NCBI GenBank assembly: GCA_030272585.1
Contig: BSYQ01000001.1
Span: forward strand, 2,852,001-2,916,000
Length of the DNA: 64,000 nucleotides
Direction of reading: 5' to 3'
Source: Bryopsis sp. KO-2023
Taxonomy: Eukaryota > Chlorophyta > Ulvophyceae > Bryopsidales > Bryopsidaceae
Part shown: positions 1-64,000 of the stretch, in pieces
Layout of the letters: every line of letters begins with the position of its first letter
Position numbering within the stretch: position 1 is the first letter of the stretch
Notes under the pieces: generated by a model
Told to the model about the DNA's origin: nothing
The model's input: the letters and a program-made list of their open reading frames with translations, nothing else
Database searches by the model: none
Made by a program: the position numbers and the translations under genes

Positions 1-1520
1 AGACTCTACAGCAAACAAAAACTTTGTTTGATGGTCTCCTAACCACAAGCAGGTGCAAATTGATTGAACTGCCACACAGTCCCCTCGAAACCGACGCTTT
101 AATCAGCTGGGGCTGGAAGTTAGAATTTCGAGTCGGAGGCGGGCAAAAGTCGTCGGGTCAGAAATTTCGTCAACCGTGGTTAACGTCGGAGAGTCGACAG
201 ACCCACCTGATCAATAGCTCCGCCCAGATTGGGCTTCTATGCGATAGAACTCACTCCCAAGATCGTGAAGAGGGTGCGACGTTCAAAGAAAGGATTATCA
301 AGGACGCAGCAACGCCCTGCTGCCCCTACAAATGTTCAATCTATCTAATCATTTAGTGCCCTTTGGGCGGGTTGACAATCGTACCGACGTATTGTACATT
401 TTCGAACGAAACAAGCCCGGGCCTTTGGCGATTTGTTTTTGAGAAAAACAGAAACACCGACTCTCCACCCCCACCCCCCCAAAAAAAGCTGGAGCCCCAT
501 TGCTTCAACGCTGTGAGTCCTCCCCCTCTCGGGATATTTCGACAGGAAGCTTTCAGAACATGATCAACCAAAAATATGATCACCACACCCTTGGGCAATA
601 GGGGTGATGTTCTGGGGGGGGTTTAGTGAGCAATGATTTGAACGATGTAAGGTCGGGTAAAGGCAAGTCAAGGTAAGGCTGCCAGGTACAGCCCGATATT
701 GCTGAGTAGCTTTGCAGACCACGCAAAAAAAGGGTTTGCAAGTGAAACCCTTTCAGGAATGGGTTCGGATATGGGCCCCTGATGCGGAATTTGGAAATAA
801 ACAGCATCAACAGCTGCTGCACAGACCCTGGCTTTTCATAGAAAATCATGTGTGGTTGATGCCATCAAGCTCCAGATAATCCGTTTGGTTGTGATGTTAT
901 TCGTTCGTTCAAAACTTTGGACGGTCTCTGTTGTGGCTTTGCATCTCCCCCAAGCTTTGGTTTGCTCGAGATACTGGACTATTGTTTCATAAAGGGATTC
1001 AGCAACTTCACATTGCCAATTTGATCTCCTCTTCCCCATCAATGAAAATTTCATTCCACGATCACATTGCCACTGAATACGAATCCATCAAATCGCACGA
1101 GCCCAGGATTTCAAACTCCAAAATGGTTTCCTTTCGGGCTGGAGATGCATACAACACAGGGGGTGAGAAATGCATGCAAATTATGCACGAAAGGTAGGGA
1201 TGCGTTCCTCCTTTCCCCGTTACAAGAAACAAGGCACCACATCCAAACCTCTCCAGAGTCAGTCGGGATGTACTTAACTTAGTGACTGAGGGCCTTGTTT
1301 CAAGGCCATATCCTACTAAACGACGACAGACAGTTACCACCACCTTCCCTTCAACATTCAAACTGCCCTGAACTTGCAATTGACACCTGCACAATGTTTG
1401 CACGACCCCCCAATACTACAACGATACATTGCTTTGAACGAACAAAGAGCGGAAGAAGAAAAAAAGGAGAACAAAGAAATATTTCTGGGAAAAAGAAGCC
1501 AAAAACCTAGAGTTGGTCGG
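1..1520. other. Left-end non-coding stretch
   Basis: No reading frame here has recognisable protein character or convincing splice signals. The right part (about 1.2-1.5 kb) lies just downstream of the stop codon of the minus-strand acyltransferase gene and is its likely 3' untranslated region. A C-run followed by an A-run sits near 470-487. I see no RNA gene. Confidence 0.5.
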
Positions 1521-4500
1521 TCATATCGACCTATCCCCCTTTTCTACAGGCAGCAACGATTCCATGTCCCGGTCCATGTCGAGTGAGACTGGGGCCCGGG
1601 GGGCAAGGGAGGGCAAACAAGTCTCGCGGCAATTGCTCCACATCCCTTTGTCAAACGGGTTCTTGAAAGTCCCATCTTGCGAACGGAGGTATTTGTAACG
1701 GTACCAGTTTGCCATTTCGTTCGTGGTCAAATTCCTCACAGCCTGGTTTGCAACACACAATCGATCCACTTTCATCCACAGCAGTTTGGGTTTTTTTTCT
1801 TCCCTTTTTGTTGGAATCGACACCATCGAGCCTCTTTTCCCATAACAAAACTACCGTTCCGACAGAAATGCTAGTGCCAACCGTTTGCTTGCATGCGATC
1901 ATACCTGGGATGCTTGAGTGATGGCTAATGCGGCCACACTGAGACCCACAAACGCATCGATGACCAAGAAGGTGATGACCCAGGTAACGCCCGAGTTCTT
2001 TTGCCATTGCTCCGACTGCAAGATGCCCTGTAGTCTGATCACGGCAATGACCCCACTGATGACCATGGCAAACAGCTCCAGCCAAAGGAATGTGATGAAG
2101 TAATGTCGATTGCCCTTACCCACAGCATTACCCACCCAAGGGCAGTAGTGATCAAACACCTGGTGCACACCCGACAAATAAACATGAGTCTTCGAGCTAA
2201 ATTTTTCCAAAACTGACAATTTCGAGAAGAAAAGACACACCCCAATCTACTCCGCGCAATGCACCCTTTTATCGTGTGTGGGGGTGTATTTTTTTCAGGG
2301 GGGGGGGAGAGAGGGGCAGGGAAAACGAAAGCACCAAAAGAAGGATTAAGCATAGTTCCAAAAGTTTGTGATGTAAGGACCCCATCCGTTTTGATACTTA
2401 CTTCTATACACCTGTCTGTGACCGCGCAATGCTTGGCTCTCAATGGGCGGACAATTTTGCATGTAACACACAGCTGATTCCAATTCCCAGCCCATAAAAC
2501 TTGAGAATCAAGATTCCTGAAAATCCCACTCAACGCTCAAAGTCAATCCAACTGCAGAGGCCACCAGACGGAAAAGAAACACATATAGATGACAAAAACT
2601 GACCAATGAGACCACGAAAGCTTGACCAAGGAAAGAGCCAGTACAGAAATCTAAAAATGATCAGCTGCGTCTGGATCAGAATTCTCACACTACCTTCACT
2701 GACTATATCCCCGTCACAAATTTTCAAAACACCACTGAGAATATCTGGATTCACATATCTTCTCCCAGTTTCGGTCATGTCTTCCTCAAAGGGTTTTCTC
2801 CCCATTCCCTGTGGACTTCGTTTCAAATCATCATCTGAATACGAGACGCACCTGTAAAGACTTTCTTTCTCGCCTGCATTCTCATCCGACGGTTTGGCTC
2901 CTTTTCCATCGCTGGCATAGCCCACTGGTATCATCCCAGGGTCTGAAGACGTGGTTTTCAGCAGGAATATGAGCCCAACTCCGGAGGATATCACACACGT
3001 CCACGACCAGAAAGCCAGGGAGACAGTGATTGAACCGATTTCAGGATCAAGAATGATCTAAAAATGAACCACAAACCCTGAATTACACATCGATTTCATT
3101 TCCCCACACGTGCATCGGGACACAGTTCGTAAATATATAGGAAAGAAACCAAAAGACGACAGCAAAATAATATTGAATGTACAAGATGCACGCAAAACTG
3201 CCAAGCAATTACAGTTGAACGCCCTTTCGCAAAAATGATACAGCATTCAACCACTGGTTTAACATTCTCATGGGGTTTTTTCCCCTCCATTTTCATTTCT
3301 GAATTGAGGAGTGGTTTGAACATGTACAATGGTTTCTGTTCAAAAAAAACCTGAAACACAAATTGCCCCGTTGTACCCCTTTCACCCTTTTCCAATCGTA
3401 CCTTGTATATGAAGATGGTCAGAAGAGAAATTATGAGGAGCCAAATCACAGGAGCCAGCTGCAACTCTGCCAGCTTCGCAAACCTGGAGTTTTTCCCACA
3501 CATTTTCCCCTTGCCTGGGTCTTGACTGGACTCCAAGAGATGGAAACCAAGCGATCTGTGTCCTTTGTCGAACGCCAATTGTCCAGGTGTCGCACCGGTC
3601 ATGTCTGGCTGCGATAATGTGGACCTCGCCCCTCCCTGAGTTGAAAAGAAATCATCAAGACCAACCACTTCCACAATCTCTTTTTCTCATAACACAGAAA
3701 AAGATATATAGCAAAGAGTCCCAGTTGTTTCAACATCAACATGTTGTATTCTTTTTATTCAGTCTGTGAAAATAGTGGGAAATGCTTCGTTTTTCCCTCC
3801 TCCAAGAAAACCCAAGACTGATCGAAACCAGCCAGTTCGAGTCTGACCACACACCTGTAAAAGAACAGTTGCTGCCTCACTGTTTCCTCGGATCGCTGCC
3901 CAGTGCAATGGAGTACAACCTATAACCACAGATCTTCAATTTTAAAAAAATGCGGCTGCCAGGTCTGCTGAGGATTATTTTCTAGATCTGATAACATAAA
4001 ATCAACGGCCCACTTCCATACTTCTCTTGCAGTGTCGAGATGTTCTGCATGTTTTGTTTACTGGGAAGTTTTGAAGAATGATGATTCTGTATTTCCAAAA
4101 AGCCTGCATTCAGACTCATGCTCTTCTTGTTTCATTTAGAAACAATGAGAATTCAGTGCTGACCCTTGGAATTTGTTTTAGTTGAGAAATAGGCCCCCTG
4201 ATACTGTGGCACTGGAAGGCAAATAAAGTGGTAATGTGAGGTAAACTGATTGCCAGTTTTATGTACCTTCTTTATCCGCCAGGCTGAATTCAGCATTCAG
4301 CACCAACAGGAGGCGTACAGTATCAGCAAAGCCTTTGTACGCGGCCCAATGCAGTGGAGTTCGGCCATCAGCATCCACCACACAAATATCCACATTCCAT
4401 TTCAATGCTAAATGATAAATCACGGCGGTCTGCCCATATTGTGCCGCTACATGACAAACCTGGATAGTACAGTAAATTTTTTTTTTAGTGATTTAAAAAA

Positions 4501-5465
4501 AACAGTATCTTTTTCTGGGAAAAAAGAACAGGGATTCAATGCATCTTCGAAAATCGATCCACCAAGAAATGTAAATGTGCATATCATGTGGCCGGCGGTT
4601 TTGATCAGATCAACAGAATCCGAGATCAAGGGGATCTAATGAAAGCTTGGTTGCATGTCGTACTGTGTAACCCTTGTAGTCTTTCTGTTCTGTGCGCGCC
4701 CCAACCCTGAGAAGGGTTTCAGCAGCTGGCAAAGCACCCCTGACAGCAGACCAATGAAGTGGAGTCTGTCCCGATAAATCTCGTCCGTTGGGGTCGGCTC
4801 CATGCTGCACAGCCAATCCAACACACTCTTTACGTCATATGTCCGTTGATCCATTTTTCTTCCCGTCTGATCAAGTGCTTGCTACCAGCATTGATGGGTG
4901 CAGATCAAAAAATTGTTGCTGAAAAGAAATTTTGTCAGTGGCAATCCCAGCGATGGTGTTTTTAGTTCTTGTTAAAAGTGAAATTCTCAAATCGTGTCAG
5001 AAGAACCGCAATGACGTCATTGAGATTTTTTAATTAAAAAAAAAAAGTTGGCTGGATAGACACTTACTTCCAGCAATAAAGAGATTATGGAAACTTGGTT
5101 GTTCAAAGCAGCCCACTGGAGAGCAAGATACCCCTGGAAAACGATAACAACAAAAAAACAGTACTCAAATTGATACGTTAGGAACCCTCTCACACTCGAT
5201 TCGGAAATCCACCCGAAGCTGCTGTCGAACCTCACGAATATACCCACCGACGCAGGTGCTGTTCGCTAATTTCCGTGTTCAAGCAATCAAACGAAAGGAA
5301 TGCACGCGCGAGCAACCGCACCTGATCGTCCGGTTTGTTAACCACTGCAGGATCAGCGTCCACGAACGCCTTCAACTTTTCGAAGTCTCCGTAAGCGCAT
5401 GCTTTCCACACGGTATCCACGATATCAGTTTTCGCCTCTTTTGCTTGTTCGGACGCCGACGCCAT
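1521..5465 (-). CDS. Ankyrin-repeat DHHC-type protein S-acyltransferase (TIP1/PAT24 family)
   Basis: Predicted integral membrane palmitoyltransferase, transferring palmitate to cysteines of target proteins at Golgi/endomembranes (family knowledge). Ten exons join in phase: 5465-5322, 5133-5068, 4825-4664, 4459-4267, 3919-3855, 3635-3402, 3057-2694, 2499-2402, 2159-1905, 1742-1521, giving 600 residues, close to plant TIP1. The N-terminal ~260 residues are ankyrin repeats ([40 protein letters not shown]). Membrane segments follow ([18 protein letters not shown] and others), then the cysteine-rich domain with [15 protein letters not shown] and [13 protein letters not shown], then the family-typical [15 protein letters not shown]. 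The active motif is DHYC rather than DHHC, as in yeast Akr1. Two expected zinc-binding cysteines are replaced: Thr after HCAV and Ala in GNAVG. Start chosen as the ATG at 5465 because it opens the first ankyrin exon. Function call is firm; activity is uncertain because of the altered zinc site. Confidence 0.92.
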
Positions 5466-5778
5466 GATATTTTTTCTAATGAACTCTGGTGACTACCAGT
5501 CAATTGCGAGGACGATGCTTTGCAGACAAAAGGGGGAGGTGTCTGGACCAATATGATTCTTTTCCAGGCCTGGTTTAGGAATGGAGAGCTAAGCATGTCG
5601 TACACATTTCCAGTACGGCGGAAAACGTAAACACACTGTGGGGGAAAATGAGGGGTTGGGAAAGAGCCCCCACTGCGCTCAAGGCTGTTGAAATCGACGT
5701 CAGGAATCGTTCTGTGGCACTCCTATCTCAAGCAGTGAATCCCTTTTACAAAATTGGTACATTCTTGTCCTTGTGTTT
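5466..5778. other. Intergenic gap between two minus-strand genes
   Basis: This 313-bp stretch separates the start codon of the acyltransferase gene from the stop codon of the upstream FAM228-like gene. It should hold the acyltransferase promoter and 5' leader plus the 3' end of the neighbour. I see no TATA box or other motif I would defend. Confidence 0.4.
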
Positions 5779-7975
5779 CTACGCGCTGCCGGTGAGACCG
5801 ACTTCAGATTGCTCGATGTTGGTCATGTATTGTTGGCCAACCCAGATCACGTCCGGTCGAACTGCAGGGGATGGTGTCTTCAGAATCGCCCACATGTCAT
5901 GGTCCTTCTCTGATTGCAGCGACCTGCTTCCAAGCAAACAGACATTCAGGTCTAACGCTCATTGTCCAGACTATATCTATATCTATATTTATATCAGATG
6001 GAGAAACGAGCTGGTTGTTTGAGGAGCAGTACCTCTTGCCCTTTCTATCAATCCAAATGTCGCCAGTAACTGTGGCCGCCTCGTTAATAGTGCCCCTGTG
6101 CAGAGCTTCAAAAAGGTCTCTCCTATTGAGGCGATCTTCCGCTCCTGGAAGCCACCGTTTCCCTTTTGAATCCAGCCAGATATCGCCAGCCTGAACCAAA
6201 ACCACGGTCATTATTTCTTGTCTTTCAGGAATAGGATGGCTTTCAAAACGGATCTCAATACACTGCACCTTGACACCAGGCTGTCTCTGGGCGATTTTGC
6301 CAGTTTGCTGTAGAATCTCCGTTAGACCTCGTCGGTTTTGATAAGCGTCGGGGCCAGGCACCATACGTTTCAATCCTGTGCCTAGATCCGCACCCCCCCA
6401 ACACGGCTTGCTCTGCAGAAAAACAACAAAACATTTTCACGATCGAATCAATACGTATAAGAACAATCGTGGTCACGACGCCGCCAACCTGATTAGCAGT
6501 GTTACCTGCTGCACCACGTCGAACATGCTTTCTCCCCGTCGCAATCGTTTGGTGTCCAGTCCTTCGGCAGGCCCTCTTCCCTTTGGACACTCGGCCATCA
6601 TCACATCTCGGCCCTTGTGGACGTCATAGTGATCAATGTGTATGTTGGACTTGCGATTCACTCTTTCCGCTTCGGAAGCAGGCTTCAAGACATAATTGCC
6701 GTTCGTGTCCATGCAATGCCCGTAAGGTGTGGCCTCGACCTTGTCCCACATCGTCGTGCTGAACGTGACCTTGCCAGGTATGGATTTGTCGAGCGCGGGG
6801 TCGTATATTCCCATCTGAAGACGGAGAAATGTGGTTCAGCATCCCATACTCCAACTAGCTAACTGCTTCTTTGTGAGGCCTTTGTCGAAATGTGTGCCCC
6901 AAAAACTAGGAATTCTGCGCTTCTGATGGCTGGGACTCTAGTTTTGTACAAGATTCCAGTGGGGATGGAAGCCAATCAGCTCAAAATCACATCGCACTTC
7001 CTGCTGCTCCCTGATGGTCTTGTTCGTCGCCTGGAGACAAGGGTCATCAATATCATTGCTCCTAAAACACAGAGTTGACTTGTGGGCCGCCAGTGGATCG
7101 TAGTCTTCTTCTATGATGACATCACGGAAGACAGCAAGCTTCTCATTGGAGGTCTGCAAAACCAACAAGATGTATATTATTACTGAACTATTTCCTTGTG
7201 CATCCTAACGCACGCACGTATGTAGATAACTACAAAAACGCCCGCCGGCTTGATAGAGAGTTGAATCGCCGCAGCCCCTACCTTGATGTACGCATCATAC
7301 TGGCTTCTCAGCCGTTCCTCTATTTCCTTGTAAGGCCTGGAATCCAAACCTCGCTTGATTCTACTTTGAATGCGCTCAAAGACTTGAGTTTCCCAGTCGT
7401 GGAAGAGCTGCTTCTGCTTCTTGTTCTTCACTTTCTGCGTTTGATCCAAGACGTCTTGCATTTCCCCCGTGATTCCCTCGCCGTACGTCAAACCCTTCAG
7501 CACACTCTGAAAACGAGACCACCCTTATTGCGAAATAAGGCATGCCTTGGATCCAACAAAGCTCCAAAAATCAAGGATTTGACGACTTACAGCACGCCGT
7601 ACCTGATACATTTGCTGGAATCGTTCTTCCTTTCTGCGAATGTGTTCCATGTGCTTTCGTTCCGTGGCTTTCCGGAAGTCCTCCTCTTTTTGGCGTTTTT
7701 CTTTCTCCCTGACTTCTCTTTGCGCGGCGGCACGATCGATAGCAGTATCAACGTCGCTTCCATGTCGCAGCAGCCCATCACTCTCTACCTGATCACATAA
7801 ACTCAGGGGGTGTGCCATATGTCGCCGCCAGGCAAGAATGTCCTGGAAGAGCACCCAGCTTGCAAGCTCTACCTTGAGAAGTGCTTCCTTCTTCTTTCTC
7901 GGCTTTGTGATCGCCCCGGAGCTGCTTGGCGTCCAACAGTAGAGCTTCAACAAGTTTCGGCTGGTACAGGTTCAT
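5779..7975 (-). CDS. FAM228-like coiled-coil protein, probable cilium/flagellum link
   Basis: A multi-exon gene read from ATG at 7975 (MNLYQPKLVEALLLDAKQLR) to the stop at 5779. After a short first exon the protein has a charged helix (REVREKEKRQKEEDFRKATE) typical of coiled coils. The next two exons read LFHDWETQVFERIQSRIKRG and TSNEKLAVFRDVIIEEDYDP, which match the pattern of the FAM228 family (a W-containing helix followed by an acidic-YDP motif). A later exon begins near 6814 with MGIYDPALDKSIPGKVTFST and carries IDHYDVHKGRDVMMAECPKG. The C-terminal exons repeat a motif: AGDIWLDSKGKRW and TGDIWIDRKGKRY. The terminal exon reads RPDVIWVGQQYMTNIEQSEV before the stop. FAM228 proteins are poorly characterised; the ciliary role is inference from their distribution. 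Exon borders are approximate except the start, the first acceptor and the last exon. Confidence 0.65.
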
Positions 7976-9457
7976 TCGCTCCTTTATCGGGGGCAGTCCA
8001 GTCCTGTGACGTCGAAGAAGTCATGTGTTTGGAGGACGAACGGGAGTAGCGCCGACGAGAGGAGAGGGAGAGGGAGGCCGTTTTTTTGAGTGCGTTACAC
8101 AATTCTTAGAGAGCGTTACATCGTAAAATGTGGCATTTAACCTTCCTGGTTTAACCGTTTTCATTGTAGATGCAATGCTGACTGGATATGACAAGGCAGA
8201 GAAACGGAACTGACCTTGCCTTTTCCATGGAATCCACCATTTCGCGTGTACGTCAGTTTCAAGCAACGGATAGAGCAGTGGAGGAGGGCCTGGGGGGTTG
8301 ACTCTGCTGACCAGATAGTGAAAAGCTGCGCAGAAAAAACACAAATATGGCTATACCCCACAGTACTCGTACAATGAACTTTTTGGTGGTTGTGTGTTTC
8401 AATTTGTTCCTATTTCAGCTTAAGGTTGATACACACACACCAGTTCAGTTCTGGACTGGCTGCTGCTCTGTAAATAGGATATTCACAAGAACGCAATACT
8501 TTTGATTTCGTAGACACTTGTTGCTTCGGTCAAAAGCGTTTTTAAACAATGAGCACGTCCAAGCAAAACAAACACACAAGCGCCAGTTCAAAAGAAAGAA
8601 AGAAAGAAAAAAAAATCCAAATAATTCGAAGAGAGATCCGACCCAACAGCATGTTGTTTCCCTTTTTCAAATCACATCGCTGAAACATGATTTGAAAAGT
8701 TGGAGATCGGTTTTTTCTCCTTCACACAACCAAATATAGCTTTTTGTCTTGTGCGTGCGTTTAAAAAGGTCGGCGATTCCTTCACACAACATTTTTCGCA
8801 GCTAAATACCCCTCCCCCCCCCCCCTCCTCCCTCTATCAATAATGCAAGCAATTTCCCTGAACTATCTTGTTTTCTCTGTACTATTGAAATTGTTTCGCT
8901 ACACCCACGAAAGCAAACAAACTTGTTTTTTCCAAGCAAGTGTTGCTTTAAAAAAAAAGAAAGTAAAAAAGAACCAAAAAAAAAGTGAAAATTGACAATT
9001 GTGGCTTGTAGCCTCTCCACTACACGGTTCTTTCCAGGCAAAAAAAATTCACTGGAAACAAAATCCCTAAGCAACGTATGGCATCAACATTTCTTGTAAC
9101 CATCCTACCAACCAAAAAAAAATGTGATTTCTGGCAGCCCTTCACAAAAAAAACCATATGACCAAAGTCATACCTCCCCCTCAAACTTTGATGGCTCTTT
9201 TGTGATGCCAGGAAAAGAAACCCATAAAAACCCCTAATGGAAACCAAAAAAAAAGGAAGAAATAATAAAAGTATAAGAAAAATAAGAGAGAGAGAAAAAA
9301 ACCCACCACCACCAAACATGCACACTACCAACCCAGAAATAGCTGCTTTACTGAGTTTGCACATGCTGCCAGCAAAATCGCTAATATCTCTCCACCAACA
9401 AAAAATGGATCCCGATCGCGAAAATCAAAAAGGCTATATATATATACCCCCAACGTA
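7976..9457. other. Intergenic region with low-complexity tracts
   Basis: It holds the presumed promoter/5' leader of the FAM228-like gene (right after 7975) and the 3' flank of the next minus-strand gene. There are purine/pyrimidine-biased runs: a C-run at about 8812-8826, A-rich tracts at 8945-8990 and 9240-9305, and a short TATATATA stretch near 9436. No gene is supported. Confidence 0.45.
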
Positions 9458-12078
9458 TCACACTCCATCCAATAGCCTTTCAGTCAGCCCATCCTCCTCA
9501 TTTCTATTCATTACCATAAAATCTGGAGCTTTTTTCGGCTCCTCCATCAGTCTTTTCAACAGCCCCCTGTACCAGCCCGAAGTCGAATGCGATGAAGATC
9601 TGGGCAACCCATATTTTTCTATAACTGGGGGTGAAAGCACATATCGGCGAACATCGACCCACCCCTTTTGAGTTTCCACCCTCTCCTCCATCACCTCATC
9701 CTCTGGCATGTAAGGTTCAATTTCTGACGAAGAAGCAGTGGTTCTGGAGGAGGGGCTCAACACGGTGGGCTGAATTTCGCATTTCCCCACAGAGTCTCGT
9801 TCTCTAGCTGAATCCATGATTGTGAGTGCACGGCGCTTGATGGTTGAGATGTCCTCAGCTGAGTCCTCCCGCTCATGTGAGTTCGAATCCCCGCTGGAAG
9901 TGCTGGGCTCTGAAGTGGAGGCTACGTAGGTGGTGCTCATCACGCCGGATGCAACCGACACATTTGCAAAATCAATGGCGGAGTATTCGTGGAAAAATGG
10001 GTGTTGGAGTTGTAGCATGACTGTACCTGGTCATTTCAAAACAGGATGAGGGTGAGGGAGTCCATTTTCTGTTGCAGTTGAGCTCCACATGCAACACCCA
10101 TGTATACATGTAAGATTAACTGACTAACCCACAGTCAGTTCCCAGCAAAAACGAATCCCCCCACTCAGGTGCTTCCCAAGAATGTCTTGATGATTTAATT
10201 TTCTTTTCTACGTTTTACTGATGACTCGGAAATATTTTTCCTTAATGCAAAAAAAAGTTATTTTTCTGGTTTTGTTGTAAGGAAAAAATACCCACCTGAA
10301 AGTTCACTTGCTGCATGGTATGAGCCTTCCATCGTATCGCTGGACAAAGACATTTTCACCTCTACCTCTGTGTGGAAAGGCCTGGCTGATGGTTCCACAA
10401 ACGTTTTCAGGAGCTCATACATCACATCCCAACCCTCCCATAAGAATTAAATTATGGGCATTCGATAAAAAAAAATAAAAAAAAAATATCAAAGAAATTA
10501 AAGCTCTCTTGAAAGCATATGTTATGTTTTTTCATTTGGGGCTGTTTCTCTTACCCGTTTTAACGAAGTAGTCGATTTCACCCGGACTCGAGTTAGAGAT
10601 ATAATCTTCTTCTCCAAGTGGATATTCTGCCCAAGTGAAGCCAGCAGTCGAAGGGTTGTACAATCCATGAACCTGGCACCAAGAAATGCTCAGATCCCCC
10701 TCCCCAAAGAAATCAAACATGCAAAAATAAATAAAAAATCGAAACTGGTGAATCTGATGGAGTTTCCGAAAAGTTAATGAGGTTTTTGTGGGTTACCCTG
10801 AATTGTCCATCCTCATCAACACATAGACCCTCCACAACACCAGAAGGATCGAACTTGAGATCGTATGTTGCAACTTTCCATTCACTGACTTCCTTGTATT
10901 GTGCTCTGTATCTGCACCCATCACCATTTTTTTTTTTTTTTCAAATAATGTAAGGCAGCGACTCGAGTTGAAAATTTGGCAGCTGGTTCTTAAGGCTGTT
11001 TCAACGAAAACGATATGTATTCGAGGGAACGTGTTTTCTTAAAAAATCAAAAGCCACATTATATATTCAGGTTGAAAGTTTCTATCAGCTCAGATGCTGC
11101 GGAAAGGAGGAATATGGGCACACCATACTTTCTCTCTTTGCAAGAAGAATTGATCAATTTCACTGAATTCGTTTATATGGGTCAATTTTCAGCAGTAGTT
11201 TTTTTCAATTATTACCGTCCGGATGCTGGGACATTACGAGGCTCATCCTCGGGCGAAATGAATCGCATTGCTCTCGCTTTGGCCTTTGTGGCTACTTGCG
11301 AAGATCCTTCCAGTGTTGGTATGTACATCGACTTGCCCACCGCAGCCACAACTTGGAATAGCACCGCAATTAATCCAGGGCTAAAAAACACACAACGATT
11401 TTCAACTCAACCCCACCCCCCCCCCCCTCAAAAAAAAAAACCCAAAAAAAACCCAAAAAGAGCCCGAAAAAGGATTCTCCCCCTCTCTTTGTGGAACGCA
11501 TTCAAATGATCTAATATCAGAAAAGCAGGAGCCTCCTTTTCAAGTGGGTGTGTCTGATAAGACCTCATTTTGGAGCAAATTGAAAACCAGTTGGTGGGAA
11601 TTGCTTCGAAACTCATGCTTGATTTGAAAACAAGTGTCGAGATCCGGCCTTACATGTGCAACTTACAACAAGAATATCGGGTCCCAACAGAATCCAGTGC
11701 AATTGCCGCCAGTGGAATCAGTCAAGTCGACTAATTCGCCGAGATCCGCGACGGCGAATCCTTTCCCAGAGGCTCGACCCAGCGAACAAGTCAAAACGAA
11801 GACTGAAAGCAGTCGACACCAGCCGATCCCGTCTCGTTTAATTCTGTACGTGAACGCAGCCAATCGGTCATGTACAGCGCCGCGACCCGAATCGGTCGAT
11901 CGATCGATCCATCGGTTACCGCCGCCAATGTCATGTGGGCGTTGAGGAAAGAACTCGAAGTGAGCAGATCATGCACAGAAAGAAGGGAAAAAAGCTGCTG
12001 CTCTGGCAAAGACGGGCCAACTGCCGTCAGGACAGCATTCGCTAGATTTCGAACAAACCTGCCAAGCGAAATGTCCAT
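9458..12078 (-). CDS. Unrecognised multi-exon protein
   Basis: I do not recognise the family. The proposed start is ATG at 12078 (MDISLGRFVRNLANAVLTAV) and the stop is at 9458. Exons supported by splice signals and open frames include HEFRSNSHQLVFNLLQNE (about 11563-11616), LIAVLFQVVAAVGKSMYIPT with VATKAKARAMRFISPEDEPR (about 11220-11380), RAQYKEVSEWKVATYDLKFD with GVVEGLCVDEDGQF (about 10800-10915), YNPSTAGFTWAEYPLGEEDY (about 10540-10675), GWDVMYELLKTFVEPSARPF with SLSSDTMEGSYHAASELS (10297-10440), and a last exon from about 9996 down that starts TVMLQLQHPFFHEYSAIDFA. The junction between the last two exons is in phase. The alternating beta-like middle and serine-rich acidic tail suggest an intracellular regulatory protein, but no function can be given. 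The 5' splicing near 11.7-11.9 kb is unresolved. Confidence 0.5.
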
Positions 12079-13421
12079 GTCTCAAAAGCTCTTCTCCTTC
12101 AAACCACCGGGCTAAATCCCATGAACCAAAATTCTCAATCCGCTAAGCAGGCAACAAAAATGGGGATGTCGGCGACGAAAAAACGCACTCCCAACAGGTG
12201 TGTTTTTTCTCGACCGAGTTTTAAGTACAAGCCATCCGCGAAATAGGAGCGGTGCTGCACTTTAGGATGAATAAGGAAGTGGAGGCGGTATGATCAAGCG
12301 ACGCTGTCCCTGAATTCTTTGTACATTTCGTTTTTGACCTCACAGTGACACGTGTTGTCCAAGAATCGATACATGCATATTTCTCAGGACCCCGTCCGCC
12401 CCCCACACACGGTATCGTGCGAAAGCTTGCATCTGTGCATCCAAATCTCACTGAGATTATCACAGATTGCCTTTTCTGTGGAATCTCCCTCCTGTCGGCC
12501 TCATTTTTACTGTTCGCTTTTGCTTTTGTAATCATTTGCTGGTGAATTTGTCCGTTTCAAGTGCTGTTGCGAAAATCTTGATTGTGAAAACTGCCTCCAG
12601 TTTCGACCCCAAGTGCCTCTGCAGAAGCCAATGATGCCCCCATCATTCAATCATTCATTTTTTGCTGGGGTCCAGAAAGAAAGACAAACCTGAGTAAAAA
12701 TACGAAAAACGCATGAAACTCACTCGGACACAAGAATTACATTTCACAATTAATATTTGTGGAATCATGGAGTCTGGTCGACCAGTGCTTGACATCCAGG
12801 GCCGTGATGCATGCAACAATTTAACTGTGTTTCAAATCAAAAAAGACTTCTGTTTTCCCTTTCCCTCACCCCCCCCCCCCCCCAAAAAAAAAAAAGAAGG
12901 AAAAATTGAAACCCTCCTTGCCCTCAAATTTTTCCTTCTTTTTTCCCAACATGGAAAATTCTGAACAAGGGTCAATTCCAAATGCTAAATCGCCACCACG
13001 GTGTCTAGTCAATGTCAGTGGTAACCCCCAATTTATTTGTTAATTTTCCCCCAGTTTTACATCATCCCAACTCAGCAATCGCTTCCCCCATGTTTGCTTG
13101 AGACGATTTTTGTTCTCCACAGAGATGCTGCTGCCAGCCTGTCCACTCCCTAGGAAAATATCAAGCAGAAAACGAAAGCAACCGATTACATTCGATCGAA
13201 AGCATGCAATAAACGAAAAGACAGCCACGACATCCTACCATTGCAATTCAAATCATGAATACCCTGACATAACATCTCAAGTCAGGCATTGGTCTAGTTC
13301 GCAAAACTGGTGTCGAATTCATTCTCCTGTTCGGAATGGCATGATTGCCTTCTCTCATTATGAATAGTACCTTTCACTCACCCATGTAGGGACAAATCTT
13401 GACTCACCTGAAACCAGACAT
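12079..13421. other. Intergenic region
   Basis: It lies between the stop of the nuclear-protein gene and the start of the unrecognised gene, both on minus. It contains a C-run joined directly to an A-run at about 12869-12896 and the neighbour's probable promoter near 12.1-12.3 kb. No convincing coding exon. Confidence 0.4.
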
Positions 13422-16156
13422 CTACCTCTGAGCAACCGCCCCTAATTGTGACCCCTTGTTCGGCCTTGGAGCCTCTATTAGTTGCATCTTTTTCGCTTTG
13501 GAACGCGTCAGCCTTCGAGCCATCTAACACACACACACACACACACACGCATGCACTGCAAAATCAGCACCACACTCGAATCCCATTGCAAATTTGTGAT
13601 GGAGGATATCTACTGCAAACTTACTTCTCGTTTGATTTTCCTCTTGCAGCTGATCGGCACTCCTTCCACACCGTCTGCAGGCGTTGCATCTCCTCCGCCA
13701 TCAACATCGTCCTTTAGCTGGCCAAACCTGATCAGAGGCTGATAAGCAAAAGGACGATCATGAATCGCTTCTCTTTCCGATGGTTGTGGAGATGTCCTGT
13801 CCCCCTCCATCCCCTGAACTGCATTTTGTGGGGTTCCAAAGCCTGGAAACTCGTCGTCGGTGGACGGGCATGCCGGTGCTGATGCAGCAGAAATCCTTCC
13901 CGGGATAGATGCCCCGCCATCGCTCGGAACATGGCTAGTCCCCACTAAGTTACGAATGGGGGAGAAAGGGGTATCCCTTGGGCTGTCACCGACTGCCCCG
14001 ATCCTTTTGGGTGGGTGACTGATTCTTTCTGCATCAGCTGAACTGGGAGCGAATCTCTCCATCAGCTCTGAGAAACTCAGAATTTCAATGGGGCGAGACT
14101 CTGCTATCGGTTCGATCTTCTTTAGGACTGGATCAAGCCCTGCCAATTCAGGACGAGGCAATTCTATGGCTAGCAGTTCACTGCAGGGAATGAATGCCGG
14201 ATAACGCACATGCCGCTCCAGAGACGTGCATACTATCGGTCGAAGGGGAAGTATAGGAAACAAATCGATCGGAATGGATCCTGCTGTCTGCAGGGGGATT
14301 TTCACCCGATCGATACACGACTTCTCCCCAGCCTCGGGGCTAACTCCTGGTCTTTCCGGGCTCTCCGGCAAAGAACCATTCTCCGCTTGCTGCCCAGCCT
14401 CCACAACACCATCGCTACATCCTGCTTGCACTTTTTGCCTTTTTGTCGAGGACCCCCCTCCAGCATCAGGGGCGATTTCAGAGCTTGGTTGTGAAACCCT
14501 CACGCTTTCGGTGCTTTCAGGGAAAGGTCGTTTCAACTTTGCGGGGGATTCAGCATGAGGTGCTGGCAGGGGTCCCATTGTTAAGGGGCTCGTCAGGAAG
14601 GGCTCATCGTCCTCCATTTCCTGGACAGAGTCAGATTTCTGGACATCAGAACAGGGTGTCTGGTTGGAGCACAAAGGCAACGATTGGCTCTTCTCGACTT
14701 GATTATTGTCACATTCCACTACCTCGTCAAAATTGTAAGCACGATCGTTGACAATGTTCATTCTTTTTCGTAGAACAACTCCCTGTCAGGACAGATCAGG
14801 CTGACTTCAGATAAAAAAAAATACTTAAAATACCCCCCCTCCCCCCCCCCCCCCCAAAAAAAAAAAAAAACCCTCAAAAAAAGGAGAAAAAATAGGTTCC
14901 ATTTGATTGAATCTTGATTTTCCAAAAATATCATTACTATGATCATGGTGATTCTCGAATCTTGCCATTAAATGCTAGATATCAAAAAACAAAGGTGGTT
15001 TCGTGAATCGGGGTAAGTTCTGTCCAACTGGCCAGAGGTTCATTTTTAGAATGGAATTACTCGGCTGGAAGTTCTAAAAATTACTTGTCTATCTTATTAC
15101 CTGGGTATAAAACCCTCCCCACAGAGTTTTTCTTTTTCTAGGGTCTCTGCAAGGTGGGGTGCTATCGTCTGAATCCCCGGAAGCACTTTTGTCAATGCCA
15201 TTTTCTTCCTGAGCTCTTGGTCCAGCGTCCTGGACGGCTTCCGCTCCATTACGTGTCTGAATGTCAGGCTCAGCAGGCGTCGCAGCCCCGAAATATTCGA
15301 CAGATTCCAGAAAACCATCGAGCTCCTCGACAGCCCTGGTCGCATCCTCTTCTCGCACAGGAGTCACATATGGGCGACTAACAGGCGCTGGTTTCTTCTC
15401 GATTCTCTTCTTGGTCTTGGCGCGATTCGTTTGCGCGTGGGTCTTATCCCGAGCAGCTGTCATTCGGTCTGATTCGTCGACGTCCGTTACACCATCAGAA
15501 TCAGAGCTTTCCACAGTGGAAGGTTCTTCTTCGGTGGTATCGTACCCCGTGCCGTTCGCCTCCACCTCAACGGCCTCATTTTTCACGGCAACACCCATGA
15601 AATCGTCACTCGAGACGTCCGTGATGTCGAGGACTTCTTTAACGACCTCCACCAATCTCTCCCTGGTTGCGAACAAGTCCACTGCCCCAGCTTGCCCTTG
15701 CATCCGCGCATTGGCTAGACGGGAAAACGTGCGACGAGACCTGCGCAACCCTGACGCCTCTGACGCCCGCTCGACACTCGCCTGCATCCTTCGAGATTTG
15801 CCACCTTTACTTCCGGCGCTGCGGATTTTCGTGCCAGCGGGTGGGGGTGTACAGAGATGCGAATCTGGCTTCGGGGTTGTCTGAGCAAAATCACACGACA
15901 CGAGAAACTTTCACAATCAACGAGAAAAACTTCCGGCAACAACGGCATAGACGAGACAAAAAAAGATGTTTTCCAAGCGGAAAAAAAATCCTGTATACCA
16001 AAAGGAAAGAAGAGAAAAAAACAAACTCACCAGCATGGGCTCCTCGACCGAAACTGTGGACGTCCTCCTTCCTTCTGGCGCGCCATTTGCATCGTCGGGT
16101 GTGACAGACTTGGCACCTCGCTTGCGGTTCGCTCTCTTTGCCTTTCTGGACGGCAT
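13422..16156 (-). CDS. Long, disordered, basic and Ser/Pro-rich, probably nuclear protein
   Basis: Four exons join in phase: 16156-16031, 15880-15101, 14782-13625 and 13523-13422, about 721 residues. The N-terminus is strongly basic (MPSRKAKRANRKRGAKSVTP), suggesting nuclear localisation. Next come a predicted helix (LFATRERLVEVVKEVLDITD) and long acidic/serine-rich stretches (VESSDSDGVTDVDESDR). SP/TP sites suitable for proline-directed kinases are frequent (TTPKPD, CTPPP, YVTPVRE, PERPGVSPEAG). A conserved-looking island, RKRKTLWGGFYTQGVVLRKR, spans the second intron, which supports that junction. The last exon is short and basic; its acceptor follows a (TG)n tract, so the exact C-terminus is less certain. 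I do not recognise the family. Chromatin or cell-cycle proteins often look like this, but that is only a compositional guess. Confidence 0.6.
13527..13549 (+). repeat. (CA)n microsatellite
   Basis: A run of about eleven CA dinucleotides on plus, reading (TG)n on the transcribed minus strand just upstream of the proposed last acceptor of the nuclear-protein gene. It may act as part of that intron's polypyrimidine/TG tract. Confidence 0.85.
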
Positions 16157-16816
16157 ATTGGCGTAACAAAGCGCGCAGCGCACCCTTTGCGAGAGTAGAC
16201 CGTCAGCTCTCTGGGCCTTGCTGACCAGAATGATCTTGACGTGCCAGATTACCAGTCCACCGACAGTGTCGGACACTGACGTCGCCAGCTCGCAGGCAAT
16301 TGCCTGAACGCAATCAGGGCGAGATTCAAACAGGCACCTGCAAAAAAAATCAGGGGTGCCACTGTAGAATCCTTTACACATAGCAGTGGATCTTCTTTTC
16401 CCTCCCTCCTGTTTGTAGAAGGAGATCACTTTCCCCAGCTGAGGCAAGCGGTGGCCAATCGTAGGTTCACAGATGTGTTTTGATAGGGGCTACTAAACGG
16501 TCCGCATGACCGACTGGGGTGTTGTGATTGCTCAGGAGTGTAGAACGCGAACAGTGAATGGGAGAATAATGTGAGGAAGCAAAAAGCTTGGTGCGACGGG
16601 ACACCGTCGTCCCTCGGGTGAATCATGGCCAGCAAATGCGTTTTAGCACTGTGTACGTTCGCTTTCACGTGGTGTTTCGAGCGCCCGGGTTTCTTACTAT
16701 CGCGCGCAAAAAACGGCTGAGAGAGAGGCGACGAGGAAAAGGGGGGCGAGTGCCTTGCAGTTTTGGGTTTTCCAGTAGATGTTTTGGGAGACGAGGTCGA
16801 GTGCCTGTAGCTGTTG
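16157..16816. promoter_or_regulatory. Shared intergenic region between divergent genes
   Basis: The nuclear-protein gene (start 16156, minus) and the HECT ligase gene (start 16817, plus) diverge from this 660-bp region, so it must hold both promoters and leaders. It is relatively GC-rich and contains CpG-dense patches. No specific element is called; this is positional inference. Confidence 0.45.
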
Positions 16817-18865
16817 ATGGCGAACTTGGAGAGCTTGTCGAACGTGGCTTCCTCGAGCGGGGTTAGCAGACACCTGGACAGATGTCAGGACCGCTGCGCG
16901 ACGGATTTAATAACTCGCGGGATTCCCAGACGGGACGCGGACTTGCTGGCGAAACAAATCACGGAAAATAAGGTGCAACCTCCTGTAGATGTCGAGGCCT
17001 TGTTGGAAGTGATATGCGTTTTCAAGACAACGCGCATCCCGTTGGCGCGAGAGGAAATGTACGGCGGTGTGTTACGGATGTTTTCGAGCACGGAGCCGCT
17101 GTATTGGACGTTCTTTAGAGGGGATAGCGGGAGGGACGCGCTGAGGGGGGTGGATTTCGAACGGCTGCACGAGTTTTACACGGTGCTGCAAGCCACCAGG
17201 GAGGAGGAGTTGTTCAGATTGATGATGAAATCGATACGGCGGATTTTGAGATCCGATCTTCTGTGGGGCAGAGGGAATTTGCCGCTGCTGATGCTGCTGG
17301 TGAACCCTTTGCTAGGGGAGATCGAATTCCGGTCCATGCTGCAAAAGATGTTGAAGCTCATCCGGGGCGTGTCCGGAGGGGCCAAGAGGGATTTGATCAG
17401 GCAATTCGCTCTGTTCGAGCAGCCCCAAATGCAGAGCATTCTGGAGGTTTTGCATGGGTATTTCACCATAGGGCTGTACCAGGAGCCGAATCAACAGAGC
17501 AGATTGGTTGATGTGTTGGAAGTGCTGTCCTTATTGTTTGAAGCGAACCAGGATTCCAGGGTGGTCAGCCACGAGGAGTTCTATAACACAGCTGTGAACG
17601 GGGAAGTGGATATAGAGGCGGACTTCAGGAGGTGGCAGCTCGGGGTCTCGTCGCTTTCCTTTTGCAATTACCCGTTCATTTACGATTCCGGGTCGAAATC
17701 CCAGATAATGAACCTGGAAAACAGCAGGACGCAAGGGTTGGCGATAGAGGACTGCCTGCTTCAAGCCATTGAGAATTTCGGTGACGTCAACGACATTGTG
17801 TGTCCGTTTTTGGTTTTGAAAGTCAGGAGGGGGAATAGATTGCTGCAAGACACCCTGGATCAGGTGCATTACGCGAAAAGAAGAAATGCCCTGAAACGCC
17901 CCCTCAAGGTGCAGTTCGTTGGGGAGGCTGGAGTCGATGAGGGGGGGGTCGCGAAAGAGTTTTTCCAACTGTTGCTACGAACGCTGTTCGACCCAAGTTA
18001 TGGGATGTTTGTTTACGACGAAGACAGCCGATTGTGGTGGTTTAGATCCTCCGATTTGGACTTATCTCAAGAGTTTGAGCTGGTGGGTGTGATTTTGGGT
18101 CTGGCAATATTCAATCACCACATCCTGGACCTCCGGTTTCCGTTGGTGGTGTACAAAAAGCTGCTCGGGTATAAGCCCGGGTTCGAAGATCTGCATCAAG
18201 TGTTCCCTGACATTCAGCGGAGCTTGAAGCAGCTGGAAGAAATGCCAAACGTGGAAGATCTGGACCTTCATTTCGAGATTGAGAGGGATTCTGGCTTCGG
18301 GGAAATGGTGTCTGCCGAGTTGATCCCAAATGGGGCCAACGTGTCTGTCACCGGGCAAAATCGGACGCAGTACATCCAGCTTTACACAAAGTATCTGCTG
18401 GAAACGTCGATCGAAACGCAATTCACTGCGTTTCGTTCAGGCTTCATGAGTGTGTGCCAGAGCGAATCGTTGAAGATGTTCTTGCCAGAGGAACTGGAGC
18501 AAGCGGCCTGCGGAAAACAGATTTTGGATATTGATGCACTGGAAGCCGCCACAGAATACCACGATGGATATTCGTCCTCCAGCCAGGCTGTGAGGTGGTT
18601 TTGGGAAATCGTCGGGACGTTTTCTGACGAAAAAAGGAAGAAACTGTTGTCTTTCGTGACTGGCAGCGATCGAGTGCCGATTCGGGGCTTCACTGCACTG
18701 AGCCCGAAGTTCACAATCAGTAGAGCAGGGTGCCACTCGGAGAGACTCCCCACCGCCCACACCTGCTTCAATCATTTGTTGTTCCCGGATTACCGAGACA
18801 AAACGACCCTGGCAAGATGTCTAAACACAGCTATCGACAATGCCGAAGGCTTTGGTTTGATGTGA
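16817..18865 (+). CDS. HECT-type E3 ubiquitin-protein ligase
   Basis: A single uninterrupted frame of 682 residues from ATG at 16817. The C-terminal ~350 residues form a HECT domain, which takes ubiquitin from an E2 on a cysteine and passes it to substrates. Visible landmarks are LKRPLKVQFVGEAGVDEGGV, LLLRTLFDPSYGMFVYDEDS, the catalytic-cysteine motif PTAHTCFNHLLFPDY (Cys about residue 650) and the C-terminal EGFGLM tail. The arrangement is closest in my reading to small UBE3A/HECTD2-like ligases rather than the giant plant UPL1/2 forms. The N-terminal 330 residues are helical with no named domain. Its lack of introns is odd beside neighbours with 4-17 exons, and may reflect retroposition or intron loss. 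Confidence 0.95.
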   Translation: MANLESLSNVASSSGVSRHLDRCQDRCATDLITRGIPRRDADLLAKQITENKVQPPVDVEALLEVICVFKTTRIPLAREEMYGGVLRMFSSTEPLYWTFFRGDSGRDALRGVDFERLHEFYTVLQATREEELFRLMMKSIRRILRSDLLWGRGNLPLLMLLVNPLLGEIEFRSMLQKMLKLIRGVSGGAKRDLIRQFALFEQPQMQSILEVLHGYFTIGLYQEPNQQSRLVDVLEVLSLLFEANQDSRVVSHEEFYNTAVNGEVDIEADFRRWQLGVSSLSFCNYPFIYDSGSKSQIMNLENSRTQGLAIEDCLLQAIENFGDVNDIVCPFLVLKVRRGNRLLQDTLDQVHYAKRRNALKRPLKVQFVGEAGVDEGGVAKEFFQLLLRTLFDPSYGMFVYDEDSRLWWFRSSDLDLSQEFELVGVILGLAIFNHHILDLRFPLVVYKKLLGYKPGFEDLHQVFPDIQRSLKQLEEMPNVEDLDLHFEIERDSGFGEMVSAELIPNGANVSVTGQNRTQYIQLYTKYLLETSIETQFTAFRSGFMSVCQSESLKMFLPEELEQAACGKQILDIDALEAATEYHDGYSSSSQAVRWFWEIVGTFSDEKRKKLLSFVTGSDRVPIRGFTALSPKFTISRAGCHSERLPTAHTCFNHLLFPDYRDKTTLARCLNTAIDNAEGFGLM

Positions 18866-20821
18866 GGGAACCGTTAGAGGCTTTTGTTGAGGAGGTGTGG
18901 GGGTGTTGCAGGGTCGACCTCATCTTTCTGTTCACACCCTCCAGTGTTTTTTGGGTTTTTTTTTCTCTTTGCACTCTCATTGTTTGCAAAACGGGACATC
19001 TTCGTCAAGACCAAGTTTTACCAAGTGTGTGCAGTGTGTTGGTGGGGGGCGTGAACTGGCGTCTTCCGAGGAAGTGGAAAGAGGAGAAGATGGTGGTTTA
19101 CATGGAGCAGAGTGGAGGGGGGGGGGAAGTAAGGTCCGCGTCTTGTTTTTCAGCTCCCTTCATGTTTGCAGGCTCTTCATATTTGAAGGAGTTGATGCCA
19201 TGCATCATCTCATTTGCATTCAGAAATATATAGATCGAGGTTGGGTTTTTCTTCCAGTTTTGGCATGGTGTATATAGATGCCTTTCAGGTGTGAGTGAAT
19301 GTACATTACCAGGTTGGGTATGCCTGGCTGGGGGGAGGAGGGTAGAACGTGAAAAAAAAAAGAGTGTTTTTTTTTAATTTGAAACACATATATGTATGGT
19401 TTCCCCCAAATGCAGAATATATGGCCGGGAGGGGGGGGGGGCGAGTTGGACTTCCTGTTTTCCCTGAACCTCTCTGTGGAAGAAGTGTTGAGATTTTGGC
19501 CCTTTTCTTTATCAAGCTCTGTGGAGTTGGGTAGATGGAGCTGTTAACCTCTTTGCTTTTGCTTTTTCTCTCTCTCTCTTTTTTTTGGGGGGGAGGGAGG
19601 GAGGGGAGGGGGGCTGTTGAGGACAAGGAGGGGCAGAGGAGCAAACCGCTCGCTCCAGTTAGAGGGATAAATAATGATGATGAGCCCTATAAGGATTTAC
19701 CTATTTCCAATTGTATAAATAGCTTGGCCAACCCTAGACGATATGCACACATGGTAGTGAAAGCGGCATCTTTCCCTTTTTTCCTTTTTTGTTTTTTTGC
19801 AGCTGGTGGTTCATACTTTTTGACACTCGGTTCACCTTCTTCCTATCATGGTCTTTTTCCTCTCATGTTTTGGGTGGATTTTTGTGCATTGAAGTCAACT
19901 TTCTTCCAGTGGGGTCGGGTTTCGGGATGTTGGCCATTCCTTTTTTTCCTTTTTTTTTCCTGGTCTTGTAATGACATTACTTTTTCTAGCTGTTGTGTGA
20001 TGCATCGGGATCATTGACCGAGTCCCCCCTCCTCACAGTTGCAAGAGATTTGGATCGGATGGTCCAACTCAGATCAATGATTATCCCTTGTGAAAAGAAT
20101 CCCTCTACTTGTCAACCTCAGAACTAAAACTGCAGACACAAACTGCGAAAACAGAAAGGGGGGGCGGGGGTTTGTCTGGTAAAATAGATATCCAAGCAGG
20201 GCCCAAACTGCACCAGAAACCCAATAAAGTAATAAATGGGCCATCAACTTCATCCAGGTTCAGCGTTTCTGGCATCCACTGTTTCAGTTGATTAGCCAAC
20301 GGAGTGTGAATTGGCATGTGACAAAAAAAGCCACTGTGGGGTTTCTTTCTTGAGAGAGAAAAGAGAGAGACAAGAAATACAAAAAAAAACAAAAAACCAA
20401 AATGATCCTGCAACGAGAAGAAACACTGAACAAACGAAGTTCTGGATCCTTGTTCGTGGTGTTGAAATTCAGTTGTATTCTAACCTGAGCGAAAACGTCT
20501 TACGCCTTAGTTGAGTCGACTGCAAAAAAATAACTAAAAACACAACACTCTCCGAAATCGTGAACCTCCACTCTCAAATTGAGAGTCTCAATCACGGCGC
20601 CATCTCCTCCAATGTAAAGAACAAAATGTTCGTCTCAATCGCGGAAAAAACGCTCGCAATGATGGTACAGGTTTCTGGCATGTGTTCGTAGGTCGCACTC
20701 AGAACAAACACCACTCCTGCCATGTGCCGAGTGCCTTCTCTCTGAAAGCAGCAGAGGAAAGAAGACTGCTAGTTTGCCCACTTTTATCAACGACGACAAC
20801 GAGGACTGAGAAAACGCCGTG
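18866..20821. other. HECT 3' flank and helicase upstream region
   Basis: Low-complexity sequence with many T-runs and G-runs, for example T8-G7 near 19580 and a G-run near 19430. No coding exon is supported. The right end (about 20.5-20.8 kb) is the likely promoter of the helicase gene; a 17-bp palindrome, ACTCTCAAATTGAGAGT, occurs near 20570. Confidence 0.45.
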
Positions 20822-23800
20822 ATGGATGCGCGGAACCACCAACAGCCGTCACTGGAAAGGAACGCGAGTGGGGCTGGTGATGGGCTTCACCAACGCGAAC
20901 AACATGCAGCAGGTCTCGGGGGCGGATCCTCAGAAGGTCCATTAAGAGAACTAAATAATATGGTCTCGGAAGTGGGAGACCCTTACGGCCTCGGTTCCTT
21001 AACGGCGACGCTGCAGATAGAAAGGTCCGAAAAAGATGCACGAAAAGATACCCATGCACCAGCATCTGTTCTTCTGGGGTTGTGCCAGTGGGGAAAATCC
21101 CTCCTTCCCCATCCCCCAAAAAAATCAATAAAAATAGTAATAAAAATTATTAGCATAAAGGCAACAGAAAGTGTTCAAAACATAGGTTTAAATTAAATTA
21201 AATTAAATTTTTATTTTGTTTTCCCTTTCTAAAAAAAATAAATGCTGAGAGGATAATTTTTCGTTTCAGATCAAAGGCAGACAGATGGATCTATCCTAAA
21301 AATGTACCTATGCGGCGATATCAAGCGGAAATAGTCGAAACGGCTATTTTTCACAACACGCTGGTGTGCTTGCCCACGGGCCTGGGGAAGACTCTCATAG
21401 CTGCAGTCGTCATGTACAATTATTACAGCTGGTTTCCAGAGGGCAAGGTCATTTTTGTCGCTCCGACCAAGCCTTTGGTGGATCAACAAAGAGAGGCCTG
21501 TCTGTTCAAAGTCTCTATTGCCGAGGTACGTGGATGGAATTATCGTTCGATGCTGTGCGACTTAAAGATTGGCTCAAAACTGTGGTGCAGTGAAATCTGT
21601 CTGCTTAAAAAACCGCCAGATATTCAATAAAATCTTTTGTAGAGAGGGAAATGAGAGCTGGGATCTAGCTGAGCAATGATTTGGATGCGGAATTTTTCGG
21701 TTGCTGTTGCAAGGGGAAGGCCTTTGTTTTGTGTGTGTTTCTGGATTGGAGTTTATGGAGCCGTGTTGTGGCTAATTTGTTGCAGCTGTTTCCAGTTTGA
21801 CACCGCAGAATTGACGGGAAAACAGAAGCCAGAAGTGCGAAAGGAGCTTTGGGAGAAGAAAAGAGTGTTTTTCTGCACTCCCCATATCGTCGCCAACGAT
21901 ATTGCGAAAGGTGATCCAAAAAATTCGGTTGAATGGAGTGCTGAATGATGCATAGACAGCTGCATGGGTGCTGGGAGTTTAGAGAACCGGCCAGGTCTGA
22001 CCCTGGTTTGTTTGTGCAATTTCAGGGTTTTGTGATGAATCGAAATTTGTCTGCTTGGTGGTGGATGAGTGTCACAGAGGAGTGGGGAACTATCCGAGCG
22101 TGAAAGTTGTGGAGCACCTGAAACGATCCAAAGTCAAATGCAGAATTGTGGGTCTGAGTGCAACCCCTGGGCGCACCAAAGAAGTCATTCAGGTAATGTA
22201 TGCATGGAGAACAGAAGCCTAAAACAAAAGAAATAAAATCAGATTTTGGCGAGCGAAAAAAAGAAAAAAATGGCTTCGCATTTTTATTTACCAGAAGTAA
22301 TAGAAGCACCAAGGGAGAATCTGTGGTGTTCTTATTGCTCGAGCAGGAAATCATCCGTAATTTATTGGTGGCGAGGGTGGAGTTTCGGAACGAGGAGGAT
22401 GGTGAAATTAAACTGCACACTCATGAACGAACCGTCAGGGCAATCACTGTTCGCAGCGAGCTGCAGCTGAAAGAGACCCAACAAACGCTCCATTCAGTCA
22501 TGAGAAGAGTGATTAAACCCCTCATCGACGCCAAGGTACATGCACAATGCTTCGGGGGGGGGGGAGGAGAAATGCAATTCTGGCCCGAGCTTTTTTTTGC
22601 CACCCAGATTTTTCTTTCCTGGAGAGAATATATGTTCAGTTGCTGTCCGAAGAAGGAGCCAAACCTTTTTTTTGGAAAGTTTCCTGCGGCTTCTTTCTTT
22701 TTAAACAAGAGTGGTGATGGGATGGAGCGGTGGAGCGAGCTCAGGTTCTGTTTCTGAGGTTTTCTTGTCTCCCGTTGAATCGCTTGGCAGGTGTTTTACA
22801 ACTATGATGTTGAGCGGATCACTCGATATTCGTTAGTGCGTGCAAGTCAGGGGATGAGAACAAGTGGGAGGCAAAATGCTGGATGGCTGCAGCGATCTTT
22901 CCAGCAGGTAAATTCCTTCGATAGCCGATGACGGTTTCAAAACACACCACAGAGAAGATGCTTGCTCATATGCTTTTAGGAGTTTTTTTCACTTTTTTTT
23001 TTCGGAGATATATTTTTTTTCCAGCAAAGGTGAACAATACTGTTCTCCTTCCCAAAGGTACATTATTATTTTTATTTTTTTTAAATTGTGCCTTGTTTTT
23101 CTTGGGGGGATCTTTTTCAGGCCATTTTCCTTGCATCGCTGATGGAAAATCTTGAGAATGGGATCAGAGTCGCGCACGAATTTTTGAAAACATCGTGCGA
23201 GGAGAAGCCGCTTGTCAAGAGCTTACTGTCCCGTGATCTTGAGCTCGAACATGTGGGTTTTTGTGTGCTCACCAAGAAAAAATTGCTCGTTCAGATACTG
23301 TTGTGTTGGTCCCCTTTTTTTCACAGCTGAAAAAAAAAACCTCTCAAATTACATTTTTCTTGATCAAAATGGAGCATGGTGCAACCCCACACCCACAGCA
23401 ACTCACTATGCGACTGAATACATCTCATTTCGCAGTTTGCCTCATTTATTTGGTTTATTTTTGGATGTGTTTTGATCAGTTGAGGGGAATGCTCGAAAAA
23501 ATGGTGAAAACGAATGCGGAGCATCCGAAGATGCAAAAACTGGTGGAGATTCTGACGGCCCATTTGAGTCAGGAGGATTCCGTGGATCGAGTCGTGGTGT
23601 TCACCAGTTTAAGGGAGACTGTGAATGACATCGTCCAAGCTCTGGAGCGTAACCAATGTGGGGCCACCGCCAAGAAATTCATCGGCCAGGGGGGGTCGAA
23701 AAAGAACGGTGGCATGACTCAAAAAGAGCAAAAACGAATTCTGCAAGATTTCCGGGATGGGAAGTTCAACACGCTGGTTGCGACGTGCATTGGGGAAGAG

Positions 23801-26800
23801 GGCCTCGACATCCCTGAGGTAATGATTTGACCCCAAATGATCTGATTTGAGTTGAGTTGAGTCGAGTTAAAGAACGATAGGTGACTTTTTTTTTGAGGAT
23901 GGAAAAACCATTTATTTCGATTCAATCCCTCGACTGCTGATTTCACAGGTTTCGTTGATCGTTTGTTACGATGGGGCTGCATCCCCCATTCGTGACACTC
24001 AAAGAATGGGTCGAACAGGAAGACATGCAGCAGGCAATGTGGTCTACTTGCTATCGGAAGGAAGGCAAAAGGAGAAATACGACAGAAACCAAGCTGTAAG
24101 AATTTCTCTAACGAAACATGCACTCGGCATCGCATCAAAAACGCACATCCTTCACTTCATGCCTGTGCATTTTTCCAATGATAGAAACATGTTGCTTGAC
24201 AACAAAAAAATTGACCTTAATCGCTTCCTTTTTGTTTTCTCGTCTTTTTTTTTGACTCAGGAGGCGTCGAGGCTCCACATGGTCTTACGGCAAGCGGAGG
24301 CCAACTTCGAGCTCAATCCAATGAACCCACGGATGATTCCACGAGAATTCAACCCCAAGATGCTCTTGGTCAACATGAATACTGTCAAACCTGAGGTATG
24401 GGAAGAGAAATTACATATCAGTGCCGAAACTGAATTTGCGTGTTTGCTTGGACACTGAAGGGAATCATACACCAGAGCTGGGAGGATTCGTTTTTATACA
24501 GTGCCTTGATCAACCGAATCAACCAGCCCTTTTGTTGACCCCCAGGGCTGTAACCACACACACCTAGGCATTTTGGACGTTTTACCCAGGACCCAGGACA
24601 TCTTGGAAATATCTATTGTCTGTGCGTGATTGTACTTCTCAATCCGTTGATGTATTTGTCGTTTTGATAGGATCTTCGACCTCAAGCTACTGGGAAGGGC
24701 CGGAAACGACCTCTGCAAAAAAACAGCTCCAAAGCAACAGGAAAAGGTGACCTCAGGGAGACATCAGCATCTACGATTGCACAGTTTCACTGGGAATCCA
24801 TTCAACAGGCAAAGAAGAAACGCGTGGTATATTTATGCCTGAACCATTGTTCTTGCATTTTCCTTGATTTCAGGAAAATCATCGAAAGCTGGATCAGGTG
24901 CAAAACAAGCTCACGGCACTGATTCCAAAAGAAGGCGCAAAGAGAAGTCTGGATCCATGTTTCTACAAGTACCAGACAGCGACGACGAAAACCTCCTTTT
25001 GTCTCCTAAGCCAGCCGCTGGCCCCAGTAGACATGCATATCAAACGGATGAAGAGGAGGAGGAGGAGGAGAAGAAGGAGGGTGAGGGGAAGCCCAATCTG
25101 GTGGTGCCACAATATGCCTCTGTGTGTCAGCCTCGGGAAGTAGACCAAATGGAGACAGAGGATACGGAAGGAAAACCAGAGATCATCGAGGATTTCTATG
25201 CATATCTGGATTCAGGTGATTGCCCAGGAGCTATATTCAGGATGTGTGGTTTTCGGAGACAGTAGAGGAGGTATACGAATTCACATTGGGGGTGGGGAGT
25301 GGGCTTGTCGCTCGATGATGTGTTTTCTGTTCTGCACTATAGATGTGGATAACGTTGGTGGGGAAGCGGGGGGTCCTGGTTATGGTTTCGATGGAGCAAA
25401 TCATAGCCGGGGGCCGATCTGCTTTGCTGATGAGAATGAAATCAACCCAAGACAAGGGCATCTCTCTGTTGGAACCCCAATTGATCTCACAGGTAACAGG
25501 CCTTGGATTCACTACTTTGAAAAGCACATTCCTTTCCGTTGATACGCTTCCTATGTCACTCGGCATGAGTTGTGAGTTGAAGGAACAGAATTTTTTGTGG
25601 GGGGGATTCAGATACTCCACCAATGAGATTTCGAGGTGCTGATTGCAAGCGACGGTCATCCAACGGCCATATCACCAAGATCAGATCAAATGACAACTCC
25701 CTCGAAAGGCAGCAAGGGTTGCAAGAGAGCACCCCCCTGGTGATTAAGACCGGCGTTGCTGAAGGGGGAGGGGTGGACAGCCAGTCCGGAGGCACCTCGT
25801 GTATCGAAACTGGAAAAGGTGGCGAGAATCCAGACTGGATGCGCACTGGACAGTCGAATGAATCTCCAAGGTAGGCCTTGGGCAATGGCTCAACATTGAT
25901 ATCAGATTTTTATTGGTTTTCAATTTGTTCTGATTTGTATGGTGCTTTCATTAGGAGCGAAGCGATGAGACAAGTGAGGGATGACAGAAATGATAACGCA
26001 AATCAATCCACCTTTGCAGCACCGGAACCGCCTGTCAAACTTGGACCGATGGAAGGCTCAACCACTCACAACGAGGACAGTTCTTTTTCCCGGGGTGCCG
26101 ACACCATTCAAGACAACTCACCAGTGAATTTGCCATTCAATCCTCCTGGTTGCAGCAGGAAAGACCTGCCGATGGATTGTGCCAAACACCTTCCCAGAAT
26201 GGAAAACGATGATCGATTGGGTGGACAGTCATCGGAACTGGAGCCAAAGCCTTGCACGGTGGCGGAACCACCATCGAATCGGAAGGATTTGCAACAAACA
26301 AGGTCTGGGGAATTGACTGGTGCACAAGGTTCCGAAAAAAGATCGAAGAGATTCTGGGACAGACCATCGGCTGTGAATTCGATCAAGCCACAGATCGAAT
26401 CGAAGGTCACAGTAGTTTGTGAGTCTTCCGATTCCGAGGAGATCGACCTTGTGACTCCATGTCACACCAAGCGTGCCTCCAAGGCTCAGGAGGTGGTCTT
26501 AGCAACCCCTCCAACGGTGACAAAGTCTGACTCACCACTGTTGAGATCAGGAGAAAGGATGGTGGATCCATCCAAGGGCTTGATTCAATCGAAGCCAGGG
26601 GGATCCCATGACATGGTCGAGAATTCATCTGCCCGACTTTCTGCGGATGGTAAAATGGGTGGTGTGGGGAATATCTCGACTCAGATGGCGGAAGAAGCCT
26701 GTTTAATCACGCCTTGTCGGAAACGGGGTGCATTACAGGTATCCGCGGACACAACTGGTGGCAGTTCAGCGCCTTTGTGGAATCACAAGCGAAGGGCGAC

Positions 26801-27931
26801 ACAAGGTTCGTCCTTTGTTTCCAGAGCCATTAGCAGATTCGATGCGTTGCTCCACTTCTGCAAGCGATCCAGTTTGTATCTTTTTGTGGGGAATCGTTTC
26901 TTTTCCTTGAATGCTGTAGGGCTGACCATCGACCTGCTTGTGCAGCTGTTGACTTTGGTCCTTCGCCCAGTGTTCTGGGAGATGCTTCTCAAGAAAACAG
27001 GAGTGAGCATGAAGCTGGGTAGGTTTTTCCATATATAGCTTGAACCCACCTGCCCAGAAAAACCTATGCATTCTGGCATTGATTGTTCGGGTTGGTTCTG
27101 TTGGGCTTTGTTTGTAGGTCAGATGAAGGGCGTGAGTATCTTGACTTGGAGGCGAACGATTCAGAGGGTAATGCTGATAATGAGGACTCGGTGCATGGCT
27201 ACAGTGACGAGGAGTTCAATGGTTTCATTGACAATGCCACCCAGCCTGCCATGATGACACAGAGAACCCAAGGGTGAGTTTGGGGCCAAAATCCCAATAA
27301 GCTTTACTGATTCTGATGCAAGCGACATCCACAAGATTGCTGGATCTTCCTGGTGTTTTTTTCATTCTGCTGCTTTTTGGATATTGCAGGTCCACCCCAA
27401 ACATGATGGCTTGCTACCACGAGTCCCTGTTGGCTGCCCAACCACCTACCCCAGAGTTTCTGAAAAGGCTCGAACAGGAAGCAAATAATCCGGAAGTGCT
27501 ATCTCAAGGTTCATGCTTTTGTTGAAACATCAAGGTTTCCACCTTAACTGCTTGACACCCGATGTCTCCTTAACACATTTTTCAACAAGTAAGAAAGTGG
27601 ATGCTAATATCCAAGTCCTGTATTTAGATGAGGAGGGGGCCGAGCTCACAGAAGAGATCGAATCGGAAGGAGGGGGTGACGGGGATGTTTGTGTCAGTTG
27701 TGGGCAGGGGGGTCTTCTACTGCTGTGCAATGCTTGCAACACAGCGCATCACCCCCATTGTGTTGGATTGAATGAGGTTCCATCAGGTGACCTTCAATGT
27801 TGCGACGCCAGCAGACACTGTGTCCATGAATACAGCCGGGATCTGTTGATCTGACAGATTTTTTGTTGTTGTCAATAGGGGATTGGTTTTGTCCTCAATG
27901 TCTGGAGGATGCTGCGCTGCTGTCCGAGTGA
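20822..27931 (+). CDS. FANCM: FANCM/Mph1-type DNA helicase with C-terminal PHD finger
   Basis: A superfamily-2 helicase of the FANCM/Hef/Mph1 family, which remodels stalled forks and D-loops and limits meiotic crossovers. The first exon (20822-21024, [20 protein letters not shown]) joins in phase to 21270-21525, giving [20 protein letters not shown] and Walker [10 protein letters not shown]. Later exons carry the motif II DECH ([14 protein letters not shown]), motif [12 protein letters not shown], the helicase insert, and C-terminal motifs [36 protein letters not shown] and QRMGRTGR. A long acidic, low-complexity region follows, including EYLDLEAND and [20 protein letters not shown]. No ERCC4-type nuclease or HhH module is seen, as in plant and yeast members. 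The last exons (to 27786, then 27879-27931) encode a PHD finger: CVSC, CNAC, HHPHC, then [11 protein letters not shown], followed by the stop. The helicase call is certain; middle exon borders are approximate. Confidence 0.93.
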
Positions 27932-28695
27932 ACAAGGCGTTCGAACGATGGCGACTCCGTTATTAATGAATGATATTTCGGGAATGTAGTTTTGGTGTTG
28001 ATTTTGTCGACTGTGGTGCAGTGTTTATTCGATCTGTGGAAAGTTGTGTTTGAGCTGTAAATGGGGGTCCTAGCCGAGATGCTGTGGCATGTCATCATTT
28101 TGTCCCTCCAGCATCTAGTCCACCAACCTGGGTTTCTGTCCTCTGTATTATTTAGAAAGCTAGAAAGAGTTCTCCTTGCCTTTGTTTCTTCTTCTTTCCC
28201 TTAGTTTCTGTCGCTTTTCTTTTACGTTCTTTGGAATTCTCATTCTTAGCATCGGGATTTTACCCAAAAACAAAAAGGAACGAGACCTAGAGATTTAAAC
28301 AAACAAATTAGATTGGTTGTGGATCTGCTTGGGTGTAACCTAAGCACATATCCCCTCCTCCCAACCACAGTTTCGCAGATGCCATCGTCTGCGAATGATG
28401 GTGGGCGTTAGGTTGAAGCTGGATCGAAATGTTTGGATCGATTTGCAATCAATCGTAGATTCCGCTGCCCTGCCGTCGGTGCTACGTATACGCACCGCCA
28501 ACACAAGATGTACTGGAGCTGGCCCAAGGCGTCGTGTTTCGAAACCGTTGCGACCGTTTCTTACAACTGGACAAGAAAATATTTTTCCGGTCTAACTACA
28601 GCGTCGCCCAACCGGAAGCACCACGCGCGTCACAATTAATTTGAGACGACTATCTCGCTGATCGCTTATTTTTTTCGCACGTATTTCTTCGTGAA
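27932..28695. other. Intergenic region
   Basis: It follows the helicase stop codon and precedes the CapA-like start. The left half is the probable helicase 3' untranslated region; the right ~300 bp is CpG-richer and probably promoter/leader. No gene seen. Confidence 0.4.
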
Positions 28696-31317
28696 ATGGC
28701 GGTATCGCTTGTGCTTCTTGGGGATTTGATGCTGGGCAGGGAGGTGGACTACGCGTTGGGGAAAGTGGGCGTTAGGCATGTTTGGGGCAACTTTCTTCCG
28801 CTGCTGAGTGGTGGCCAGTCTGAGCACCAGGTGGTCGCTGCAAACCTGGAAGTTGCGAGTGAGTGAGACGAACAACGTCCACCGAAAGCACCTTGGATGG
28901 TGATCGAAGCGCAGCCTTTCTGTTGAATTGTTTGCAACGGCCTGACGATTATGAGACGTCTCGTCATTTCGATGCATCCTGCCACTGATCAGTAAATCTG
29001 CTGAGGTTGGATGGCATCTTTGGCTGAACATTTATTGGGGGTGTGCTCCATTCATTTTGCAGTCACAGATGGGCATGATGAAATTGAAAAGCCGGAGAAG
29101 GGACTCAACTTCAAAATGTCTCCGGCACATGCAAGCGTGCTGAGGTAACATTTAATGGGGGCCATTCCCTTGGGGCAAATTGTTATATTGCATTTCAACC
29201 CAATCTCCCCATTAAGTAAAAATGAAAGAGTGCTAAACCTCCGTTGGATTTTCAAATGCAATCATCCCAAAATCGGAGGAAATGTAGAGTAAGAAAGCCA
29301 TTTGCGATCAACTTTTTTCAGCACAAATCATAATACCTGGATTCAAATGCGAAACATCAGCAAACAATCAACTTCCTAACGTTATGAGTTACATGAGCTA
29401 CTTGGGTGGAGTAGAGAATGAGCAGCTGCTTTGACCACAGATTGTTACTAAACATCGCTAGCTGCTGGGGTCCTGCAGAGTGGCGGCCGTGAATTACGTA
29501 TCTCTTTCCAACACCCACACCATGGACTTCCAGCTGACCGGCCTGAAAGAAACCCAAGATGTGCTGACGCTGGAGGGGATTGGGCATTCTGGAGCGGGGT
29601 TCAAAAAGGAAGCAATGATGCCAGCTCATGTCAAGAAAGCTGGCGTTGAGTTTGCTTTTTTCTCCTTTTCGGATCAATATGAAGAGTGGGCAGCCACTGA
29701 TGATGTGAGTTTTTTTTGCTTTTTTTTGTAAGTCATCCTTGCAGTGGGAAAAGAGTCTGCATATTGCTGGAATTGCCCTGCCAACGGTCGACTGTATGTT
29801 AAGGGAGCTGTGGTCTCTTGTCATGATTGAGTGTAGTGGACCGCCTTGATGTATATATATATATTTTAGGAAGGTTAACGTTAGCTGAGGGCTTTCTTTT
29901 TCCAGAAACCAGGCATCAATGTGGTCAACCTGTCTGACTACAACAAGGAAGAGTTGAAGAAGCATTTCATTGACGCTCGCAGAAGAGGAGCGAATTTCAT
30001 TGTGGTGTATGCTAACTGGGGCCCCAAGCAGTGCTGGTGGCCGAGTGAAGCCATCGTGCAGCTTGCTCACTCATTCATCGAGTGTGGAGCAGATGTCGTT
30101 TTTGGAATAGGAACGCACCACATTCAGGCAAGCCCTCCAGCCCAATACAGGCTGCAAATTGTTTTTCCCCATCTCTTATTGACATGCGATCATCAATTTG
30201 CGGGGTTATCACCTGTGTGTTTTTTTGTGGCCTCTTGTGACCCAAAAATTTTTGCCTAGTAGTTTTTTTGAGCCACAAAAGGGCCAAAACGTGTTTTCAT
30301 AAGATAATTTTGCGCATGCACCCGAAGTTTCATAGGAGTGGGGCCCTATCCAAAAGAGAATTAACGATTCCACAGAACTCACAACCAGCAGAGATAAATC
30401 ATTTGTGTCCGGCACCTTGAAATTTGTATCATTGAAGTTGGGTCCCCATTCTCATTTTTTTTGCACAAATTGGGGCCACAAAAAGGGCCACAACAAGGTG
30501 AAATAGCCAAATTTTGGGCCACTTCTGTCCCGGCCAAACACAAACAAACAAACACACTGGTTCACCCGAGGTATTTATCTGTTCAAAATGCTGTGTTGTT
30601 TGATGGTAGTGTGGTGTGGGTTTCTCCAGGGCATCGAGATCCATGACGATCGTCCGATCATTTATGGAGCCGGGAGCTTCATTCATGATTATGACATGGA
30701 CTTGGCATTCCGAAATGATCTGGGATTCATGTACACAATAAAAATTGTTGACAAAAAGCTGGTTGGGTGAGGGGTCCTACCTCATGATGGATCATTGCCT
30801 TGTTTTGCCAGATAATGTCTTTGGCTGCACCTGCCGCTGTGCCACAGTGGTGTTTTCCTTGTCTGATTTTCGGTTAATGACGATGCTCGCTCTGCTGTTT
30901 TCAGGTTGGAGCTGTCCGCCAGCAAGATCGAAAAAGTCAAGCAAGAGGCTGGTGAAATTCCACCAGTTGTTTCAAAGGTAACACTTCTTCCCTGTCCATG
31001 TGGTCGAAATAAAATCCTGAATAGCATGCCTGGTCCTTACCTGACAAACCTGGACTTTAGAAAAGTCCTGGTGTTTGATCTTGACCTTCTGAAAATTGAT
31101 GGATTCTGTCACTGAACTGTGGCTGTTTCTTGAGAACAGAGTTGATTATCAACTGAATTAAAAATAATATTAATTAATTAATTAATTTTAAAAAATTTAC
31201 AAAATATTTGAATGGCAGGTAATGAAAGCAACGGATCGGGACTTAGCGAGGGTAACAGACAAGATGAGGTCGCTTTGTCGCTTTTTTGGAACAAAGGTGA
31301 GATTTCAAGGTTCTTGA
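28696..31317 (+). CDS. CapA-like (PGA_cap) metallophosphatase-fold protein
   Basis: Seven exons join in phase: 28696-28858, 29063-29144, 29479-29704, 29906-30127, 30630-30766, 30905-30977 and 31219-31317, giving 333 residues. Motifs of the bacterial poly-gamma-glutamate capsule protein CapA family are all present: VLLGDLMLGREVDYAL at the N-terminus, VAANLEVAITD, VNYVSLSNTHTMDF (the family's N-H-D type site, with H and D kept), IVVYANWG (usually V-x-x-H-W-G; the His is Asn here), GADVVFGIGTHHIQGIE and RPIIYGAGSFIHD. In bacteria CapA/PgsA takes part in polyglutamate synthesis or export; eukaryotic members have no settled role, so the substrate is unknown. No signal peptide is evident. The fourth intron starts with GC (CAG|GCAAGC). 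Downstream splicing at 31294 (AAAG|GTGAG) is possible and would extend the protein. Confidence 0.88.
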
Positions 31318-33440
31318 TCCACACATAAGGCCTTCCCCATGTTGAATCAAATCTACTGTGATATATTTTTAGAAGAGACATGGTCTGAAAACTGCCATGC
31401 GATTGCCTTTCCCAGTTTCCCAGTTTTCCAGTTTTGTCATTGCCCTAGGTGGTTTGATGGAAATTGAGAGTCTGAGTTTTGAAACTTAACGTTCAGAAGC
31501 CGCTTGCTTCTCTTTAGTAAAAATCTACACGTGGGGCATTTTTTATTGTTTCATTTTCCCTTTCTTGCATCATTATTAAGCCAAGGAAAGAAAGAAAAAC
31601 AAAAGCTTTTCACAACTGTGAATGGAATCGTATAGATGGAGAACACTGCAGACGGTCTCCGGATTCCACTGGACTGGGCTGCTCCGCCAAACCCCCGGCC
31701 TGGCCCCACCAAGTGAATTAACTCCTCCAGAGCGTGGAGACAAATTTTTGCATGGAAGCATTTAATTGTAGTTATGTAAACAAAGATTGGCCTCATCGTA
31801 GATTGCTGGAGTCCACAGTGTGCTGTTGTCTCCGATAGATTGGGTTTATTTGGTTATTGTGACGATCATATCGGCATCTGTTTTGATGTAATGGATGGTC
31901 CCCTGGAAAAGGGGTTGCAGTGTTTGTTCCATTGTCTTGCTTCCTATCTGATTGAGTCAAGTTATGGTTTTTCTGCTGGTGCTTCTTGCCCTCCTTCGAA
32001 CCAAAGGGTGACATTCATAATTGATGCTCCAGACAATCATTCCGCCAGACTCTTATGAACATATATGCATATAATATAAGAGTCGTTCAGCACCCTGAAG
32101 GCAGAGAAGAAGCAAAAAAAAGAAAAAAGAGCTCAGGCCGTTGGGCGAAGTTCTAGAAGCTCGATGATAACCCAGCCTTGAAAGCTTGATAATTCCACAT
32201 TTTTGATTGCTTTCTAATGTTCGGAAGATAATGGACGATGGATTTGCTGAAAAAACACAAAATGGGTTGTGGAAAGAGATGCATTCTGTTACTTCTGTCA
32301 TACATCAAACAGCATATCGAAGCTTACAGAAAGACCTGGATACAACCGAGAGGAAGACTATATCCTTGCTGCCAAGATCCGATCTGTACTATAAATAATC
32401 TCATTCAATTGGGTCTGACACAACAATTCCTGAATGTTGTGTGAGGTACTGGTTACGACAGCTAGTCATCCAGCTTGAATTACAAAAAAAGAACGATGGA
32501 TAACTTCTTTAGGTGGAGATCTCTCCACAATATTGTATGTTTCCTGCTCAAATCATAGCCCAATGTTGATGGAGGGTTTTGGGGCAGGCTGAAATTACAG
32601 TTGCAAGAAAGACTCAAGATTCCTGATGCTATTTGACTGCACATTTCTACAACATGTTTGCTTAAATTGAATATAATAGGTCCCCCAGAAGAGCACCACA
32701 CACTCCCCCTACATCACCATGGAATCACCCATTTCCAGTGTCGGTTTTTAGAAAGAGTACATCTAACCAAAACAAAACATATATCACACACAACACCAGC
32801 CAACATGGTTGCTTGCCTTCTCTTCCCCACAGCTGCTACAAGACTGATTGCTTACCCAAAGGTACAAACTAAACTAAGAATACATTTCCCAAAACTGATG
32901 TCTGCCATCGACTGACATGGACACGAAGTCCTCAATCGTCTCCATGCACACACACAACACGTACAAAGCCCCTCACCCAAGCAAATCAAGACATGAAACC
33001 ACATTCACCTAATTTTTTTGTCACTTTTTCCCCCCTCTCAATGTCAAATATCAGCCACCAACCCTCTCAAACTTTTCCACCCCCCAAAAATCCAAAACAA
33101 ACCTGAGAACGAGCCTTTTGTTGTTTTCTTTTTCGCTTGCCGGCTCCTCAACTCATTTTTTTTTCTAAACCTGATTTTTCACGCACTATGTTTATTCGCA
33201 TCTCACCCGCCAACAGAAAAAAAAAAAAATCCAAAGGCCAGAAACACACATACACACACACGTTTGGATGTACATTGGAAGGATAACACTCATTCAGATC
33301 ACTGCATTCGCCTCCATCTGTGCATGCATCAGTTTCTCACCCCCTCCCCTCTTCCCCACGAACAAAGAAATGGTCCAAACAAAACCACAACCCAAATAAC
33401 AATCAATTTCGCTCAGGACGGCTTTCATTCAAGGCTCCTC
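31318..33440. other. Intergenic region between convergent genes
   Basis: The CapA-like gene (plus) and the large membrane-protein gene (minus) converge here. Short open frames exist (for example near 32.2-32.4 kb), but none has domain character or splice support. The sequence looks like 3' untranslated and spacer DNA. Confidence 0.4.
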
Positions 33441-33442
33441 AT

Positions 33443-36400
33443 CTACAGCAATTGGATGGCGATGTCTGTAGATGCAAAACACAAAAGAAATGAACAGCTG
33501 GAAACCAAAAACACTATCAGAAATATGAACACCATGGACATTGCAAAGCGGACGGTCTGCGTGAGGCCTCCAGGCTCGGTGCCATAATAATAGGCATCAG
33601 AAAGAAAAAAAAACAACGATGCTACATACAAGGAGGAAAGGTATTTGTTAAAATGACCCGCCCACCTTGCTGTCACGGCTATAATAGCAGTCTCCTCCTG
33701 ATCGGCGACTGTCGATTCAGAAGGGATCCTCAACACATCCCTAGAAGAGAAGAGGAAAAAATAAAAAAGCAAACACACATTAAAAAAATCAAACATCATG
33801 GCAACAAAATCCACATCACATCGATGGGTTGGTTGGGAGAGTTTAAACCAAAACAGATTCCCCCCCTCCCCCTTTCACCACTTCTTTCGGATGTGTTTCT
33901 GGTCATGGATTGCTCACCATGATAGTGCATTGTAGAAGGGTATCTTTCTCAAAAAAGTGTGTTTTTCCTTCTTTCTGAGTCTGCACCAAAAACTCCCTGC
34001 TGAGCCAACCACGAGGAGAAGGCAGGCCATAATGGGCAGCAGAATCCTGACATAGGCGGCCGACAAGCCACCCGGATGACCGGCAGGCTTCCATTGATGA
34101 TATCTGACATCTTCACGCGTTACCTAAGCAACAGCACATCATCCCAACCGAATTCACTCACACAGTTTACGTGTGAAACTCCGCAAAATAACAGAAACAA
34201 CCAAGAACCTAACCAGCAGGACATCATCCAAGCGATTTCACTCGAAATTTCAGAAACGATCAAATAAAGAAGGGGGAATCCCTGCTGGAATCGCTCCAGC
34301 CCATGAAAATATGACCTCATATGTTAGTGGGGTGATCACACCTTGGCATGAGCATTGGTGGCTTTCGTAGTTCGTTGCAACGCTCTATCGGCATCCTTCA
34401 CTATTTCCCAGATCGCGCTGTCCCCTTCCAACAATGCATTCTGCATCACAGCGTTCTGCTCCTCCTCGGTGGCATTCATGGGCATCGGGACTTTGAACGT
34501 CGTGGTGACGTTCACCAGCAGCGTCCTTTGCCCAACTTGAGACACATCCGTCACATCAACATCCCCAATGGATATGTTGAATGCCTCCGAAACATCTTTT
34601 TTGATGAGGATGGAAAGCACGGCTACCCCGGGGCCGCTCACACCAGGCTCCAGCGATGAGATTTCCTCCAAGGAGGTGCCGTTCAGAAACACCCCAAAGG
34701 AAGCGATGATTGCATAGTGTTTCGACAGATCGGTTTTCCGGACGTGCACCAAGCATGAGGATTGACCCTCCCCATGAGTGGTCCAATCTTTGCTGCAAAT
34801 GTCGCATTGCTCGGAGCCGCTACCTTTGGAATAAGTCCCGATCATGCATGGTCTGCCGCCAGAACCAGGAGATGGTGCATTTCAAAGCCAATCGAGAATG
34901 AAGAGCAGCATGGGTGGCCAAAACGAAGAAAAGATTGACCTCACCTGCATGCTTCGGATGACCACATGTAGGTGTATGTTCCAGGACTGCACAGCTTGCA
35001 TCCGCAACTCCCAGGCCAGTCTGCATAATGTCCGGGGCGACAAGGAGAGCACTCCGGGGAATCCACAACAGAAGAATACATTCCCTCCGGGCAAATTTTG
35101 CACCAAGCGCTCTGAGCAGGGGATGCAGGCCAGCTGCTGTTGTCATCTGGGAGCTTCGGTTCGACCTCATGATTCTCGGAGGGATCCCTGTCGTACGCAC
35201 TGCCGGCTGCAAACACCTTGACGTCGCTGGATGGGCTGCCCAAGATGAACTGGTAACGATTGGTCGTCACGGTGTCTTCTCCAGTCACCAATATGTCGAA
35301 ACTGATGGAGACGTTGGAGCTTTCGCTGGGGATGTTCTGAATGACAGTCGCAGGGACGAAGCTGTTGTTCCTTCATTGAAAAGCAGAAAAAAGAAAAAAG
35401 TTGGATCGCATGGGAACTTCATGCATCAATTAGCATACATGTTGTTTTTGGACACAGATTTTCAGCATCGGTGTATTCAAACACCTACCGGTGCTCGGTC
35501 AGACTCAACTCTGGACCGCTGTCCTCCTCGTTCTGGTCAAAACCTTGGAGCAACACGCCGGATACCTCCACTTTTGTCGCACTGTCATTAGGGTACACCA
35601 GACGTGGGATGATCACCAACGGTGACCCCATCATGGGCTCTTGCAGAATGTTGACCTCCTCCTCGTCGCATTCTTGCCTGGGATACCCAGGAATCACTTC
35701 GAAACTGCTCTCTTCTTCCAACTGTTTCAGACCATCGCTTGAAGAGGTGCCATGGTTGAGCGGACCACATATCATCACAACATGGGTCAAATTCCTGAGC
35801 TCCACGGCACTGAGTTTGGCGTGGGAAGGGGGCCCCAACTGGACGAATTGGATCTGATACTCCTCAGGCAAGGAGGTGATGTCTGGAAAGGGAACCTTGG
35901 TTCCTCCAGCATGGGTTTCTCGAGGCAACAGGGTCTCCAGCCAACTCTTGTTCCAGCGGACCTGTGTGAACACGGCTATTGATGCAAGTCAATCAAACAG
36001 AGCACTCCACTTAACCAAACCACTCATCCCGTAAATTACGCAGTTTTTGTTTCTGTGTCGAACCATTGTGGGTCCTGTCCATCAGCCATCGATCAAGGCA
36101 CAAGAACTCTGAGCAACGCACAAAGACGAATCGAAAAAAATCCACGAAGAAAACAACGCAACAGAGAGCCCACCTGAAGGGTGCAGGGCAGCTTTCCGAT
36201 CTTGTTGTGCATCGATATCCTGGCTTCGGCAGAGAATTTATCGCTCCCGGTCCTCACCAAATTGGAGCTGTTTGTACACTTTTCTCCCTTGATTATCATG
36301 GAATGCATCAACGTCTCATTCCTCACCACCACCACCACCGACTCGATCCCATAAGGCACCAGAGCAGTGTAGTTATTGTGGTCCGGAGAAAAAAAAGGAA

Positions 36401-39400
36401 CCAATTGGACATCCGAAAAAGACTCCACTTCAGGATATCCTGCAAGAATACCCCCCCACACACACAAAAAAAATAAGTTGAGAGAAAGGGGGTCTTTAAA
36501 AAAGGTACAATATTTTCATCAAAGAATGCATACCTTTGACGGAAAGGACTTCCATAGCTTCAGGGAAGTCCTCTTTGGGATTTCCACTGTCTGACTCCTG
36601 GGCTTTCGAGTTTCCATCCCTCAGTGTGCCTACATTACCAGTCAACCTCCACCAGCTTAACGCTTTCCCAGAAAAGTCGACACATTTTCAATTTTTTTTT
36701 TTTTTTTTTTGGGGGGGGGGGCAGGTTACCCAGCAATTCACACACACACTCATATTAGTCATAGTTGTTCGATCTGGCTCTTTTCACATGTCCACTGTTT
36801 CGCACACATGGTTTATTGCGGAGGTAGACCCACCTGGAGGGCAGACATCATCTGGAACTCCGAAGACATGCGCAACCACAGCTGTGGTTTTCTCCACCCG
36901 ACTGATTTGCCAGGGCTCTAAATCGACCGCTATGTGCAATCGTGAACTGTAAGGAACATTCCTCCAATCGATGGGGATATCTACACGCTCAATCGACTGT
37001 CCTCCCTCCCATGGGATGTTGCCCTTTACCTCCTGAATTGGAAGCCCCTTCGTGTTGCACCCTGGATATCAGAAAAAGCTTTCATTTGATTCTGGCACAG
37101 ACAAAAAAAAAAGTTGGTGGGAATTTTCTGATTTGGGAAAACAGACCAGTCTTTACCCAATTCGCTGGCCTCCATCAGATAGACAGAGTACTTTAGGACA
37201 CTCATCAGCTCAGCGGATCCTTGTTGCAGTACGACTTCAAAGTAGGTATCTCCATCACCTGGATAGAGAACCTAACACCAAATAAGCAAAACAGCGATAT
37301 GAACAACACCCCCCACAGACAGGAACTCCTACCGAACAACACACAGAAAAAGAAAAAAAACAAAACAGCTATGGACGCAATGGCTTGTTGGATGAAAAGC
37401 AGGACACACACCTCACCTGTCTGGAGTTGATATCGAATGTCGGCATTTCCCCCGACTTCAGAAACAGAATGTCCATTGTGTTCAGGCCTCGATGCACATC
37501 CGCGTTCACGACCCCTCCCAAAGCAACTCTCACCTTGGCGTTATCCCCATGCCTCCCTTTCGTGGCGTTTTTCCCTGCTCTGACCAGGAACACCTTTTCC
37601 CCAAACTCACCGGGTTCCCAGCGGATCTTGCCAACGACCAGCTCGAAATCTTCTTTTGGTGGGGCAACATCATCAGACATTATGTGCAGGGATGCATACA
37701 CGGGGACCATTACGGGGGCACTCAGTTGCACTCTTATTTTGGAGGAAGAGCCCTCCTCGACACCATCCAACGGGGATGCCAGCGAGACATACGGACCATC
37801 CACAACCAATGCCTGCACCAGTTATGCCAGTTTTTTTACGACAAAATGCAACACTATTTCTCTTCTTTCGAAAAACCGGCTCCGTTTTAGTAGGAATACC
37901 AGGCTTCCCCTTTTTCAAAAAAAGAAATGAACGAGTGCTTTTTGAAAATGGGCCATTTGTTTTTTTGCCTACCTGTTTCGCTGCGACGAAGTCTCGTCCA
38001 TTGAGAGTCATTTCGAAAGGGTATGAGCCTTTTTGAAAAGGCTCTTGGGCTGCTACATCAAATTTCGCCTGCCACTGGGTCTCTGAAATGAAATCGACGC
38101 TCCCAGGGACCTCCAGAGTCCTCCAGCCAGGCAGGATGCTTTCTATTCGAAGCAATGCCACCACGAAACTGTTCTGAATCACACCACAAATGCTGAGGGC
38201 AACGTGGGGAAGACCATTAAACACTGGATAACCAGCAAACCAGCACCACCTCTTCCAGACGAGTTCAACCAAAAGCACAGCCGTGTTATGGATGCGATAC
38301 AAATGGTAAAAAACGTTTGCATCGGAGGATGAAGTTTGAACTACCTCTGGGACGAAGGCATCGCTCCCTTTCCTCCACTTGGGGGAAAGCTTGAGATCCA
38401 AGACCACCGTCGTATTTCCCCATCTTGGTATCTGAGCAGGCTGAACTGCAGCAACCTCAGGTGGATTGAAAAATTGCACCGGGAGCTCTTGCGAGCACAT
38501 CGGCCCCCAAACCACCTTGACACTAGCATCGCCCACTGGTCCCTGTCAGACAACGCAATCTTTTCCTCATCCAAAAGAACCTGACTGTCTTTCCTTCCAC
38601 TGACGCATGCATCATTTGCTTCGCTGGTATTTTTTTTTTGGGGGGGGAAAAGAGGATGAGATGAATGGTGCAAAAGGCAATCTTACCATGATTTTGCAGT
38701 CAGCAACGGTTGAGTTGAACAGCTTTCCTTGGAAGCTCCCTCTCTTTGTGGAGACGTAACATTTGACCTCGTCCATCAATTCATTTCCCTATTGACAAGA
38801 CACATCCCCTCCCGGTAAGCCCATGTTCTGATGCATTCTCAGACTTGCGAGCGACGGCCCTCAATGAACAGACGGTGCTTGCATACGGCCAGCAACCCTT
38901 CTTACCCAAAACGTTATCAGAGACCTCCTGCCAGCTATCAGCAGGCCTGGATTCCCCCTTTCAATTCCTGACCTCACCAATCTGTGGCTCCACCTGGTCT
39001 CAGCCACCACAAAATACATACCGCCTGCAAAGAAAGCCCTGCATTCCTCAGTGATCGACCCAGAGAACCCAACCGATCTGACACACCCAATGGTGATGAT
39101 GACACCGAGCGATAAGTTCACGGGTATTCCATTGAAGATAACTGACGCCATTCTGATGGGGGCTGACCTGCACCAATGGAAGCATAGAACTCGACACTCT
39201 GTTCTGCATCATCATCATCGTCATCATCGCCACCATCATCATCATCATCATCAGAAGGCTGTTTTCCATGATCTTCAACAGGTTGTGAATGCCGATGTTG
39301 AACTAACAGAGGAACCCAGCTGCCAGGAAGCATGGGTGGGGCTGTGCAATACCATGTGTCAGAGCGAGGCCGTTTTCGCCTGGCTGGAACAGCAGTCGGT

Positions 39401-39963
39401 GCCTGTACTTGAAAACAAGCATGGTCACACTACATCACCGTCACCCCATTTCCCTATGGTGCAATTCAGCAACAGGATCCCTTCGATCGAACTTACTTTC
39501 AGTATATCTTCGATCTGAACATCCTCGAGGGAAAACTCCACCAACCCTCGCCTGCCCCCCTCAACTATCTGAGTCCAAAACACACACACACACATGAAGG
39601 TGAGCAATGGTCCATTGTGACCTGGTGCATGTTTTCGAGGAACAAAAAAAAAAAGAGGATACCTTCGAAACGACGAAGTGGAAAGAAATGGCATGCAGTT
39701 TTGGGGATGCGATTTTGTACCTCAGGATGCAAGCTTGCAGACACAAAATGGCAAGAAACGTTGACGCCTTCTGGGACGTCGAAGTCTCTCACTGACAGCG
39801 CTATTTCGCCATATTCCCATGGCAACAGGCATGATGGCTTGACCGATCGGATGGAACCCTGGAGCTTGTAATGAAGGGTTGAGTTTGTCTCCTCAGAGGC
39901 ACCAGAAGCTACCTTGATCAACAAAAACAACATGCAGAGCAAAGGAGAGTGACTGTCACACAT
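33443..39963 (-). CDS. Large secreted/type I membrane protein with beta-sandwich repeats and cysteine-rich modules
   Basis: A gene of at least 14 exons on minus. The proposed start is ATG at 39963, opening a signal peptide (MCDSHSPLLCMLFLLIKVAS). The ectodomain exons carry IPT/Ig-like and Calx-beta-like strands: GPVGDASVKVVWGPMCSQEL (38.3-38.5 kb), ILPGWRTLEVPGSVDFISET (38.0-38.2 kb), DDVAPPKEDFELVVGKIRWE (37.4-37.8 kb) and PGDGDTYFEVVLQQGSAELM (37.1-37.3 kb). A cadherin-like beta-sandwich follows (FFSPDHNNYTALVPYGIESV, 36.2-36.4 kb). Next are GCC2/GCC3 or TNFR-like cysteine modules (CKICPEGMYSSVVDSPECSP and CGCKLCSPGTYTYMWSSEAC, 34.9-35.1 kb), a region with many N-glycosylation sequons (34.3-34.8 kb), and a transmembrane helix (YVRILLPIMACLLLVVGSAG, about 34.0 kb) followed by a basic stop-transfer stretch. 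The end of the gene near 33.4 kb is uncertain and may hold another hydrophobic segment. The family is unrecognised; adhesion or receptor function is inferred from architecture. Confidence 0.7.
39202..39255 (+). repeat. Imperfect (CAT)n trinucleotide repeat
   Basis: An ATC/CAT repeat of about 50 bp. On minus it reads (GAT)n within an open frame of the membrane-protein gene and would encode an aspartate-rich run (SDDDDDDGG then DDDDDDD), if the exon at about 39.16-39.40 kb is used as drawn. Confidence 0.8.
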
Positions 39964-41382
39964 TTTGTCTTACTAATCACGAAGAATTCCCCATTTTTTG
40001 AATGAACGTCACACCCTCACGAAACGTCACACTTTTGCAAACCGACGTCTGCCGTTGCACACTCGTGCCAACTTACGTGGATTACCGAACGATTTACAAT
40101 CTACGCGGAAACAATGTTCCATCGTGGCAAGATAAACGTCACGGACGTCACGCCCAACAGACCACAGGGACCCACCAACGAAAGCCACGGCTGAAACAAA
40201 CCGCCGGAAAAACAAATCCCCACGACGTACAGTGTTGAGCAGAAGTTGTTCAAGTGAACGACAGGGGAAAGCCAATGTGACGGGTGACACGGCAGGAATT
40301 GGACCACTGGTCACCTTGCCCAAGAGAAGGAGGACTCCCCACAGAAGCCACGCAGACAAAGGTTCACACTTCGAACTGCTTTTGCGAGTGAGACTCTTGT
40401 CTACAGCGCCCAACGACGCCAATAACATCCTCCACTGAACCAAGAGAGTGCAGTGGACAAGCACACTGCCGTGAAGAGTTCTTTCTCGTCGCCTCGGTTC
40501 CAACGGTGTGTGTCGCGCGCGTGCGGCTGTGCCGCCATACCCAGTCTGGTGTAGAATCAGAGACAGCTTTTTCTGGCTCGCTGGCGCTCTCGTTATGACG
40601 GGTGTTAGTTGATAGACTTGCGCGCGTTGTGGAACATTTGGACATTACGTGTTCGCTCGTGACTCGGTGTGATCATGATCAGTGAAAAATTACGAGAAAA
40701 AAATGCTGATGCTTTCGTCATAATTGCTCTGGCGTCACACCGTTACATGATATGTTGTTTAAAGTTCCAAAGTTAATTTATTTTTATTTTTTGCGAGGAG
40801 AAGTCCAGAATTGGGAGTCCTGAATTGCGACCACCACCCAACCCACCATTCAGATTCTCTCCATCACACCAGAATTGGGGTCATCTTTTGTTTCTCAAAT
40901 ACTTTTTTCACGTGATGGTTTTGGGTTCATGCGACCAAATAGACAGAAAAAATCCTTAGAAGACTTTTCCTGAGAGATTGCCGGCAGCTTACATCTCTCA
41001 GTCTACCCTGTCAATGATTGGATCAGGTGATGATGTAACCAAGGGTCATAAGATGGCCAGCGCATTCCAGCTATACTTATCTACCATCCCCCATCCCAAA
41101 AACGATGGAAGATATCCCTGAATTCTCAACAAAGCTCCACTATTTTTCCTGTGGGAAGCAAAATCCTCTCCAAAATCTTCGCACATACTTTACAGAGCCC
41201 ACATCACTCGAATCCCATCCAACAAAAATTTTGCCTGCAGTCATAATAATAGGCCTATTTTTGCCTAAGTTCGGAAAATGCCTCGAACAAAAAGTTAGTG
41301 CCTCAGCAGTTGAACCCCCAAAATCATGTCATCATCCATTGTGAGTGCTATCCATCGTTCTGGCGCAAAATCACTCACTCAC
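39964..41382. other. Promoter-like, CpG-rich spacer upstream of membrane-protein gene
   Basis: The interval 40.0-40.6 kb has high CpG density (for example GTGTCGCGCGCGTGCGG near 40.51 kb), unlike the AT-rich introns nearby, which fits a promoter and 5' leader of the gene starting at 39963. From 40.7 to 41.3 kb the sequence is ordinary and probably contains the 3' end of the exons at 41.4-41.9 kb. No further coding exon could be supported. Confidence 0.45.
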
Positions 41383-41916
41383 AGTTTTGTAGATGGCACA
41401 AAGTCGAGAGGGTCTGAAGATCTTGTTGGAAAAAAAGCAAAGAAAAATCAACATTTCTTTCTCCGTAAAATAAGCATACTGAAAGAAGCAAAGCGACTAA
41501 AGCAAAATTGGGAAAAAAAATATCGAATGTAAATTTCGTTATTCTCCTCACCTTTGCCTGAAACATGAAGTTTGGTGGAACGTTGATCACAGTGTAGTTG
41601 GGATCATCTTGGTATTTCTCAAACTCCTGCACCCAAAAATAGCCCCCGAAAACATCCTGAAATATTCTTTCCGAAAGAGAGAGGTGCATGAATACAGCTA
41701 ATACCAAGCCGATGATCATGAAAGAAAAAGAAAGAAAAATAACTCTTATGAAAGAGCAAGGAGATTTCTGTCATGGAAAAGAAAAAACTACTTGCATGCA
41801 TTTTGGAATACCGTTGGCATGCCTCTTGGTGTGGTAGGACTCCATGGCACCGGCTGAAAAATCTTTCCTGAAAACTCAAGCTTTGTACCTTCTGCAAGCC
41901 CACATTGGTCGCAGAC
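41383..41916 (-). CDS. Three phase-compatible exons of an unrecognised protein
   Basis: Exons 41916-41812, 41656-41552 and 41421-41383 are each in phase 0 and join without a stop: VCDQCGLAEGTKLEFSGKIF, then DVFGGYFWVQEFEKYQDDPN and YTVINVPPNFMFQAK, then IFRPSRLCAIYKT. Acceptors TTTCCTGCAG and ATATTTCAG and donors AAG|GTGAGG and ACT|GTGAGT are good; the donor at 41812 (ACG|GTATTC) is weak. A further exon may lie at about 42110-42200 (VTIKKYCTKTLKLR), but its phase does not fit cleanly. These could be a separate gene or upstream exons of the large membrane-protein gene, whose signal peptide doubles as a fair polypyrimidine tract before an AG (TTGTTGATCAAG). No family recognised. Confidence 0.42.
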
Positions 41917-42209
41917 CTGCAGGAAAAAACACCTCGATAATCACCCGTGGAAAAAAAAATGCCCGTCAAGTAACCACCGAGTAACAATCCACAAGCGATG
42001 TAACAAATCTCATCAGAAAAACGCTCCCGTATTCTTTGTTTGTTGAAGATGAATTTCTTGTTTCTTGTTTCTTCTTGTTTTTTGTTTCTTGTTGTTCTCA
42101 AGGACCTTCAGTGGATATGGTGCACTGGGGGAAGGGGAAGTGCCGGACCGACCTAAGCTTCAGTGTCTTGGTACAATATTTTTTGATGGTCACCTGGTTT
42201 GCGAAAATG

Positions 42210-42918
42210 TCAGATCTGAGGAGTGTCAGTAGGGTGGCTTCAGACTGCATTCCAAAGCACATGATGAGATTTCAGTCCGACGTTGCGCCAGCCGAAGAGA
42301 GGCATCAAAAACTGGACCCCTCATTTGCCACCTCATCCTCAAGCTCGAAGCTGGAATCAAAATTTTCGACGGCCCGGATTCCCATGCAAACCACCAGGCG
42401 GGCGGCAGGGCGCTGAGGCTGGGAGGGGTCGCATTGGCGGCGTGGGGAACGCAACCACTTGGGAGAGCTCACGCGCTCGACTCGACAAATGGCATGCGAC
42501 TGTGGACAAGCCAGGCGATTGATCAGCGACCGCTGCATTGTGGAAGCGAATTGGCGTTGGGAAAAGTGTGGGGCGGTGGGGTGCTTTTTGACGTTTCTTG
42601 AGTCTCTTTACGTGATAGGATTTGGGGATATGTCAGGCTGGCGGATCATGGATTCGAAAAAGCTGCTTCCGTTAATCTATTTTTCTCACATTCTTTTTGC
42701 GTACATCGGCTTTCAGAACTCGCGTGGGGCCAACCACGTGAACTGCTTCTGGCCTACTTATGATTCGCAATGGTCGGAACGGCACTCCTTCGTCGAAAGG
42801 GTTTGATGCCACCGTTTCGTGAGGGTGAAGGGCCGAAAACAAAACCGTTTTGCACGAGTATCGCGTCTTAATCAGGGTTCCACAGTGACAGTAATCCTCG
42901 TCGCGCCCGTAACCGACG
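42210..42918. other. CpG-rich region upstream of kinase gene
   Basis: It is GC-rich at 42.35-42.5 kb and lies between the minus-strand exons and the kinase start at 42919. It probably contains the kinase promoter and perhaps the start of the minus-strand transcript. No motif is called. Confidence 0.35.
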
Positions 42919-44924
42919 ATGGCCTGCTGCGGCTTCAAGAGGGCTTTGGTGGTGTGCGTCCAGATGGACGGCGAAGCCGGGTGTAGACCCGCCAACCGCC
43001 AATCTCTGGACGGTGCCAGACCACTAAGAGCGTCGCTCGATTCGCCGCGTTCGTCGGCTTCGTTGGCTGGTCAAGTCAAGAGCCCAAGGACCCCACCTCA
43101 GATATCTGCACGAGAAAGGGCCGATGTAAACATGAACAACGCAATGAAGCTACCCTGGAGAGCCAAGGAGTGGACAATCCCGGTAAAACCCTCCCCACCG
43201 CCCACTCCTCCTGTGACGCCTTCGACAGACTCATCGAAATCTGTCTTCCGCTTGTACAACTTTTCGAAAAAAATCGGGAGTGGTACGTACGGAACAGTTT
43301 ACAGTGCGTCGGAGAATGCCAGCGGACGGCATGTTGCGATAAAGGAAGTGGGCGTTTGTCGGAGTGGTGGAAAAACCAACAGAGCCCTCCACGAAGCTAA
43401 GATTATGGAGGCGCTGCGAGACTGCTCGTCCGTGGTATGTTTGCGGGAGTTCATCCAGGAAAGGAGCAAGACTGGTCAGGCGTATATCGTAATGGACTAC
43501 TGCGGCGGTGGGGACTTGCACGAGTTTGTCAAGGTCAGCGCGCGCGCGCAAGCTCGATGGATTTTGCTTCCTTTCCAAAATAAACTTCCATTAATGAAAC
43601 GCATTTCATGTGCATTTCCAATTGCAATCGAGCGTGCATCCTTCGACGGGCATCGTTCAACCTGCTCATTGACTTTCCTCAGAAAGAGCCCTTCTTTTTT
43701 CAAACAGTGGATTCAACTTGATTTGCTCAGTAGTAGTTTCATTTTTGCCCAGGAGAATGGAGTGCTTTCCGAGAAGCAAGCTGGGGTGGTGGCTTTCGAA
43801 GTCCTCAACTTGCTGCGTAGCTGCCATGAGAAGAGAATTCTCCATGGCGACGTGAAAGCTGCGAATTTTGTGATTAACTCCGAAATTCAGCAGCAGATCT
43901 TCAGGCATGGTCCCACGCGGCTCCTGCGGCCTGGCTGGCTAAAGGGTGTCGATTTTGGGACTTGCCAGCAGCTCGGTGAGTGCTTCTGGACGGGCATTGT
44001 GGATTTTGAGTCAGCTCGTGTTGATATTTTGATAAATTCTTTTGTGTAATGTGCTTTCAAGATCTTGTTCCCTTTTTTTTTTAATGGCAGGCAACCATGA
44101 TTCCATCATTTCTTTGATAATGGAGGAATTTTTTTAGGAGTGGATGAATTGGATATACCACTACATGTTTTTTTTCCAGTTTCCCCTTCCTCCCCCCTCC
44201 CCCCTCCCTAAAAAACAATAATAAAAAATAAATAAAAAATCGTGGTGTCCTTGTTTGCAGCGCAGCAGAGTTGCACCGAAACTCAGCATTTCGGTGTGCA
44301 AGCACTTCTGCTGCAGCGCAAATAAGGACACCACTATTATCATGGCCACAAAAATCTTATGTTGATAATATAAAAAGAAAACGCGCCGTACGTTTTCCAG
44401 TGGAATAGTTTATTTGTTGTGCAAAGATAAGGTGTTTGCTGGATCAGGCTGATCCAACTCCGAAATTTTTTTGAATGATGTGGAGGAATTTGTCTGCAGG
44501 CTACGGATGTGTGTCGCAACGGGTCGGCACCCCGACGCACTGGGCCCCTGAGGTCTTCGGCGGCCGCTACCGCACCGAAGCCGACATGTGGAGTCTGGGG
44601 GTGATGATCTACCAGCTGATGGCCGGTCGAAACCCCTACTTCACTGCGGAGGAGGAAGCCTCCATGAGAAACTCCAACGAGATTCTCAAGGCCATCGCGC
44701 GGAGAGAACCGGACTTCAGTTTCGGTCCCTGGCTGGATTGCAGCCCTGAGGGAATCGATTTCATCAAGGGCCTGCTGATGAACGACACTCAAATTCGGAT
44801 GACCGCGTGCGAGGGGTTGCAGCACCCCTGGATCAAAATGCACCAGACATGGAGGCAAAAAGAAAGGCCCTTTTTGCGTGGGAGCCCTGTGGAGCTCAAA
44901 GCATTCATCCCCTGTTTTACCTGA
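42919..44924 (+). CDS. CAMK/CDPK-like serine/threonine protein kinase without EF hands
   Basis: Three exons, 42919-43533, 43753-43975 and 44500-44924, give 420 residues in phase. After a ~110-residue Ser/Pro-rich N-terminus starting MACCGFKRALVVC (adjacent cysteines suit S-acylation), the kinase domain shows the Gly-loop KIGSGTYGTVYSA, the VAIKEV lysine, and HEAKIMEALRD with the C-helix glutamate. The catalytic loop is HGDVKAANF, so it is HGD, not HRD: a non-RD kinase that keeps the catalytic Asp, Lys and Asn. The metal-binding motif is VDFGTC (DFG kept). The activation segment ends RVGTPTHWAPEVFGG, followed by EADMWSLGVMIYQLMAGRNP. The pattern resembles plant CDPK-like/PEPKR2-type kinases. 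The protein ends soon after the domain, with no EF hands or autoinhibitory helix visible, so calcium regulation through the same chain is unlikely. Confidence 0.9.
44242..44334. ncRNA. 93-nt foldback in kinase intron 2; candidate miRNA hairpin or MITE
   Basis: The interval begins GTGGTGTCCTTGTTTGCAGC and ends with the near-complement of that sequence (GCGCAAATAAGGACACCAC). The two arms of about 40 nt pair with a few mismatches and a small bulge, leaving a 7-nt loop around ACTCAGC near 44281. It lies wholly within intron 2 (43976-44499). The shape fits a microRNA precursor or a tiny inverted-repeat element; I see no clear target-site duplication. The active strand cannot be told. Confidence 0.5.
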
Positions 44925-47900
44925 GGGAAAAGAGAGCGCATGCTTCTTTCGCTTTTCTCTAATTCTTTTGAAATAGAATAGAGTGATATTGGGGAGGAGA
45001 AGATATGCGGAGGGGGAAGGAAATTAAGAAGATAGGTTCGCCATAATTTTCGAAAAAGAAATCCAGAAAAAAAAGACCCAAAAAAAAAGGAGAATTTGGC
45101 CTTACCGTGATGATATGTGTTGGTGTTGTGGATTGAATTGAAAAAGGGGAAAAAAAAACAAAATGAAAAAAGACGATGGGATGGAGAAAGTGTGCGGATA
45201 GTGATGGACTCAGTGTTAAAAGGGAATGTGCAAAAAAAAAAAACTGACGAGATTTGGTCTGGTTTTTTAAGGTGGCGAAAAGAAGAAGGGGGTGGGGGGA
45301 TGAGGGGGAAGGAAATTTATCTCATTCAAGGAAAACGTATAAAAAGTTGCTTTTTTTGGTGGGGGATACAACATGAACAGAAAAAAAAAGAGAAAAGAAA
45401 CAAAAAGAAACGGAAGGGGGAAATGGAGAAATAACACTCAAGAAAAAAAAGGAAAAAGAAAGAAAAAGAGAGAGAGAGAGGAAAGTGGGTGTGTACAAGA
45501 AGAAATTTTCGGTCTCATGAATTTACCTTTCGAAAGAATGACACATGGATGCCTGCCAAGAAAGAAAAGGGAATTTTTCTCTTATTGCTTAATTTGAGCT
45601 GGGAGGAGCTTTTACTGGTAAAGCATCGATGTTTGCAATGACATGGACTATGGAGTTATATGATATAATGTGTCAGGGAGGGGAAAAAACCCAACAAAAA
45701 GAAAAAAAAGAAAAGAAAAGGAAAAGAACTGATTTGAGACATGAATGGGGGGGGGAAAGGGGGGGAAAAGGGTGTAGGTTATTAAAATTTGGAAAAAAAA
45801 AGAAATTTGCTCATTTGTTTTTCGTTTTTCATGCCTTTTTTGTTTTTTGTTTTTTCGCCCGTTTTTTTTTTTTTTTCGTGGGCGATTCGCCGTTTTTTTT
45901 TCCTAGAAAAAGATTTTTTTTTCTTACAATTTTACTGGGGGGCTAAAATGCCCTTGCTTTGGATTTAATTCTAAGAAGTCATGAGTTGATGGTGTTTTTT
46001 TTTTCGGATGGAACAAAAAAAAACCACCGATGAAAATGATTGACAAAAAAAAAGATGGAAGAGAGTAAAAAAAACATCAAAAACAAAGAAAGAGGAGGAA
46101 AAGAGGGAAGCATAATTGTACAATTACGTAACGTTTGCACGCATGCGGATTTTTTGTTTTTCAAAAACGCATGAACAATTATATTCTGCGATTGATTGAC
46201 ATTATCTTATCTTTTGTTTTTTAACCCGGTGAAGAAAAAAAAATCGTTGTGTGCAAAAAGATTTCATTTTTTGTTTTTTGCACGCAACGAGCTTCTCTAG
46301 GTTTTTCAAAAAAAAAAGAGAGAAAAAAAAGTGTGAGAATTATGTCGAGAAGATGATGGGGTTGGTTATTCATTTTTGCTTGAGATTGGGGGTTTCCACG
46401 GTGGAGTTATTATTGCTGGAGGAGGAATCCCTCATATCTGCAAAATGTTGGCATTCTTGATAGTTTTTTGTTCTGTTTTTCTTAAAATTATGTTCATTTT
46501 CTAGATGTTTTATTTGGCATTGGTGCACTAGAAACCGTTTTCATTATTATGTTGGAGTTTGACGGAAGGAAAAGAAAAAAGAAAAAAAGCAAAAGAAAAG
46601 GAAGCAAACAGAAAGAATTTCTTTTTCTGTTGTTTGCAGTTTGGTGGTGCATGGTGGATTGCTTTCTTATATTCTTTTTTTTTTTTTTTGCTGCTTTTTT
46701 TTTTTTTTTTTAATTTGTGAAGTTCGTAGGAAAAGATAGAAAAAAACACACACCACACCACACAGAAAAAAAAGGAAAAAAAAATTAGCTGGAGGAGCAT
46801 TCCGATGGGTGGAGTCATGATGGGATTTGATTTTTGCTTGAATTTCGGAATGTATGGTATCGGACTGTATAAAAATGAACGAGGTGTTTCAAGGTTGGAA
46901 AATTATCGCCAATAGTGGGGAGGGGAGGGGGGTGCTTGCGGAAGTTGAGAAAGAAACCTTCGTCAGTTTGCAGAGGGGGTTGTTCGGTTTCCTTTGGCTG
47001 ATGATTGCTTTCGAATAGTAGTTATAATTAACCTTTTAAAAGCCTATCAGGGTGGGGAGGCTCGGGGGAAGGGGGGGGGGGGGGAAATCAAATGAGGCCA
47101 ATGAGGGTGGTTTGGGTAGCGACAGAACACGTAGAAAGATTAGGGGTGGGTTTAGAATTACGAAGATCTAGTTTGTGACAGTTCATGGCCTTTTTTTTGC
47201 TTTTCTGGGGGGAGGGGGGGGGTTCGTTGCTTTTTCCCCACCGGAATCGGTGCAGTTGCCAAGCATTGAGAAGCCATCGTTCCCAGTCGTGTGTTTGGGA
47301 GGGGAATTAGTAATCCTGCCTTCGTTTCCGGATGCTGGTTCAGCTCGTTTTGGCTGTTTATCGTGGTGTTGAAAGAAAAAAAAAAAAGAGATCGAAAGGA
47401 ATGTGGTGGTGGATGAAAGAGGGGCAAACTCTCTCTAGTGTGTCGATGTAGAAAAAAAAAAGAATGAAAACTGTGGTCCATATAAGTCTATGGTCGCAGC
47501 TTTGCTTTCTTACTTCATTGCAAGTCGTTTCTCTCGTCTATGTATATGTGAATTTTCTTGGCGAAAATTCTCAGCAACAGTGAATATTCTTATATTTGTT
47601 GGGAGGGGAAAGGCCCTTTTGCCCATTATCTTCACAGATTTCGATTACCTAATTTCCAGGTTTTATAATTTGGGATGTAATCTCCCTCATCAAATTTTGC
47701 ATTCGGCTGCAGGATCTCCAGGTCACCACATTATTATTCAACGGTTTCAAACCATCTAATTCTTTTATGAGTTGCATTAAAAAACTGGCTTGAGAATTCC
47801 TTGAAAATATTTGCTGCTGTTGAAAAGACAAGGGCATTTTTCTTGATGGGATTTTTTGAAAGGGCTGGCTCCCCAGACAAATGGTGGATCTGCATGATCT

Positions 47901-49020
47901 CATTATCTTGCAACCAGATCACATTTTGAATGAGGTTGCTGCGAAAATTGGATGCCAACTGAGCCCAGGACATCCTGAAATCTTTTAATCAGTCAGTCAA
48001 AAGGCTGCAACCATGCTCGATGAATGTTCATATGTAATTGGGAGTCATTTCACGTATTTTTCGAGTGAAACCAGGGTGATTAGAGTGATCTGATGTGATC
48101 TGACGTCCTGTCTAGGTTGATATTGATGCATTGACACCAAAAAACTCCATTGAATACACATTGGAAATCACATTCTGAACAATTGAGCGAAGTGTGTGGA
48201 TTTCCTCCACCCAGCACAATGTCACAAAGGTTTCATCAAATATCGATTAGACAAATTTTGTGTTTCGCGTGTTGATTACTCAATTTTGACATGTTTTGAA
48301 AGTGTCATATCAGACTCTTAACACACGCTGACCTTTCAGCATGTTTGGCTGGTTGGGAAGGTTTTGCTGTGGACCAAAACCTACAAACGCCCCCTTCCCT
48401 CCTTTTGCACATATTCATTGATCACTTGAATTTGATGAGTGTTGATGATTCTTTGGGGCACCCAAAGTCGGTTGGGTGAATTTGCAACATAGTGAAAAAA
48501 CGTCGTTCAAAAAAAAAACCTGGACAAAAACCTGGACATTGACTTAAGAAAATAAGAGTTCAGTAGAACTCCGCTTGGATCAACAAACAAAACCCCGATT
48601 GCAGTGCCAGAAAAGCAAGTAGAGTTGAAAGCAAGTAGTGTATATATGACTGCAATGAAGTTTGACATGCATAATGCTAGCCCGGACAAAAGACCTGGAC
48701 AGCAGATTCAAGATAACAGGGTTGAATTGAAAACCATTTGTCGTTTTGCAGATATTTTTTCAACAAAAACTCAACTTTTGACACTCCACACAAAATTACG
48801 GCTTTCCAGAAGTAGACTTCAAAGAATGGGTTAAGGAAGGAATGAATGAATCAGACATGGAATGAGTGAGGCAAACTGGAGGGGTGTACTTGTAAGAATG
48901 ACTAAGCAATATGGGGGAAGGAAAGTGTGCTAATGACAGTACTGTTGCCATTTTTCATCAGCCTACACTAGTTTCCATCAAATTTTCTTGATTTCTTGTT
49001 TCTTTTCAATTCCGCTCCGT
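44925..49020. other. Low-complexity non-coding stretch of 4 kb
   Basis: It is dominated by A-runs, T-runs and G-runs (G-rich at 45.28-45.31 and 47.06-47.09 kb; T-rich at 45.83-45.92 and 46.67-46.71 kb). The first few hundred bases are the kinase 3' flank. Open frames here are poly-Lys or poly-Phe and not credible. The interval 47.5-49.0 kb is more balanced in composition but shows no domain-like frame. Confidence 0.5.
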
Positions 49021-52000
49021 TCAGCTTGACCCAATGCTTCTTCTATCATGAATTCGATCATCCAACAACCTTTCACCAAGATTAGAGAATGCACTGACCC
49101 ACTCATCCCGGCTTCGACCGTTGCCACCCATGGGAATTTCCAAATGAATGGCCGTCTTGGTGCTGAAGAAAATTGAAAAAGAGTTCTCTGGAATCGGCAC
49201 CGGCCCCAGTCGACCTCCCTTCTTTCCTTTGACGTATCTTTTTATCGAACCCCAGCTGCTGGTATCTTGCTTAGGAAACATTTCAGTGCCTGCAACAGAA
49301 TTTTTCACGCTTCGATTTAACAAATATGGCAATAACAGAGAGACCCACAGGAAAACACCTTTGGAGGTTTGGCATCCACAGAATAAAAGACTGGTAGAAT
49401 ATGCTGATGCAAGTGTCACAAAACACAGCCAGGCAGCATATTTCTGTGAGAATGACTGGACTGGGCTCCGGTCAGATGACCATGTGTAAGGAAACACCCC
49501 AATGTCAGACAGACAGGCAGACAGACAGACAGACAGGCAGACAGACAGACAGACAGGCAGATAGGCAGACAGACAGATAGAAGTTAACCTCCGCTACCTT
49601 CTTTTATGAGGGCTATCGATGCGATGCTGATCGTTCTTCCCTGGTCAACAACGTCATTTTTTGGGCTGAAGCCTTGGGTTTCTGAAGCAAGGCGTCTGGG
49701 AGCCCACCGAAGCACATTCCCCGATGGGCTGTACCAAACATGTCTGTAGCAGTCATCCCCGACCTTGTGCAATATGAACTTGCCCCCTGCAAGATGGATT
49801 CACAAAGACCCTGGAATGAATTCAATGCCACTCAAAACTTCAAGAACATTGTGGGGAGCTGAGCAACAGAGCTATTTGCTGGCAAGGGGTGCAGCTGTGA
49901 TATTGTAATGATGGATGGTGAATGATGTCTGTGAGAGCGTGCCTTCGATCAGCGCACGAAGCTCCTCGTCGTATCGCCTGTATTTCTCAGCATTGATTTG
50001 GGACTCCAGCTGAACGGTGTATGCTTGCAAGGCTTTCAATTCTTGCATGTGGTGATTGCGTTCCGTCACCAGCATCTCCTCCAGTTTTGACACCTTGAAA
50101 CCCCCCAACAGGACATGTGTTTTTTAAATCAAACTCTTCCCCAGTTGATGCTACAGATAACAAATGGTTTTATGCTTGCAAGTATGCCTTGTGTTAAATT
50201 GGAGTGCCAAACTGGAATTTTCTTTTCGAAAAGGCATATTCTCACTTGGATTGCACCTGTGTGAGCGTACTAAATGCCTGTGAAGGTGGCAGGCTGAGTT
50301 CATCCTCAGTGGGTTTCAGTTCTGATCCGTAGGAGCGGGGGGTGGAAACCCCAGAGCTCTCTGCATCGGTCAAGACCTCTTTGACCGCTGACAATGATTT
50401 GGTCCTCAGTCGGCGGATCGACAAACTCGGCTCCCCGAACAAGGATTGCTGGCTGCTATCTGCAATCGACCCTGCTGTTTCGTTTTCAGTCGTCCTCCCT
50501 GAATCCTCCATACCCTGTGGGTTCATCTCAGAACACTGAATTGAGAACTTGGTCCTGAAACACAGGACCGGATCCAACCACCGGAAGACAAAAGCATGTG
50601 TTTCTGAGCTGCTACCTCTCCGAGGGTTTTCTCGATTTCTGCTAGCTTTCTCAGGCTGCTGTCTGGGAGCAACAGTTCTCTCTTGGGCTTCTGATTTCCG
50701 AGAGTGAACGACACCACCCGACCTGCTGGTGCGTCTCCAGAGGAGGCATTCCTGGATCTGTTTGTGTCAACCCCCTGCAAAATGTGTTCCTCTTTTCTTG
50801 GAGATTTATGCAGGGAAAATTTCATGGTGAGGGTCCCTTTGTAGCCTCCAGTGACCCCCACTAGGTGAGCAACCGGCTCAGTGTCTGCGATGAGCCCAAC
50901 TTCCCAAAGGTCTACCTGGATAGATTTGGTTCCAGTCAGTCAGCCCATCAACACAAAAAAAACACACCAGGGTCCCTAAATTTTACTGCACATCACATGC
51001 AGCCTGGAAATTGAGAACAGATTCCCCCCTTCCCAAGAAAATTCACCCATCAAGAGGCCGTGTCGAACTTAGCTCCAAGGAAATGACATTCACAAAAAAC
51101 ACAGCTTGCCAGGGGGCAAGCCATGAGGCTGACTCACCATTCCTTTGGCAATAATCTGAGGCTCTCCCATGCTTCCAGAATTAATAATCTTTATCTCTAG
51201 GATATCCTTCCCCTCCATGATGGGCCCAAACAGCGGAACATCAAACTCCCATCCCCAATCAGCCCTGCCTTCACCGCTCACGACCGGGGTTCGCAGCACC
51301 TCAACCCCATGCAAACATTCACAATACAAGTGCATCTGACCAAGTGGCTGGCTTTCGTTCTTCAAGCTGTCTTTTCCTCCAGAAGAGATCTGCAGATCCT
51401 TGACTGACACCACACGAATCACCAGCAAGCCACCAGGTCCACCCTTGTTCTTTGCTCTCTGCCTTGAGTAAATGCGTGTGACGTCGATCACATGGCGATG
51501 TGGTTCGGTGAACCTTTTGGTGAGGATGGCTGTGATTTGCCGAGTCACAAGTTCAGGGATGCCTGGCATGTCAGTCATCGGAACTCCAAGAGGACAGGCA
51601 TGCATGTGTACCAGCGGTGTATCCTCGAAGCTGAAGTCGATCCGCCTTGATGTCACAAAACAAAGCTGCTTTAGCTGCGTGAAGGTGGGTTTTTTTGGGG
51701 GGTATATGCTCTATGCAGTGGTAATCTGAACTGGGGCTCTGTGGTTTGTTTCTGTGTGATTTTGACGGAAAGCGAGGGGAGGGGAAATGACATACGTGAT
51801 GCCAGGAGGTTCTTTTCCGAGTGTCAATCCCAGGAGGACTCTGCCTGATATTTCCAGGTCTGACAACATAATCCTCGTCTTCATTTTTGGAAGGAGGATG
51901 TTGGACTCGGACCTTAGCTCTAGAACCACCTGATCACTACACATTGCCCCCGTCAGCATCATCTCTTGTAAGTGACTTCGGGTGGATCGGCCAAGCATTT

Positions 52001-52717
52001 AGTTTTTGCGGCTTCAATATCGGTTTAAGTTTTTGTGTAGAGGAGCTGGGCTGTGTCGGTCTGTGTCCCACCTGGAATCCTGACGTTTTCCATTTCATTC
52101 CAGCCTCCACTTTCAGTTTGTGCTTTGCAAGGTTACACTTTGCTGCTCCCGCATCGAATCGAGGGGGCACCATCCCAAGAGTCCCCTGTTTGACCGAAAT
52201 CGATGCGATGTGTTTCCATGGCCATTTGCGGCAGTTTTTCTGAAGAACTCTGTTGAGGGCATTTTGCAGGCTCTGCGTCACTCGCTCCGAGATCCTCCTT
52301 TCCAAAAATGTTGGCCAGAACTGCCTCAGGATCACGTTCAGCCAGCCAAGAGTGATGTATTCCAAAGCAGTCGTGCCGTGGTCCACGTGGAGGAGTTCCC
52401 ATCTAGCTCTTGCGGAGGACAATTGTCGAGAATACCATGATCGAGCAGCCTGCCATCAGTCAATCCTGGCCTGAGTTCACGCATGTTTCCTGCCCTGAGT
52501 GGAGGCATTTCTGGGGTGGAGAATGATATATCCTAGTTTTTTCATTGTCCTCAGCAAGCTGTTGTTTTCAGAGTTTTTGTAAAGTTTGTTTTGTTCGAAT
52601 TCCCACCTTGTGGCTCAACCACTGTGTTGTTGCCAGCATGGAGGAAATCCCCACCACCCAGGGCGCTACTTTGGCAAAGAGGGTCCAGATGTAGAACAGC
52701 CATGAGAATTGGAGCAT
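49021..52717 (-). CDS. SMP-C2-coiled-coil-PH-like lipid-transfer/tether protein
   Basis: Multi-exon on minus. The first coding exon (52717-52607) is MLQFSWLFYIWTLFAKVAPW and onward, a membrane anchor. The next two exons give an SMP domain: EYITLGWLNVILRQFWPTFL, SISVKQGTLGMVPPRF and VVLELRSESNILLPKMKTRI, as in plant synaptotagmins and TEX2, which move lipids at ER contact sites. A C2 domain follows (GGLLVIRVVSVKDLQISSGG, then WGWEFDVPLFGPIMEGKDIL). Then come a Ser-rich linker, a coiled coil (KLEEMLVTERNHHMQELKAL), and a C-terminal PH-like domain split over two exons (KFILHKVGDDCYRHVWYSPS and FSIFFSTKTAIHLEIPMGGN, then RDEWVSAFSNLGERL). The stop is at 49021. An additional upstream exon cannot be excluded. 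Role: probable ER-anchored contact-site lipid transfer; the PH-like end would bind the partner membrane (inference). Confidence 0.82.
49507..49582 (+). repeat. (CAGA)n/(CAGG)n tetranucleotide microsatellite
   Basis: About 18 tandem tetranucleotides, mostly CAGA with interspersed CAGG and one ATAG variant. It sits in the intron between the two exons encoding the PH-like domain of the SMP protein (minus strand). Confidence 0.9.
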
Positions 52718-53433
52718 ATCAATGCCTCGGATGGAAAACTTTAGTCTAGGAGCTGGAGGGAGGCTCCAAAAACTAGCTGTGTCTAAGCTGTGAAAAGAAT
52801 ACCCAGGATATCCGAGAAGAAAAAGGAAAACCGCCTAAGCGCTGGTTCTCCGGAAGGCATTGAGAAAGAACATCGTTTTCTTGACAAGGTCGTCCCTGAT
52901 CGTTTTCTCTGCAGACGCGAACGCGGGAGGAGGAGACGACTTTCAGAATGGGCTTTCTTTTTTTTACAAAACACCAGTAGACACGTTCCGAAGCTGCTTT
53001 TCCGCCACGTCGACTGTATCTGGCATTTGTGCGCCTCAGCAGGCCAATACAAACGACACTGATTTCCTTTTTTCTTAATTCGAGGTCGATCCACAGAGAT
53101 TCCGGAATTCGATTTGATGAAAACTATTCGTCTTGTGGGCTGTGCAACGCTCCGACCCCAGTGTTCTCCAGTCAACTTTCAGAGGTCCAGGGTCGTTCCC
53201 CACTTAGCATGAGATGAAAACTTGCCATATTTGAAAATCGACAAGAAAACACTGCACCCAGCCCACACCAGTTCCAACAGCATTTTTCCCAACCCGAAAC
53301 TGCGAAAGCTCAATTTCGACCCATCCACGTTCCACCACCACCACCAGCCCCGGGCAGAAACGTGCACTGACGCCAAAAAATGTTCGAGACGTCATTGGAC
53401 GTCATTTTTTCCAACGGGACGTCAGTCGTCGGT
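52718..53433. other. Upstream region of SMP gene and 3' flank of acetyltransferase
   Basis: Open frames at 52.8-53.2 kb carry no domain and would not splice in frame to the first SMP exon, so I read this as 5' leader/promoter for the SMP gene and 3' flank of the GNAT gene. A short (CCA)n run occurs at about 53333-53347. Confidence 0.4.
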
Positions 53434-53925
53434 TTAGCTCGCCCCGTTTTCTCGTTCAACGTTGAACATGTCCTCATACACTTTGTAGTGGCTCGTCATG
53501 CCCAGGTCCATATAGGTCTTTATTGCTCGCTCATTCGAGACGTCCGCGTACAGTCGCAACCCACAGGATCCGTTCTTCTGCGCCTCCTTCTTCACATAGC
53601 CGTACAGGGCCTTGAAGTATCCTCGTCGTCTGTGTTCTTTAAGGACATACACGCTTTGGATCCACCAGATGCGCGCGTTTCGCCAGTCGCTCCATTCATA
53701 AGTGATCATCAATTGCCCCACGACGACCCCATCCAACTCCACCAAAAAATAAGTCCCTTTTGACTCGTCTTCCATAACGGCTTTTACACCCGCATTCACA
53801 ACATCTGGCTGCAGATCGATGTCCTCGGTCTCTTTGGCGAGCCATATGTTCATATCAGCCAACGCCTTCGAGTCCTCAAACTGCGCGACTCGAAAAACTG
53901 GCGGCGGCGGCGCGCTGTCTGACAT
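53434..53925 (-). CDS. GNAT-family N-acetyltransferase
   Basis: Intronless, 163 residues from ATG at 53925 (MSDSAPPPPVFRVAQFEDSK). It has the GNAT fold signatures: VVGQLMITYEWSDWRN (beta4), IWWIQSVYVLKEHRRRGYFK (beta4-alpha3 with the acetyl-CoA pyrophosphate loop RRRGYFK) and GLRLYADVSNERAIKTYMDL (beta5-alpha4). It would transfer acetyl from acetyl-CoA to an amine; the substrate is unknown. The WSDWRN...WWIQSVYV block is, from memory, typical of a bacterial GNAT subgroup, so horizontal transfer or an organellar origin is possible. It shares a 170-bp divergent promoter region with the ViaA-like gene. Fold certainty is high, substrate unknown. Confidence 0.9.
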   Translation of the reverse strand: MSDSAPPPPVFRVAQFEDSKALADMNIWLAKETEDIDLQPDVVNAGVKAVMEDESKGTYFLVELDGVVVGQLMITYEWSDWRNARIWWIQSVYVLKEHRRRGYFKALYGYVKKEAQKNGSCGLRLYADVSNERAIKTYMDLGMTSHYKVYEDMFNVERENGAS

Positions 53926-54095
53926 CTCGAACCCGCGCGAAAAGAAACGCAGAGCAAGGGGGACAAAAAACAGAAAATACAAGACGTTAAAAAAGACTGG
54001 AGACGAATGCTGGCATCCTGTACATCTCCCTGTTGTTATTACTGGGAACTTGTACGATTCGACGAGCCAAAATACCAGGTGGTTTCGAAATCGAG
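53926..54095. promoter_or_regulatory. Compact bidirectional promoter region
   Basis: Only 170 bp separate the start codons of the acetyltransferase (minus) and the ViaA-like gene (plus), so both leaders and promoters must lie here or overlap the coding ends. No TATA box is evident. Positional inference. Confidence 0.5.
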
Positions 54096-57000
54096 ATGTC
54101 GGGTGTGTTTCCGGCCACATTATACCGATCGAGTGGCGCTCCTCAAAATATAGCTCTGGGGATTATCAGAAGGCATTATGGCGGCAGGGTAAGTCCCGCC
54201 AGTCGACCGTTGTGGCGTCGTGCTGCTGGCAAAGCCCAGAATGGATCTGCATCGAGCGAGGTCCCTCCACCTGTCTCTGAAGGGCAGAGAATTCTCTACG
54301 AACAAGAAAGGTGTTGCTCACTTTCCTTAGTGTTATTTGCATGTCCTTCAATTGAAATTAAAACTGAGCTAATTGGAGGAGCAGTCTATTCCATTCCATA
54401 AGCACAGGGTGATTGCATAATCACTGCGAATTTCTCATGTAGGCTTGTTGTGTTTTTGTCTGTTTGGTTCAGCATCCTGAGAGGTGGATTTTCGGGTGGG
54501 TTTGGACACAATCTGTCGAGCGATTTGGTGGAAAGAATGCTGGATCTTCCAGGGACGCAAGGAGTGACCGACATCATGATTCGAACAAACGCGATGTCCC
54601 AGTGGCGAAATGCTTTAAAGAAAGGGTAATTCTCCTGTTTGGGAATCTTTGATTGGTTGGGGATGCAAATCAGCTTGCATGCTTGAGTTGGCGTAATTTT
54701 GAATTTTGAATGCAGGTATGTCCCTCATGCTGATGAAGTGGAGTGGCCTGCTGAGCCGTTTCGAAGCAAGTTTGCTGTAAGTTGCGTTGGATTGCATAGC
54801 AGGTTTCAATGAATGACCGGTTTCCTGTTGGAAAAAAATCCTCGTAATGTTGGCAATGTTTCAGGTTTTGTTTTCCCTGATCAAGGTTGTGTGGGCGTTT
54901 ACAGAAAACCTTGCAGGATTTGGAAATGCCGGGTTTCATTCGTCGCTACCCTGGCCTGCTGAACACCTTGTGCAACCAGATGCTTGACCTCGTTTATGTA
55001 AGCCTTTACTTTTTTTGTCTTTTTTTAACCACCCTCTTCCGTGGGTGATTATCAAAACTGAGACGCCAGCTTGTTGGATCCCCAAATTGTTATCAAACAA
55101 TCCCTATCCATAATGGGCAAGGTCACTGCTTCCTGAGCAACACTGTGGCTTCGCACTAACACGGTGCTTGTTTCGGGAACCCTGTGAATCTAACTTTCGT
55201 GTTGCGTAGAAATTTGAAGAGGCGTTGCTTGAGATGGAAGCCTCCAATGACGGGTCGACAGAAAACCCTCAAGGTCAGCCACAACAACAGCAACAACAAG
55301 CATCTGGGAATCAGGGTGATCAACAGGGTATGGAGGGGGCAGGCGATGGACCTATGCGACCTGAGGTACTTGCCTGCTTGCTGGGAAGAAGAAAGAATAA
55401 TCTGTTTCAACGAAAGACTGGAAACTCTTGGGTTGCAGGGTTTCACAAATATCCTGTGTCGAAAGGTGCAGATTGTCGGCAAAAAATGGAAGTCATGTTT
55501 GTCAAGCAAGCTGTGTGTATGTTCCGTTTTGCTCCCAGGATTTCACGGAGGAAATGATGAAAGAGGCTCTTGAGCAGCAGAACAGCTCCGGATCAGGCAA
55601 TGATGAAAACAGCACCGAGTTGGAAATAGAGCTGGAGTCCAAGGATGGTCAGATGCAAGGCGACACTGGAAGTCCGAATGAAAAAGATCAGGAAAAGTGA
55701 GAACCAGGGAATTGTCTTTGATGGGTGAATTATAATCCAAATGCCAGTTCAGTCAAAACGCCTGATCAGCCCACAACCGCATTTTCAGGGAAGATGAGAT
55801 TGCTGAAGAATTGGCGGCCTTGACAGAAGATCTGGTGGAGGAGTTCAAGGAACAGCTGGAGCCTGTCATGGGAAACCTCAAGAAGGCGAAAGCTACATTC
55901 GAGGATCTCGGAGGTGCGTTTTCTTGATGACAAGGCTGCCACCTTGAGGATTTTTTTCTTTCCCTCTCTCTCATTTTTCATTTTTTGGTTAGGGAAGGGT
56001 GTAGCACTGCTTGTTGCGAGATGGTTATTGTTGTGTCGTATGTTCTATTGTCGCAGAGCTTCTGGATGAAAAGAAAGGATTCGATCTGTCCAGCGGCATG
56101 TGGCAGCGCATTGGGTGGGATGAGATGGAGAAGCTGAGGCGAAAGCTACAGGATTTGAAGGAGTTGAGAGAGCTGGTGCGGAGCCTCGGCCGTGCTGGTG
56201 GCAAGGGCCCCATGCGAAGAGCCCCAGCTGAGGTACCCAGCGTTTTATTTTGACTGAGGGATATTTCTAGCGTCAAGCGCATCCCACAGGGATCTACAGC
56301 TGCTGTAGCCTTAAAGGATTCCTGCCTCCTGTACAAAACCGAGGCCATTTCTCCAGCATTATCAGTATGTCTGGTGTTGGGAAGAAGAAAAGCATGGAAA
56401 AATAGCATGCCAGAGGCACTTGCATGGGGACATGAATTCTCTCTTGACCTTTGCTATAGGTGTACAAGTCTGGTAATCCACCAGGTGTGATTCGGTCCCC
56501 TCTCCAGCCTGAGGAAACCCGAGGTTTGGCTCGATCAGGGGATCTGAGCAGGATGCTTCCAGCCGAAGCGGCATTGATGGCTGCAGGATGGCCGAAACAG
56601 ATCGAAGGCAGTGAGACTAAGAGGGAGGGATCCAGGGCAGCCCGTCTCCTTCACTTGGCCAGGAGGGCCGAAAGAAACCTGCTCAGCTACGAGAGGGCAG
56701 GCACGTTGTAAGCGAATTTCCACCTTGGTTGGCTTTCTTTGCCATGGTTGTGGTGTTTTGGATGATCTCAAACACGCTTCCTACTTGCTGGTTTTTGTGG
56801 AGGAAAGTGGAGGGGTTTGCATTTGGCGAACATCAACTATGATTTTTCATAGTTTTGAGTTAGGTCAGTGAAGTCCAGATTGATTCTCTCAGGTTGGCTG
56901 GATGACCAGCCCTCCAAGGTTCTCCAAAGGACCGAGTTTCGCCCAGCCGCCGAGCAAGGGCCTATTATTGTTTGTCTGGACACATCTTCTTCGATGGTGG

Positions 57001-57593
57001 GTGCCCGTGAAGTCGTTGCAAAAGCTGTTGTTCTGGAGTGCCTTCGAGGTGCCCACAGACAACAGAGGCTCTGCTACCTGTATGCATTCAGCGGTCCAAA
57101 GGATGTCCAGGAATTGGAGCTTGGAATGGATTCCAAGTCGATGGAGAGGTTGCTGGAATTTTTGGAGTTCTCTTTCAAGGGGGGGACTTGCGTCGAGGAG
57201 GCATTGTCCTTGAGCATCAACAGACTCAACAACAAGGAGTGGGCTCAGGTAGCACACATCCTGTGTATTTCCATTTCAGATTCTGCCAAAGTCCATGTCG
57301 CTCCTTCAAACTCCTTGAACCGCAGTGGTAGTTGATATTGATATGTTGTATCCATGAGATGTATCCTTGAAACCTCCCCCCGCTTTTGTTTCCAGGCTGA
57401 CATATTGATCGTAACGGATGGAGAAATGGCACTGCCCACGGAGGAGCTGATGGATCGACTCCAGAAGGCAATGACAGATTTGGGTCTTGAGGTGCATGGG
57501 TTGCTGGTTGGAAATTCTGACTCACCTGCTATGGAGGCCATTTGCTCTCACATGCACATGTTCAAATCATGGGATGCTGTAAGGCGCAAATAG
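54096..57593 (+). CDS. ViaA-like von Willebrand A domain protein, probably organelle-targeted
   Basis: Multi-exon, start ATG 54096 (MSGVFPATLYRSSGAPQNIA) and stop at 57593. The Arg/Ser-rich, acid-poor N-terminus (IIRRHYGGRVSPASRPLWRR) looks like a mitochondrial (or plastid) presequence. Conserved helical exons follow: LVERMLDLPGTQGVTDIMIR, WRNALKKG, KTLQDLEMPGFIRRYPGLLN. Then comes a Gln-rich acidic insert (55.2-55.7 kb), EELAALTEDLVEEFKEQLEP, and RIGWDEMEKLRRKLQDLKEL. The C-terminal VWA domain has the metal-ion site DTSSSM (D-x-S-x-S) in PIIVCLDTSSSM, the threonine in FKGGTCVEEAL, and ADILIVTDGEMALP with the second Asp. It ends HMHMFKSWDAVRRK. The order and C-terminus match bacterial ViaA (YieM), partner of the MoxR AAA ATPase RavA. 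A chaperone-like role with an AAA partner is inferred; no such ATPase is in this window. Confidence 0.85.
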
Positions 57594-58049
57594 CACCTGT
57601 AGTCATCCCATACGATTGTTTGATCCAAGAACTGTTTGGAGGGACACCTGTTTTTCTTTGTGGCAAGGATTTGGAGCATACAATAGAAAGGCATACAATT
57701 ACAGCAACCAAAACCTTCCCCATATGAACATCAATCCACGGGAACATATATGTGTGGCCAGGACAGCCAACATGAAACTATCAAAACCAAATGGCTCTCA
57801 AATTCGAATCAAAAAACCTCCAAAAAACCTCCAAAAAATTTTAGCAAAAACGAAATCCAGAGATGCCCTTGGGGCACTCATCTCCCCAGATTTCAGCCCA
57901 TCTAAATCACCGCCTCCTGGTCCCAGAAATAAATTACACACACGCTAGTCCACAGCAAGAAAAAACACAGGAAAACGGCTTGCAGGGAATGCTGACAGAT
58001 TCCCTGAACGGAAAAAAAACAGAAAGAAGAAAGAAACGAGGGAAGCGCG
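57594..58049. other. Spacer between convergent genes
   Basis: This 456-bp region lies between the ViaA-like stop (plus) and the hydrolase stop (minus) and holds both 3' flanks. A short direct repeat, CCAAAAAACCTCCAAAAAA, is at about 57812-57836. No gene. Confidence 0.5.
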
Positions 58050-59204
58050 TCAGAAACCATTTTGGGCCAACATGTCCATAACCTTCCCATGGTCCACGAA
58101 CGCTTTCGAGCCCCCAGCTGGATAGGGGGCGTCGGGCAGGTCGAACTTCACTGAAGAGCGCGTCTTTTTCGTCTTTTTCGCTGCCGGTGCTGGCGGCGTC
58201 GTTCGTTCCTTCAACCAGCCGACAATTTCGTCGAACACGATCGTCCGATTCTTCGGCGGTTCCTGGAGCAGCTGGTGTTTCATCCCCTCCATCGTCTTAA
58301 AAGTCTTGTCCTCCGACGACGCTTCTTCGTACAGTCGTCTGGACCCCTCGATGCTGCAGCGGACGTCTTCCGACCCGTGCAGTGCCAGAAACGGAAGCTC
58401 TATGTCAGCCAAATTCCCGCTCAGTTTTTGTAGCAGACCCAACCCTTGCAACATGAACCTGAGAGTCGGTGTCTGGAACACGACCAGTGGGTCTTTGCGA
58501 GCCTGCTCTGGGAACGACGGATCTCCAAAAGCGTCATCGAACGTTCCCTCGTACTCGTCGGAACGATGGCGAACGTTGGGAAAGAGCTTAACGAACGCTC
58601 CGAGCAACGGGAGGAGCATCCTGGGCGGCAGTATCCCTTCGCTGATGTGGAGTGCGCTGCCGGCCAAAATCAGCCCGTTGACTTTTTGCGAGGACCCGTA
58701 CTTGAGGGCCCAAAGCAGGGCGATCAGCGCCCCCATCGACTCTCCATACACGAAAACTGGAGCGTTCAAGTGGTTTCCGCGCGCGAAATCCAAAACAGCA
58801 TCCACGTCGTCGACGATGTCATCGAATCTTTCGACGTCCCCACGCAGTCCCCTAGCGCTGCCACTCAATCCTTGCGACTGAAGGTCAAAAGTGTAGACGA
58901 TGAACCCGTTGTCGACCAGCACCTTGCCGAACTCTTCGAAGTATCTCGAGTGCCACATTCCGCCGTGAATGAGCAACACAATCGCTCGAGGAGACGAGAG
59001 CTTCTGCGCACCCCAGCATCGCGAGTACAGCTCGATGCCTTGCGCGTTCGTCAGCACCGTGACGATCGCCCCCGTATCGTCGGGAGAGGTAACGCGCTCG
59101 CCGAAATTCGCTCTCAGCGCCCCAGGGTCCGGACGACGACGTTTCACTCGTCGAAAAAGAAAAACTGCTATTGTTCCCAACCCCACCCAACCGTACGGGC
59201 CCAT
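58050..59204 (-). CDS. Alpha/beta hydrolase of the monoacylglycerol lipase / lysophospholipase type
   Basis: Intronless, 384 residues from ATG 59204 (MGPYGWVGLGTIAVFLFRRV). The N-terminus is one hydrophobic segment followed by RRVKRRRP, so it is probably an anchored membrane protein. The hydrolase core starts IVLLIHGGMWHSRYF (oxyanion region). The nucleophile elbow is VYGESMGALIAL, the acid is in LALHGSEDVRCSIEG, and the histidine in MEGMKHQLLQEPP. The GLSGSARG and YGESMG patterns fit the serine-hydrolase 'lid' group (Hydrolase_4) to which MAGLs and plant caffeoylshikimate esterases belong; the substrate cannot be told. A lysine-rich tail (KKTKKTRSSVKF) follows the domain. Intronless like the HECT and GNAT genes, unlike the other neighbours. 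Confidence 0.92.
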   Translation of the reverse strand: MGPYGWVGLGTIAVFLFRRVKRRRPDPGALRANFGERVTSPDDTGAIVTVLTNAQGIELYSRCWGAQKLSSPRAIVLLIHGGMWHSRYFEEFGKVLVDNGFIVYTFDLQSQGLSGSARGLRGDVERFDDIVDDVDAVLDFARGNHLNAPVFVYGESMGALIALLWALKYGSSQKVNGLILAGSALHISEGILPPRMLLPLLGAFVKLFPNVRHRSDEYEGTFDDAFGDPSFPEQARKDPLVVFQTPTLRFMLQGLGLLQKLSGNLADIELPFLALHGSEDVRCSIEGSRRLYEEASSEDKTFKTMEGMKHQLLQEPPKNRTIVFDEIVGWLKERTTPPAPAAKKTKKTRSSVKFDLPDAPYPAGGSKAFVDHGKVMDMLAQNGF

Positions 59205-59619
59205 CCTATGGTGAAACTGTGAAACAAACGGACGCTTTTCTCGTCAGAGAAGCATGACCTTGGCTCCGTTGGGGAGGATACGCAGATTAGCAAGAAAAAA
59301 CACCGGCAGCCATCGGAATCCTTTTTTTTGAACACTCACTGTGTGACAGGTCCATTTGAAATAGTTTTCAAACAGAGGAGCACTGGATTCTTGGGATGAG
59401 TATCCCGTGGCTGATTGCTGGTGATTGGTGCAGGGCATTTGTCAATAGGCTGCAGTCACCCATGTTTTCCCAACCACAGGGCTCCTCTTTCTGACAGATC
59501 CTGGATTTGTGGAAGATTTTGCCCAATCAAGAAATGTGCAGGTCCCAGACACTCTATTCCAGATCCACATTTCCCTCATTCCCAAGCAGAACAGAAATCG
59601 ATGTTACAAGCACCGAATA
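59205..59619. other. Intergenic gap
   Basis: This is the upstream region of the hydrolase gene and the 3' flank of the isomerase gene, both on minus. I see no motif or coding exon. Confidence 0.4.
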
Positions 59620-60427
59620 TCACAGGGATTTCGCATTCTCTATGAATTTTTTGACTTTCCCCCAATCTTTCTTCAAACCGTCGGGGCCACAGACACCACT
59701 GGACACATCCACGCAAGTGGGATTAGCTATTCTGACGGCATCCGACACATTTTCATGCGTCAAACCTCCTGCCAAAAACCACCCCTTGGAGCAGGCTTCA
59801 GGAACCGTCAGGTTTGCCCAATCGAAGCTCTTCCCACTGCCACCTTTCAAACTGTCTATGAGAAACCAGTCAGGAATTTGATCGCCATCCGGAAGTGCTG
59901 TTTCGATGCGACCATCAGGGTGTGCATTCAACACATAAATGGTCTCCAAGTTGGCATTGAGGGCATCCATTTCGGAACGAGATTCATTGCCATGCAGTTG
60001 TGCAATTGCAACGGAGCTGGCTTGGCAGACATCCCAAATTTTTTCCGCCGATTCATCAACGAACACACCAATGGGGCTGGCTCCATTGTCCCTGGCTGCA
60101 TTCGCAATGTCATGGGCAATTGTTGGAGGAACATATCTCTTGGCTTTGGGCCACATTATCATCCCAATGAAATTAGCACCATTTTTTGCAGCATAAGCAG
60201 CATCATCCGCATTGGTGACTCCACAGACCTGTTTGGGAAAAAACAATGAACATCACCCACCCCGGAATTTGGACTGGATCTCTCACGATAAGGAACTCGC
60301 CAAACGAACGTACTTTCACCAAGGGAGGCTTCGTCGAGCAAGTGACAAGGCATCTCCTTGGCGTCGCACCGCTTGTGGATCGCCGCGCAGCAGTCTTGTT
60401 CCAAAATTGCGACGTGGGTGCTATCAT
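59620..60427 (-). CDS. PAI1: Phosphoribosylanthranilate isomerase, plastid-targeted
   Basis: Catalyses the third step of tryptophan synthesis, N-(5'-phosphoribosyl)anthranilate to CdRP, in plastids of plants. Two exons, 60427-60314 and 60228-59620, join in phase 0 to 240 residues. Exon 1 from ATG at 60427 is a Ser/Thr/Arg-rich transit peptide (MIAPTSQFWNKTAARRSTSG), ending KPPLVK. Exon 2 begins with the catalytic cysteine (VCGVTNADDAAYAA). Other landmarks are ANFIGMIMWPKAKRYV, PIGVFVDES, QLHGNES, WFLIDSLKGGSGKSFDW (catalytic Asp and phosphate loop), GWFLAGGLTHENVSDA and CVDVSSGVCGPDGLKKD. It is monofunctional (not fused to TrpC) and plant-like in motif details. The donor AAA|GTACGT and acceptor AAACAG| are good. 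Confidence 0.95.
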
Positions 60428-60838
60428 TTGGGCTCTGAAACAGTTCAAAAGGGAATCCTGCTTTCAACTCATTCATGTTCATTATTGTTGCGGTATGTCG
60501 GACAGCACCAATTTTCGGTGACCCTGCTGCTTTGTGTTTTCTGTTTTGGCGTGTCCGTCCAGGAGCGAGGTCTCTATCACAGATTACAAAAACCCCATGC
60601 CAAAAAAGGCAGCCAAGCATTCCCCTTCTTCCCCCCCCCCCCCCCAAAAGAAAAGAAACAAAAAAAAACTATTTCTTCTTAGCGAAAATTGTTGCGCCCA
60701 TGGATCAATTCTTCACATAATTTGTTCATCACAACCATTCAAGACTAACATTTTAAACGGACCCATGGCTGACACACTTTCCATGACCCACGCCATTCTT
60801 CAGCTCCTTTCCCCCATGCTGCTTGTGAGGGTGGTGAC
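60428..60838. other. Isomerase upstream region with C-run/A-run tract
   Basis: The presumed promoter of the isomerase gene. It includes a C-run of about 14 followed by A-rich sequence at 60631-60670 (CCCCCAAAAGAAAAGAAACA). No exon is supported. Confidence 0.4.
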
Positions 60839-61041
60839 TCACCACTGGTGAGTCCAGTAGGTCTTGAGGCAGCATTCATTTAACAGTGCCCCATCAATCT
60901 TCCAACTAGAGCACGATTCTATGCCATTGATTCTCTTCAACGAAATGGACCGCTCGTCAGTCTTCCACCATAAGTCCGCCATTTCTTCTTCCTCCACCAC
61001 AGTGCCCTTTCCTTGGATCAAACTCAGCAAATCCAAATTCG
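60839..61041 (-). CDS. Isolated exon of an unrecognised minus-strand gene
   Basis: An open frame preceded by a strong acceptor (CCCCCTCTGACAG) at 61042 reads ANLDLLSLIQGKGTVVEEEE, MADLWWKTDERSISLKRING, then ALLNECCLKTYWTHQW and a stop at about 60839. The same site also makes a good donor (CCAGTG|GTGAGT), so it could be internal. The other two frames are closed. I cannot find matching exons upstream with confidence and do not recognise the product. Confidence 0.35.
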
Positions 61042-62289
61042 CCTGTCAGAGGGGGCCAAGGGGGGGTGCGAGTTGAAAATGCAGACACAGATTCACATGT
61101 CTGTCGCACATTCAATCCAATTTCTCCAATCTCACAATTCTTCTCTCCATGCGCCTACCCCCAATTGGGATCTCATTTCCTTCCATTTCTTTCTTTACCC
61201 TCATGGACCCATTCAATTTGACGTGATTTTTTTTGACCATAAGGCACAGCAGAGCAGCTCCAGGTCACATTTCCTGCCTTCGACCATTTTTTCGTATTTC
61301 ACATTCCTCCGGAATCCCTGGCTGATCTCCTCTCTCGATCGCTTTTTGGTCCAAAAGTTCGGGCATCTCCACCCATGCACCTCAGCAGAAATGCATCTCT
61401 TTGCATCTCACATTCCTCCTTGAGGAGATTCTCCCTCCTGCATTTCTGATTGCTGGGCCGATTGTGTTGTTTAGTCGTACAAACTCTCCCCCCGTCTTCT
61501 GACCACCTCACTGCCCACCCCACTTCCAGGAGGGGGAGGGATTGGAGGAAATCTAGACGGTGGGAGATTTTCTATTACTAAACAACTTCAGTCTCTTGGC
61601 CCAAAAACAATCTTTCTGCCCAGTCTCATCATTGATTTATAACTTGCTCAAATATCCCCAGAAAATATCCGTAGACTCCAAAGAAAAACACAGTGTCCTG
61701 ATCTCAAATAACCCACAGCTCCAGAATTGTTCCACCCACAGCTTCATAATCTGGGTTTCCTTCATCGATATTAACAGATTTCTGGACACCAAAAGCAAAA
61801 AAGATCCATCCCTTTTTACCCAACACTTTGAAAACAGAAAAAATATATATATTTCCCTTCATTGCATCATCAAATTCTCAGCCCTTCTCTTGACTGAAAC
61901 CATTGTTGTTTTTTTCGATAGAAAAAACTCATTTCCTTCAAAGCCAACACCCTTCCTTGTTTTTCCTTTCCTCTCTCCTTTCATTTTTTTCTCATGTAGA
62001 AAATTACTTCTTCCTGTTTCTCTCTCCTCTTGTTGTTCTTCTTCACACAAAAACTTGTCCGCCCATTTTTCTGCCTCCTTTGTTTTTTTTATCACAAATA
62101 AAACTGACCCTTCCTTTTTTTTTCCCTCTCCTTTTGTATTTTTCTTCACACATAACATTGACATGCCCTTTTTTCGGCCCTCTTCCTTTTTTCACACAGA
62201 AAATTGACCCATCACATGGACTTCAGGAAGAGAAATCCAAAATGACCCAAATGTCAATTAGACAACACGCAAATTCACATCAGATTTAA
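61042..62289. other. Non-coding, pyrimidine-rich region
   Basis: It becomes increasingly C/T-rich toward the right. From about 61860 a degenerate block of roughly 60 bp recurs (T/C tract, then CACANAAAAN-TTGACC-like ends near 62010, 62095, 62150 and 62205). I see no gene; it borders the satellite-like array. Confidence 0.45.
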
Positions 62290-64000
62290 GTTTGTTCTTT
62301 TTCTTCCTCAGTGGAAATTAATGACTGGAAATCAAAAGTTCACCCCATCATGGCCAGCCCAAAAAAAATATTCCCTTCCCTTCCCCTCTTTTTTTCTTTT
62401 TTGATTTTTTTGATAAAGCACCCGTTTGTGGAAAATAAGGACTGGATATCAAAAGTTCACCCCAAAGAAATTCCCTTTCCCCTCTTTTTTCTTTTTTGAT
62501 TTTTTGTTTCAAATCTTCCACTAGTGGAAATGAATGACTGGAACTGGATATCAAAAGTTCACCCAAATGAAAGATTCCCTCTCCCCTCTTTTTTTCTTTT
62601 TCTTTTTTTTTTTTTTTAAGCACCCGCTTCTGGAAATTAAGGACTGAAAATCAAAAGTTCACCCAAAATAAAAGATTCCCTTTCCCCTCTTTTTTTCTTT
62701 TTTGATTTTTTTATAAAGCACCCGTTTGTGGAAATCAATGACTGATAATCAAAATTTTACCCCATCATGGTCAGCCCCAAGGAAAACATTCCCTCCCCTT
62801 CCCCTCTTTTTTTCTTTTCTTTTTTTTTTTTTTTAAAGCACCCGTTTCTGGAAATTAAGGACTGGATATTGAAAGTTTACCCCAAAGAAAAGATTCCCTT
62901 TCCCCTCTTTTTTTCTTTTTTGATTTTTTTATGAAGCACCCGTTTGTGGAAATCAATGACTGATAATCAAAATTTTACCCCATCATGGTCAGCCCCAAGG
63001 AAAACATTCCCTCCCCTTCCCCTCTTTTTTTCTTTTCTTTTTTTTTTTTTTTTAAAGCACCCGTTTCTGGAAATTAAGGACTGGATATCGAAAGTTTACC
63101 CCAAATAAAAGATTCCCTTTCCCCTCTTTTTTTCTTTTTTGATTTTTTTATAAAGCACCCGTTTGTGGAAATCAATGACTGATAATCAAAATTTTACCCC
63201 ATCATGGTCAGCCCCAAGGAAAACATTCCCTCCCCTTCCCCTCTTTTTTTCTTTTCTTTTTTTTTTTTTTTAAAGCACCCGTTTCTGGAAATTAAGGACT
63301 GGATATTGAAAGTTTACCCCAAAGAAAAGATTCCCTTTCCCCTCTTTTTTTCTTTTTTGATTTTTTTTATAAAGCACCCGTTTGTGGAAATCAATGACTG
63401 ATAATCAAAATTTTACCCCATCATGGTCAGCCCCAAGGAAAACATTCCCTCCCCTTCCCCTCTTTTTTTCTTTTCTTTTTTTTTTTTTTTAAAGCACCCG
63501 TTTCTGGAAATTAAGGACTGGATATTGAAAGTTTACCCCAAAGAAAAGATTCCCTTTCCCCTCTTTTTTTCTTTTTTGATTTTTTTTATAAAGCACCCGT
63601 TTGTGGAAATCAATGACTGATAATCAAAATTTTACCCCATCATGGTCAGCCCCAAGGAAAACATTCCCTCCCCTTCCCCTCTTTTTTTCTTTTCTTTTTT
63701 TTTTTTTTTAAAGCACCCGTTTCTGGAAATTAAGGACTGGATATTGAAAGTTTACCCCAAAGAAAAGATTCCCTTTCCCCTCTTTTTTTCTTTTTTGATT
63801 TTTTTTATAAAGCACCCGTTTGTGGAAATCAATGACTGATAATCAAAATTTTACCCCATCATGGTCAGCCCCAAGGAAAACATTCCCTCCCCTTCCCCTC
63901 TTTTTTTCTTTTCTTTTTTTTTTTTTTTAAAGCACCCGTTTCTGGAAATTAAGGACTGGATATTGAAAGTTTACCCCAAAGAAAAGATTCCCTTTCCCCT
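62290..64000 (+). repeat. Satellite-like tandem array, ~219-bp dimeric unit
   Basis: The landmark CCCATCATGGTCAGCCCCAA recurs at 62761, 62979, 63198, 63417, 63636 and 63855, a spacing of 218-219 bp. Each unit is two related ~109-bp halves that share CCCTCTTTTTTTCTTTT, a T-tract, and AAGCACCCGTTT-TGGAAAT; one half ends GACTGGATATTGAAAGTTTACC, the other GACTGATAATC and onward. Units from 62.76 kb on are nearly identical; diverged half-units run back to about 62.29 kb. The array continues past the window end. A 65-residue open frame in each unit is poly-Phe-like and not a gene. Confidence 0.95.

Follow-up and report, generated by a model that had tools for sequence, protein, structure and literature searches.

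At this locus, a gene for a FANCM-type helicase and exons for a PHD finger lie next to each other on the same strand, which raises the question of whether Bryopsis sp. KO-2023, a species of a genus described as a giant coenocytic alga, forms a DNA repair translocase carrying a PHD finger of its own, and of what such a finger might bind. The window analysed (64,000 nt, C1:2852001-2916000) is part of a genome of 91.09 Mb in 28 contigs, and coordinates given without a contig refer to this stretch. As an overall explanation we lean, if only slightly, towards a FANCM-type DNA translocase whose C-terminal PHD finger docks the enzyme on chromatin or on a nuclear partner.

The helicase gene (20822..27931, + strand) was modelled by hand from the genomic sequence of this one species, with open reading frame pieces joined manually at GT-AG sites, and comprises 19 exons encoding 1319 amino acids. 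All 18 introns have GT-AG borders, and the frame stays open from the ATG at 20822 up to a TGA at 27931. The least certain parts are exons 1 and 11 and the boundary between exons 15 and 16, which were picked by phase and plausibility and are possibly off; the model has few alternatives for exons 17, 18 and 19 (27390-27508, 27628-27786 and 27879-27931). Exons 2-10 (21270..24395, +) encode the helicase core according to Pfam and PDB matches (DEAD at residues 84-242, Helicase_C at 410-532 of the protein), and exons 11-15 (24671..26805, +) encode a long linker without Pfam match. They are followed by an acidic segment (YLDLEAND...GFIDNATQ) in exon 16 (27123..27273, +), which may resemble the acidic motif conserved in FANCM tails, and by exon 17 (27390..27508, +), ending in phase 1.

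Among PDB chains, the best match of the protein is 'Fanconi anemia group M protein' (402 bits, E 2.9e-119), in line with a helicase core and motifs shared with animal and plant FANCM and with fungal Mph1/Fml1. The motifs PTGLGKT, DECH, SATPG and QRMGRTGR, presumably the canonical ATPase/helicase motifs, are intact in the model. Second ranks 1wp9 (272 bits), which we assume to be archaeal Hef and which is matched in a single continuous stretch from residue 83 to 553, while the remaining ones among the best 60 of 67 matches reach about 105 bits or less. The likeness to archaeal Hef extends to six archaeal loci with 30-36 % identity, i.e., all of the confirmed cases among 27 candidates from prokaryote genome contigs. 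Viral contigs yielded 12 candidates with the 532-aa helicase and 4 candidate stretches with the 109-aa tail as query, none of which was confirmed. Judged from these matches, the helicase core is of the FANCM/Hef type, with RIG-I and Dicer less close to it. An exon-level search of the genome, giving at least 16 matches, placed 9 of them, including all strong ones, inside the window, with the next one elsewhere at 42 bits; the gene thus appears, as far as tested, to be the sole FANCM-type gene of the genome, none of the other scored pieces representing a second copy.

Neither ERCC4 nor the MHF-binding region (PF16783) matched the 1319-aa protein (Pfam, E <= 1). For ERCC4, the whole genome contains a single match, on contig C7. 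Genome searches for PF16783 and CENP-X were empty, but their controls were equally silent, and an MHF1 candidate was rejected, since all four CENP-S matches were below the cut-off and the best of them overlaps an H3 gene. In comparison with animal FANCM, the algal protein has a PHD finger at its C-terminus in place of the ERCC4/HhH module. Archaeal Hef carries a nuclease module, which was not found in the algal protein, and is itself devoid of a PHD finger. To our knowledge, ERCC4 is absent from Mph1 and from land-plant FANCM, and the combination of ERCC4-like and (HhH)2 domains is not common to all FANCM proteins.

The sequence-only reading had located a complete Cys4-His-Cys3 PHD finger with the motifs CVSC, CNAC, HHPHC and CPQC at 27601..27931, right before the stop codon. 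All four motifs were found, and the exons at 27628-27786 and 27879-27931 indeed lie in this interval, the start of which (27601), however, falls within intron 17. Exon 18 (27628..27786, +) encodes an acidic lead-in and most of the finger (CVSC, CNAC, HHPHC), and exon 19 (27879..27931, +) contributes its end (GDWFCPQC), 9 further residues after the last Cys and the stop; the two are separated by intron 18 (27787..27878, 92 nt, GTGACC...CAATAG). In the whole protein, residues 1271-1310 match the Pfam PHD profile (PF00628) over its full length (1-47 of 47; 28.0 bits, E 2.3e-6), and a 72-aa piece containing the finger scores 33.6 bits (E 4e-8), the cut-off being 24 bits. The C4HC3 ligands display PHD spacing, with the aromatic W preceding the last Cys pair (DWFCPQC). 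Retention of the last intron lowers the score to 21.1 bits over profile positions 1-33, i.e., below the cut-off. Thus, splicing of intron 18 supplies the final Cys pair, and the splice bringing in DWFCPQC completes a real PHD domain.

Compared to PDB chains, the finger matches 69 distinct sequences at E <= 0.001, among them NSD2/3, CHD4/5, KDM5A/B, ZMYND8, PHF21A (BHC80) and AIRE; the best 60 of the 69 bear names of chromatin-associated proteins, as judged from the names. By sequence similarity, this set of matches is beyond chance. A genome-wide Pfam PHD search returned at least 22 matches, which do not include the intron-split finger of the window. With the finger as query in the same genome, the best of the 18 matches besides the two exons of the window itself resides on contig C14 (42 % identity over query residues 3-67), in an open frame that looks like a PHD/ARID protein (our label). 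With the best relative only 42 % identical, no close donor of the PHD finger was found. Matches resembling the last PHD exon also occur at eight places on contig C5, where those around 1.59-1.60 Mb (L028, G000:C5:1595000-1604000) are situated within a tandem repeat of ~6.28 kb (99 % identity over 2740 bases). In the repeat copy examined, one zinc-binding Cys is missing, and an origin of the finger from this repeated sequence was dismissed, as it offers no clear donor.

Whether helicase and finger form one protein depends on the junctions 17/18 (27508|27628) and 18/19 (27786|27879), both of which are GT-AG and in phase 1. The proposed in-frame connection of the last two exons with the helicase gene is thereby upheld, and the gene model of a FANCM-PHD fusion has good support. 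With intron 17 (27509..27627, +; GTTCAT...TTTAG), the distance from exon 17 to the PHD exon is only 119 nt, as compared to ~0.76 kb between the PHD stop codon and the start (ATG) of the PGA_cap gene that follows. The FANCM-like look of the acidic segment in exon 16 would likewise fit a single protein. With 22 PHD matches in 91.09 Mb, such closeness of helicase and PHD exons on the same strand is improbable by chance (~1.4e-5, calculated post hoc and from a count that is a lower bound). Intron 17 also contains an ATG at 27513, a potential start of a separate PHD gene: the frame is open from this ATG across intron 17 into exon 18, and the resulting PHD protein of ~108 aa scores 34.6 bits, no worse than the fused form. 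FANCM would then be read on into intron 17 as far as a stop at 27523-27525. Two such genes are, however, quite improbable, given that practically no space is left for the FANCM 3' end plus a promoter, and that intron 17 has GT-AG ends and its removal preserves the frame. Other features of the sequence carry little weight here. With 0.06 for the proposed frame of the two joined PHD exons and 0.107 and -0.136 for the alternative ones, codon usage fails to set the PHD frame apart and is uninformative as proof of coding, being neutral or even speaking against it. The splice sites of the PHD exon are ordinary rather than strong. A branch-like motif (CTRAY) precedes the ends of 5 of the 18 introns, including introns 17 and 18 (0.117 in random windows), and was discarded as weak support for the fusion. 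From splice phase and the 119-nt gap in the genomic sequence, helicase and PHD finger probably represent one fused protein formed from one transcript.

As to the ligand of the finger, we presume that the Asp contacting H3K4 is placed two residues before the first Cys. This residue is kept in the finger of the window (GDVC), corresponding to D489 of BHC80 and D297 of AIRE, which touch unmodified H3K4 according to the available excerpt of PMC3214078. The finger further resembles those of BHC80/PHF21A, AIRE and CHD4 in its C4HC3 ligands and gap-free core, but differs in having CNACN instead of the Asp-bearing R2 contact and in being joined to a repair helicase. In most H3-binding PHD fingers, as stated in the same excerpt, strand beta1 ends in an Asp that contacts H3R2 (D334 of UHRF1, together with D337); in CNACN, both of these UHRF1 positions are occupied by Asn (PMC3214078). 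The first H3R2 position is D, E and E in three other intact fingers of the genome retrieved by pattern search (loci L001-L016). Measured by the H3R2 Asp, assignment of the finger to the H3-reader class would therefore be doubtful. PHD fingers reading methyl-lysine require an aromatic cage including Trp, as far as described in the excerpted text of PMC3214078, and by this rule no cage Trp for H3K4me3 was seen in the finger, its only Trp being the structural one in DWFC. The idea of a K4me3 reader was abandoned on account of the missing cage Trp, and reading of H3K4me3 appears unlikely. Both H3 loci inspected in the genome encode the canonical tail ARTKQTARKS. The H3 tail reading put forward in the sequence-only reading is thus tentative at best, with the Asp for K4me0 speaking for it and the two Asn as well as the absent Trp speaking against it; specific reading of unmodified H3K4 has, in our estimate, a rather low probability.

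These same residues could also mean that the finger, though fused, is no chromatin reader but a zinc fold which stabilises the tail or binds a single non-histone partner, e.g., a repair protein. The replacement by CNACN of the Asp residues binding H3R2 in UHRF1 would agree with this, as would the plant VEL proteins, the PHD superdomains of which, in the part of PMC9640981 available, do not bind H3, such that a PHD signature need not mean H3 binding. The retained Asp for unmodified K4 and the chromatin proteins, by name, among the best 60 of 69 PDB matches argue against it, and we regard this reading as fairly unlikely.

FANCM protects stalled forks. In plants, it restricts meiotic crossovers (PMC5876677, excerpt). 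By analogy, the algal FANCM-type helicase may well have a fork-remodelling or anti-crossover role, its core remodelling forks and recombination intermediates like other FANCM proteins. The PHD finger would terminate a long acidic tail, which is probably flexible, and could dock the enzyme on chromatin via the H3 N-terminus or via another nuclear protein. Provided that the fusion is real, docking is our best guess for the role of the finger and is considered probable. Unlikely, by comparison, is the narrower version in which FANCM reads chromatin itself, the PHD finger binding the unmethylated H3 tail and steering fork or anti-crossover activity to chromatin devoid of H3K4 methylation. If the finger does dock the enzyme, its targeting on chromatin could be tested by moving or removing one 40-residue domain, and the protein would parallel plant MSH6, whose Tudor reader recruits mismatch repair to gene bodies (PMC12292046, excerpt). 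MSH6 is likewise a repair enzyme with its own chromatin reader, but belongs to another repair pathway and employs another reader fold (PMC12292046).

Other links between PHD fingers and the Fanconi pathway are of a different kind, as far as the excerpted sources go. UHRF1, a PHD protein contacting H3, recruits FANCD2 to crosslinks, but acts in trans and is not fused to FANCM (PMC4386029). The PHD finger mentioned in a Fanconi review belongs to FANCL, a Fanconi protein with a PHD/RING finger which is, however, a ubiquitin ligase encoded by another gene and with another type of finger (PMC2106361). No FANCM-PHD protein was found in the open-licence literature on FANCM, PHD, algae and plants, as represented by the partial texts at hand; relative to this literature, a PHD finger on a FANCM-type helicase would be new. 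It may nevertheless be an old, widespread and unremarked feature of green algal or even wider FANCM, which would be compatible with the docking translocase favoured here. Algal FANCM is treated in few papers, leaving room for such an oversight. Brassica FANCM, on the other hand, is described as having helicase, ERCC4-like and HhH domains and no PHD finger in the excerpt of PMC5876677, and a survey of fungi reports, in its available part, a conserved architecture among the opisthokonts it covers, FANCM not being one of the exceptions (PMC11061109), rendering a widespread finger somewhat unlikely.

Several further genes were recognised in the window. Upstream of the helicase gene and on the same strand, a 684-codon open frame (16811-18862, +) closes with a HECT ubiquitin-ligase domain at residues 387-683 (PF00632, 336.8 bits). 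Directly downstream lies a gene of the PGA_cap family (CapA-like, bacterial capsule synthesis) at about 28696-29730 (+), the joined pieces of which score 88.9 bits over half of the profile; it looks unusual for a green alga and may have come from bacteria. Two long open frames of 391 and 273 codons (13613-14785 and 15092-15910, both -) have no Pfam match at E <= 0.01 and are probably exons of one acidic protein. Open frames with matches to protein kinase (42913-44046, +), GNAT acetyltransferase (53437-54162, -) and serine aminopeptidase/alpha-beta hydrolase (58053-59243, -) are located more distantly. Scanning the window for Rfam families and tRNAs gave no hits. The segment 62001-64000 is unlike the rest of the window in its low G+C content (0.351) and strong skews (GC -0.362, AT -0.222).

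Elsewhere in the genome, the light-harvesting family PF00504 accounts for 107 exon-level matches. One fragment on contig C9 is identical in 121 of 122 residues to PDB chain 8hlv ('Siphonaxanthin chlorophyll a/b binding light-harvesting complex II, Bry-Lhcb1'), which we take, from the chain name and general knowledge, to originate from Bryopsis. Chain 9jzr_d is an equally good match, while the top rank by E-value goes to 9vfj_2, a longer multi-domain chain with lower identity. The light-harvesting matches thus point to a green alga of the Bryopsis type. Two pairs of light-harvesting genes are inverted, one at C9:482708 (+) and C9:551333 (-) with 168.8 bits each, the other at C1:4602843 (-) and C1:4606235 (+) with 125.2 and 125.1 bits; their equal or nearly equal scores suggest recent inverted duplication.
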